64,000 nucleotides of DNA from Heterotrichella gracilis (lineage: Eukaryota > Sar > Xanthophyceae > Tribonematales > Xanthonemataceae): the NCBI GenBank assembly GCA_032358255.1, contig JAULBX010000337.1, positions 95,910 to 159,909 of the forward strand, written 5' to 3'. The first letter of the stretch is position 1, and each line of letters begins with the position of its first letter. Below are positions 1 to 64,000 of the stretch, piece by piece. The notes beneath the pieces were generated by a model. The model was not told where the DNA came from and did no database searches. It worked only from the letters and a program-made list of their open reading frames with translations. Position numbers and translations under genes: made by a program.

Positions 1-3000
1 CAGGAATGGGCCACCCTTTGGGAGGGTATCATATGATGTCCACACACAAGGGGGCCCGCTCGCTGATTCCATGCCAATGCATGATCCCGCATACCAGAAT
101 GCAGCACCGCACCCACCTGCCCCACCACCAGCTCCGGTTTGAGGAAGTGCCTCACATACTGATCCCCACACATCCTGCGAGTAGCCCTGGACCCGCTCAA
201 GGTACGCTGTCGCAGTACCCTGATCCTAAGCCTCAAACCCTTCTAAGGAATAGTCAGCTACGAGGGCCATGCCCTGGCGACCCAAGCGCCGCCCCCCAGC
301 ACCCACCTGCCCCACCACCAGCTCCTGGTTGAGGAAGTGGCGCACATACTCATCCCGAACATCCTGCGAGTAGCCCTGGTCCCGCTCCAGGTAAGCAGTC
401 TCCACGTCAGCCATGAGGGTGGAGCGGGCGATGGCCACCTCCCTGTCGCTGAAGCCATGCAGCCGCACCCGGGCCACCTCTGTCAGGAGCGCCTGTGTGG
501 CGTGTGCAGGCGGAGGTTGACAAGGGACTGGCGGGGAAACAAAGGGGACTGAACCAAATCATGGAACTTTGATGTTGATGATTCTCATGGTCAGCTGTGA
601 CAGTGGAGATGGCCAACACCACCAGCACCCCACCATCACCACCCACCTCCAGCGCCCGCCTCACCGCCCCCGGTGGCGCACTCGCAGACACCACCAGCGT
701 TTCCATGGTTGCGCACAGAGGCTCCGAGCCTGCCATGGCCACATAGAAGGGGGGGTCCTGCTGGCGAGCCATCTTGAAGAACCTCGAGTTGAGGGCGGTG
801 TGGAACAGCTGCGCCTGAAGGAGGACAGGGAATGCGTGATTACCTATCTACAATTACTTTACAGAGAGTTGACATTTATAGATGATTCCAAAAAATGGAT
901 ACCTTTACAGAAAAATGATCCAAAGAAGACTATAAACCCCTTTTCTATTCACTGTTTTTTTACTACCACGCACCTTGAGCATGTTGAGGTACTCGTTGGG
1001 TGTGCTGACCCGCTGGCGGGGGTGCTTGAAGGACAGGTAGATGGAGCTGCCCTGCGCCTCGCCATCGGTGAAAACGCTGATGCGCGGCTCGGTGTGTGGG
1101 GTGAGGTCGTGGCTGCGGGTGGGTGGGTGGGTGTTAAGGGGCGTCAGTGGCCATGCTGTGGGGATCATGGGCAATGCACATGTTGGGGAAGGTTCACGCG
1201 AGTGGGTGGGGTGCTGTCATGTATTGCCAGTGGTCAGAGACAATGGCAGGATCATTCTACCTAAATAAACTGGGAATAAGAAATGCTCACCCAGGCGCCT
1301 CGGTGACAGGCAAGCCCTGGGAGGGTTTGACCGATTAGGGGACGTGGGTGTTGGCAATGAGGCATGGGGAAGGTGGATGCTTACAAGACCAGTGGTTGAA
1401 GAAGATTGCTCGTTATTTACATCGATGCAACAAAAGGACACATCCCTGTCTCACCTGGGTGCCTTGGGCACAGGCAGCGTGGATCTGCTGGCCACCGGCT
1501 CCATGTGCCGCTGCACCAGGCGGGCCACCTCATCCACATCCTCAAAGTCGCCGGTCACCACAATGGCCATGCGCTCGGGCCGGTACCAGCGCTCATAGAA
1601 GGCCTTCACGGTGGCTGCGGGCACGTGCTGGATGATCTTCTCTAGTCCAATCGGCAGGCGGTCGGCGTACTGCGGGTGGTGGATGGGTATGGGGGGGGGG
1701 ATGCGGGCTATGTGTTTGGGTGGGTAATGAGGGCATTCGTGCCAGGGCAGGGCTGGGTGGCGCAAGCCATGTAGGGCTGCTAGTCCTGCTGCATGGCTGG
1801 ACTGCAAATAAATGTAACTATTGAAAAAACGACCTCCTTCTACAAAACAAAGAAAGAAAATCCTTGAATCCTTATTGTTTCCTTTCTTTTAAGTAGACAC
1901 AATCCCTAACTTTGGGCGTATTAGCTGCCACCAGGCCCAGCAGTACCTTTGTGCCTTGCATCATCAGCTTCCAGTGCGCCTCGCCTGTGCGTCCACGCGA
2001 GTCCTTGCCCATGCGCCACTCCTCCATCACCGCCCCCCGCTCCTTCTGCAAGTCTTCGGGGGCGCACCTAGCAGGAATAGGGTTCAGTCTTTGGGTTTAG
2101 GGTTAATGGCGTAGGTTCCCTTGGGTGCGCACCTAGGGCGCCGCACAGTTGCAATGAACTTCGGTGTGGCAAGGATGTACTGATCAACTCATTTTGAAAT
2201 AACAAATGTCAGTAAACTAGTATACCCCTGGTAGCAGGTGACCTCGGAATGCCACCAGGATTCCCCAATTGCAATTTGAGTGAATTGCAGCTTGCGGTGG
2301 CGATGGGTTGCAGAGAGGGAGGACCGATAGGTGCAATGGGCCCCAACCTGATCTTGCAGGCAAACTCGGCAAGCACTGCCAGTGCTTTATCCAGAGCTCC
2401 ATCCTTGTCCAGGGCCCCAGCCTCGTCGATGGGCACCAGCAGCTCATACACTGTCTCATCTGCAGACGTGTATGCGTTCTGACAGGGCCCAAACTCGGCA
2501 CCGATGCTCTCCAGGAACTTGACGATGTCATGGTTGCTGTAGGTCTGCATGCGGATGAGTGGGTGGGTGTCGTGTTTGGATGACTACAGAGCACACCTAG
2601 AGTGTGTACATACACGCTGCCTATGATTTAGTATGCGTGCGCGGCCATGTCATTCTCGGTGGCCATGGCCAAGCCAACATGCACTCTGGACGTCAGGGTG
2701 CTCGCTCGCTTCCAGCGAGGTTGCACGCCACTCCAGAGCGCAAGCCCATGCAGGCAGATGTGCATATGCCCCATGTCAACACTCACTGTTGCCGTGAAAG
2801 GCAAGGCGCTGCACACGATCACTCTCAGTGCCCTTGGCCAAAGCCAACAACCGGAGTGCACCCAACTCTGAATATGACCATGTACATGCATGCCCATGCC
2901 AACAAGAGTTCACGCCCGGGTGTCACTCAGAGTGCCTCGTGGTGGGTTGCAGGCAGTGCCTTTAGTCATTCTGAGGCCATGTCACATATCACCTCTGTTG

Positions 3001-3455
3001 CGTTGAAGGCCAGATGCTCAACTATGTGCGCCACTCCTCGCTCCTCATCCTCCTCGTACACAGACCCAACCTTCACAGCAAGTGCTATGGCTGCCCTGGC
3101 TTTGGGCCTATGGCACCTCCGAACGTACCACCTGCATGGTACCCCATGGGTGAGTGAATGGGCAAGGCAACAAGATGAATGGTTGGGTGCCCCATCACAT
3201 GATACAATGCATAAAACTGCAACCCAATCCTACACGGTTGCTGTCCTTGCGTGCTGGGCGACAACGGCTGTGCAACCTGTGTGCCCACACACATCAGACG
3301 TTTCGCATGCATGCAACATTGTGTGACACATGTTTGACGTACGTCAACCCGTTGCTGCACACTCCATGTTTCAAGTCGGCGGGTCCAAGTGGCAGGGGCT
3401 CATTGAACTGCTCGTCTGAAAGCTGAACAGGCTCTAACCTATCAAGTACTGGCAT
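1..3455 (-). CDS. PQQL: M16-family zinc metalloprotease, PqqL-like (3' part cut off)
   Basis: Peptidase of the insulinase (M16) clan, resembling the plant PqqL-like zinc protease. Exons, in coding order: 3343-3455, 2993-3131, 2348-2544, 1947-2067, 1455-1669, 974-1112, 647-814, 307-492; splice phases agree at every join. Exon 2 carries the inverted zinc motif HxxEH as HIVEH, followed by AFNAT. Exon 3 continues with YSNHDIVKFLESIGAEFG and exon 4 with the downstream family block ending in ERGAVMEEWR, where the third zinc ligand is expected. Exon 5 opens the second M16 domain (RLPIGLEKII, FYERWYRPERMAIVVTGDF). Exon 6 has RISVFTDGEAQGSS and exon 8 AYLERDQ, both typical of this subfamily. The rest lies before base 1. 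An ATG at 3504-3506 is an alternative in-frame start. The gene is divergent from the next one. It is probably plastidial or mitochondrial in plants, but no targeting call is possible here. Confidence 0.9.
113..208. repeat. Decayed copy of the exon 8 end of the PqqL-like gene
   Basis: Bases 113-208 repeat 298-393, which is the 3' end of the M16 exon plus its splice donor, about 185 bp further along the transcript in the intron. Substitutions and the loss of a clean frame show that this copy is not the working exon. Confidence 0.8.
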
Positions 3456-3506
3456 TGCACCGAATGACTTGGTGCATGGACAGCTAGTCGAGGCAGTGCA
3501 ACCCAC

Positions 3507-3853
3507 ACAATGAAAGCTGGTTATTTCGTATATCTCGGTTTATAACTACAAGGTATTGCAAAGGTGTATGTTCAACCTGTGCCCATGTCTTGCTCCTATA
3601 AAGACCGAGTTTGTTTCACGGACGCCACTGCCCTCTTTGGTCTGACTCACGGGGAGTCGAGGCCTTTGCCCTAACCTTGCTGATACAAATATCTTAACTG
3701 TTGGCAACAGCCTTTCACCTTTATCCTATTGGCTTAGCAAGCTCAAGACCGCTAGTGCACCAACATACCGCATCCTTGCATTCTAAGTTGGCATCACACC
3801 ATGCAAGTACCCAAGTCCCTTGTGAGGCGCCACAGTATGTGTAGTCGCACACC
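3507..3853. promoter_or_regulatory. Divergent intergenic promoter region
   Basis: This gap separates the start of the M16 protease (-) from the start of the GYF/bromodomain gene (+), so it must hold both promoters. I see no clear TATA box or repeat motif in it. Confidence 0.4.
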
Positions 3854-6800
3854 ATGAGTGGACGAAACTACCGAAAACCCCGAGGAGGAAAGGGGGCGCC
3901 TCCTCCTTGGCTGGTAGCAAATGAGGGCTATGAAGGGCATGGGCATGGCCAGTACGGAGAGTATCGGCCACAGCCACCACCGATGCATTCGTGAGTCTAC
4001 GTGCATACCACACACCCTCGAGCTTGGTGCTCAAAGAATTTTTGCAAGAAAACTGTGCTACTTTGGTGGTTGTGGCACTAGTTGTTGCTAGCTTGTGATC
4101 GTCGTTTACAATGCATGCAGATGACACTGCCATAACTGCACGTGCATCAGGAACTCATTGCGCGTCAATTGCCTTGCTTATTGGCTCATTTGCACGTGCG
4201 GATACAGCGACGCGTTGTTTTGTTCACTACCTGCTGCCATTCCCATGCATGCAGTGCCTTGCGACCCCCCATGGGCCCACTGGATCCCCTGCCAATGTCT
4301 GGTGTCATGCTGCCCATGCCGCTCTGGAGACCTTCTCCACCGGGGTATTTCGACCACCACTACCTGGAGGGTCCCCACCCCCCACCCGACGAGCTAGCCC
4401 CCCCACACTACCACCACAGCGCCGCACCTGCGCATCCACAGGAGTATGATCAGCGGGGTCCCCCACCACACTACCCCCCGCAGCCCCACTACCCTGGCCC
4501 GCGGGGGAGGGACACCACGCGCTGGGGTCCCGACAGGCACGAACAGCCCAATCCCTGGGATACAGGGCGACAACCCAGCCGGGTGCTCAGGCCAGAATTA
4601 GCCAGACCTGCGTACGACTACCCACACCCGCCAGGGGAAACGCCCCCCACGCTGGCACCCTACCCCCCAGCCAGGTCGCAGCAAACCACACCCAGGTCAG
4701 CACCGCCCCCACTACCCCCTTCCACCAGCCCCCCACCACCGCTCCCTCATGACAGGGGAACACCCACTCCCCCGGGTCCACCTGTCATCAACCCCCTACC
4801 ACTGCCACCGCCACAACTTGCAGCACAGGGATATGCAGCAAGCGCAGCCGCAGTAGTCTGGCAGCCACCTCTGCCAGCATCGCCACCACCACCACTCGAT
4901 GCGCACCCACATACAGCGAGCGCACCCGAGGCAGGTGCCCCCAAAGCGCCATGGGTCCCACACTCTGCCAGTGCACCAGAAGCCTCTGTACCAGCGCCAC
5001 CTGCAGGGGAGGGATGGCAGGAAATGGGTCTACCATCAGTTCAGCAACCTGCAGCAGCCACCCAGGCTTCCAGTGAGGCTGCCAACAGCCAGGGCGCGGC
5101 GGGGGTGGGCACACCTCCGGCATCCACACCGTCTGCATCCAACACGCCCAAGCAGTTCCCGAAAAAGTGGGTGCCCTGGTCGTGCAATGTGTTATTGTTT
5201 TATTCCTGCATGTGGGGCGCTGCATGTATGTTACGATTGCAAAAACCAGTAGCGATTGCGTGTGAATTGTGGTTTGCATATGACAGTCCCTTGTGTGATG
5301 CATGCATATTCAATGTGCTTCACATATGACAACACGTCCCATGCTTGTCTGTGGCACAAATGGGTTGGAACTGTAGGCAATCCTCGTGGCTTCCTTAGTA
5401 TTCCAATTACTGCACTGGTCAAATGCATGGGGTGTGCCAATTGGTGGCTTTGCAATGCTGGCTGGTCAGAATGTTGCATTTTTATATGGAATTGCATTTA
5501 CTTGTCCTCAGCCAGCTCGCAATGTGCAGGATTGCTAGCATCAAGGTTCTTAGTTGCGATGTTCATGTTCATGGCCTTATCTTGCAAGTAAAGAAAATGG
5601 GCTGCAGCTTGAGCTGATAACTGACTAGCTAGCTGTAATGTATGTGAAAAACAATCGGCATGCATGTGTGTGCATGCACGGCCTTTTATGCTGCGAACAT
5701 GTTTCAAGCGCTGCATTTCCTTGTGCTATGTTATGTGCTTGTAATAGAGTCTACACATGCTTGTAATATAACTACCCACACCCTCAACCGTAGCATGTCC
5801 TTGTGCTCTGCAGGGATGCAGGGCCGGTGTTCGTCAAGGCCAACCGCCGGGCTTGGGTCACTGGCAACCTGGCCCGTGGCAAGGGCTTGGGGAAGGGCAC
5901 CCCCGAGAAACCTAGGCAAGGGTTAGCCTCAGCCTCAGGCTCGCAGTCCCTGGACGCAAGCGCGGCTGCTTCTCTAGAGGAGGTTGGCATAGCTGATCCT
6001 GGAGGTGATAGAGGTCAGGCACTACCCACCCACCCATCCCATATAATATGTACCGTATATGTCTCTTGCTTTTGAGCGGGAATGCATCTTAAAATGTATA
6101 GCATGCGTTCCCGCTCAAAAGTGATATTAGAAGTCAAGCCCACCCATCCCACCCAGGCTCTATTCCCCGCATGTGAGCCTATGTATAGTATGTTACCGCC
6201 ATGTGGCTCCCCAGATTGTAGCGGTACATCAGGATGTGGGATTGCCAATGGTGGTCCTCTCCGTGTGCCTGGAGCGTGCATATTATAAGCCCTTGTGGGG
6301 CAAGGTTGAAAGCATTGGAGCGCATGCAGTACATCACATTGGTCCTTAGTCAGGATTGGCCTATTAAACCAGGAGGTATACGACAGTAGAGATAGAGCGT
6401 CAGGCTAATTACACCCACACGCAAGCCCTAAACCTTAAACCCTAAACCCCCTGCTCCCCCAGGACCCCGTGGATCCAACTCAGGAGCCCTCCCCGCGTCT
6501 GTGCCAAGTGGCGAGGCGGCAGCGATTGCTTCACATGGTGCCAGCATCCTTGATAGCCTGTTGAACGTTGGGGGTGGGGCGGTGGGGAGCGCTGGAGCGG
6601 TGGAGAATGGGGCGGAGCCAAAGTCTGGCAAGGTAGGCACTATGTGCACCCAACGGATAGGCTTGCTGTGGGCTGTCAAGGTACAGCTGCAACCATGCCA
6701 TGCATCTACCATTTGTGGCCACTGGCGCGTGCATTAATGTTGCATATTATCGCAGATATTATTACCCATTGGTAAACGGGTATACCAACGATACCCATTT

Positions 6801-9800
6801 GGCTGCACAGCTACATAATGCGCCACGATTCCAACATGGCGCTGTGAATCGTGTTACATGCAACTGCATTGCAGGGGCGCAGCGTTGCATGCCATCCTGG
6901 GTGCTGCACCCCACAACCATTGCAGTCAAGTGGTGCAAACACTCTCGCTGGGTACTTGAGAAGGCCACACTGCACTCAGTTCACTCGCCAAAGCATAGCC
7001 CCATCCCTTGCAATCTATACCGAACTCTTAGTGAGCCTCGCCCCCTCTCATTGCACTCTGCTATTGTAAACCCCCCACCCCCGCCCTAAACCCAACTCCC
7101 CGCCCCTTGCAGCCCAAGCGCAAGAACTCTCGCTGGGTGCCTGAGAAGGCCCAGCCCTCTACCCGCGTGGAGGATACACAGGCCACAGCAGCAGTGGGTG
7201 TAGCGGATACAGAATTGGATGAGGGCGAGATTCCTCCCACCGAAATCATGCCAGCGGGGGGTGATGTGGTGGTTTCTCAAAGTGTGGGGATGCGACCCGC
7301 TGGGGACGCTGCTGTGGGGATGGAGCAGCCACGCGGGGATTTGGGTGCAGGCAAGGTACAGGATGCAGCAGCGCCCGCAGCTGCCGCCCTTGCTGTGCTG
7401 CCACCTGGCATGGGGAAGCCTAAGGCGGAGCCTGCTCGGAGGGAGCTGGTGGCGCCAAAGCACGACAGACCCCGGGGCGATGACAGGAGGGACCGCAGAC
7501 GAACCCGCAGCAGATCTCGATCCCGCAGCAAATCCAGATCCCGCAGGAGGTCCAGATCGCGCAGGAGATCCAGATCCAAGTCCAGATATACTTCCAGCTC
7601 TAGGTCGCGATCCAGATCCAGGCAGCGGTACCGCTCTCGGCCAAGGGCCAGGCAGAGCAGCCGGCGCTCCCGCAGCCCTTCACCATCTCACAGGCGGGAC
7701 CGCAGCTCGTACCGGGCTCCCGACAGCCGGCGCGACCGCGGCGATTGGTACGACGGCGGCGGCGGGAGCAGGCGCTCTGATGCCGATCATCGTCGGGACG
7801 GGGGCCACGACCACCCGCCGTCAAAGCCTGGTGGGCACCACCCCGACCGGCGCGTTGAGGGCCCTCCGGTGGGGCGCAGCAGGCGCGCGCCGCAGCAGTA
7901 CGGCCGCCGCCCGCCGCCGCCCCCGCACGGCGCGGGGCCCCCCGCCGACGCCCTGCCCGACCACCGCCAGGGGCGCTATCTTCACGGCGACGACCGCGCC
8001 GCCACGCGCGACAGGGACCATGTCGACCGGGGCGATGCTCGGCGCCGCGACACCACGCGCTCCCCTGTTGGCAAGCGCACCCGCTCCCTGCCCCGGCGCA
8101 GCCCCAGCCGGGATGGCAAGCGGGGCCGATCGGCGCGCAGCGCCACCTACAGCAGCCCCACCAGTAGCAGTGGTCCCTCCAGGTCCCGCAGCCCTTCGGG
8201 TCGCAAGGCATCGGCGCGCGGCAGGCGGCAGGCCTCCAGCCCCCTGTACCCGGTGTCGCCGCTTGGGGATGCGCCCCCGACTGGCAAGGATGTCGCGTCA
8301 CCCAGGTAAGGGCAATTGCTGGAGTGTGGGGCTAGGGGACTGGCAAGGATTGGTTTTGAACCGGGATGTTAAACCCTTGTGTACGGCTGTGGGTATGAAT
8401 TATATTGTATGATGCATGGCACATGTGCGGCAGTGGGAAAGCCAGAAGTGTCACCCCGCCATCATTTGCTGCATGCATGCCAGGCTGTACATGAACAGAC
8501 CCCTACAAATCCGCTGACCCTGGCTGTGCCACCCGCAGGTCTACCCCTGGTGCGCCCCTGCGAGGCGGAACCCCCTCCCCTGCCCTGCACACCTACCCCC
8601 CTGCCGCCCCCCTACGCTCCGTCGACATCAACTCCCCCCCTGCCGCGCCCTTCAACGAGCGAAGCACCCAGTCCCTCCAAAACCTGACCAGCCCAGGGCT
8701 AGGCATGGATGCCGGGGTTGGCATGTTTGATTTTACATATGCGCAGATGTACAGCATCCAGGCGCAGCAGGGCATGGGGGGGTATGGGGCGCAGTATGCG
8801 CCGCCGCTGCCCTCCACGCCGCCCCCTCCTCCCCCGGATTTGGTGCGTTGGCTGGGGGCTGGTGCACCACATGTAGCGAGTGGGCTGAAGCTAATGGTGG
8901 GATTTAGGGTTGGGGCCCTTGACTTTATCATCATCAAAGCATCATCATCGTCACCAGTGAACATTGGATGATAGCTCAATTTAGAAGCATTGCCCTGCTT
9001 GAACCCTCTGCATACCCCTTCCATCATGCACACTACCGGTATGCCATTGCAGTGTGTTTGTGGCACATGTGGACCCACTGACACTGGCCATGTGGTGTGT
9101 TCACTGTTCAGTGTGTATGGTTCACTACCATACTGTGCCTTGGAAAGCTATCATGGGCATCTGGCCATGAACTTGCAGTGAGCACCCTGCTCCCACCCCT
9201 TCACTCAACCGACACCACACCATCCCCGCTCCCCGCCGCAGCCCCCGCCGCCCCCGCCATCAGAGCCCTGGCCAAACGCCCCGCCCCCCAACACGCCGGA
9301 CCGCGACGGCCACCTGGCCCGCCGCATCCTCCACACCATGGGGGCCTCAGACCCCAAGTATCTCACTGAAACCAACCGCCACGTGCTCACGTTGCTCATT
9401 CATCAGCTCCAGGAGAGGCATGTGCACATGTTTCTGGCTAGTGCCAGCAACGAGTGGGAGGTAGAGGGGGTTGAGCAGCCGCCCACGTTGGAGCTGCTGA
9501 GGGGGCTGCCCCCTGCGGAGGTGCTGCGGCAGGTGGGTGGGGTTGCTGGGATTTGTGGGGAACAGGGGGTGGCGTGGGTTGTAGGGATTGGGGTGGCGTG
9601 GGGGGTAGGAGTGGGCCCTAAGTGGTTCAACACTGCAGCCATTTTGAGGTTGCGCTCTACAAGTCACTGCTGTGTCCCTGGCTTTGGGTTGTAATGTGGT
9701 CGCACAGGTAAGGCCCATGATTTGAGGCCCAGGCGCTTGAGCGAAAACCCTAGCTAAACAACTCTAGCTCAAAAACCCTATGCCACACCCCTGCAGGCGC

Positions 9801-12800
9801 TCCTGCTTGCCCGCCAGCAGCCATCCATCCCCGACCTCTACCTGCGCGCACTGCACCCCACCATTCAGGCAATGACCCAGCTGGACCCCGCGTCAGCGCC
9901 ACAGGTGAGCATGAAATGGATGTCAATTTCGGTAAAAAGCAGTAAAGAGTTTATGAATGTCTTCTGCATCCCCCAGCTGGAGCCAACCACAGACGAGGCT
10001 TACAGTGAATTGATATGAAAGAGAGAATAATGATTGTTGTTACTTCCGTTCCAGCTTTCAATATATACCGCACGCCAGATGAACAAACCTCTTATGTTAT
10101 TATTCTACGAGCTCCTGCCCCAAATGTTGCCTCCCCTCTTGTCACCCCTTTCTCCCTATTTCATAATCCCTGAGCATACCATCCCTCATCATGCAGCTGG
10201 AGCCCACTCCCCTTCTCCCTGATACCATTGAGGCCCCCTGGAGCCCCATCGGCGCCCCTGACCCCCGCCCATACAAGGCGCACGCCATGCAGCGCGGGGG
10301 GGCGTCGCCTGCGCCACTTGGCAGCTTCCCAGTGCCCCTGTTCTGCTTCGACATACAACAGAAGGAGGAAGGTAGGGTTTAGGGTTTTGGGTTTTTTGGG
10401 GAGAGGGTGGCGTATGCTTCTGGGCTGTGGTGCCTTGCCACAGCCTTGGCCAATGGTCCTTGGTTAGTTGGTGGCAGCTCTCCCCCCCCCGCCCCCCCCC
10501 CTAGTTTTCTTATTCAATGAGTCACAGCGATCCCTACTTGTCCACTTTAAACTTGTTTGATACATTTGTAATCGGTGCTCACCTCTCCCCCTGATGTCGC
10601 CAGATGCAGTGTATGTTGAGAACAGCGAGGGCAGCTGGGCCAACAGCCCCAGGAGGGAGGACAGGCATGACGAGGTCACGTCAGGAGGTAGGGTGTTAGG
10701 TTTATGGTGCAGGCAAATTGTGTGCAAAGCTTCGCTGCGCAAGTCCTGATCTGCACTACTATCAAGTTTGTTGCTGCGGACGGCGGCAACACGCAGTGGC
10801 AGCCGTGCAGTGGTCCGAGTTCACCTATCAAGCTCTAAAAGTGTTGATTTTGGCGGCAGGTGCACACCCGGATGAGCGGCAATGGGAGCACCAGCAGGCA
10901 CATGCGAGGGTGAAGCACGTGCTGCTGCCAGGGGAAGGTGGGCAAGACCCCATGCGGTGAAAACCCTAACCCTAGACCCAAATCCCGTTGCCCAGGCTCC
11001 TGACACTTGGTCACCAGCTGTGGCTACATGTCCTCACCCGCATCATGCCGCAATTTCCGCCCCTACTCATAACATCCCCTCCTATCACAACTCTGTTCGC
11101 TCCCCCTTACCCAGGCTTCTGGTACCTCCTCGTGATCACTAAAGTCCATCCAAATTCCTGTATTGATCCCTCTACATTCCCCCTTTTTCCAGGCTCCTGG
11201 TCATTTGTCACCAGCGAGGGCAGCATGTCCTCACCCGCCCCACTGGCCGAGCTGCAGCAGTCTGCGGAGGCAGGCCTCCTGCCGTGGGGCACCGCCATAC
11301 ACCGCCGCGCAGACGACATATGGCTGCCACTCACACAGGTAAGGGTCCAATAAAAATCCTAATCAACCTAGAAATGCATGTGTGTTGTGCAAATGCTGCA
11401 CACCATGCCAGGTTTGACACTGCAGCTTGGTTTTCGGCAATTAGTGGTGCCAAGCAGCGCATGTGCTGGAAGAGACTTAGGCGCTGCAGCAAGCAGCAAG
11501 AAGCAATCCATTGTGCTCAGGGGGAAACCCTATCCAAACCATAAATGGGGCCAATATGCAAGTCACTGCAGACCCACTTGATTTTCATATCACATCGCTG
11601 AGAACCTGTATCATCACCACTTTTGGCGCCTGCAGGAGCCCATGTCGCACGTGCTGGCAGAGTCCCATGCGCGCGCCACCTCCGGCCACGCCCCTTCCCA
11701 GCCGCTGGGCAGCCCCACGCCCCCCCTCCTCGACCAGATAACCGTGGGCTCCACCACCGCCGACGTGGACGCCTGGTTCAACTCGCAGCTGGAGGCAGCC
11801 ACCGCCACCCACCGCCACGCGCCGCCTGCCGCCCCACCCAACCACATCCCAAAACCCTCCGACGGTGTTCCCCTGCTGGAACTGGTGGCCAGGTCCCTTG
11901 GGGATGCAGGGCGCTGGTTTGGGGATTTGGACATCGCGGGGATGGAGGAGGCCGCGCGGCGCGAGGCCGAGGAGCGGCGCCAGGTGGCGACGCAGCAGCT
12001 TGGGGAGGGGTGGCTGGGGGCGCAGCGGGGGCCCGCGCCGCCGCAACACGTGATGGCGCGCGTGCAGGGGGAGCTTGTGCACGCCATCATGGACCAGCAG
12101 CGCAGGAAGCTGTGCGCAGCGGTACGGGCCCCTTGCACCCTGGCACCCCGAACCAAAACCCTGAGAGGTTTTACACAATGGGCAACATACGATTGTGGAA
12201 CATACTATAAACCAGTTGTATTTGATCACGCATGTGGGGCAAATGTGAGGCTGCACAGACCAGATTCAAGTCCTTGCCTTGAAGCCATTGTGCAACACCA
12301 TGTGACCGATTCTGTGGTGGCTTGCAGCTTGTGGGCGAGGCTTTCTACGCCCTGGTGCCTGCCAAACAACCACAGCCACAGCCGCAGCCGCAGCCGCGCC
12401 CCCGGCAACAGCCACAGCCACAGGCACGCAGGGTACCGCAGCAGCAGCAGCAGCACCAGCAGCGCACCCCCCCTCCACCAGCCTCAACATCCACTCCCTT
12501 GCGCCCTGTTCGCCAGCCATCAGCCACCACACCAGGTGGCACCCGGCAGCGGCCACAGCCGCCACCGGCTCCACACCCACAGCATGGTAGGGTTCCTGAT
12601 GCCATCCCACACCCTAGGGTTTCCGATGCAGCTGTGGCCGCACCGGATGCCATGCCGAAGATGACTGGGGATCCCCACCCCCAACAACAGCATCCCCAAC
12701 AGCAGCCTCGTCGCCATGTGAAGCCCGTCAGTGAGGGTGCGCCAGGTGGCGCGGCGCGTGGTGGCAACTTGGTGCGGCAGGCCGCGGCAGCCAAGGCGGT

Positions 12801-15523
12801 GCATCTGCACACCCAGCCCAGTGCGCAGGGTGAGAGGCATCCGGGGGGCGTGGGCGACAGGGGGAGGAAGCGCCCCGTCGCTCCAGTGGAGGGGCAGCGC
12901 CAGGCAGCTCGGCCTGCCAGGGGTGCTGGCGTTGCAGGTGAGCCAGTGCTGCTCTGGACATTCCATAATCTATTTGCTATTTGAAGTACAGCAATGTAGC
13001 AAAACAAAATATCTCCTTTCTGACCCTAACTCACCTGTAACAATACGCACCACTGCTGCTGATAAAATAAAATAAAATAAAATCTGTTATATTCATCGAA
13101 GATCGATTCTCAAGAGGCAATTCCTGGAAACGGGTTGCGCCCTGCTAGATAGTTGCCTGCGGTATGTCAGAGCTGTGACGGGCTTTTCACATGCGTCTTG
13201 TTTCTTTGATTCAGGTGGGCAGGCGAGTGGGAGGCCAGGGGAGCGGACCTCAGAGGCGCAACGGGAGGGCCACGACCGCACGCCCAAGCACCGCAGGGTT
13301 GTCATGGAGGAGTCGGATTCCGATGGCATGGCCGAGGAGCTGGCGCAGGACCTGGTGCGGGAGAGCACCCTGAGCGGTCCGATGGGAGAGGGCTCTGGGG
13401 GTGTGGCGGAGCCCCAGGGTGGGGTGGAGGGTGCCAACCACCTGTCACCTCCTGCGGCAAAGAGGCAGAAGCAAGCCGCATCCGATGCAGTGGGTGCAGC
13501 AGCAACCCTCCCCCAGCCCCAGCCCCAGTCCCAGCAGGAGAGACCAGTCGGCGCAGAGGCAAACGGCCCCAGTGGGGTGGAGTTGGCGGGGGATGCAGCG
13601 GAGCCTGGTGGTGTGGCTGCGGGGGGTGATGCGGGTGGGGTGGATGCGGCTGCGCAGCCTGTCCATCTCAGGGAGCAGGGGGCTTCCCCAGCTTGGGAGC
13701 AGGAGGATGCGCCACCTGGCAAGCAGCAGCAGGAACAAGTGCAGGAGCAGGCGCCATCTGGCCAAGCTTTGGGGGGTGTGGGCGCACCACATGGGGACGT
13801 TGGGGATGTGGCAATGGCCTCTGCTGATGATGCGCTCCCTGGGCAGCTGGAGGATGCGCCAAGTGACGAGCCTGCACAGGAGGAGGCGCCACCTGGCGAA
13901 GCTGCAGGGGTTGAGGGTGCGCCATCTGGCATTGCTGAGGACGCACCACCTGGCGATGCTGTGGGGATTGTGGCTGAGGCACTTGGCGACGCTGGGGATG
14001 TGCCACTTGGGGAGGCCCCAGGGCATGAGACTGGGGTTCCTGGCGGGGCTTTTGATCACGAGGACCCGCCATCTGGTGAGGCTGCTCGTCATGCGGCGGA
14101 GGCATTTGGCGATGCTGTGGATGCGCCATCTGGCAAGGCTGATGAAGCACCACCTGGGGGTGCTGCGGGGCATGGCACCGAGGCACATGATGGGGTTGTC
14201 GGGCATGCAGCCGATGCAGTTGGTGATGCTGCGGGGCATGAGGCAGAGGCACCTGGCGATGCTGTGGATGGGCCACCTGGCGAGGCTGAAGATGTGCCAG
14301 CTGATGAGGGCATGGCGCATGCGGCTGAGGCACCTGCTGATGCTGAGGCTGTGCCACCTGGCAATGCTGTGGGGATGGAGGATGCGCCACCTGGCAATGC
14401 TGGGGATGCAGGGGAGATGAGCGAGGAAGAGGGTGTGGATGTGGATGCCGCAAGCAGCCAGGAGACGCCGCCTGGCTCTGCATGGTGGAATGGCCCACGC
14501 ATCGGGGAGCCGAGCACACCCCAGGAGCTGAAAGACCTGGTGCGCTTGCATTGCAATGCACTAACATGCACAGACTACCAGAGCGACTGCTCTGGCACAG
14601 CCGGAGGGACTACGCGCTTGGGGAGTAAGCCATGCAGCCAAGGTTCCACCTGTAGCGTGCTTGGAGGAGCGATTGGCAGAGGTGTTGCGTGTATACAAGT
14701 TACATCTGGCGAGCGCTTCTCTATGCGTGGACCAACCTGACAAGAACTGTTTAGGGTTTAGGGTTTCCTCCAGCACATGTCACTGGGGTCCATGCTCCAG
14801 CCTGCTGGCTGAGTACACAAGCGCCCTCCATCATGGCAATGCGGTACAGCAATACAGACGCAATTGTTTCCATTGGGGTACAGCAATACGGACGCAATTG
14901 TTTCCATTGTGTGTTGCGCAGGCCGCCGATGGTGACATCCCTGCCATCATGCAAGCGCTGTGGCACACGCTGTACTACTTCCAGCTCAAGAAGTGCGTGG
15001 ATGTGTTCCTCAAGCCCGTGCCCGATACTGTGGAAGGCTACCATGATCTGATCAAGAAGCCCATGTGCCTAAAGGACATCTGGTGCGTTGAATGCATGGG
15101 TTGGGCGCAGTGTGTTGGGCTTTGTTTGGGAGTTGTGCATGACGTCCTGTGGCATGGCATGACCCATTATGCTCATCACAATCATGCACTTTTGGGGATA
15201 TTTTGCATTTTAGTGGTACATAGCATGACATGCAATCCCTGTACATGGATTGACCTCTGGCATCGCACGCATCCAACCCTCCTGAAGGGTTGTGGTACTG
15301 ACACGTGGCGCTTCCACCCAGGTTCAAGATGCAGGCAGGGGAGTACCCGCCTACCAGGAAGGGGCTGCGGGCCTTCAGGGCTGACCTTGAGCTCATTGCG
15401 GCCAACTGCATCAAATTCCACACCGAGAGCCCAATCGGGTCCAAAGGGTACCGCCAGGATGCCAAGAAGTTTGAGGCACAGATAAAAAGGGTGTTCAAGA
15501 TTGTGGACGCAGATCTGAAGTAA
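3854..15523 (+). CDS. Giant Pro-rich/RS-rich protein with GYF-like domain and C-terminal bromodomain
   Basis: Predicted protein of about 2,200 aa. Exons: 3854-3990, 4255-5166, 5814-6004, 6463-6632, 7113-8305, 8539-8842, 9242-9532, 9797-9904, 10197-10371, 10604-10687, 10860-10937, 11193-11338, 11636-12121, 12328-12937, 13215-14539, 14574-14624 (least certain), 14922-15082, 15322-15523; phases match throughout. Order: Gly/Arg start (MSGRNYRKPRGGKG), Pro-rich exon 2, Arg/Ser-dipeptide region in exon 5 typical of splicing proteins, a GYF-like fold in exon 12 (GSWSFVTSEG to DDIWLPLTQ), a Gln/Pro tract in exon 14, about 440 acidic residues in exon 15 with degenerate APPGDA-type repeats, then a bromodomain (IIKKPM-like block YHDLIKKPMCLKDIW, AFRADLELIAANC). 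A role linking chromatin marks to transcription or splicing is inference. Two adjacent genes cannot be excluded, but no stop separates them in frame. Confidence 0.75.
6920..6967. repeat. Decayed copy of the exon 5 acceptor and start
   Basis: It matches 7108-7152, including the TGCAG acceptor and the bases for SRWVPEKA, and lies about 187 bp upstream inside the intron. A stop-free alternative exon seems unlikely because the copy carries indels. Confidence 0.75.
10991..11140. repeat. Two decayed copies of the GYF exon start
   Basis: Bases 10991-11045 and 11109-11140 both resemble 11188-11240, the CCAGGCTCCTGG acceptor/exon-12 start. The first copy also keeps the later ATGTCCTCACCCGC block. Confidence 0.7.
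13062..13083. repeat. (AAAAT)n microsatellite
   Basis: About four perfect AAAAT units in the intron before exon 15 of the GYF/bromodomain gene. Confidence 0.9.
14844..14910. repeat. Tandem 33-34 bp direct repeat in an intron
   Basis: Two nearly identical units (14844-14876 and 14878-14910), each starting GTACAGCAATAC and ending TTTCCATTG, lie just before the bromodomain exon acceptor at 14921. Confidence 0.9.
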
Positions 15524-16361
15524 TGGCGTTATGCTCATTGGTGGGGGTCAACAACCTAATGTAGCAATGGGCGTGCAAATGGTTGCGTGTGGGGGCCACC
15601 GAACATCGCAGGTTTGCTTTTGGAAGTGTACATATGTATTGTATGGGGAACCACTGGGTGATGGTTTCTAGACCCGGATGCAGCCAGATATGACTCTACT
15701 TGGGAAGTTATTGCCATGCTCACCTGGTAATCACTGGCAAGTGATGGTGGTGTCAGTGGTATGCCCCTATCTTGTTTTCCAATTGTTTCTGTCTCCCAAC
15801 AGCCATGGGTATTTCTTGGCAGCATTCCGCTTGTAAATAACATACAGCATCATATCTAGCTAGGGAGGAGTGCCTGCTACTAGCACGGGTTGGTGACAGA
15901 TGCGTGCAACGCTGCCAGCACAGGAGGTCCTGAAAAACCCTGTCAGGAAAATAATTCGAAACTCGAGTTTAAAATTTAAATCAATTTCTGCTCGATTTTG
16001 AATTTTGCAAAAAAACACGCAGAAACCTGACCTTCGTCCGATAACAGCTGAAGTAGCGAAAGCAGATGGGCGAACGGCATAAAAGCGCAAGGTGTCAACC
16101 GTCAAATAGACGGAGTGGCTCCTGCCTTTCAACTCCTTCCACATCGCCCTCCCCGGTTTGCCCAGGCATGACGGTTTGGAAGTCTCTCAACTAGTACCTC
16201 ATTACTGCTAGTGCTCTTCAGTCCCACGAGTCGTGTGAACAACGCCTTCCCTTTCCAACCTCCGGTACCTGCTTCAGTACTGTAGTTGCAAAGACGCAGC
16301 TAGCGATAGGGAGCTGTGTGTTGTCAACAGCAGACAGCTCTTCGTAGTACGGGCAACTGCC
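15524..16361. other. Intergenic region between two head-to-tail genes
   Basis: It holds the 3' UTR of the bromodomain gene. A TGTAA at 15832-15836 fits the green-algal poly(A) signal. A markedly AT-rich stretch lies at 15930-16020, followed by the presumed promoter of the RING gene. No coding signal was seen. Confidence 0.5.
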
Positions 16362-17767
16362 ATGCAGTCACGAGTCCCAGAGTGCTCTATATGTTTGGGC
16401 ACGTTGGGTCAGGGCGAGGAGGGAGGACCAACGACGTTACCACTTTGCGGTGCGTTGGCAAGGACCTGAATTATCGTATCATGGTGCCAAGGCGGCACGC
16501 CTCTATACCTAGATGCCAATATACCTAGATGCACTGGTCACCTTGTGCATGCATATATTCAAACTCACAGGACGCGCTGTCGCATCCATGGAGTTGGTTG
16601 AAACGTGGTTCTGTAACATGCCACTGCCAGATTGGGTTGGTGTACCTTGCCATGCCACCCTGGTACTAGGCATGCCAGCAGATCCCTAAACCCTTTCACC
16701 CACCCATCAGCTGGGAAATCTCTGTGCCACCCACCAGTACGTACTAGGCGTGCCAGCAGATCCCACCCACCTCGTGCCTACCCTTGCTTGTGTGTGGGCT
16801 GCGTTGCCAAGCCCACAACCTGCTTTTCAACAACGACTCGCAGTGCTCGCTGTGGCACATGGCATGCACACACCAAAAAGACAGGGGTGTCCGCCCTGCC
16901 TGCAGGCACCTGTGCTGTGTTGTGGGTGCGGGCTTGTCGCTATTATTCTGTTCTTCTACCCTGTGCTGTTTCCACCCTGCTCTGCCTCACCCTAGTGTTC
17001 TGCCCCTAGGCCACAACTTTTGCCTGGCCTGCATCCAAGCAGCCTTCGCCACCAACAGCAACAAGTGCCCGCTGTGCAACCGAAAGTACCAGAAGCGCCA
17101 GAAGCTGGTGGTCAACACCGAGCTGCGGTGCATAGTGGAGACCATGGTGGAGATGGAGCAGAACCTGATGGCGCTGGGGTGGCGGCACGGCGTCCCGCAA
17201 GGCGCTGCTGCTGGCGCTGCGCAGGCCCAGCCTTCTCCTGCCAAAGTGGGTGGGCCATAGGTGTTGGTGGAGGGGTTCAAAAGCGAGATATGAGCAATTG
17301 AGGAAGCCGCAAAAGCACTGCCCACACTGCGCTGTGTGCTCATGCTTTGCTCCTGTGCGCAGCTGGTGATGTGCATGCATGGCGTGGTGTTTGAATTCTG
17401 GACAGGCTGTTTTCATGCCCACAGTGGGGTAGGCATGACGCAGGTGTTGATTTGTGTGCAGCGCGCTCGCACCACCCCCGGGAGAGCGGGCCAAAAAGAG
17501 GTTGTGGACCTCACACTGGATGACGACGGGAGCCCAGTGCCAACGGGTGCACAGGAAAGGGGGGACCAAGGGGGGCGACAAAGGCTGCTCCCGGAAGCCA
17601 CCCTTGTTCAAGGGTTGTTGGGTGGACCACTTCAAGGCGCAGGCGCCACCCCTGTAGCTGCAGATGTGGCTGGGCCCAGCGGGACGGTAGGGGAGGGGGT
17701 TTCGCCTGAGGATGGCTCCCTGGCCACGAATCGTGGGCGGCGGCCGACTGCCCCCAGGCGGTGGTGA
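16362..17767 (+). CDS. RING-finger protein with SUMO-interacting motif (STUbL-like)
   Basis: Predicted E3 ubiquitin ligase of about 209 aa. Exons 16362-16449, 17010-17245 and 17462-17767 join in phase. The RING is C3HC4: ECSICLGTL, then LCGHNFCLACI, then CPLCNRKY. Exon 1 ends inside the Gly of CGHN with phase 1. Exon 3 contains VVDLTLDDD, a hydrophobic core followed by acidic residues as in SUMO-interacting motifs. RING plus SIM is the layout of SUMO-targeted ubiquitin ligases, so a nuclear SUMO-ubiquitin role is inferred. The stop is at 17765. A splice donor at 17687 could instead lead to further exons (candidates 18119-18175 and 18536-18598, both phase 0), so the C-terminus is uncertain. 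The first intron contains a direct repeat (16659-16685 and 16741-16766). Confidence 0.75.
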
Positions 17768-19386
17768 GGAGGCACCCCGGGGACACCTGGGAGCTACAGG
17801 GGGACTAAAATATGTCCTATAGGATCCTATCTTAAGTCCCTGTGGGAGCCAGGACCCTGGGGTGTAGGGGGGGCCAGCCACGTGGGGGCAGAGGGGAGGG
17901 CATTGCAGGTGCTGCAGGGGGTGGGGCAGCCCCAGGGGTGTGGTAAGGATGGGCTGCTGCGAATGGGGACCAGAAGGAGCTGAGCAGCAAGCTAAGGGGC
18001 AATGTTTCCCCTTGGTTACCTTCCCCTTCCTCAACTGGGAGTAAGGCTCGTGGCATTTTTGCAACCAAATGCGTCTGTTGAAGGACAGGCGATTCAGCTA
18101 TTCATTATTTCAATTTAGCAGCAAGTTTCTCCTGCTGCTGCTGGGCCATCAACTACCAAAGGGCTGTCGCGGGCGGTGTAAGGGAGTGGGCAAGAGGCCA
18201 GCACAACTGGTAAGCTTGACAGGAGGAGGATGGTGGCTCTCTGACTTGTGGATGAAATGGGGGTGGTTCATGCCCATCATTCAGGCCAGCATCGTGCTTG
18301 ATTGCTAACAGTGCGGTGGCATGGGGCTGCAATGAATGAGACCTCAGCACGTGTTTTAAACCCTGTGCCCAGCTGCATTCTAGCTTCAGCTTGGTACCTC
18401 TTTGCTCAACCTCTTGCTGCTGCTGGTGCCAGTGCGGTCATGACTAAACCCTAAACCCTGAACTCCCTTTCACAACCAGCACTGACACACTACCCTCTTG
18501 TGCCGCTCACACAACCCTTTTGTGCTGCTCTGCAGGCCTGGTCGGAGACCTGGAATGTCTCCAGTGCGTTGTGGCAGACGTACACTGGGCAGTGTGCAGT
18601 GAGCAAGGCGAATGCCAGTGCACAAGGGCTTGACCCAGCAGGGAGGCTAGCACGCTTGCCCCTGCCCATTTTTTTAGCGGGAGCAGTTTACAACTGAGCA
18701 CACCCCCAAGAGGGCAGCAAGGAACATTGACGCCTATCAGTTGCTTTTTTTATCCCTGTTGCGTTTTCTTTCTCATAATGGTTTCAATGGAGGCCAGTCA
18801 CCTGGCAGTATTCCTATATTCTTCAGCCATGTTGTCTCTTCCCCCGCAAATGTTCATGATCAAGGACTGTGAGACTGAGTCTGCAGAGTTGCCGGATAAT
18901 TTTGCGGAAGCGCTGCAGCGCCTGTAGATCACTTGCCCAACATGGTTTACGCCAACCAATTGCATGCAAAACCCCAGTCCACCGCCTGCACATAGGTAGT
19001 CGACTGGTTTTGTGTCTGACTGGCGATGCAATGGTGCACAGCCATCTGGGTTTGCATATGTCGTGAAGTCAGAGTCATTGCCAAAAACGATGGCAACATT
19101 TTGCATGTGTAAAAAAATGCTTTTAATTTTAAAATTCAAAATGCTTTGCCTTTTTCCAAAAAAGGTGTGGGGTCTCGGTCCGGCAATGTGGCCACATTGC
19201 AGCGACCAAAAGCTTGTGGCTTATACGTCTGCAAACACATGCTTCGTTTGAAGTCTGGGCAGTTAAGTTCGCTAGCAGTCTGTGCTGCCGCAGCATATGC
19301 CATGATTCAGTGTATGCCGAGTCACGACCATACCCAAACAGCGCTGTCCTGTTGCACTCTTCAAACCTTGGGTTGACAGGTTCAGC
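17768..19386. other. Intergenic stretch with candidate 3' exons
   Basis: There is no full gene. Two stretches with good splice borders and open phase-0 frames occur: 18119-18175 (QQVSPAAAGPST) and 18536-18598 (AWSETWNVSSALWQTYTG). An open end (LPDNFAEALQRL then stop) lies at about 18889-18927. They could extend the preceding RING gene. Otherwise this is 3' UTR plus the promoter of the double-RING gene. Confidence 0.35.
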
Positions 19387-21635
19387 ATGGAGTCGGTCTT
19401 TGTCCCTGACTGCCCTGTGTGCTTCGAGGAGCTGGGCCACAATGGAGGCGCCACCACCTTGACTTGCGGTGCGTGAAATGCATGCCCACGTTGGGTTTAG
19501 CATGGTATGTATTTCTCGGGAACTTCGGCAAGCACTATGAATGGGTCTATTTGCAATGAAACTGCACATCTGCCATTTGTTTTCCCTAGCCGCGCAGGCC
19601 AGAGCAAAGCATGTTCAGTTTGTGGGCACATCCTTTCACACACTCACATGCTTGCACTCTACTCAAGGCTGGACTTTATTGGCACTTTACTCTCAAATGG
19701 GTACCCGCAATATTGCTGCACAGCTTCTGATAGCTGTTGGTGTTGAGGCTCAGCAGTGGGTTGCTGCCTTATCACCATTGTGACACCTGTAGTGGCATGT
19801 AATACACAGCTGCACCACTCCTGTACATCACACCACTTTCTGAAAACCTTCTAAGGCTAAAGCTTGTCACCGCCGCAGGACACAACGGGTGCCTGGACTG
19901 TATGTGCAAAGTGCAGCAGCACAAGCCAGAGTGCCCACTTTGCCGCACCGCATTCAAGAAGAAGGTGCAGCTGACTGTCAACACTGGGCTGCAAGCACTG
20001 GTTTGCCAGGCAAACTCATTGTCAAGGCCGGTCCCCGAGGCGCAACCACCGGCAACGCGCAAGGTATGGGCAGCATGTGGTTGCACGTCAGGCAAGCGGG
20101 ATGCCAAACACACATTGCAGGGTTGACTGTTGAATATATAATGCTGTTGTTGTGGATAGCTGGTTGGCCTTGCACGTTGGAGTTGTAACAAACTATGAAG
20201 CAAGCCTGAAGGGCATACCCTTTGGCTGCTGCTGTTGGATTTTCATATGCATAGGCCCTTGCATTGTTTGAGCCGGGCGCTTCAATCAAAACCCTAAACC
20301 CTAAACTCCTGTGCGGCTGTGCAGCGCCAGCGTGGTGTAAGAGCGACACAAGGGAGCCAGGCACCCCTCCGGATACAAGTCCCTGACTGCCCTGTGTGCA
20401 GCGAGGAGTTAGGCCATAACGGCGGACCAGCCACCCTGCCCTGCGGTGGGTTAATCCTATGCGTGTCGACCTGGAATTGACCTCGTCATGCTGCAGCTGC
20501 AGCATGACTGCGCCCATGCCCCTTACAATGGACCCATTTCGTGTCTACCTGGTTCCCCAGTACACTTGAATTTGTCGAGCCAACTGTAACGCCCCTACAC
20601 TTGACCATGCATTTGCCGCCGACACTGCTTGCCACGACAACCCTCCCCTCCCAGTTACCAGACACATCAATAACTGCACATACTCCTCGCAATGTTCCGC
20701 CTGCATCAATCCCCACCCACCCTTTTCCAGGCCACAATGGGTGCCTGGCATGCCTCGTGGACAAGCAGGGCTGCTCCCCGCATTGCCCCGACTGTGCGCA
20801 GCGCTTCAGCCGGCGGCTGATCCTCAGAGTGAACACCGAGCTGCGCACACTGGTGCAGCAGGCAGGCCCCCTGGTGGGGCCACGGCCACCCTGCACGCGA
20901 GCAAGCAAGGTGAGGGTACCTGCTGGGGGTCCATTGGTGGGCAGGGGGGTCTTGCGTTCCTCTTACTCAATCAACTGCCATCGGGTAGCATAGAATTTTG
21001 TTTATTCGTATTATTTTTGTTGCTTTTGTGTCTCTAAAACACAATACTGAAAAGGTGGAGGGCGCATTTAGGTGCGCATGTAAGCCTTGTACTGTGCACA
21101 TGCCATTGCACCTATCAACACTTCGCACACCCAGGCATGCATGTTGCAACACCTATGATTGCGTGATGCACAAGGCAGTGGGATTGTGTTCAAAAACAGT
21201 ACTTGTTGCGTTTTGCAGCGGCGGCGAGGTGCGGCTGGAGCTGCCTTTCCCAACCCCTGCGATCAGCCGCTGGCTTCTTCCGATGAGTCCTCAGAGTGCC
21301 CTGAGATGAATTCAGACGGCGGTGAATCGTTCGACACGGTGGGCAGCTCTGACCTGGATTCAATCATCTCAGGGGGAGACACCGATGGGGAGTCGAGGAA
21401 TTCTGAATCAGACTCGGACTCGGACTCAGAGATCGATTCAGACTCAGAGCCAGAGACGGATCTGTCTGGGTATTACGACGAGATTGTAGCAAGGTCAGCA
21501 CAGATTCGGGCTGAATACCTTGAGTCAAGCGATGATGCCACCTCAGATGACTTGGACTCGGATGAATCGGACTCAGAATGGGACGAGGAGGATGATCTGT
21601 ATTTCAGCCAAACAGCTTTGCTGGTAAGTTGCTGA
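19387..21635 (+). CDS. Double RING-finger protein with acidic Ser/Asp tail
   Basis: Predicted protein of about 327 aa with two RING domains in tandem. Exons 19387-19468, 19879-20063, 20325-20445, 20731-20909 and 21219-21635 have matching phases. First RING: DCPVCFEELGHNGGATTLTCG, then HNGCLDC and CPLCRTAF. Second: DCPVCSEELGHNGGPATLPCG, then HNGCLAC and CPDCAQRF. Each RING is split by a phase-1 intron at the same CG|GHN point as in the upstream RING-SIM gene, and each is followed by an LxVNTxL segment. All three modules therefore descend from one duplicated two-exon unit. The last exon is strongly acidic (runs of SDSDSD) and resembles histone- or chromatin-binding tails. A GTAAGT donor at 21625 might splice out the last three codons. 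Probably a ubiquitin ligase; substrate unknown. Confidence 0.8.
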
Positions 21636-22656
21636 TGTTTTGTTGCCCTTTCACTCAACGCAGGCATAATATTACCCTGCAGCATCTGTCACAGTCCCTT
21701 GCAAAATCATCATGGCAGCTTTATAATCTGCCACGATGTCAGATGCTGGTGGGCAGTGGAATGGCAGCAGTGTTGCACGTGCAAGCCACTGAGTGAATGT
21801 ACACTTGAGCACTTTACCGCAAATGGTGCCTGCCACCACTCGGCAGGGCCCAGCCCATTTTGTCATTCTGGTCCAGTTTGGCTCATTATGGCATCTCATG
21901 GTCTGGTTGTTTATTTTACATCCATAAAGTGCTCTGGTATGCATCATGCTTTGCAGGCACTCACTCGACTTCTGTGGCTGGCTTGCAGGCATACATAATG
22001 ATGATGACTTAGGTATCACAGACGATGTGCAACCCCAGCATAGAGTTCAATCAGGGCTGGGGTAGGCTTGCTGTCCAACCTTGCTGTAGGACGACCCGGG
22101 ATGAGGCCTCAGAGGAAGAGTGTTGTGCAGAGCAGGGGAGCAAATCAGTTGTAATGTAGGTGATCAGTGGTTTTCATATGTGAAGTAGGGTGCAGAAGCT
22201 GTACTGGGCAGACATGGCCCTTGGAGTAATTGAGAATTCGGCTCAGCTGGTGGGACTTACAGGGAGGGCATTAGGAGGCTGCTTTGTATTTTATGCACTG
22301 CCATGCGAATTGGTGGCCACGCAGGCTATGCCCTGCAAGTTCAGGGCTGTTGCCGATTGTACAACACTTGCAGTGCACGCCTTGAGCACGCCTTAGGCGC
22401 ATTGTGCGCCAGTAACATGATTATGCTGTAGTATGCTGCTCAATAGATTTAGGCGTACACTCCAGGGCGGTGCCAATTTACTGACAGTAAATGTTCAGCT
22501 TTAAGTTTTCAGGAGGTAGAATGTGGAATCACCCAGAATAGAAGGCGACGAGCCATTGGATCATGTTTCATGTTCTCTGCAAGTATTTATTGGCGCTTTG
22601 GGGTCTTTTGTTTGCGTTGGCCTGTGGTGCATTGGCTACTCCTTGGCGCTGGCAGC
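21636..22656. other. Convergent intergenic region
   Basis: It lies between the 3' ends of the double-RING gene (+) and TTM3 (-). I found only short unrelated open frames and nothing with domain or splice support. Confidence 0.5.
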
Positions 22657-24844
22657 TCACAGCAGTGTGCGATTGATGAAATTTGCAAACTTGGATGTTT
22701 TGCTGTAGCTGTACTCCACCCCATGCTCCACCAGCAGGGCCTCGAGCTTGGGCTTGTCGATGTCTGGGTTGGGCTGCACAGGGAAAGGCACCTTCAGGCT
22801 GAGGTGCATCATATTTCTAAGTGGTTGCCATGTTGGGTTGTCCATAGCTCCTAGTGTGGCTATGCTCCACCAGTTGGTTTTTGTTTTGTACTTTTTTCAA
22901 CACAGATGCTCCTGGGCTTATATACAACGACGTGCTAATCTGACTGTGACAGGTCATGCTGTGCAATTGTCAGTGACCCACAGGTGGCTTTTGGGCTCAC
23001 AATTTAACACTCGTGTCATTCAGCATGAGATTGATCGCTGCGCCGCATGCGGCATTAAGCAGTTCTATCTTGGCATTGTTCACACCACTTGTTGGATGTT
23101 GCGCAATAAAAAGAGCACAATTCCATTGTGGAATGTATGTAGCCAGCTACCTAGCTGTCAGCTCACCGTTTCCATCTCCATTTCGTACAGCGTGCCCCAC
23201 TCATACTGCGTCTCATCAAGCTCCAGGGTCAGACCGCCGTCCCACCCGTACTCTCGCCGCACGTTGCGGAACCCGCCCAGGCCCATCATGGAAGTCAAGC
23301 CATTTGTACTGCAGTTCATGAATGGGGTTTTAGGAGAATATGACACGCATTGCAGGGTTGCTGGGCAGATGGCTAGATGAGCATGCCATGGAGTCAAGTC
23401 ATGCCTGCAGCCTGGACTGAAAATACTGTATTTAGGGATTACTCTACACAGGAATTGTGATTCTACAGCACTGTCACCCAAACTAGCTCTATACAGTCAC
23501 AACTACATGCGAGCCCCATGTAATGCACGCATCCACCCGACAGTGGCCACCCGCCATGCAATCCCGTCCTCCAAAAGTCGCGCAGCCATCCATGCCCACC
23601 CTCACCTCTTGAGGTGCTGCAACAGCGGTGACTCCTGGTCCAGCAGCAGGTCAGGTGTGTCCAGGAAGGTGCGCGCGGTGGCGGGCGCAATGTCCTCCTC
23701 CACTTCTGAGGCGGTGCCCACACCATCCTTCAGGATCTGCTCGCCCTGCAAGGGGAGGGAGGTGGGGGGAAGGATGGGTAAGAATACCATTTTACCAGGT
23801 GAAAACGGATTGTAAATTCTTGTTCAATTGCTTTTACCCTAAACCCTAGACAATATAATATTACTAAGTTGTTTTTAACTATTCATTCATAATCGAGGCA
23901 TTTCAAGGAACGTGAGACACAAATGTATGAATGCGGGCAACTCTGTCATGCATGGCGCTGAATGGAACGGCCTATGCATTGCTCTAGCCCATGCCCCCCA
24001 TGCTTGGGGAGTGATGGAGGGAGGATGGGGCAAGTGTGTGCTTGGTGCAGGTGGTCGATGCGGCGGCATAGGCATGTGAGGAGGGCCTGCATTGTGATGC
24101 AAACCCTTATGCCAAGCCCACACACCATCCTGCCTGAAACCACTTCTATAGGAGGCAATGCACAAATCCACGAATGACATCAGCCCCGCCCCACCTTGCA
24201 GGTGATGACCGCCTTGCGATCCCTGTCGTAGAACCGCACGCGCAACACCACCCGCCTGCTGTTGAGCTCGCGCTGCGCACCGTCGAAGAAGAAGTTCTCC
24301 TGCTGGTGGGTGGCGCGCAGGCGGGGCTCGAGGGCGGCCGCCAGCTTGGCGTGTGCCTCGGCGTTGGGCAGGCGCAGCTTCACCTCAACCTGAGTGGTTG
24401 GGAAAGGAGAGGGATGCAGATGGGTGGTCTGGGAATGGCAAACCTGTCAATGGGTGCTGATGTGCATGTTGGGCAGGCAGCGGGTGGGGTGGGTGGTGGG
24501 GTATGCTGGCCGCGCCAAGTTGGGTGGGCGTACCTCCATGCCACCAGTGGGGGCAGTACTTCCAGGCTGTGCCATGCTGGTTGCTGCACGGTGCTGGTTT
24601 GCGGAGGAAAAGTGGCGCAGTGGATGTGCTTGGCTGTTGTTGCAATGTCTGAGTCGGACTGGGGGTTTGAGTTTGGTGCGGACTGATGCCAAAGCTGTTG
24701 TGGGTGGATGGTGTAGCAGCCGGGTGGCGAGAGACATTCTACAACTGCACAACACCTCCATTGCACTGTCGCATACAAGGTATGAGGGTTGAAGGCAGAA
24801 AGGCATGCGTGGCTCACTGCTAATGTATGTGGCCTTACCTGCAT
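22657..24844 (-). CDS. TTM3: TTM3-type triphosphate tunnel metalloenzyme (CYTH domain)
   Basis: Predicted protein of 199 aa. It hydrolyses tripolyphosphate or related triphosphates inside a metal-binding beta-barrel. Exons 24839-24844 (ATG CAG only), 24195-24389, 23606-23745, 23167-23308 and 22657-22773 join in phase. Family blocks: VEVKLRLPNAEAHAKLA, QENFFFDG, RRVVLRVRFYDRDRK, EVEED, GLGGFRNVRREYGW, LELDETQYEWG, YEMEMET and a final SKTSKFANFINRTLL, all in the order of Arabidopsis TTM3. The signature ExExK reads QVEVK here, so the first Glu is Gln. The start codon overlaps the stop of CDC26 (TGATG) within one shared exon, so translation from a bicistronic mRNA is likely. Confidence 0.92.
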
Positions 24845-25310
24845 CACTTTTGCAGGCCAATGCGCTGTGCAACGGTTGGCTTCTTGTCCTACAAAGGGCA
24901 TTTGGAGCAATAGTTAGCCCACTGTAAGATGATGTACGAAAGGATTGGTCCCTAAACGGCTGCTAAGATGGGCATAGGCAATGCATACATGCCTATATGC
25001 ATGCATATGCACATGCGGGCAGACCAAACCCATACCAGCTGGAAGGACAACGCTCCCTGTGAAGTGGACTGGGTTTCTGCTGCCAAACGGTCTTGCGCGG
25101 CCTTCTTTGCTGCTTCGTACTGCAACAGGGGCAATACTTGTCAACAGCATGCAAGGAACATCGAGCCCTGGGCCACAGAGGTTCAGCCTGGCGGTTGCTC
25201 GGTGTTTATTAAAAACCGCTGTTTAAACACAAGATTTTTCCCAGTGATTTCCGTGCCTCTTCCTTGTCTTCGGGCCTCAGCTCTATTCTCGTGGGCTTCC
25301 TTCTTAGCAT
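24844..25310 (-). CDS. CDC26: CDC26/APC12, anaphase-promoting complex subunit
   Basis: Predicted protein of 60 aa. CDC26 stabilises the TPR subunit APC6/CDC16 of the anaphase-promoting complex. Exons 25257-25310, 25036-25119 and 24844-24888 give MLRRKPTRIELRPEDKEE, then YEAAKKAAQ and onward, ending TVAQRIGLQK. The MLRRKPTR start and the final RIGL match the family, and the length is typical. Intron 1 (25120-25256) must use a GC donor (GAG|GCACGG) to keep the frame and the expected EDKEEYE junction. The intron before exon 3 has a textbook branch point, CTAAC. The exon that ends CDC26 also begins TTM3. Confidence 0.92.
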
Positions 25311-25914
25311 GGTGTCGAATTGCTATAGCTCAAGATGCTCTTGCATGTGGCCGCTATTGCAACCCTCCAAGCGCATCGGTGCGAACCCGTAACCACCACT
25401 TATCAGCTGCCAGTCAGCTGCTACGTTCTGCGAGGATACTTTCGCTTTTACTAAAAGTTTTAGAGAAACCCAGGTCCTTCCCAGAGCCTGGTCACCAGGC
25501 TGGTGTTGGGCTCCTGCAGGGTGAGCCTGGTCACCAGGCTGGTGTTGGGCTCCTCATGAGTTGCAGACCTACTATTCCGAGTTGAGCAGGGTTGGCATAA
25601 TGACCAATTAAGCGGTTAGCAACGTGGCACCTATAAGTTCCACCACATAAGCTTCAACCCATATCGTGGCTTTGGCAAGGCCTTGCCATCTACCTCCCAC
25701 GCAGACACCTGCATGCCCATGCATGCATAGCCCGCAGTGCTGAGATAGCTAACTTCCTTCTAGATGCTACTGAATGCTGGTCACAACTAGGTTCCTGTTC
25801 CGTCGCTGTAGACGTGGTGTCTCCTTGTTGCCCCACTGTTCAATTGAGGGCAGTCTAGATCTGGAACGGCAGGCGTCATTTTGTAGTGACACCTCGAGTG
25901 GGCGAGTTGCTGCA
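25311..25914. promoter_or_regulatory. Divergent promoter region of CDC26-TTM3 and the adenosyltransferase
   Basis: This 604 bp gap separates the two start codons. It contains a tandem 39 bp repeat (25484-25522 and 25523-25556), each unit holding the near-palindrome AGCCTGGTCACCAGGCT. No other motif is obvious. Confidence 0.5.
25484..25556. repeat. Tandem repeat with internal palindrome
   Basis: Two units of GAGCCTGGTCACCAGGCTGG followed by TGTTGGGCTCCT. The inner 17 bases read almost the same on both strands, which would suit a dimeric DNA-binding protein. Confidence 0.85.
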
Positions 25915-27773
25915 ATGGCCGACACACAGAAGAGGTATGCTATGGTCAAGAAGGCTCCACTGCTTGCCCAAACCTCCACGCCTTGCTTGCAGTGCAACCC
26001 AGAAGCACAGCACAATGCATGCATATGCCTCATACCTAGAATTGCCCAGCACAATGCATACACATCCCTCATTTTCTAGAACTGCCCAGCACCTTGTACG
26101 ATTAGGCCTTGGTTGCATCAACCTCTGGCTCAGTTCAGTGGGACATCTGTGTGCGAATAGGTACAAGGTGTACACCAAGACAGGCGACAAGGGCGAGTCT
26201 AGCCTGTACAACGGGCAGCGCAAGCCGAAGCATGACCCAACCTTCCAAGCCCTGGGAGACGTGGATGAGCTGAACTCTGTCATTGGGGTTGCGCGCGAGT
26301 GCTGCCGCGGGCTGGATGCTTCTCTTGAGGAGCAGGTAAGCGTCGCTGAAGTCTGCACAGGCCAACCACAACAGTACCCTACAACCCTAGACCCTCATCA
26401 AATACAACAGGTGGTGGTCTGTGTAATCAAACGTTTCGCATGCCAGCGTTCTGCAGCATGCATGCCAATGCTATTCCCTGGGCAAGGCGCTGACCCAACC
26501 CGCTGGGGTGTCCACGCCATGAGTGGCTGCACATATGCTCCGGAGTGGATCCATCCATGCCTGCAGCTGGACGAGTTGGCTGTGTAAATCATATAATTTG
26601 TGTGCATGCCAGCGCCCTGTAGCATGCGTGGCAATACTTAACCCTGTGCAAGACACTGCTCTAACATGCTGTGACACCCATGCCATCCCACATGCAAAGG
26701 CTGACAACACACCCCAGCACCTCACCCCATTTTGCGCCCCGGCATGCAGCTTGAAGAGATCCAGTCTCGCCTGCTGGACGTGGGCGCCGCGGTGGCTACA
26801 CCCATAGACACCTCCTCCGATGCCAAGGTGCAGCGCACGCAGTTTTCTGAGGAGCACGTATCCAGCCTGGAGGCATGGATTGACGCCATGGATGAGCACC
26901 TGCCACCCCTGCGCAACTTCATCCTGCCATCAGGTGGGCCATCATGGGGGTAATCATGCCACTGCATTGTGAAGCCCTGCTTGCCTTCTCGGATTTTCGG
27001 GTCCCTTCCTTTCTTGAGGCGTTCTCGTTAAATGTAATTTCTGCATCATCATTGTTTCTGATGCGCTGGCATGATGCCCTGCATGATGGCCCTGGCATGG
27101 GTCACCCCCACCATCACCATGTCTGATGGGTGACGACACAGGTTTATGTCTGTATTTTGCATTATTTCCTGCTTGTTTCTTAATGTAATTAATCTGCCCC
27201 AGGTGGCCAGGGCGCCTCTTTCCTGCACATGGCGCGCTCAATCTGCAGGCGGGCGGAGCGGGCGGTGGTGGTGCTGGTGCATTCCAACAGCACCGATGCA
27301 GTTGTGGGCATCTACCTCAACAGGCTCAGCGACTACCTCTTCACCGCTGCACGCTACGCGGTAAGGCCACGTGCACCAAGCAATTGCCAGGGCTACCCAT
27401 GACGCATGAAGCGTATATACAAACATAAAAGGCATATACAAACAAACAAACAGATAGGCATGTATACTAGGCCGCATGGTGGTGCACTGGAAGTGGCGCG
27501 AGCACTTTGTAAGGGGGGCTATGTGACAATTAAAACTCTTTGCTGTCAGCAGAGTGGGGTCCCATCGTGCCACACACAGATCATGTACGGCTGCCATCGC
27601 GACTAGCTGTCAAGGGTGCTGCATGCAAAGCTGTACCATGCTTGCATACAATCCCAGGCCAATATTGGCGGCTCATGTTGTGACCCACCACAGCCACCAA
27701 CAGCGGTCCATGTGTCGCGCAGGCAAAGCTAGCAAATCAGCCAGAGACAATATGGAAGAAAGCCACCACCTGA
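25915..27773 (+). CDS. MMAB: ATP:cob(I)alamin adenosyltransferase (MMAB/PduO type)
   Basis: Predicted protein of 195 aa that makes adenosylcobalamin, the cofactor of methylmalonyl-CoA mutase. Exons 25915-25934, 26161-26335, 26750-26933, 27203-27360 and 27723-27773 match in phase. Family motifs: [15 protein letters not shown] (ATP-binding N-terminus), [45 protein letters not shown] and [16 protein letters not shown]. The tail [10 protein letters not shown] matches the end of animal MMAB. The protein starts almost directly with the catalytic motif ([15 protein letters not shown]), so this model has no mitochondrial presequence. A stop codon lies in frame just upstream of the ATG. An upstream exon supplying targeting cannot be excluded. 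Confidence 0.93.
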
Positions 27774-28646
27774 ATTGCATATGATGCTGAGTCAAGACAG
27801 GTTGCTGAGTAGGGGTCCAACTTGGTGACAGTCTGATTGGGATTGTGGTGCAGTGAGTGAGCAGAACCATTTGACCCTTTGATGCAGCAAACAGTAACTG
27901 GTGCCGTGATTGCTCCCTTTTAATTCAATGGATGCAAGTCGTGCGTTTCAAGCTCACCATTACGATGGCCGGGGTCCAATTCCGCAGCATATATGTAGTC
28001 AGGATCACACAACAGCTCAGCAAGTCTTAGACAGAGAGAAAGAAACGTATCGCCCCCTCAGCAGATCAGATCAGATTGGCTTAAAAAACAAGGTTACATC
28101 ATACACTAGCATACAGTTGCTACTAGCTTGAGGTTTGCAGCATGATATATTATGAGTGCATACCATATCAAAATAACGAGCAGCTGCTGAACAAGTTGTT
28201 GGTAACAAACGACAATGTGATACAACAAATGCCTTATACAGTGCAGCGATCATCATAAATAACAGCTTCGTAAAGAGATGCTGCTACTCATCATTACTGG
28301 CCGTCACAAAAGAAAGAGGAAAGAAATAAAATGAATGTTGAACGCAGCTTCAAGCTGGATAGAAAGCGGCAAAAGCTGTAAAGCATAGCCACTAGGAAAA
28401 ATTGACATGGAACCGCATTCCTGGGAGAGGTAGCTTGTACTGCCTGCCTCCCCAGCCCATCCCTCCCCACCCTAAGGCTTCCAACGCTGCCTGCTCTCCC
28501 CCGTGCTGCCCACCCCCTGTCAGGAAGGGGTCCCCATCTTATTCAACTCCCATCCAGTGCTCTGAAGCCACTGCAAAGCCTTCTGACCATGATGTCCCAA
28601 CCTCCAATATTCTCCCTTGCACTCAGCTTCGACAGCTGGTGCCGAG
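27774..28646. other. Convergent intergenic region
   Basis: 3' flanks of the adenosyltransferase (+) and CHAT copy A (-). No coding support. From about 28500 it shares decayed similarity with the region near 35130, the edge of the segmental duplication. Confidence 0.45.
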
Positions 28647-31600
28647 CTACAGCTCAAGGTGTGCAAAGGGGAAGCCATAGGTGCAGAACACAGCCCACAC
28701 AGCCGGGCCCTGCTCCCGATACGCCTCCAGGATCGCCCTCCCCGCCTCGGTGGCGGCAACCGCAATGGTCTCCCCCCTGCCCAACGCGCCGTACAGCACC
28801 TGTGCAAAAACAGGAACATAAGAGATTTCACGGGCCGGCAGCGCCACAGCATCCTCGGGGCAACCATCGCACTCATATCAGAATAGAAGGGGATTAATAC
28901 GGGGAGCAGCATCATATGTAGGTTTCCCTGGGCTTTGTTATACTATCTGAGAGGCATAGGCAGGTGCGGCCCACCCTGGGACGCGGCCACCAGAAGAACA
29001 ATTAGATGCGGCAGCGCCATAGCCATTCCCAGCGGCCAACCTCATAAGGGTCAAGTGGCCAAAGGCAGATGACGTTAAAAAGAGGAGCTATTTTTTGTTG
29101 TAATAATAGGTCCAATCACTATCTTATTAACCTTGCAAGTATTAAAGAGTTTTTAAATGATACCCATACTTAAACCAGTTTTCTCAGGATACTGACTACA
29201 GGAATAAAACAGCTTGGAAATAGGTCTGGGTGTTACAAAGCGCACTCACCTGCGCATGGCGAGCAGCCACCCACGCGTCCGCCTCCCACCGGGCCACGCA
29301 GGCGCACGCCGCCCCCGCCGCAAGCAGCTCATACCCCACGCTCTGCAGCCCCTCAGCCATGCTCACCCCTGACCCCGACAAGCACACATGCAGCACCACA
29401 AGGGAGGCGCACAGTCGCAGGGCGCCCAGGGCAGTTGCCGGCAGCCGCTGCCCATCAATGAAGAGCACCGCGCCCTTTTCCTGCTCCACAATGTCCCGCC
29501 CGTGGCAGAAGAATTCAACCACGCCGGCCCCCGGCAGGACGCGCAGCAGGAATTCCACCGTCACCTGCTGCTCCCTTGGATTACCCTCCCTAGGGTTGTG
29601 GCACAGGACGTGCAGCAGGGGCGCCATCCCTTCTGTACGCACCGCTGCAGCAAAGGCAGCTATGCACGCATGGGCATGCTGGCCCGCGGCCAACAATTCC
29701 CTGTCTCCACCAGCCACCTGCTCTCCAGAGTCACTCACTCCCCTATCTGATTTGGAATCACTTCTCCCAGCTGCCACCTGCCCTCCTGTTCCTGGGTCCG
29801 TCTTGTTTTGCCCCTGGCTGGGGCCTTGCTGGGGCTCGTTCCGGGGGTCGATCACCGCCAGGACCTGCCTACCCTCAGTGGTGTTGCATGTGGTGCTGCG
29901 CAGGCAGCTCTCCTTGAGTGTGGCCAAGGAGTGCGCCATGTGAATGCTGTGGCGCTGTATCAGGTAGCGGGAGCCATAGTATAGCGCCTCAAAGGGGACG
30001 CCAGCAAGGGCCTGCAAAAATATGCAGGGTGCATTAATGGCAATATTGCAAACCTAATGTCAAAGACCTAAATCCTAAACCTAAAACCTTCAAAAAGGGC
30101 CTCATTAGACAGGAATGAATTACCAAGCGCGATGTTAGGACCTCTACACGTGGTCCCTAAAAACTGCGTACAGTGTTGAATTTCAGTGGTACAATAGTTG
30201 TGGTTCCCCAGTTATGGTAAAATCAACCATGCACAAAACCAGCAGCGCTGATATCCTGGAACGATGTCTACATCAGCTGTCAGCCTCAATCACCTTGTCA
30301 GGGATGATGATCACCGGGGTGTCTTCAGACCCCTCACTTGGCACCAGCCCCGCCTCCACCAGGGGAGCCCACAGCAGGGCATGCAGCTGCTCCAAAGCCT
30401 CGTGCTGCTCCTCCAGGGTGTAAAACCTTGCTTTGTCATCTTTGTCACCCTGCTGTGTGTGTTGTGCCTGGCTGTCTCCTGTGGGCGTTTTCTTTCTTTC
30501 TTTCTTTGGCCGTACCCGCTCGCACGCCACCTGCAAGGAGGCAGTACGGTAGTACAACCACTATTACGACACTAAAGTCACATGAAAAATTACCACCATC
30601 ATTATGTTGAAAATAAGAGCCATCTTATTTACTACAAATTTGCAGATGGTGATATCTTCTTTGAGTGTCCCACAAAGTGTACAGCAACGGAGCACTCGCA
30701 GCAAACGAGATCTGTCAGGAATCACGCCATTTTGATCAGGAGGCACGAGACAGTGAGGGCAAAGTGCCAGACTCGTCACACCACCTCCACAGCCCCAGGC
30801 AGAGTGATTCGACACAATAGAAACTTTCACACCTGACAACTGGCGTTTCTAGGGAATAGGGATGGGATTCAGGGTGCAAAATGACCGCCAAGCTCGTTGC
30901 CTCACCTCCACAGCTCGAGGCAGCGTAATCGCGTCCAGGGGTTGCTCCTTGCTGTCCCTAGCGAGCGGGAGCGCCCAGTCGCACATCCCCTGCGCGGGCG
31001 CGTCTATCACCACCCCTTGCACATCTTGGCTGCCGCAGCTTGCCACCACCACCACCAGGCCTGGCTCGATGAAGGGCATGGGAAGCTCCTCGTTGGCGGG
31101 GTTGGCCAGGGTGGTGGCGGTGAGGGTGGTGTAGGATACGATGAGGGCATTACGGGGGAGGTGGCGGATGAGGGCGCGCAGGGTAGCGAGGCCATCTGTA
31201 CCCTCCATGGGCAGGCTGGGGCTGGGCTCCTGCAGTAGGGCCAAAAAGGGTTAGGGGCTGAGGCTAGGCTTTTGGGGCAAGGGGCAAGGGCAACGGGTAT
31301 GCTCCTATATACGAGGATAGCGGGCTGTGGGGGGTTGCCACGTTGAGGGGGTGATGTGATGGGTATGTTGGGCATGATGGATTACACAGTTGGGGGATGG
31401 GGACCACACAATGAGAATGAGGACCCTTGAGCAGGGATGACAGTCGCACAGTGCAAGAGATTGCCAGCCCTGGGCCTGGGCATGTTTAGGGACAGCTGAA
31501 TACCCTAGGTGAGGTTCCGCACCTTATCAACACCATTGAATAATGATAATTCATGAAAACTAATAATGAGGAATTCATCACATTGTGCTTATGACCTCAT

Positions 31601-34600
31601 GCACCAATTCCATTTGGTAATTATAAAAAATACCATCCTATGTATGCTGCATACCTCCTCTCCCGGGAAATCCTCCCGGTTGACCTCCCGCAGCCTCTGG
31701 CACAGCGCCTGTGCCCTTGCCAGGTCAGCAGTCAGCATCACCCGCGCCCACTGCTGGGGGCCGCATGGCCCCTGCCACCTTGCCAGGTACTCCACCATGC
31801 ACTGGTAGGCAACCCGGGCAAGCTCCAGAACCTGTGAGCATCCCCACACCAGGTTGAGCCAATTTCTAGGTGGGGGGACGTGGGTGGGTAGGCCCAGGGC
31901 CTCATGGGCTGATGAACTGACCTATCAGGACATCATATCACGCGGGAACAGCTGTCGGTATAAACAGCTAATTACGGTTTGGGTTTTGATTTCAGGTTAA
32001 AAGTTACATGAGGACGACTTACCGACACAAGGAAGGCTCCTATGAACTGCTGTCGATCTGGGCTGTATTGCTGCAATGCATGCACCCCACCTGCCGCCTG
32101 CCGTCGACATCCCTGTCGCCATCCACATTCAGCAGGCGCAGCCCATGCTGCAGCAGCTCCAGAGGGGCCTCTGTCTCCCAGTCGACGGGCCCCGCACGCG
32201 CAGCGCGCAGCAACGCCCACGCCTGGCGAATGGTCCAGTCTGCCTGGCGATCAGGCGGGGCATCCTTCAGCATGGTCCCCCGATGAAACTTCACCTCTGG
32301 GAGAAAATCAGCGTAGAAGCGGTAGTAGTCTTCAGGGTGGGTGGCGCCAGCCTGGCGCGCAGCCTCCACCCCCTGCTGATGGGCGTCTATCTGGGGACAA
32401 GAGGCATACAATGCACGTAAGTTCATCCTCCTATTCCAACCATTGCTGGTTGCGGCCGGAATGGAGGCGGGAATTCATTATTGCCAATCACGTGGTCATT
32501 ACAATTGATGATCTCATTAATCAAAATTGAACACGTGGCGGAGGCTGGCATTCTGTCCATCTGCTTTTTTCTTGATCAACTTTCGTACATGAGATGAGCA
32601 GCATACTTCTTCACTCTATCTACTTGTGAATATTTCAGCTATTATAATTGCAATCACTTGTAGAACCAACGTACGGTACATGCTGTATGACATTTCCAGA
32701 AACTTGTTTGCAAGTTATTATAGACCCACGCTGGTCCCATTAAATCACAGACTTTCAAGCAAGCAGGGTGCGTTTTTAACAGACTTTTGAGCTCAGATTG
32801 GCTCCCTGAATATGACAATCAAATAACAGCATGATAATATTGTATGCAACATACAAACTGGTGAACCTATCTTCCCTAGCCGCACAAACTCTTATTTAAC
32901 GCATATCCATGTTTGGCTTTTATTTACCTGAACAGGATTGTCTGGATACAAGCTAGCCTGCGCCTCTGCCACCCTGTCAGCCCCCAGCACGGAGACAAGT
33001 CGAGGCAACACCTGCTCCGCCATACGCGCAGGCGTGCGCTGGTCCTGCGGCAAGTTCAGCCACTGGGTCCAATTCACCATGGTGCTGTCAAACGCCTGCA
33101 GCCTCTCTCTGCACTGCTTCTGCAAGGCAGCGTCGCCGCTTGAATCAGCCAGTGCCTTGAGCGTCCCCAATGCGAGCAGCATTTCCTCCGAGAGGGCCTG
33201 TAGCTGGCGCTTGTCCAGCAGGTCAGCGTGGAATTTCTCGTAAGTGTCCAGGATTTCGGTGAGGATGATTGTCCTGAGAAGCAAGTCTGGAGGGGGGGGG
33301 GGGGGCGTTGAGAGGAGAATCGCAAGAAGGTCAAGGTGGAGAACGCAGGCGCAGGGTGCCAACAACACGCACAAAGTGGCCCAACATGGGTGCACTGCTT
33401 GAACTTGGTGATGTGCAGGTCAATGGTTTTAGATTTGACTGTGGCTGTGCAATATCGCCGTGTCACTACAGTTTCTTGAGGCAGAACACTTTGCAACCTG
33501 CACGCAAAACACCCTAGGGGAGTACAGCAGGGACCAATGCTTTCAACGGTACCACGCACCAATCACAGTAGACTCCCCAATGCCTGGCAGCACCTCTCTG
33601 GCTCTGTCAAACAGCTGCAGGGCTTCGGTCACCTCCTGGCGCCCGCGGCGCGCTCTGCCACCACATATGTGCACCTGTGCATGCCATAAGAGTGTACAGT
33701 TGGGAGCGTCAAGAACAGGGTGCAGAGCCACTGCCAAGCCCAAACTAACCTGCCACCCTGTGGGCTCCAAACCAACTGGCAAACCACTAGCTCTGCTTTC
33801 GACACCCTTGCAGCCTTTCTTCAGGAGGACTCCTTGAGTGACTCCCAAGTGACTTCAACATATGTGATGTGTATTAAAGTCCCCTTTCTTTCTGTACTGG
33901 TAACGGGCAAGGCGTTTGCACTGGAGTTTCTGGGTGCCCACCTGAGCGTGCCACAACCTTGCACCAGCCGGCACGAGGATAGGGTGCGGGAAGTCAGCCA
34001 CATACTCGGCGTATCTCTGGAGGGCCTCGTCGTATTGGAAGGTGGTCTCAAGGTGGAAAATGTCATCCATGCGTGTCATCTCTGGCCAGTCATTGGCAGA
34101 TTCGATAGCCACAGAGGGTGGCGATGGTCCTTCGCCTAAGGTCTCCTCCTCCGCCATAGTAGGGTGGGAAAGCGAGAAGGTTGCTCTACCTTGGCACGTT
34201 TGAGAGCTACTGTGCAGAGCTACTGTGCAGAGCTACTCGTTTGAGGGCTACTGTGAGACGGGTACTGGCAAGGTTTGATACAAGCGCTATGGTGCTTCTC
34301 CTAGTGACCCGCGTACCTATTTGCTACGGTGCATTGCTATCTTCTAACCCGGCAGCAAGGGTCCTTTTAGAAGTGCATATGACGGAACGGCAACCGAAAG
34401 ACACAGGGAGAGGGCAAGTCCAGGTGCTCCGCGCAATAATGCATGCATATGCCCACCATGCCAGGGTTGGCCACCGTGCCTGTGCTCAAAAGGGTGAAAG
34501 GCAGCGGCAGCGAGAATTAGGGGGCTCTGCCTAGTTACTAGGCTCGCAAGCATAGTTTGCAGCGTAAAACATACGTTTGCTTGTTCCAGGCACAATATGT

Positions 34601-35044
34601 GGGGTTTTCCAGCACCTCAGCAGCTGCAGCCAAGTGCCGGTTCAGTACGAGCATATGCATGCATGTTATATTCACAATTTGCAAGCTGAGAAAGCTGAAA
34701 AAGCTGCTGATTTGAGTACAGAACGTTAAAAACAAACCCAAGAAAGGCGCGCAGGTACTCTGCTGCACCCAGTGCACACCCATGCACCCCAATCGATAAG
34801 CTAAGCCCACAGCACACCTCGTGCTTGCAACTGATACTCTGCAGTTCTTTACCATTACAAAGTTCAGATCTAGCTGTCACCAAAGTATGGTTTTGTGTCC
34901 GCTACCGAACCCTCACAAGCCTAGTATCCCACAAGGCGCATCGTGGGGCGTCCTAAAACCCCCTGAGGTACAAGCGCAAACCCTCATGTTCCAATGCCCC
35001 ACGAGTCACGCTTACATCCGCCGGCTGTGTCCAGCTGACCGCCA
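28500..35044. repeat. Segmental duplication, unit A (CHAT copy A)
   Basis: It contains CHAT gene A and its upstream flank. The same exon order, intron positions and flanking blocks recur in unit B. The far upstream flank 34900-35000 resembles 41330-41410. Edges are approximate. Confidence 0.75.
28647..34157 (-). CDS. Helical/TPR-like protein with C-terminal CHAT protease domain, copy A
   Basis: Predicted protein of 880 aa. Exons: 33942-34157, 33560-33674, 32928-33286, 32091-32390, 31655-31831, 30906-31229, 30294-30530, 29250-30011, 28647-28799; phases agree. The N-terminal two thirds is alpha-helical with TPR-like pieces (ALQRYAEYV, ALQLFDRAREVLPG). The CHAT domain (caspase-clan, named for HetF-associated TPR proteins) spans exons 7-9: IIIPDKV/ALAGVPFEALYYGSRYL, then VEFFCHGRD with His at about residue 746, VLFIDGQ, LVVLHVCLSGSG with Cys at about 786, and AAGAACACVARWEAD. 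Both dyad residues are present, so it is probably an active cysteine protease. Relative to copy B it has a roughly 40-residue Ser/Asp/Gly insert before the catalytic part. Substrate unknown. Confidence 0.82.
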
Positions 35045-35246
35045 CCCAACAACTGTTAGGCTATTACATGTCAGCATTCTTCTTCCCAACAACTGTTAGG
35101 CTATTACATGTCAGCATTATCAGTGTACCCCTGCCAGTCCCAGCAAGGGGTTTTCCTTCTGAACCAACCCCCACCCAATGCTTTGAGGCCAGAGCTCATG
35201 GAGCCCACACATCCACTGTGCTCAGCTACAACAGCCGGTGTCTTGC
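34158..35246. other. Spacer between the two CHAT genes
   Basis: Presumed promoter of copy A and 3' flank of copy B. The part up to about 35040 is similar to the promoter flank of copy B (40700-41410). The junction carries a 34 bp direct repeat. No gene was seen. Confidence 0.5.
35045..35118. repeat. 34 bp direct repeat at the duplication junction
   Basis: CCCAACAACTGTTAGGCTAT followed by TACATGTCAGCATT occurs at 35045-35078 and 35085-35118, a period of 40 bp, exactly where unit A ends and unit B begins. Confidence 0.9.
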
Positions 35247-38200
35247 TCACAAATCAAGGTGTGCAAAAGGGAAGCCGTAGGTGCAAAACACAGCCCACAC
35301 CGCCGGACCCCGCCCCCGATACGCCTCCAGGAGCGCCCTCCCCGCCTTCGTGGCAGCAACCGCAATGGTTTCCCTCCGGGCCATCGCGCCGTACAGCACC
35401 TGTGCATAAACAGGAATGAAAGGTTTTGAGGGCTTCGGCGGCACTGCAGCCATCCCTGGTGGCTACCCTTCACACAAATGTGAAGGAAACCAACATGGGG
35501 ATCGTGCCACAGCCTTCCCTAGGGTTTCCTTATACTGATCAGGAGGGCATAGGCACAAGCACCACTGGAGTGCGGGCCACCAGAAGAGAATTGAACATGC
35601 AGCTGTGCCATTGCCATCCCCCTGGTGGCTATTCTTGTAAGGGTCGAGTCCCTAACTCTGCCTCTGTGCATCCTTGCACCCACCTGCGCATGGAGCGCCG
35701 CCACCCCCGAGTACGCCTGCCAGCGTGCCATGCAGGCGCACGCCGCCCCCGCCGCCAGCAGCTCATACCCCACGCTCTGCAGCCCCTCGGCCATGCTCAC
35801 CCCTGCACCCGAGAAGCACACGTGCAGCACCGCTAGGGAGGCGCACAGGCGCTGGGCGCCAAGGGCAGTCGCCGGCAGCAGCTCCCCATCAATGAAGAGT
35901 ACCGCGCCCTTTTCCTGCTCCACAAAGTCCCGCCCGTGGCAGAAGAATTCAATTACGCCAGCCCCCGGCAGGGCATGGAGCACGTTATCCACGGTCACCT
36001 GCTGCTCCTCTGGGTAACCCTCCCTAGAGTTGTGGCACAGGACGTGCACGGGTGGTCCCTCTGGGCGCACCGCCGCAGCAACGGCAGCTATGCACGCAAG
36101 GGCTTGCTGGCCCGCGGCCAACAGATCATCATCCTGGCTTGGGCCTTGCTGGGGCTCATTCCGGGGGTCAAGCACCATCAGAGCCTGCCTACCAGCAGCG
36201 GCATTGCATGTGGTGCTGCGCAGGCGGCTCTGGTGGAGCGTGGCCAAGGAGTGCGCCATGTGAACGCTGTGGCGCTGCAGCAGGTAGCGGGAGCCGTCAT
36301 ACAGGGCCTCAAAGGGGACGCCAGCCAGAGCCTGCACATGCACGGGTGGATTAATCGCCAGGACTGCAGACCATAATCCCAAAACCCCAAACCCGTGACC
36401 CTTACACATCATACAGCGCCTCGAAGGGGACGCTTGCATAGACAGGGGTGGAATTCCAATGCGATGTTAGGGCCTCTACAGAAGGTCCCCAGAAAACTGC
36501 ATGTCCTAAGATCGCATTGTACCATAATTTCTATTCTCTAATTGTGGTAAAATAAACCATGCACACAAATCAGCAGCAATGATCCGCTGATTCCCTGTGT
36601 ACTCCGACAGCTGTCAGCATGGCGCAGTCACCTTGTCAGGAATGATGATCACCGGAGTGTCTTCACACCCCTCGCTTGGCACCAGCCCTGCCTCCACCAG
36701 TGGGGCCCACAGGAGGGCATGCAGCTGCTCCAAAGCCTCATGCTGCTCCTCCAGTGTGTGAAACCTTACTTTGTCATCTTTGTCACCCTGTTGCGTGTGT
36801 TGTGCCTGGCTGTCTCCTGTGGGCATTTCCTTTCTTTCTTTTTTTGGCCGCAGTCGCTCACACGCCACCTGTAAGGGAGCAATAGTACAACCACTATTAC
36901 TGGGCTAGAATAGCATGAAAAATGACCACCATTATTATGTTGCACATATGTCTAATTTTATTATTTTTTGGCCGCAGCCGCTCACACGCCACCTGTAAGG
37001 GAGCAATAGTTTAGAACCACTGCTACTACGCTAAAAGCCATCGAATATGACCACCATTCTTATACCTAGCGTTCTAGTGTTCAGGGTAAGCTCGTCATAC
37101 TACCTGAACATTAGTATTACACACCTCGCCCTGTACCTTGCGAACCTAGGGTTTAGGGTGCAAAATGACCGCCAAGCTCGTCGCCTCACCTCCACAGCTC
37201 GAGGCAGCGTGATTGCCTCCAGGGGTTGCTCCTTGCTGTCTGCTGGCTGTGTGTCGCCGTGTGTGGAGGCTTGTTGTTTCCTTCTTTCTTCCCTAGCAAG
37301 GGGGAGCGCCCAGTCGCACATCCCCTGCGCGGGCGCGTCTATCACCACGCCTTGCACATCTTGGCTGCCGCAGCTTGCCACCACCACCACCAGACCTGGC
37401 TCGATGAAGGGCATAGGAAGCTCCTCGTTGGCGGGGTTGGCCAGGGTGGTGGCGGTGAGGGTGGTGTAGGATATGATGAGGGCATTACGGGGGAGGTGGC
37501 GGGTGAGAGCACGCAGGGTGGCGAGGCTGTCCGGTCCCTCCGCGGGCAGACTGAGGTTTAGTTCCTGCATTAGGGTTAGAGGGTTAAGAGTTTGGGGTTA
37601 AGGGTTAAGGGCTGGGTTCCTGCATGAGGGTTAGGGGTTTAGGGCCTAGAGGCTGGGCTCCTGCATGAGAGGGTATCAGGCTGGGTTGGCAGAAAGCGGG
37701 GGTATGCCACGTCAAGTGGGTGAAGTCATGGTTAGGTTGAGGATGAGGCCTATCGAGCATAGATTAGGGTTTAGGAGATTGCCATCTCTGGGCCTGCGCG
37801 TGGCAAGGGCTGGACAGCTGCCTACCCTAGCTAGGGTTCCGCAACTCCTCTTAAATAGTGGATATTTCATCACCATTGCACTTCTGGCCTCATGCACCAT
37901 GGTTTCCATTTTGAGAGATGTTACGCACCTCCTCTGCCGGGAACTCCTCCTTGTTGATTTCCCGCAGCCTCTGGTGCAGCGCCTGTGCCCTTGCCAGGTC
38001 AGCAGTCAGCATCACCCGCGCCCACTGCTCAGGGCCGCATGGCCCCTGCCACCTTGCCTGGTACTCCACCATGCACTGGTAGGCAACCCGGGCAAGCTCC
38101 AGCACCTGTGACCATCCCAGTAAAAATCATCCCAAATCAATTCGAGCCCAGAAGAAGAAAGACAGACAGGAATACTCAATGTGGCAGCCAGGCATAATTA

Positions 38201-40598
38201 AAACACACATACATAGCCGACTTTCAGGTGGAATGGGGGAAATGGGTGGGTAGGCCCAGGGCCACATGGGTTGACGACCTTACCAAAACAAGACACCGGA
38301 TTGCGCAAAACCAGCAAATGGTATCCAATGCCAGGGCCAAACTGTTTGGCAGCGCATGTGGAGGACTTACAATTACAATTCCTTTTGATCTGGGCTGTAC
38401 TGCTGCAATGCATGCACCTCACCTGCCGCCTGCCGTCGACATCCCTGGCGCCATCCACATTCAGCAGGCGCAGCGCATGCTGCAGCAGCCCCAGAGGGGC
38501 TTCTTTCTCCCAGTCAACAGGCCCTGCACGCGCGGCGCGCAGCAGCGCCCATACCTGGCGGATCGCCCAATCCGCCTTGTCATTGGGCATGGTGGTGGCG
38601 TCCTGAAGCAAGGTGCCCGCCACCAGCTTCACCATTGGGAGGAACCTGGTGGTGAAGAGGTAGTAGTCGCCAGGGTGGGTGGCGCCAGCCTGGCGCGCAG
38701 CCTCCAGCCCTCGTTGCACTGCCTCTACCTGGTGGCGAATGGGACACAACAATGTATTAGTGACACACAGAAATCAACACTACAAGCAATGATTATTTGC
38801 AGTGTTTTCCAGAAAACGACAAGGAGCATATCATACATGACACTTAATTCCCCCTATTCCAACCCTTGCTGGTGGGGGATGGGAGGGAGACATAAGGGGA
38901 TCATTGTTTATAATCATTGGTAATATCATTATCTATGATCAAAATACTTGGCTGAGACTGGCGCTCAGTCATTCTGTCTCCTCCTCGACCCTCGAACATC
39001 ACACGAGCAGCACACCAGCAAGTTCGCGACTTTATTTTTCTAACCGCTTATTGCATCCGCATGTACAGTCAACACCATGATCACATCTTGCATGTATAAT
39101 AGATCAGGTTTGAACCTATGTCACCTGGAGGGGGTCGTCTTGCCCGCACAAGCTAGCCTGCGCCGCTGCCACCCCGTCAGCCCCTAGCAAGGAGCCAAAT
39201 CGGGGCACCACCCCCTTCGCCAGCCTCTCAGGCGTGCGCTGGTCCTGCGGCTGGTTCAGCCACTGGTTCCAATACCCTAGGGTCCTGTTGAAGATCTGCA
39301 GCCTCTGGTTGTATTGATCCTGCAAGGCTGCGTTGCCGCTTGATTCAGCAACGTCCTTGAGCGTCTTCAACGAGAGCAGCAGCTCGTTTGAGAGGGGCTT
39401 GAACTGGCGCCTGTCCAAGAGCTGACGGTGGAGCTTCTGGTGCGTGTCGAGGATTTCGGTGAGGGCAATCGTCCTGAGGATGAGTTCTGCGGGGAGCAGG
39501 GGGATGTAGAGTTAGGTCTAGGGTTTAGGGTTTAGGGTATAGGGTCTAGGGTTAAGGACCGGGCCTGCAGGGGGGAAGGGAACATAGGAACCTGCTCAGA
39601 GTGCCGAACAAAATGGCGCTGTTGTCACCGATACAGTCACAGCATTGACTCTGGGATGAGAACTTGGGACCGCAGTGCCTGCAAGCTGTGCAGGAAAAAA
39701 CGTGCGTTTAAATGGGTTTACTTGCTGTGCTTGGAGACAGGGACGAGCATTTTGTGCCTGGTTTTGTATAAAAGACACAGCCTTTTGCAATGCTGTGATC
39801 AGAACCAGTACCTAGCTCCCCATGAGTGGTATAAAACTCCCTCAGGATGCACAGTACTGGGCACTTGAGGAACGAAGAACAAGCAACTTCTTGATAGACA
39901 CACCGGGTCCATTAGACTCCCCAATGCCTGGCAGCACCTCCCTGGCTTTGTCAAACAGCTGCAGGGCTTTCGTCATCGCCTGGTGCCCGTTGCGGTGCGC
40001 CTTGCCGCCACTGATGTGCGCCTGTGCATGCCATAGGAGTGTAAAGTTGGAAATTTGAAGAATGCGTTGCTGAGCCATGGTCGAGCCGAAATAGCCTGCC
40101 ACCCATTAGGCTCCAAACCACCTGGCAAACACACTAGCCACAAGGTGCACATGCCATAGGAGTGTCAACACTAAATGGAAGTTTTTGGTAGAGGCACCCC
40201 ACCGGGGTCCTGAAGCTCCACCACCAGGCACCTCAACAGGGTCCTGAGCTGTTGCCAAGCCCAAAAATGGGTTGCCACCCACAAAGGCCTCTAAACCAAC
40301 CGGCAAACAGAAGGCTCTGCCTACGAAACTGTCCAGTGCAGCCTGTCCCAAGGGCAAAGCGATGCCTTGTGGGTATGTAGTAGAGACATACCTGAGCATG
40401 CCATGCTCTTGCACGGGCCACACCAGGTGTGGGCCTTGGGAATCTGGCCACGTATTGGTCGTAGCGCTGGAGGGCCAGCTCGTACTCGAAGGTGAGCTCG
40501 CAAAGGTTGAATATCTCATCCTTGTCAATGTCCTCTGACCAGTCGATAAATACAGGCGGTGGTGGCGATGCCTCGCCCACAGCCGTCTCCTCCGCCAT
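35247..40598 (-). CDS. Helical/TPR-like protein with C-terminal CHAT protease domain, copy B
   Basis: Predicted protein of 860 aa, paralogue of the neighbouring gene. Exons: 40392-40598, 39904-40021, 39125-39486, 38423-38728, 37929-38105, 37190-37564, 36632-36868, 35684-36331, 35247-35399; all phases match and the intron positions equal those of copy A. TPR-like piece: ALQLFDKAREVLPGIGES. CHAT domain: ALAGVPFEALYDGSRYLLQR, IEFFCHGRDF (His about 726), LAVLHVCFSGAG (Cys about 766), AAGAACACMARW. Exon 6 is 51 bp longer than in copy A (insert REERRKQQASTHGDTQPA). The introns before exons 6, 7 and 8 carry extra copies of the neighbouring splice junctions. Active protease predicted; role unknown. 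Confidence 0.82.
36409..36446. repeat. Decayed copy of CHAT B exon 8 start
   Basis: It matches 36298-36336 (ATACAG.GCCTC.AAGGGGACGC) and lies 111 bp upstream of the true acceptor in transcript direction. Confidence 0.8.
36963..37025. repeat. Copy of CHAT B exon 7 start and acceptor
   Basis: Nearly identical to 36841-36900: it covers the first codons (VACERLRPK), the CAG acceptor and about 20 bp of intron. It is 124 bp away in the intron. It has an acceptor but no usable donor, so it does not look like an alternative exon. Confidence 0.85.
37556..37675. repeat. Three copies of the CHAT B exon 6 acceptor region
   Basis: The CTGGG.TCCTGCAT.AGGG block recurs at 37556-37579, 37616-37635 and 37656-37675, with TTTAGGG-like runs between them. 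Confidence 0.65.
39511..39555. repeat. Interstitial telomere-like TTTAGGG run
   Basis: Several TTTAGGG/TCTAGGG/TATAGGG units in the intron of CHAT copy B. This is the longest such run in the window. Similar 1-3 unit runs sit at 6430-6449, 14753-14768, 20289-20306 and 42421-42441. Confidence 0.8.
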
Positions 40599-41699
40599 AG
40601 TAGGGTATTTCAAGGGAACATTACCGTTGGTAGAGCACAACTTCAACGTACTATGATGTTACAAACGCCTAGAAATGTGTAGTATGTAACCCGTGCAATG
40701 CAGCCCCCCTAGTAAGCGGGTGGACTGCAGTGCATACTGGTGGGGTGAACTAACAGTGCTTTATTGTCTTCAACCCGGCAGGAGCCTTCTTCATATGCAT
40801 ACACCCACGCCTTTGCAACCAAAAAGGCACAAGGAGAGGGTGAAGGACAGGTCAGGTGCTCTGCGCGTGCATGCATATGCCCACCATGCCAGGAAACGGT
40901 GAAGATGGGTAAACGGCTGCACAAGGAGCGAGAGATGGACGGCTCTGCCTAGCTGCTAAGCTAATAGTCAGAGCTTACAGCGTCAAAAACTAAGTTCGTA
41001 TACTTGTTTCATGGACATGTAGGGTTTTGCTACGACCTCAGCATCTGCTCAGCAGTGCCGGTTCAGCGAGCAGTGCATGCATGCAGTGAGTGTCCCCAAT
41101 CTTGGTGCTGCGAATGCTGAAAAGCTGCTACTCCGAGTTTAAACCTTTGTAAAATACCCTAACTTAAGGTGTGCAGGTACCCTGCCCCACCCAGTGCACG
41201 CCCATGCAGCCAACCTACATGCTAAAACATACAGCAAAACCTGCACTCTTGAACGTCCATACTCTGCAGTTTACCACGACAAAGTATCAATCAATAAAAT
41301 GTGAAACCTGCCCTTGTGTCAGCGCCTCAACACCTACAAAGCCTGGTGTCCCGCAAGGCCCTGAAAACCCTTAGTTAGGTACATGAGCAAACCCTCCTCA
41401 GGATGGAGTGGATTCATGCCACACGGGTCATGCTGACTTATATGAGCTGCGTACCGCCTGACCATCGCCCATTTTACAAAAGTGAAACACAAGCCCACGG
41501 TCCCACTAGCAGAAGAAAGGAAGTAAGGAAACGCCCACAGGTGGCAGCCAGGTACAACACACACACGCAGGGCGTGTTCCATCTCCAAAAAACACCCTAA
41601 AAGCGTGAATCGCAAGGCATAGCCTAAATCATAAACTCCTCAAAATAAATAGTTTGCCTGAGTAAGTTTGCCGGGGTGGGAAGAAATATGGAGGATTCA
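40599..41699. other. Upstream flank of CHAT copy B
   Basis: Presumed promoter of copy B, alignable in patches with the copy A flank (for example around TGCATGCATATGCCCACCAT at about 40869 and 34440). No gene was seen. Confidence 0.45.
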
Positions 41700-41984
41700 T
41701 CACGTCTGCGGCGCGTGCGGATAGTAGCGGATGGGGGCTGAAATAGTAGCAACAGGGGCCTGGTAGCAAGGAGTGGCAACAAAGGAGTTGAGAAGGCAAA
41801 TGTTGTGGAAATTCGCTGGGATGATGGTATGCGGCAAGCTGAACTGGGCTGGAGGCTGAACAAGAGGGTTGTTAAGGTGGGGTAGAGGAGGTGGCAAGGA
41901 GGTAGCGTCTGGTATGGTGTGTAGCAAACGAGCGGCGGGCGCAGCAAGTCGAAGGCGCGTGATGAGGGAAAGGGCTTGGTTCAA
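41700..41984 (-). CDS. Small intronless ORF with a mitochondrial-type N-terminus
   Basis: 94 aa, single exon, unrecognised. The start MNQALSLITRLRLAAPAARL is rich in Arg, Ala and Leu with no acidic residue, as in mitochondrial presequences. The rest is rich in Pro, Ala and His with no charge clusters. It stands alone between two spliced genes with no homology support, so it may be a chance ORF or a lineage-specific organelle protein. Confidence 0.3.
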   Translation of the reverse strand: MNQALSLITRLRLAAPAARLLHTIPDATSLPPPLPHLNNPLVQPPAQFSLPHTIIPANFHNICLLNSFVATPCYQAPVATISAPIRYYPHAPQT

Positions 41985-42188
41985 GGGTAAAGCCTAGGGT
42001 CTGACACACCAAAAAAAAAATACTTCTGCACACAACACACTCAATTATATAATACCCAAGTCAGGATCCTGAGCATAAGGGATCCAAAGCGCCTCATAGA
42101 AAGCCCCGACGCCAGAACCAACCCCGATGTAGGTAAGGAGGATAGGTGCACAAACCCTTACGCAGGGTATTCAAGGGCTGGCGGCCCA

Positions 42189-44430
42189 TCACCCCAGGCT
42201 GGCGCTGCCCATCAGCTCTGCCAGCTGATCCTCCAACTCCTGCACAAGGGTTGCAGACACTCGTCAGAAACCCCAGAGCTCGCACCCTGCACAGTAAACC
42301 CCACACACTACGCAGGGTTGCCGCCATTTGTCAGCACATATCATGATTAGGGTGCTGCAGGCCATGCAGGTGTCACCCGGTCAACCCCAAACCCTAAAAC
42401 AACAGCTGCAGGGCGCACCCCCTCGACCCTAAACCCTAAATCCTACACCTCGGAGCAGCCGCTGCAGGGCGCACCTGGTCAACACGCGCATCCTCCAGTG
42501 CCTGCCGTGCCACATCCTCTTGGTCGGGCGAGGGGCCAGACAGCATGGGGCCAAGTACTGGTATGCCATTCGGGCCCAACCTCTGCACCCCCAGCTCTCT
42601 GCCTGCCTGCCTGGGGCGGAGCACGTGCCTCCGCTCCGCATCCTGCGGCACAGGTAGGGCTACATTAGGGTGTTGCCCAAGGTGAGGGTGCAGGGTTTAG
42701 GGTTTGAAACATGGTGCAGTCCATATCGGAAACATGCTCCATTATTGTGGCGCCGGATATGCTGTGCCTTAGGTAAGCCGCAGATCACACCCTCAAATCC
42801 CACCAAGATACCCATCGCCAGCGACCTGTAGTATGTTGGTCAACCAGGATTGGGGGAAAATCCTGTGCCTGTCAATGGCTTCCGGATCAGCATCCATGCC
42901 AGTTGCCCCTTGCATTGTACAGATTTGCCTCACTTGGCCACTGTTGAGAAACCCTGTCCTGCCAATACAATCCCTGCATGGATCCCCGCAGCAGAACACC
43001 CCTTTGAAACCCCACCGAGGTATGGTACCCACCGCCAGCGCCCTGCAGTATGCCTGCACGACCAGGTTGGGGTACCAAAAACCTATACCCCAAGCCCTAA
43101 ACCCTGTAAAATGCCCGGCATGGTGCACCTTTCCCCTGATGCATGCTCTTTCTTGCTCCATGTATGTGGTGCCATGGTTTGGATGTGCTGTGCATGCATA
43201 AGCAGATGATCACCACCCTGAAACCCCACACCAAGGTACCCACCGCCAGCACCCTGTAATATGCCTGCACCACCAGGTTGGGGGGGATACAGTGCGCGGC
43301 AATGGCTACTCGCGCAGCATCCAGCCGCGCCTCCCCTTGCAACTGACACTTCTGCATCACATGGGCTTGCAACGCAGCATCCAGCCCCTCCTCTTCTGGC
43401 GCAGCATCCAGTACCTCCCCTTCTGGCGCAGCATCCAGCCCATCCTCTTCCGGCAATTGGCGCTCATGCATCGCGTGGGCTTCATCCAGCGAGCTCGCCC
43501 TGCCGATGCACAGCCCGCACGCCACACAGAAGCACACGTAATATCCTGGATGTACACAGGATGAAGGGTTTACAGTGTAGGGTATGGATTAGGGTTTAGC
43601 ACGCCATACAGAAGCACAGGTATATACCTAACTTTACATAGAGTTTGTGGTTGGCGGGTAGAACTTAGCATGCCACGCAGAAGCACAGAACCAGAAGTAG
43701 AATATAGCATGCCATGCAGAAACAGAAGTATTGTACCTTGCGTGTACACCTGTAAATTAGCGTTCAGGGATGTAGCACATCACACAAGTGCACAGGTGGG
43801 TATACCTTGCGTGTACACGCTGCTCCTGAAGGCATCCATGGTGTCAACCAGGACCACTTGCACGCAATCTGTGGGGTCCAGATGGAGTCGGGCCTGCCCA
43901 TCCACCAGGGTTGTATGGGACCATCTGTCAGGCCACACGTGGCGGTTGGGCTGGTCAATCGCAGCCTGCAAGTGCGGCAAGGAAGATGGTCGGACAAGGC
44001 TCTATAATGTTGGTGAGGCATACCCAGTCATGCTAAACCCTAACTCTACCCTCAAACCCCTAGACCTTCACAAGCTGGCTGGCACCACCCAGCTGTGCCT
44101 TCAACCCTAAACCCTATCACCACCCACCTGCATTTCGGGAGCATCAGGGCGCAGGTACAGGGGCAGGTGTCCACACATTACCGACAGGGCAAGCCTGGGA
44201 TTGCAGCGCCTATCGGGGTCCTGCCAGTGGGCCATCAGCATGGCTTCATCGGCGTTGTCGAACTTTAACCCGCAGCACAGGCAGTAGCGCTGTGTTGTGC
44301 TGTTGCGCTCCAGTGGGAATAGGATCAAGGTGAGGCAAGGCCAGTTTTCTACGTTGTTGAGGAACCATGGCGGGAGTTTCTTGTGCACATCCGCCACTGG
44401 GCTGCCAACCACGAAGGTGATGTCAGCCAT
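42189..44430 (-). CDS. Unrecognised protein with two Cys/His clusters and a coiled C-terminus
   Basis: Predicted protein of 327 aa. Exons 44128-44430, 43806-43965, 43244-43545, 42475-42642 and 42189-42239 join in phase. Start MADITFVVGSPVADVHKKLP. Exon 1 has YCLCCGLKFDNADEAMLMAH and exon 3 has VCFCVACGLCIGRASSLDEA, followed by HAMHERQ. Both pair CxxC with His about 17-20 residues later, suggesting two zinc fingers of C2H2 type. Between lies an acidic triple repeat (LDAAPEG, LDAAPEE, LDAALQ). The last 16 residues (ELEDQLAELMGSASLG) look helical. I recognise no family. The third intron contains two extra copies of the exon 3 end. Confidence 0.6.
42796..43285. repeat. Three tandem copies of an exon 3 end
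   Basis: The true exon end plus donor (43225-43285) recurs at 43009-43074 and 42796-42856, a period of about 210-215 bp. Each copy keeps TACCCA.CGCCAGC and the ACCAGG.TTGGG block. Confidence 0.85.
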
Positions 44431-45673
44431 GCTGTACGCACAGCACAGCCATCGAAGGTTAGTAAAACACTAAACCTTAATTGGGTGGCCATCGGTGGAT
44501 GGGTTATGACTGCACAGGTGCACAGGAGATGGAGTGCGGGCTATAGCAAACTCATGTAGAGGAAAGTAGCCAGGTGCGAACCTGGGTGCAGCCCTAGCTT
44601 TTACCCTAGCCAGGTGCGACCCTAATGGCATGTTGATCTGCAGGGGCATAACCCTAGCTAGTTGCAGAGAGACCTTGCAGCACGCAACTGTTTCAAAAAA
44701 GGCAACAGTTGGTACAAAACGGCTACCTCTACTTACACACGCTCCAGTGGCAGGACGTCTACCATCACAGGTTAGACTCACATTAGCAGGCATGCGGACG
44801 CGCACAGACATCCCCGTGTACAAGGCGACCTCCCCGTAGTCAAGGCTTCTTTATCAGGTTGATTCTTTCACAGCACGCAAAAGGAGAGGCTGGTGTCACC
44901 TCCTTTGAAGTATCCCGGGATGATAGTAACATGCATGCATGCATGGTGATTCGTGACGATGGTATGGCGTGCGCGTGCGAAGGATAACAACCCAAACTCG
45001 TGTGTAGAGATGAGGTTGAGCCACTCCCGATGTTTGCCTTGTAGGGGAGCTGGCACACATAGTAACATGTAATTTTTCCTCGTGGTTTTCACTTGGGATG
45101 CAACACAATTTGCAGGGATTTTCAACGAATAATCGGAGTTGAATCGGTTCCCACGACCAACACCAAGTGGAAAGCATACATTAACCGCTCAAGTGAACTG
45201 TCGTCAAGGTCTTCATACCAGCTTACGAGTCGCCAAGGGTTTGTGGACCCACAAATATTGCAGACATCAATGCATGCATGCAAACTGCCTCGCAGATTCC
45301 TATCGCTAAAAAGCAGTCTTGTGACCACAGGCTCACTGTCGAAACCCGCTCGTATTGCTACTTACCCTTTAACCCCAGTGCATGTACTCGTAACGTCGCT
45401 TCTCCTCGCTGTCGCACATATCCCAACTGGCCACCTGGGCAAAGTGGCATAAGAGCATGCATGCATATGTGAACGTTGCTCGACATACCGTCCAACGGCT
45501 GTGCTGCTCGTAAAGCACCTCGCAGCTGCCACTTACACCTGTTACACGCCTGTCCAATACGGAACACGTACTAAGCGGTGACCCAGACCTCCTACACTCT
45601 CCAGCAGGCCCCCACCCATGCGTACAAAACCCACCACCCCACACCAACAGTTGGGACAGTAGCTTCCGCCCAC
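44431..45673. promoter_or_regulatory. Divergent intergenic region
   Basis: It lies between the zinc-cluster gene (-) and NAP1 (+). It contains an alternating palindrome, ATGCATGCATGCATGG, at 44931-44946. No gene was seen. Confidence 0.4.
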
Positions 45674-48600
45674 ATGGCGCTGCCATACCTCCAACAGGCG
45701 TCGCACCTCCAGGCAGTGGCAGATGACCTCCTGCAGCGCTGCTATGACCTGGCGGGAGGCCTGTCCCCGCAGATGCAGCCCACTGCCGCTATGTTCGCCT
45801 CAACGTACTACGATGTGAGTCTGCGCCGGGATAGGGTAGCACCAGGCTTGCCTACAGGTTTGATGCTGTGTATTGGCTTGTAGCTATTCCTTGCTGAGAG
45901 CACCCACGTCAACAATGAACCCTTTGCTAGGGTTTAGGGTGTCACCAAGGTTGGATCCATATCGATAGGGTTTTGTGACCTGGTTACCCGGAGGCTCACA
46001 TTGGCCCCGGGCTTTTCAACGTGCTCACTAAGCTTGTCTCCTTGTAGCTGGCTTTTTTTACCGCGGCTTGTAGGCCATGGGCTGGGTTGTGGCCATGCGT
46101 TTGAGGTGCAACCAGCTAGAGTATACCGCTGTCTACCAGGCAGGACACACTTACCACTCTTGCACTTTTTTAGCTATACATTACCACCATAGTAGGTCGC
46201 CCGTCATTGTAGAGCACGTACATCAGATATCAGGTTGTTCTTGTAGCTTTTATCCTTACCATCCATGTATCCATACATCCCCTTTCCCAGGTTGCCAACA
46301 AGCTCATCAAGAAGTTCCCAGACCACCCGCGCTCACTCAACGTGGAAAAGGTATGCGGCTGCCAAAATAATGACACGCTTGGATGCTCACTACACCACCC
46401 ACTGCATGTGCATCAGTACTTGCAGTAACAGCATACTTGATGTTAAATATAAAAGAAAAAATTTGAAATATAAAACAAGTCAGTAGAATGAACAACTTTT
46501 GACATAATGCATTCAATGGTTATATGCAATGGGTGATAGAAAATGTATTATGATGTGGACACGCCCCTGTAATTTAGCCGATTTTTCTAATTACACCTGC
46601 CTTCTAGGTAGCTGCTGTGCCTTTCAAGATCGTTGGCAAAGCTTTCTCACTGGTGACTCGTCTTGTCCTTGTGCGCCCTTGATTTTATGTTAATGCTTGT
46701 TACAGGTTGACCGGCTTGGCTCGGAGGTGCTTTTGAGGGAGCATGCAGTCATGCTGCAGGAGTTGGAGCCACTCTACTGCCTGCTCAGGGTAAGGATGGG
46801 TATCCTTTCCAGTCTAATTTGCCAGGTTTCGCGAGTGCAAGCATCATTACTGCAAGTGCAGATGGTTCCATGGTTATGCTGCTGTACTGCATCGCAAGGA
46901 TAGTAATCATCTTTATTCAACCCGCATTCCTGCTCAGGAGCATGATCCTAAGGATAATCATTGCTGCATGGGTGTATTTGAGCATGGTCATGTGTCACCT
47001 GCATTACATGCCTTATGAACGGGCAAGCATTGGGCGTAACATCCCTTACAGCAAAGGGATCATGTGGACATGGCAGTGGGTCCTCGCAGTAGTTTGTCTT
47101 CTTCTATAAAGTTTTGTGCCGTGTTCTTCATGTCAACTATAAAATATGGCTTGTGAGGCTCTGGATGATTGTGCCTCTTCACTATTTGCAGGAGGTGGCT
47201 GGGCTTCAGCACGACACCGTGCAGGTCCTCTCGGGATTGGGCAACAGCGTGGGGCCCCTTAATTTGGCCCTCCACGAGCCCCTCATCCGGGCATTTATGA
47301 CCCTTTTCTGCAGCGCCATCCGGGTGCAGCTGCTGGCTGCCGACATCCCCTCCAAGCTAATCCTACAGCTTTACACCCTGTGCCACAACTACGCATTCCA
47401 CAACGGGGCCCGGAATTTGGCCCCCCAGGAGGACCCCCCCGACCGGGTGCAAGTGGGGCATTTCGTGCAGGAATTTGAGGGGTCCCTGGTGGCCAAGCTG
47501 CAGTCGGCCTACTACCCAATCAGCAATGTGGTGGGCCAGGTGGGGTGCAATGGATCGGTTGCATGCATTACAGCAGTGGATATGAGTCAGCAACTACCTG
47601 CAAAGGGTAGATGTCTTGCTTGCACGTGTGTCAGCAGGTGAGCCAGTCAGCTTTGATCTAACCCTCCCCCATCATCCTTATCCCCCCCCCCTTCTTGCCT
47701 TGCAGATTCTTGATGCCACCGCCTTCCCCTCTCACAACTACCATTTTACCCCTTACCCCCTTGCCCCCGTCCACTGGATCTTTCTGACTCCTCTCTTGTG
47801 ATTACTCTAATACCTTCCCTCCCCTGCAGATCCTTGAGGCCACCGCCTTCCCCTCGCTCCCCCTGGTGTGCAGCCTGGGGGCCCTGAGGGAGTGCGGCGC
47901 ATTTGACATCTCTGCCACCCCCCAGGCCAGGGCCTCCGCGCTTGCTGCAGGGGGCCTGACGCCAGGGGGTGCGTGGAGGAGCATACAAATAGGGGAGGAG
48001 CTGCGCGCATGGGCCTTCTGGGGGCTGCTCATCTGCCCACGTGCGTGCTGGATACCTATCACATATCTATCCTTCTTTGTAGGGAGACAAGAAATATACA
48101 GGAATGAACATGAACATGCATGGCTGAAAGTGGGATGTAAAATTGTAAAGCCTTTTCTCCTTTGTACGACCATTTAAAAACCTGCATCGGAAGCTTTACC
48201 ATCACGCCGTTTTGAGCGCTCGACCAATTTTAAAGCACAATGAAAATTACACTACCATGCATGCACCCCCACACCTCTCACCCCTCCGCCCCCCACCGCC
48301 AGGCGAAACCATCCGTCCCGGCAAGACCGCCATGCTGCGCGCCCTCCTTGAGGATGGATTTGTGCTCCCCCTGTACCGCGAGAGGCTGGTGTGGGTGCAC
48401 CCCCTGTACGATGAACACGTGCAGCCCGTCATGGCGCTGCACTTCAAGCAGCTGCGCAAGTCAATGAGCGTGGCGTCAAAGACGTCCAGGTGAGAGTGTG
48501 TGGTGGGGGGTGGAGGGAAGAACATAGTGGATTTGCAGTGGTGGGTGGCCGTGACCTGGGAAGGGTTATTACATAGGATGTGTGGGTGCACCCCCTGTAC

Positions 48601-51600
48601 GTTGAGCACGTGCAACCCGTCATGGCGCTGCACTTCAAGCAGCTGCGCAAGTCAATGAGCGTGGCATCAAAGACGTCCAGGTGAGCATAGTTGATGTGTA
48701 TAAGTTGGTTGTTATCTGGGGCCTGTCATGGGGAAAAGATTGGAGTAGGGTGCCTTTGCAGTGGTAAGAGGGACGGGAGGCAGGCGCTTTCCACCTGTGG
48801 CAAATCAATGGAGGGCAATATCTGTATAACACGTGTATAGTTATTAGCAAGGGCAATGCCAAGGTACCGCCACTGAAGCATGAGCGCTCCAACCCCAGTG
48901 TGCACGTTCTTGGCCCCTGTTCCCCACCACACGCGCTCCCATGCAGGCGGGAGTTGCGTGAGAACAGCAAGGGGGTGTTTGAGGATGCGCTCAAGTCGGC
49001 GGTGTCAGGCTGTGTGGCCCATCACCGAGCGCGCAGGCTGTACGTGCGCCAGCAGCTGGAGAAGATAATGGCACTGGCTGAGCATGCGCCGCAGGTGAGG
49101 GTTTGGATGTTGGGTGCTGGGTTGCAGGGTTTTGGTTTATGGATAGGGTTCTGGCAAATGTGATGGGGGTCAGGCTGTGGTGGGCACCTGGCACCTTGCT
49201 TCAGGATGCCACCGCCCCGCTGAATGACAAGGCGGACTGGGCCATTCGCCAGGCGTGGCCGCTGCCGCCCTTAATTTCTAAGCTCCAAACCATCCCGCCC
49301 CCAGGTCCTGTGCGAGGAGCTTCAGCTGGTGCTGGCTACTGTGGCATATGCGCGCAGTGAGATCATGTGGTACCTGAGGCATGTCAACCAGGTGAGCCTA
49401 GGCACAGTAAACAAGGTGCCACCATGCGGGCCTACCTGGCTACCACCCATGCCCTACTCATGGTGTTGAAAAGTTGACTTTAATTTGTATCGACACTCCA
49501 GACCGGGACCAAGACCCACATGATTGTATTATACCTGACTGACAATCCGAAAATTGTACCGATTTCTGAACCCAATGATGCACCCAACGCGCTAAACCCA
49601 AACTTGAGGATAACCTGTACCCATAAAGAGAGAAGGGCAAATCCTAGTCCATGCCATTTACTTTAAGAGCAACACATGCTTAGGCTTCCCTTGACGCGAC
49701 CCTAAAGCCTGACCTCTATGACAATTGTGCTGCAGTTGGTGCCTCGGTCCGTGACCCGCCTCTCCACAGGGGGCAACCACATGCTCAAGGAGACTGCACC
49801 AGACCCAACCCTGCCAGCCCTGCTGTCTGCCCTAGACAAAACCCTAGCCATGCTCAGGAGCAGGAGGTGAGGTGACTTATGCTTTGTAAAGTTTGGAGTC
49901 CCGATCAATGTGCCGCAGCGACGCATAACCCAGGCCTACTATGTCACTCCCTAAACAGCCGGATGTAGGCTGACATTTACGGGTGAAGGTTTGGAAATTA
50001 GGTCGGGGTGTAGGGTTCATTGTGTAGACAGTGGTGGCAGAAGGGCACCTGTACCTGAAGCACCAGGCAGAAGTTGACCCGGCTTTGGACCACATGCACC
50101 CCCAGCTCTGCTTTGGCAAGCCATTCACCGTTTTAGATGGTGGATGGCTTTTGCGTGTTGAGGCCTAAACCCTGCTCAAACCCTGAAACCCTGCCTGCAC
50201 CCTTTTGCAGGACGGCCATCAGCGCCAGCGTTGGCTTGAAGATGCAAGCCAGCGTGGAACTTCAGGTCAGTTGGTGCACCTGGTACTAATCTTGTTCTAT
50301 CATGCAAGCAGGATCGTAGTGCTGATCACATTGCATGATCTTAACTTCTGTTGGCCTGATTCTACTCTCCTTCCCAGTAGCTTGGCCATGTTCGAGTTTG
50401 TTTCCTGCTTCCAATCTTGGCAGGTCAAGAAAGTGAATGTTGAATGCAATGATGGAACACCTACACTCTTTGTATTGAGTATGGAGTAAGAAGGATTGTG
50501 TGCTTTACCGCTCTGCAGGTCAGACCATTGGTGGCGATGGCTGCAGCGTCCACTGGGGGGGTGGCGGCTGCAGGCATGGGGGCTGGGGGCGGCGGCCTGC
50601 ACCTCCAGCACGCCATTGATGCAGTGACAGCTGTCATCGACCAACTGGCTGGGGTGGTGATACCAGAGGGCAGCGTGGAAACTGCCGAGGTAAATGCACT
50701 GGCAATTGCTGTCAAGTACTGCACGCCCCTTTCACTCGTATGGTACCAGCACTACCAGGACAGGGCTGGCTGTAGCATGGCATGGAATTTAGAGCGATGA
50801 TGGTGGTTCACTCGCTATACATAAAGGTTGAGGCCCTTTTGTCACCCTTGGCTTGCATTGCACCCAATCCAATGAACTCACTCACTCGACTTATTATGCA
50901 GGATAGCCCTTTGAACACCCCCTTTGTACTGAAGTAATTATATCACCTTGCAGGATGGCTCACCCCCTCCTCACCTCACCGACCTCACCCCCGTGCGCCG
51001 CATATGGCTGGCCCTGTCATCTGACCTGTTCAGCCAGGGGGGGGCGCTGTCTGCCGGGCACCTGGACAGCATGTCGGGCCATGGGGGCCTGGTGGTGCTG
51101 CTGGCAGAGCTCATCTCGACCTCCCCGCTGTATGATCGCTTCCTCCTTACCTTGCACAGGTGCGTCTACCAAGGGGTGTGTTAAGGAAACGGGCTTTCGC
51201 ATTTTGTGTGTTGCCGCATGTCTATTGGTTGGTACATGGGCTTGCGCAGGTTTGCATTCTTCATACCGTATGTCATATTTGATGAGATAAGATGATCTAA
51301 GAAATACATGCCGACTGATTGATGAACTTACCTTTTGTCTTTTGCCGCCCCACAGTGTTTCCAGCCTGGCCGAAACCGGCTACTGGCAGCCGCAAGTGGC
51401 AGCAGCAATGACGGTGTGCATCCAGAGCTCCCTCCCCTCCCTCCCCTATGCACCCGCGTGGTTGCTCCCCTTGTCTCACTGGCACGAGCTGGATGATGCG
51501 GATGCCATGCAGGACCAATCAGGCCATTCTGCCCAAGGGTAGGTGAAATTGTGGGGAGGGAACTTTCAACCCCCAGTTTGATGTCTTTCTGACACTGTGT

Positions 51601-54600
51601 TAGGGATTAGGGTTGGGATCTGGGTATCTAAACCTCAAGAGGTTTTGGTGACTGACATGGACGGATCCTTCTTTTCAATACAGAGAACCAAGGGTAATAG
51701 TGTATATTAGCACCTGTTATAATCTTATTGCCTTGAGGAAACCAATGCAATCGCATGGCAACATGTGTCAACCTTTCCTGCTTTTCTGTGCAGCATGCAA
51801 GGGGCGTGGACCACTGTGTCTCACCAGGGGTTGGAGCGCTGGACCGACCTCGTCAGCACACGCATCACAGGCCTGCTCATGGACCTTTACCAGGTGGGAG
51901 GCTGGCCTATGCTGGCTGCTCCGAAGATGCATTGCACGGGAATTTCCACTCATTATTTACTCCATCGATATTCAATCATTGTAGTTTATTACTTTTGTGG
52001 TGCATTGTGGGGTGTGGGAAGTCGTGTGCAACGCTAAAGCGATTGTACTGTATCTTGAAGCTTTTGTCTGTTTGCACCCCAGATGCATTGGTACTGGTTT
52101 TATAATTGTTACAAACCCATCTCACTGCGTGGCTTTGCAGAACATGCCTGAGCCAGGTGGGCTGGACGGCAGTCAGGCAGTGGAGTTGAAGGCCCGGCCG
52201 CTAGCATACCCTATGCCACCCCCGCCGCAAGTGCAAGGTACTGAATTGAGACCCTAAACCATATCCCTAAACCGTAACACCAAACCCCGACCTCTACACC
52301 ATGCACAAGGAAGTAGTTGCCCTGTCCCTTGGGCAGACCCCATGCCATCACCGCTGCAAGGTACAGAAACACTACACCTGACACGCTGTACCCCTAAATC
52401 CTGCACATTGGAGTTGTAGCTCTGCACCCATATGCTTAAATGCTTACGTGGCCAGTTGCTTACACTTCCCCGCTCCAAATCGCAGCCTTTGAGGATGCCT
52501 GGCAGTGCCTGGGTGAGGTAGCCAGGGGGCTATTGGACAGCGAGGCGGTGGCCTTTGGGTCAGACTCCCCACTGGTGGTGGTGCCTGCGGCGGTGCTGCC
52601 AAGGGTGGTGGCGGATGCCTTCCGGGGGCTGCTCACGCAGATCTGCTACAGCGACAAGGTGGGAGGCTGGATCCCAAAACCCTGACACCCTAAAACCCTA
52701 AACTCTACAACGGAACCCCAACTGCCTTCCGGGGGCTGCTCACACAGATCTGCTACAGCGACAAGGTGGGAGGCTGGATCCCAAAACCCTAAAACGTTAA
52801 AACCCTAAAACCCTAAATTCTACATCGGAACTCCGACTGCCTTTCCGGGGGCTGCTCACACAGATCTGCTGCAGCGACAAGGTGGGAGGCTTGATCCCAA
52901 AACCCAAAACCCTAATAGAGATCAAGTCACTGTCATCGATTACTACTCTGACTCTAAGCGAAGCACAAAAGTGCTGAAAGCGCATGACTGCTTGGCCACA
53001 ATCCGTCGCACTGAAATTAGTGTCAGACAAGCCTTGGCTCTTGGACTGGGGTGAGGCATACCAAGGGCATCTAATCTGGCTCAAAGCTGGAATGCATATA
53101 TCTACTTACCTCATGACTTTAGTCAATGATAATATATTTGCCTTCAGGTGTCTGTTGAGGTCAACCCAGGGCACACTCTTGCAGCACCCCTTCACCCCCC
53201 CTCACCCCCCACCGCAGGAGATGCAGACCCCCAGTGCTGTGGCCCACCACGTGCACCGCTTCACATGCCTCATGGCCTCACTCAACCAGGCGCTGCCAGC
53301 AGACCTCATGGCAAGCCTGCCGCAGGTGGGTGGGGATGGATGGCATCCCTGTGTGAAAGTAATGTAGGCTGTACGGGAACCAATTGCAAGCCCCTGCTGC
53401 AGTGCGGTGTTGCAGTCAAGCCGTGTAATCAAGGTGTAATCGGGGTGTAATCGGGGTGTAATCAGGGTGTGACATCCTTGTGTGGTATTGCAGGTAGTCT
53501 GCATAAACCATGGACCAAAGACCAGAAACCAAATCCCTGTCATTGAAAACGGTTGCAGAGGGTGTTGCCCAGTTATACGGGAGCTAGGCCAGCAGGTTTC
53601 ACCCTCAAGTTCTCAAACCGAATACCTCACCCACACCCTTGGTTCCTAAACCCTGCCACCTACACCCTTGCAGGAGGGTATTGCCCAGTCCTACGTGAGC
53701 CTGGCCAGCGGGGCGGGGCTGGCGGTGGGTGGCAGCGACAGGCTGGCGGGCCACATCGCGCAGTGGTCTGTGTCGCTGCTGGCAAATGACACGCGTGGGC
53801 TCAAGGTCACAATCGACCCAAGCAGGTGGGGTTTTTTTTGTTGGTTACTTAATTTTCACTGTAATTCCCAGGCTTGCATGATGGCGCATGTGAGGTGACA
53901 TGACAATATTTTAGGTTCAACTTGGCATTAATATCAAGTACTGCCAGCAACAACATCTCCACCATCACCAAGTCAATGCTCGCCGTGCACAATCGCATGT
54001 GCTACCAGCAAATAAAAATTGACATATATCAATCATATGAACCGTTGCCAAATGTTATCAGGGCTATTCTAGGAGCACATTTCTGTCCGTGGGAATGACA
54101 ATTTTATTTAACTCTGATCATGTATATGACCTTCGAGCACACCCTGTTGCACCAGCTCATTCGTTTTGCCTATGCCCATTCCAGGAGCACGTTCCGGTCA
54201 GTGGGCGAAACCACCAGCGCCGTGGATGTCAGCCAGTACGCAAATTTGGACGAATTTGAGGCATTTGCGCACGTGTGGGGCCCATATGGCGTGGCCCAGC
54301 TGGCGCGCCGCACTGAGCATGTGATGGCACAGGGGGTGCAGAAGTTGGCTGCAATGCTCAAGGCAAATACTGTACCGTTGGCAATCTTGGAAGAGCGTTG
54401 GAAGGTATGGTTGGGCGTAGCGAGGCACTTTCATTGCAGGATATGGGACAGCAATGTGTTGGAATCTTTGGATGTAGAATAAGTAACCAGGATAAAATTT
54501 TGCATCATAATCATACACAAACGTTTAAATATTGCGGTGCAGTGAGTTCATGACTGTTTTTAGAGTATTAGGTCCTCCAAATATCATTTCCTGCATTGGC

Positions 54601-55947
54601 GGTGAGAATGATCACAGCCGTGTTGCTCGCACGCGCCTATTGGGGGGTGTTTCTTGCAGGCCGCCTCCCTCTCACCCCACGAATTCCACGAGATTGCGGA
54701 GCAGGCCAGCGACCTGGATGGGGCAGTCAAATGGACCCACTTCATGGGCCGCATCATCTTCCTGCGCCGCCTGCTGGCCACCGCTACCACCAACGCCTTT
54801 GGATCCGCGGTGCCATCTTTGGGCGTGTGCTACAAGGCTGCTGACCTGGCGCAGGCGCAGTCTGATTTGCCGGGGGGTGGGCAGGGGAGTCACATTTGTG
54901 GGGTGGTGGCGTTGCCTCGGCCGCAGCTGGGCGACAAGTTTGGGATGCGGGCGGAGGAGTTTGGGATCGACCCTGGGCTGCTGCAGGTCTTCACAGGTAC
55001 GGTAATGGAATTGTATAATGGTTTTGGATGTCATGTCATGTTCCAGTGGAGTCATGGTATTTGGGCTTGGGTATCATGTGATGGCAGCACCATGCAGGAA
55101 GCAATACGGTGTTTGTATTTGAAAATTCTATGGGAAGTGTATTTAATATCGAGAATCTTCCGTACCCTGCTATTCCCAAACCTTCTCTGCTTGTTAACTC
55201 AGCAAGGCTTACACGTCACTTCAGGTTTTAGGTAACCTAAACTGCTATCCCCGGTTTGCCCCAATGTATTGACCTTACCATGGCTCATGTCCCCACAGGT
55301 GCCATGCAATCCGACCCGCTGGACCACTGGCATTTGTGGCCCCTCCTGCTGGGACTCAGCATCTCCTCGCCAATGTGGGACTCCCCTGGCTCGGACCTGC
55401 ACCACTGCCTGCACGTGGTGGTCAGCGGACTGGCACCGGTCACCACAAGAGCCCTGGGCACAGGCAAAGTGGGGCATGCAGCGGAGCAGGTGGCGTGGTG
55501 AGTAACAAGGCTCCTACATTATTCATCGGCAAAGGTCTAGGATGCTCTTCTTCATGCATTTGTTAGCATCCCTTTTGGTGACAGTGTGGGCAGGTGGCTT
55601 GTTGAGTTTGGCCCCCCCTCTTGGTGACAGTGCAAGAGTTTCGATGCATCAGGTGTAGCTGCACCAAGTGCGTGTAAAGTCAGCATCTAAGTGACAATGT
55701 AAGCTAACCAAGTGAATGCCTATGATGGAGGGCCATTGATGAGCGCCTTTTATATAAATCACAATGAAAAAGTAATCTGTAACTAGCATTTGCATATTGA
55801 TTGACATATGGATGTAAATTGGGTTTGATGTGCTGCAGGTGTGGCTTGTTTGTGCCTGATGTCCCCTCTACCGGCCCAAGGCCTGTGGCCACCCCTCGTC
55901 GCAAGGCCATGCAGCTGGTGGCGAAGTCGCAAAAGGCCACACAGTAG
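45674..55947 (+). CDS. NAP1: NAP1/NCKAP1 (HEM) subunit of the SCAR/WAVE complex
   Basis: Predicted protein of 1,168 aa, close to the family length (about 1,130 in human). It scaffolds the SCAR/WAVE complex that turns on Arp2/3 actin branching. 22 exons: 45674-45814, 46291-46350, 46706-46789, 47192-47539, 47830-48040, 48303-48489, 48947-49094, 49305-49391, 49736-49866, 50211-50265, 50519-50689, 50954-51159, 51356-51538, 51794-51893, 52141-52237, 52486-52658, 53218-53325, 53674-53825, 54185-54404, 54660-54996, 55299-55497, 55839-55947; phases agree at all joins. Family blocks: IKKFPDHPRSL, LIRAFMTLFCSAIRVQLLA, ELRAWAFWGLLICP, AYARSEIMWYLRHVN, RRIWLALSSD, LDEFEAFAHVWGPYGVAQLA, EFGIDPGLLQVF. No stop or frameshift was seen. 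Several introns carry exon-edge duplicates. Confidence 0.9.
47700..47731. repeat. Decayed copy of NAP1 exon 5 start
   Basis: It matches the acceptor and first bases of the exon at 47825-47856 (TGCAGAT.CTTGA.GCCACC), 124 bp earlier. Confidence 0.8.
48580..48687. repeat. Near-perfect copy of the NAP1 exon 6 end
   Basis: About 105 bp repeat the end of exon 6 and its donor (48388-48495), 192 bp downstream. The frame VWVHPLYVEHVQPVMALHF stays open and the GTGAGC donor is intact, but the phase at its acceptor side (TAG|GAT) would break the reading frame if included. Confidence 0.9.
49190..49275 (+). pseudogene. CHAT-family exon 4 fragment inside a NAP1 intron
   Basis: Read on + it gives GTLLQDATAPLNDKADWAIR then QAW, matching exon 4 of CHAT copy B (GTLLQDATTMPNDKADWAIR at about 38555-38620 on the - strand). 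The stretch GCACCTTGCTTCAGGA is identical. It lies between NAP1 exons 7 and 8, in the same sense as NAP1. It mixes features of copies A and B, so a third paralogue may be the source. Confidence 0.85.
52339..52366. repeat. Decayed copy of NAP1 exon 15 end
   Basis: It resembles 52208-52240 (CC.ATGCCA.C.CCGC.GCAAGGTAC), including the donor. Confidence 0.65.
52616..52910. repeat. Three tandem copies of the NAP1 exon 16 end and donor
   Basis: Copies at 52616-52680, 52723-52790 and 52838-52907. Each runs from TGCCTTCCGGGGGCTGCTCA through GACAAG|GTGGGAGGCT into a CCCTAAA-type run. Only the first is in frame with exon 16. The period is 107-115 bp. Confidence 0.95.
53553..53597. repeat. Decayed copy of NAP1 exon 18 start
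   Basis: It matches 53669-53713 (acceptor TTGCAG, then GAGGGTATTGCCCAG), 117 bp upstream. The copy has an in-frame TAG. Confidence 0.85.
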
Positions 55948-57060
55948 AGTGGGATTGCATGCACCCACCATCAAGCTTGAGCGGGTTCCCACCGGTACTG
56001 AAGGGAGGAAGGTCCATACCTAGCTTCCCTGTAGAGTGATACGCCTGCGAGCTGCAGGCCGAGGGCGGTTTGCACTGAGTACTTGCCAAGAAATTGAACT
56101 GTTGGAACATGACTTAACACAGGGCATCCATTCTCTGAGAGCTGTTCAGAATATTGGTGAATCGCTTAGCCTATTCGATCCAATCATGCATGCGCTGTAT
56201 TGTCATCGAGTCCCGTAGTCAAGCCGCATGATTGTATTTCGTGGCAACAGTTGCTTTTGATTTAAGTTTGTGAGCTGGCATCAGCGGCCGACTGGTGTGG
56301 GCATGTATGATAGTAATCTTTCACACTTACTGATTGCACGGTACTGATCGTTCTGAAGATTGATGATAGCGGCAAGAAAATGCAGCTCGCCTGACAGTGT
56401 AATTTCCAAAACTAGTGATTTACTTTCTGACATCAACTCATTGACAATGCCTATCGTTGTTCATTTCAAAAGTACATATGCCGGCCCTAGAGGACCTGCT
56501 TGCTCTACTCAGTGGATCTGAGTTCAGACTCTGAGACAGGCTGCGGCAGCATTGTTTGCCCTGGGCGGCGTGGAAAAAATCAACACTGAATCAGATACTG
56601 TAACAGTATTACGACTCGTAAATTGCAGCATTGTATATTGTCTTGTCAGCCTGAGGCTGTAGCATCGGAGGAGTCCTTTTGCAGCAAAATAATGTGTGGT
56701 ATGAGCAAAATGACCTTCCTACGACTCAAAAAGGAAATAGGCTACATATACATGAATAATTATCAGATGCAGGAAGATCATCAGGCAGCTGAAACTGTAT
56801 ACTGGCCTGGTTGCTGTGGGGCGGCGGAGACAGAACGCGCGGATGGCTTAGATAGGCCAGACAATGTAAACATACAGAAATTTTAAAGCAGGAAAAGAAG
56901 TGCGCAGGGCGAACATGTCAAACACGCCACTGCAAAAATAGCACATGTAGGTGCAAAAATCAGTCACTGCTCTTATCCCTGGGCATTTTCAAAAACAATC
57001 ATTGTAATGATGAAGTGCAAAATTTTGATATAAAATTGTGATGATGTCGAAACAAACACG
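55948..57060. other. Convergent intergenic region
   Basis: 3' flanks of NAP1 (+) and the RAD54B locus (-). AT-richer than the genes. Only short open frames without support. Confidence 0.5.
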
Positions 57061-57482
57061 CTACTCGTCGACCTCCAGGCACTCGATGCTATCCACAAAC
57101 CCAGACGCTTGTCCCGGGTCACCAGCCATACCAAAAGGGTCGCGTGCACCATCCACATCCGCCACCTCATCCTCCACATCCCCCACTGCATCACCGCCTG
57201 CGGCTGCTCCTGGATCGACCTCAGGGGAGTCGCTGCGCTTGGTCAGATGCACAAATCTGATGTTACCAGATGCAGAAGCAGCCAGGCGCAGGGGGCCATC
57301 GTCCAGGCTGCCGCTCACATCTGCCCAGCCATAGGCCTTCCCAGCACGCTGCAAGTCAGAACGATCAGATTTTTATGCACCATAGGCAATCAGTTAAACG
57401 AGAATTAAAGCCTGTACTTGAACAGCCATGTTGGCAGAGGAGTCGATGAAGAGGATGGCATCACCCTCCCGCCCACCAACAA
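57061..57482 (-). CDS. Two orphan coding exons downstream of RAD54B
   Basis: Exons 57418-57482 and 57061-57348 join in phase (GDAILFIDSSANMAVQ, then RAGKAYGWADVSGSLDDG) and end in an acidic tail and stop. A preceding exon ending with one extra base is needed, but the last RAD54B exon offers only a phase-0 donor (57672-57673 region). They may be a C-terminal extension of RAD54B through an unseen exon, or the end of a separate small gene. Family unknown. Confidence 0.45.
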
Positions 57483-57629
57483 CTAAGCTAATACATACGT
57501 TACTATGTGCATCAATTTAAACAATGGCTTTGGTTGAGGATAAGATGGAAATGACCCGGAGAGAAACAGTCTCAGAGGCGGGGCAAAGGGATGCTAGATC
57601 CCAGCGCTGCAGAACGTGTTTGACTCACG

Positions 57630-60600
57630 TCAGGTGCTGTGTGGGATTAGCACAACTGCATGCCCCCTTGTAACCAGCAGATTTTCTACCGTAAGCAGGT
57701 CAAAGGTGTCGCATGCTGTCTTGGTCCTCAAGGTGAACAGCTCACGGACCTCCTCCCTGCTGAATTGCTGGCCGTTGGGTCCCCCGCCAGTGCCGCGCCC
57801 ACCCCCGCTCATCACGTTGGCAATCTCGTCCTTCATGACCTGGCGCTGGTAGATCTTCTCCTCAATGGTGCCTGCAGGATGAGGGCGGTGGAAACTTACT
57901 ATCTACTTTTGAATTTATTTCTTTGTCCATTGTGCACTTTCTTTTGGGCCGCAGAGCCTGGCGAGCGTGAGGTGACATGCGCACATCACAGAATCCAAAC
58001 GCGCTACGATTATTGTGCTAATTTCAAGGATATAAATTTCTCCACTGCTACATGCCATTGAACCTTGCTGCCATGTGTGCACTGTTCCGAATGTGACAGT
58101 GATAGGGGACGTGACAGTGACAGGGAACCCGCACAACTAGCTTCAGAGCAGTGGATCTTGTAACACCATGACCGGAGTAAATTACACCTGTCGTGAGCAT
58201 CCTGTACACCACGCATGGCTTCTTCTGGCCATCCCTCCACACGCGCGCCATGGCCTGCTTATCCACAGCGGGATTCCAGTCGCTATCATACAGCACAAGG
58301 CGGTTGGCGCCGATCAGGTTCAGGCCGGCACCGCCCGCCCTGGTAGACAACAGGCACACCTGCGTGCATGGGCCACCCTGACTTTGAATGACCACAAACG
58401 CATGACGTTTATGCCAGCACTATGAGAAGCTGCTGCCAAAGATTCCATCATAAAGCGTAATCCGTGTGCCAGCTAATGTTCCACAGTTGCCGCAACCTGC
58501 TATGGGGTGGTCGTTTAGGGGGTCAGGGTTTAGTGGTTTCTGCGCACCTGCCCAGAGTTGTAAGAGTTGAACCCTCTCACCACGTCCATCCGCTTGTTGG
58601 GATCTGTGCCGTCATCAATGCGCACAGTGCTGTACCCATGGCACTTGCACATGGCCTGGATGACGTCCAGTGCAGCTGTGCTGTTGGACACGATGACCAG
58701 CTTGTCGCCTGTTGCACTCACCTCGTGGACCAACAACTCCAGGGCAGCAAGCTTGCCTGGTCAGTCAAGGTACACAGGTTTGAAAGATGGTGATTGAAAT
58801 TCCAGGTCCCAAGGTTTTTCTTTATTTTCTACATTCAAATACACAGCAGCAATTTACCATACGACAACATATAAGACCCCCATGTGAAATGCACTATCGT
58901 ACCTGACTGCTCAGTGCAGCCTCGCTGATGGTCTTTTGGAAAGAGGTGAGCATACTCATTCTGGGCATCCATCTCCTCATCTGCAAGAAGTCCATGGTAA
59001 GAATATTTTTATAATGCACACTGTTTCTCAAGAAGCAACACATGACACAGCTCACCCCCAGTCAGCAGCAGGTCTGGGCAGTTGCAGATTTTGCGCAGGA
59101 GCGTTATGGCAGACAGCACGTGCTCCTTGCCTCCGTTGCCGTGCAGGATGGAGCATACAGACTGGGACCGCAGCACTGACTGGTACAGGGCCACCTGCAG
59201 CAGGTATTAAATATGATTAATGTTAGTTCCATAGTAATATTTGTTCACAGATTTTGCAATGCAGCATGCAGAACGTACTGGTACTGCGCCACGTGCAGAG
59301 CAGCAACACCCACAACTTTAATTGCCAACCGAAGGATAGTATTGCAGATTTGTTCCAGCATTCCTGTACAGGCATGGGACCTATCCTGTGGATCCAGCCG
59401 AATCCACAGGTTTCCCGTCTGCAGCATGCAAGACATACTGTGGTCAGTGTGGGCCCTACCTGCAGCTTGGATGGCTTGATGACGATCACGTAGCTGGTGA
59501 GTGGTGGCAGGTACTTGGCATTGAGCTGCGCAGTCCGTCGCAGAACAAACCGGTCGACAATGCGAGACAGCTCCCTGCAAGACACCCATCAATGCCAGTG
59601 AACTAAGAGTAAATCAGGCCTCATGCACACTACATGCAATGGGAACGACTCCCTCCCACCCTTTCCCATTGCTTGCAGGCAAGCATCAGGCAGTCAATGG
59701 AATATGCTCCAGGCTTCATGCAGGCCACATGCATTTGGATCCCTCCCACACACCCACTCCCCACCCCCTTTTGGCAGCACATACTTTGATCGCTCTTCTC
59801 CAATGCCCATTTGATCTGGTGTTGCAGCTCGGTCTATGGACAAGCTGATGGGGTCACCATAGATCCTTTTGAAAGTGGACAGTGACGCCAGCCTGGCGTC
59901 GCCAGGAGGTCTGGATTGACGAAGGACATCATGGCTGCATACCATGGTGATGTATTTCAACAAGCAAAAACAGGCGCAGTATACAAATTTGGACTGTAAC
60001 TGAAAAGGTTATCAGGGGCTGCAAATCATCATCTCCTCAAGGAGATTGCGCTTGATCATAGTGCACGTCATTAACAATGAATTTGGTGCAGGTTTCCGTA
60101 CCATAGAACTCGTCCAAGTTGTTCTGCACCGGCGTCCCCGTGAGCAGGATTCGTTTAAAGCACTGCATGGCCAGCAGGGCATCTATTGTCTTGTTTCCTG
60201 CAGCTGACTTCAGCCTGCACCGCGACTCTTTCATCATGGTTCGTTCATAAATACGATACAACACAGATTATGCTTGCATTACCACATACAAGCATGTTAG
60301 GGCCCATCTGGGAGGGGGTCAATAACATGACCCAAGTCGTCCATAGATGCATTGCACACCTGTGTCCCTCATCGCACACCAACAGATCGCAGTGGCCAGC
60401 CAAGTCCATTGCATACTTCCGCAGTGTTTCGTATGACCCGATGAGCACCTTGTACAGTGTGGGGTTGTATAAGGCATTAAAGGGACATCACATTTGACTT
60501 TGCAGAAATTAAGCAACAATACAGTGTTGCTGGGCCAGTGATTGCACAAGAAAGGCATGCATGAAAGGGAAGTACTAAAATCCACAGTGCCGGCGTTTTA

Positions 60601-62616
60601 ATACCTTGTATACAGTGCCGGCTGTGAAATCCACAATCTGTGATTTGCCCTCTGGACCTGGCTGCAGCACCATTGCTTTCAGCCTCTCATCTCCCAGCCA
60701 CTTCTTGACTTCATCGGCCCAGTTTTGTGTGAGGGTGCTTGGTGTGGCGACAACGGCTTTCCGAACAACTGTTTTGCCCTGGATTGCACAGCAGCCAATC
60801 ATTGTTTGTCAAAGGGTCATTGAGAGTGTGTCTCTTACTCAAAATAAAGGAATTAATAGCCAGTCCAATGCCAGAACTTCAAGAAATAATATTGTCGAAT
60901 TATGGTGTTGGACAGCATGTGCATATATGCCACTAATTTCAGAAGCCAGTCCAATGCCAGAGTCCAATGCATCCAACTTACGCGAGGTCCTTGCCGCACC
61001 AGAGTCCACAGGAGGGAGATCACTTGCAAAGTCTTCCTGCATATGGACACACATTGCACTGAGCCAGTGGCACAGCAGACGTCCCACAGTGGCCTTGGGC
61101 AGATACCAGCAAAAAGCATGCTGCGTTTGTGATACATTCCATCTCTCAGACAACTTCACGCACCCTAACCCCATTTCATCTGCCAGTACTGCCCCTGTCT
61201 TTGTGGTGTCTCGCAAGCCCATGACACACTCATACAGGAACATGACTCCTTCCCGCTGGTGAGGCCGCAGCTGCCTGCAAATCCATCTTTTATTCAGTTT
61301 TCAGCACTCCAGAAGGACAGCAACATTAGCAGTCATGCCGCGCCAAGCAACCATCCTGGCATCCTCACACCGTTGTGGTGTCAATCTTGCGCAATATAGA
61401 ATTCTGCTAGGTAAGCCAGGCAATGAGGCCCTGGGCCCACCTGGCCCCTATACATACTTGCCTGCAAATGTAGGGGTCCACAACCACCGGCACCACTGGC
61501 CCGTCCTCCCCAGCAGCTGCAACTTCTGCCTTGTTCACCACCAGCGCGTCAGGAGCAGTGACGTCATGGAGAGGCGCTGGCTTTTTGTAGGCAGCAGCTG
61601 GTTTCTGGGCTGCCGATGTCTTTCTGAAAGGCTGCAGAGGTGCAGGTCTGGTGGGCATGGACGGCTGAGGTGCCTGGCTGCCCAGAAAACACCTCCCACT
61701 CCTGCAGAACATAACAAGATGGCTATCACGTCACGGTCCACCTGAACTTGCTTCAAAAGCGTGCTCAAAGCTTGGGTAAGGTGCATCTTGCATCATAGTT
61801 ATGCTGATAGCTCACCTGACGTCCTCAGGATCCAAGGTCCTGTCCACCTCCACCTCCCAGCCTCCTACCACCAATTCTGCCCCCTCTGGCATGTGCCTGG
61901 TGTCCTTCGTTTTGCCTCTCCCTATGATTTTACCCTCCTGCGTAACACCAGTGTACAAAGGCTAAAACATTCTAGACAGCACAGCACTGGTTCAGCCGGG
62001 TTCAAGGGCACCAGTTGAGCAAATGAGTTGGTACACAGAAACCGCTGCAGATGGCCAAGGCAAAACATTGACCAAAATTTAAAGCACACCATACCTCGTC
62101 GTGCAACGTGCACCCACTGGCCCCCGTGATCTGCAGGTACCCATCTGCATAGGACTTGTTCTTCTCCTGCAAAACCATGTGTTCAGGTGTCATGTATGGG
62201 GAGGGGGCAAGGGGCATGCATTGAGCTGAAAACCAGCTCCAGTTAGTACCTTTTTTACGCAGAATCATCTCTTGAGCAACCTCGAAGAACAGAGGACTGC
62301 GGTAGTGGACCTGTGAGTTGGTGGCTGACACGAGCGTGTACATCAGCTGAAGCTCAACAAGATTCGGCAGTTCAGCCTCCAGCTTGCGCCTGACAATGCG
62401 CTGCGCCTCGGTTGTACAGTCTGACAGCTCCTCTAGGGCATAGGTCAGTGCTGCCTCATACGCATCCTTGCTGTGCTTGTTCATGATTCTGTTTGTGTGA
62501 GCTTCGAGCGCCCTTAAGTCCTTGCGAAAGTCTTTTTTGAGGGCTGCAAACTTGCGCTTCCTGGACGAGGGCTGCTCAGCTGGGTCTGGCGCAGCACCCG
62601 TGTCCTGGCTGGCCAT
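57630..62616 (-). CDS. RAD54B: RAD54B-type SNF2 DNA translocase (apparent frameshift in exon 9)
   Basis: SNF2/Swi2 ATPase that aids homologous recombination with RAD51. Exons: 62095-62616, 61816-61937, 61462-61701, 61164-61274, 60982-61036, 60605-60778, 60360-60448, 60102-60214, 59785-59934, 59460-59574, 59056-59194, 58903-58980, 58548-58756, 58188-58359, 57630-57871. RAD54B-specific block: [20 protein letters not shown], then [13 protein letters not shown]. Helicase motifs: [44 protein letters not shown]. The end ([20 protein letters not shown]) also fits RAD54B. A Lys-rich N-terminal extension of about 130 aa is unusual. Intron 3 has a GC donor (CAG|GCAAGT). Exon 9 lacks one base near 59900, shifting frame after FVNPDLL. 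An ATG at 62662-62664 is an alternative start. Confidence 0.88.
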
Positions 62617-63243
62617 TACACCATGCCGGTTTGAACCAAGGTTAAAACTCAAGAGCAACGACACAGCGACCCAGTACAGCTATACGTCAAGAATATCAGT
62701 AAAAGGACAAGGAACAGTGACTAACAACTCGTAATTTTGCGTAACTGCTGCAATTTGCCGTGCAAGATAAGATACTCTTGTAGGGCGTCTCGCTCCGGCT
62801 GCCCACCCTTCCCACTGCCTTTTTCCCGCCCTGACTCAGTCAGGGCCTGAGTGCTGCCCACTGACTCAGTGGCACTGAGGCCCAGTGGGCAGTGTGACTG
62901 AGCTCGCCTTCTTGCTTGTTCCACCATGAAGTGGGCGTCTTCTCCTTCGTGTTGGGTTGTATTGACGTATCGTGGATAAATTCAACTGAGGCAAAGGTTT
63001 GTTTTCCTCTGAACTAGGCCGGATACGTGATCCTGTATAACCCTGGTCTGAGGCCCGGTGGGCAGTATGAGTGAGCTCAAACTGAGGAACGACTTGCAGG
63101 ACCTTGGAGCCCCGTTTTCAAAAAAGACGGTTGCAACGGAATTTTGAGCACATATTGTTTCGTTTGACAGTGGTTTTCGGGGCATCTTGCGTGCGCAAGA
63201 AACTGTGTTCTGCTGCACCTCTCTCCTCACTGGCAGAATAGCG
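62617..63243. promoter_or_regulatory. Divergent promoter region with a dispersed 32 bp repeat
   Basis: It lies between RAD54B (-) and the coiled-coil gene (+). A 32 bp element (CTGAGGCCC.GTGGGCAGT.T followed by GA.TGAGCTC) occurs at 62875-62906 and 63049-63080. An upstream ATG opens a 26-codon frame at 63067-63147 (MSELKLRNDLQDLGAPF), which could be a uORF or a non-coding first exon. Confidence 0.45.
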
Positions 63244-64000
63244 ATGGGGGAAGCACTACGAGACCTTGAACGAGCTTTGGCAACTGAGGTCCTCAAAGAC
63301 GAGCGTGACACGCAGAAGATAGAGGCTATCAAAGACGCTATACGAACGCTGCAGGGTAATGACAAAGGTAGGTGTGGTTTCGTGACTGCGTGGTACCACT
63401 GCAGGCAACTTGATGCAGCCTTTCGTGTGGCCAGTGTCCCAAAATACACGTACAGCAAGCTGCCGGGTTCCGCGTTTCCCTTTGTCACCGCATGGTTGTG
63501 ACTCAACGCTGTACTTGTCGCTCTGGTTCATCCAAGTCACTTGTCCACTGCAACAACAACGGGCTGTTGACAGTGTAAAACAAGTGTGGGTTTAGCTATG
63601 GACTAGATATGGGTCCACGTAAACTTGTACTACGTCTGCATCTGCTTGCTTCCTCCTTCCCACAACTGTAGACCGTAAACTTTCTGTATGTATTGAGGAG
63701 GGGGAAGAGCCAGAATGCATGTGTTTTTAATGCAACCTCTGCTAACAAACACCCAGGTAGTGCTTGTCTTCCTTCTGCCTTGGGCACTGGTTCAGCCACC
63801 TAGGATGTACTTTGCTGTTTTATTCCATGGGCTTTAGCAACTTTCTGATAGGGTGAGACTGTGCAGGGCTGCAGCTGGGACCTGCTGTGCTGGAGACGAT
63901 GGCTGCGCAGTTGGCTGAGATATATGCTGAACTGGAGAACCAGCACTCGGTGGCGCTTTCCGAAGTCAACTCAACGAAGTGGGAACAAATCAGGGAACAT
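63244..64000 (+). CDS. Coiled-coil protein, 5' part only
   Basis: Exon 63244-63367 (MGEALRDLERALATEVLKDE, DTQKIEAIKDAIRTLQ) splices in phase 1 to an exon starting at 63867 (LQLGPAVLETMAAQLAEIYA, ELENQHSVALSEV) that runs off the window. Both are strongly helical with heptad-like spacing. An in-frame ATG at 63187 would extend the protein by 19 residues. Family not recognised. Confidence 0.6.

Follow-up and report, generated by a model that had tools for sequence, protein, structure and literature searches.

Two coding regions follow one another directly on the reverse strand of the window (the whole 64,000-nt stretch of DNA analysed here): CDC26, encoding a cell-division protein that is a subunit of the APC/C, and TTM3, encoding a polyphosphate enzyme with a CYTH domain (PF01928). 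Their exons are listed in Table 1. The three-exon model of CDC26 gives a product of 60 amino acids, residues 1–41 of which match the Pfam family PF10471 with 41.7 bits (cut-off 24.5). Its first eight residues, MLRRKPTR, are identical in solved APC/C CDC26 chains (e.g. 4ui9_G), which we take to be human. Intron 1 of CDC26 is of the GC-AG type, with the unusual donor at 25255-25257; by eye we found no GT donor that would keep the frame into exon 2, the GC donor being the only one that does so. TTM3 is 41–44% identical to three solved TTM3-type enzymes, the Arabidopsis protein AtTTM3 among them. A tblastn search of viral contigs returned no relatives of either TTM3 or CDC26.

The surroundings contain several other recognisable features (Table 1). 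A cobalamin adenosyltransferase gene stands head-to-head with CDC26-TTM3, the start codons being about 600 bp apart, and an exact direct repeat lies between it and CDC26. Further along, a multi-exon gene occurs twice in tandem, the two paralogues having 72–94% DNA identity over the aligned blocks. Plant-type, telomere-like CCCTAAA repeats are found in a TTM3 intron and also just upstream of an exon of a CHAT gene copy. Together with the identities of TTM3 given above, intronic repeats of this type make plausible the chlorophyte source that the initial annotation assumed.

Table 1. Features of the CDC26-TTM3 locus and its neighbours (positions in the window; a slash marks a splice site)
Feature	Coordinates	Strand	Remarks
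CDC26 exon 1	25257..25310	-	MLRRKPTRIELRPEDKEE; 3′ end is the GC-AG donor GAG/gcacgg
CDC26 exon 2	25036..25119	-	YEAAKKAAQDRLAAETQSTSQGALSFQL
CDC26 stop exon, 50 nt	24839..24888	-	CDC26 part is 24888-24844
Gap from CDC26 exon to MAQPG AUG, 263 nt	24576..24838	-	C/A-rich in its later part
TTM3 60-nt exon (best placement)	24534..24593	-	phase 0/0; HRAATSMAQPGSTAPTGGME; two AUGs (24575, 24539); encodes the first ExExK Glu
TTM3 exon VEVKLRLPN...AVITCK	24195..24389	-	
TTM3 exon GEQILKDG...LLQHLK(S)	23606..23745	-	
TTM3 exon (S)TNGLTSMMGLGGFRNVRR...EMEMET	23167..23308	-	
TTM3 last exon PNPDIDK...NFINRTLL, then stop	22657..22773	-	
AATAAA, candidate poly(A) signal for the CDC26-TTM3 unit	22586..22591	-	its first base is nt 66 after the TTM3 stop
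CCCTAAA repeats in TTM3 intron	23837..23849		
CCCTAAA repeats upstream of CHAT-copy exon	~39503..39547		
Direct repeat, 32 nt	25484..25554		39-nt spacing; palindrome GCCTGGTCACCAGGC inside
Cobalamin adenosyltransferase gene	25915..27360	+	PF01923, 63.9 bits for one exon; coordinates given without a traced 3′ end
First tandem gene copy	28622..34870	-	56 bits to PF12770 (CHAT, caspase-like) for one exon
Second tandem gene copy	35221..41292	-	
M16-type peptidase fragment	1451..1888	-	PF05193, 30.2 bits
Helicase C-terminal domain fragment	58048..58419	-	PF00271, 40 bits

The stop exon of CDC26 is flanked by tttgtag/ and /gtaagg and carries the last 14 codons of the gene and its TGA, reading DKKPTVAQRIGLQK up to the stop and then TGATGCAG. 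The TGA (24846-24844) overlaps with an ATG (24844-24842), which is followed by CAG and then by the donor gtaagg. The initial annotation had described a 50-base exon holding the end of CDC26, its stop and an overlapping ATG, and the letters are indeed as claimed. Since TG follows 202 of the 1997 TGA trinucleotides on both strands of the window (~10%), a TGATG at a TGA stop is unremarkable on its own; that this one is in the frame of TTM3 would add a factor of about 1/3 to the chance estimate.

What follows the overlap depends on splicing, and we scored the candidate sites with a position weight matrix. Its training set, 16 GT donors and 22 acceptors, came from genes of the window whose exon boundaries we had placed by eye, guided by where similarity to paralogues or homologues ends. 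These are 16 of 17 donors (the GC donor was left out) and 22 of 23 acceptors (one with two matching places was skipped); six further exon donors, three per CHAT gene copy, were also left out. Acceptors 24889 and 24390 belong to the training set, while donors 24838 and 24533 and the 17 AGs of the 263-nt gap do not. Donor 24838 (CAG/GTAAGG) scores 11.35 bits, exceeding 15 of the 16 reference donors scored leave-one-out, and ranks among the best 0.27% of GTs on this strand, which makes the CDC26 stop exon look like an internal one. The best of the 17 AGs in the gap is at 24594, with a moderate 5.86 bits that exceed 10 of the 22 references and place it in the top 5.3% of AGs; an out-of-frame acceptor at 24695 follows closely (5.74 bits). 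Acceptor 24594 would open a 60-nt exon that ends in ATGGAG/gtacgc in phase 0, at a donor (24533) scoring 8.06 bits and ranking in the top 1.8% of GTs. Its inclusion in the mRNA, which we infer, would give ME/VEVK and the product MAQPGSTAPTGGMEVEVKLRL. The 5′ end is the least certain part of the exon.

With acceptor 24594 the frame opened by the TGATG is that of TTM3, beginning MQHRAATSMAQPG… and running on as MQHRAATSMAQPGSTAPTGGMEVEVK, whereas with acceptors 24695, 24584 or 24577 it would pass the TTM3 start out of frame. The first three AUGs after the CDC26 start are then all in the TTM3 frame: 24844 (gcaaaagugAUGc), 24575 (gcaaccagcAUGg) and 24539 (acugguggcAUGg). The second of these, the AUG of MAQPG, lies 24 nt downstream of the TGATG AUG in the mRNA; it is separated from the CDC26 stop by 268 nt of DNA, or by 23 nt in the spliced mRNA that we favour. 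It also has the better context, with A at -3 and G at +4, and, according to the cited part of PMC11892635, A at -3 and G after the AUG are the conserved positions around start codons.

What is the role of the 60-nt exon then? It would supply the first glutamate of EVEVK, the ExExK hallmark of CYTH enzymes (PMC8233210, in the cited passage). The solved chain of AtTTM3 (5a5y) begins with MEVEVKLRL, and its Glu-2 is a metal ligand, the excerpted text of PMC4641920 stating that E2A and E2D strongly reduce hydrolysis. When the protein is aligned with AtTTM3, all ten active-site residues checked (E2, E4, K6, R52, R54, K76, E90, E169, E171 and K200) are identical with the exon included. If the splice goes directly from 24839 to 24389 the protein begins MQ/VEVKLRL, the first glutamate of the motif becomes glutamine and 9 of 10 residues are identical, E2 to Q being the sole loss. 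The other nine, from E4 to K200, which make up the acidic patch and the basic tunnel, are identical in both models (9/9). The CYTH profile also scores higher with the exon than without it (65.3 against 62.2 bits), both values being well above the cut-off of 23.2.

How general this glutamate is can be judged from 33 bacterial CYTH loci, four of them from a motif-pattern scan of genome contigs (which found these four bacterial loci and no alga among them) and 29 of the best-scoring ones among 54 Pfam matches, which were obtained in 38 of the 60 genomes searched and of which 30 came with a locus. The first glutamate of ExExK is present in 33 of 33 loci read, and arginine takes the place of the motif lysine in 3 of 33. 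The other 24 of the 54 matches came without a locus and stand outside the 33; in two of these 24 the profile match starts downstream of the motif, at position 23 or 33. Two observations speak against the argument from the motif: of four solved TTM3-like sequences that matched, two being AtTTM3 itself, one (8h92) has glycine at the first position, and in the AtTTM1/2 cluster ExExK is absent altogether (PMC8233210, cited passage).

Are CDC26 and TTM3 then made from one transcript or two? A single CDC26-TTM3 mRNA appears to be the likeliest reading. The strong donor sits only 5 nt past the CDC26 stop codon, none of the elements TGTAA, AATAAA and ATTAAA is found in 24846-24576, and the pair is a published bicistron elsewhere; all three support the shared transcript that the initial annotation had proposed. 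An AATAAA suited to the whole unit lies downstream of TTM3 (Table 1). Since the same hexamer occurs in CDC26 intron 1 too (25210), a hexamer alone is weak evidence. The accompanying claim that CDC26 cannot come from a separately terminated mRNA is, however, too strong, as CDC26 might also yield an unspliced mRNA whose end falls within the 263-nt gap. In its full form this alternative would give TTM3 its own promoter and 5′ exon in the gap, with AUG 24575 or one upstream as the first, possibly with a transit-peptide-like extension MSLATRLL..., and CDC26 its own poly(A) site there, so that the gap, mostly intron in the single-transcript model, could act as the TTM3 promoter. The C/A-rich later part of the gap is consistent with this, as are the better context of AUG 24575 and the MAQPG frame, which stays open upstream through MSLATRLLHHPPTTALASVRTKLKPPVRLRHC.... 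That frame is transit-peptide-like and leads into TTM3, but we dropped it as evidence because the other two frames are also open upstream of MAQPG, with few or no acidic residues, all three being open across the C/A-rich stretch 24576-24738 on the reverse strand. Against separate genes stand the quality and position of donor 24838, the lack of these three poly(A)-type elements in the gap and the observation, taken from excerpted reports, that Chlamydomonas and Arabidopsis express the same pair as a single transcript. We consider two separate transcripts unlikely.

A single mRNA would carry consequences for its stability. Counted from the CDC26 stop, the exon junctions of the favoured mRNA come after 5, 65, 260, 400 and 542 nt, and under the usual rule for nonsense-mediated decay (NMD; junction distance of 50–55 nt) translation of CDC26 would make the message NMD-prone. 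The Arabidopsis bicistron is likewise stated to be NMD-prone in the cited part of PMC11892635. Against this, a later Arabidopsis study saw no NMD sensitivity of the transcript RT11 under its own conditions and notes, in the passage cited, that the 2019 CDC26-TTM3 paper had reported RT11 as accumulating in upf mutants (PMC9768141); we read RT11 as being CDC26-TTM3.

The second question is how ribosomes would reach TTM3 on such an mRNA. A UGAUG is a textbook geometry of reinitiation, familiar from viruses and prokaryotes, and with the best acceptor its AUG is in the frame of TTM3. On the other hand, CDC26, at 60 codons, is long for eukaryotic reinitiation, and the viral-type reinitiation element UGGGA is not visible by eye in the 134 nt of CDC26 exons 2–3. 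As far as the cited passages go, stop-start overlaps of this kind are seen in influenza B (UAAUG) and prokaryotes (TGATG), coupled termination-reinitiation is apparently used by some human mRNAs with overlapping ORFs (PMC3923131), and, in Chlamydomonas, Onishi and Pringle preferred reinitiation as the explanation where linkers were short (PMC5144980). However, in two Auxenochlorella bicistrons a stronger ORF1 start lowered the output of ORF2, and these in vivo tests, done on other gene pairs, found ORF2 output to be inverse to ORF1 start strength and favoured leaky scanning over reinitiation (PMC11892635, excerpted text); in Arabidopsis read-through transcripts, second ORFs are described as rarely translated (PMC9768141, cited part). 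A bicistronic mRNA that yields TTM3 mostly through reinitiation at the TGATG after translation of CDC26, the mechanism suggested in the initial annotation, is pointed to only by the geometry of the overlap, and we regard it as rather improbable.

We propose instead that leaky scanning dominates at this locus. The proposal is by analogy with Auxenochlorella, since the CDC26 start (gacaccAUGc, with A at -3) is not obviously weak and AUG depletion in CDC26 is not significant. The gene has zero internal AUGs, for which the probability is 0.45 under dinucleotide shuffling, 0.81 under synonymous resampling and 0.14 from base composition, and depletion was therefore dropped as evidence.

Two further readings concern the 60-nt exon itself. 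As it is symmetrical (phase 0 at both ends), a form lacking it is a possible minor isoform, and one could imagine the exon as a cassette switch, with the TGATG as a shared start, inclusion giving active TTM3 (EVEVK) and skipping a Glu-less TTM3 (QVEVK). We find such a switch very doubtful; if true, it would mean that ORF2 is still translated, which in Arabidopsis supports the output of CDC26, while the enzyme activity is off. Highly improbable is the original model in which TTM3 starts at the TGATG, is split by the next intron after codon 2 and continues directly at 24389 as MQVEVK: its acceptor 24390 is good (7.47 bits, a value that is not independent since this site is in the training set), its frame is open and 8h92 provides a TTM3-like protein without the first glutamate, but this start and splice are unsupported because the catalytic, metal-binding glutamate is lost, and we rejected the direct splice on that ground and on the lower CYTH score, as it also ignores an exon of the right phase with a high-ranking donor.

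The reading we prefer is thus one bicistronic CDC26-TTM3 unit that includes the 60-nt exon and in which leaky scanning dominates over reinitiation, with a rough probability of 0.57. On this model the mRNA would join the CDC26 stop exon to the 60-nt exon and then to the core exons of TTM3. Ribosomes recognising the CDC26 AUG would produce the APC/C subunit, while those scanning past it would start TTM3 at 24844, 24575 or 24539, and any of the three in-frame AUGs would yield the same CYTH enzyme with EVEVK intact. The TGATG would then be a possible, optional start of TTM3 rather than a proven one, and the overlap may not be the usual start site. Overlooking an exon of 60 nt is enough to give a stop-start overlap the look of an obligatory start.

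The pairing itself is known. The bicistron CDC26_TTM3 is stated to be conserved in plants and green algae and is among the Chlamydomonas loci named by Duenas et al. (2025, PNAS; PMC11892635, cited part), so that the proposal of an arrangement ancient in the green lineage, made for this DNA initially, is already in print; the preprint likewise names the bicistron (PMC11291117, cited part). In the literature we found no paper presented as dealing with a TGATG junction of CDC26-TTM3, supplements being outside the scope of this search, and we claim no novelty for it. The locus most likely represents a further example of the known plant and green-algal bicistron, one more, with a corrected gene model, for the deeply conserved bicistrons known from green plants and algae. 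In Arabidopsis and other plants (Lorenzo-Orts et al., 2019; PMC6973038, PMC7943633, as excerpted) the pair is the same, with CDC26 as the upstream ORF, whereas here there is in addition a possible TGATG overlap and an in-frame extra N-terminus of TTM3. The same gene pair is found in Chlamydomonas reinhardtii and other green algae (PMC11892635, PMC11291117, cited parts), the Chlamydomonas CDC26/TTM3 locus belonging to a high-confidence set selected on Ribo-seq support (PMC11892635). Algal polycistrons are described in the cited text as having a small spacer between the ORFs (PMC11892635), while here the first AUG after CDC26 overlaps its stop codon. The geometry of the overlap is shared with the UGAUG and UAAUG pairs of viruses and prokaryotes, although TTM3 may in this case start elsewhere than at the overlapping AUG; if the overlap is used, the locus would be a natural substrate for deciding between leaky scanning and reinitiation at a pair of nuclear genes.
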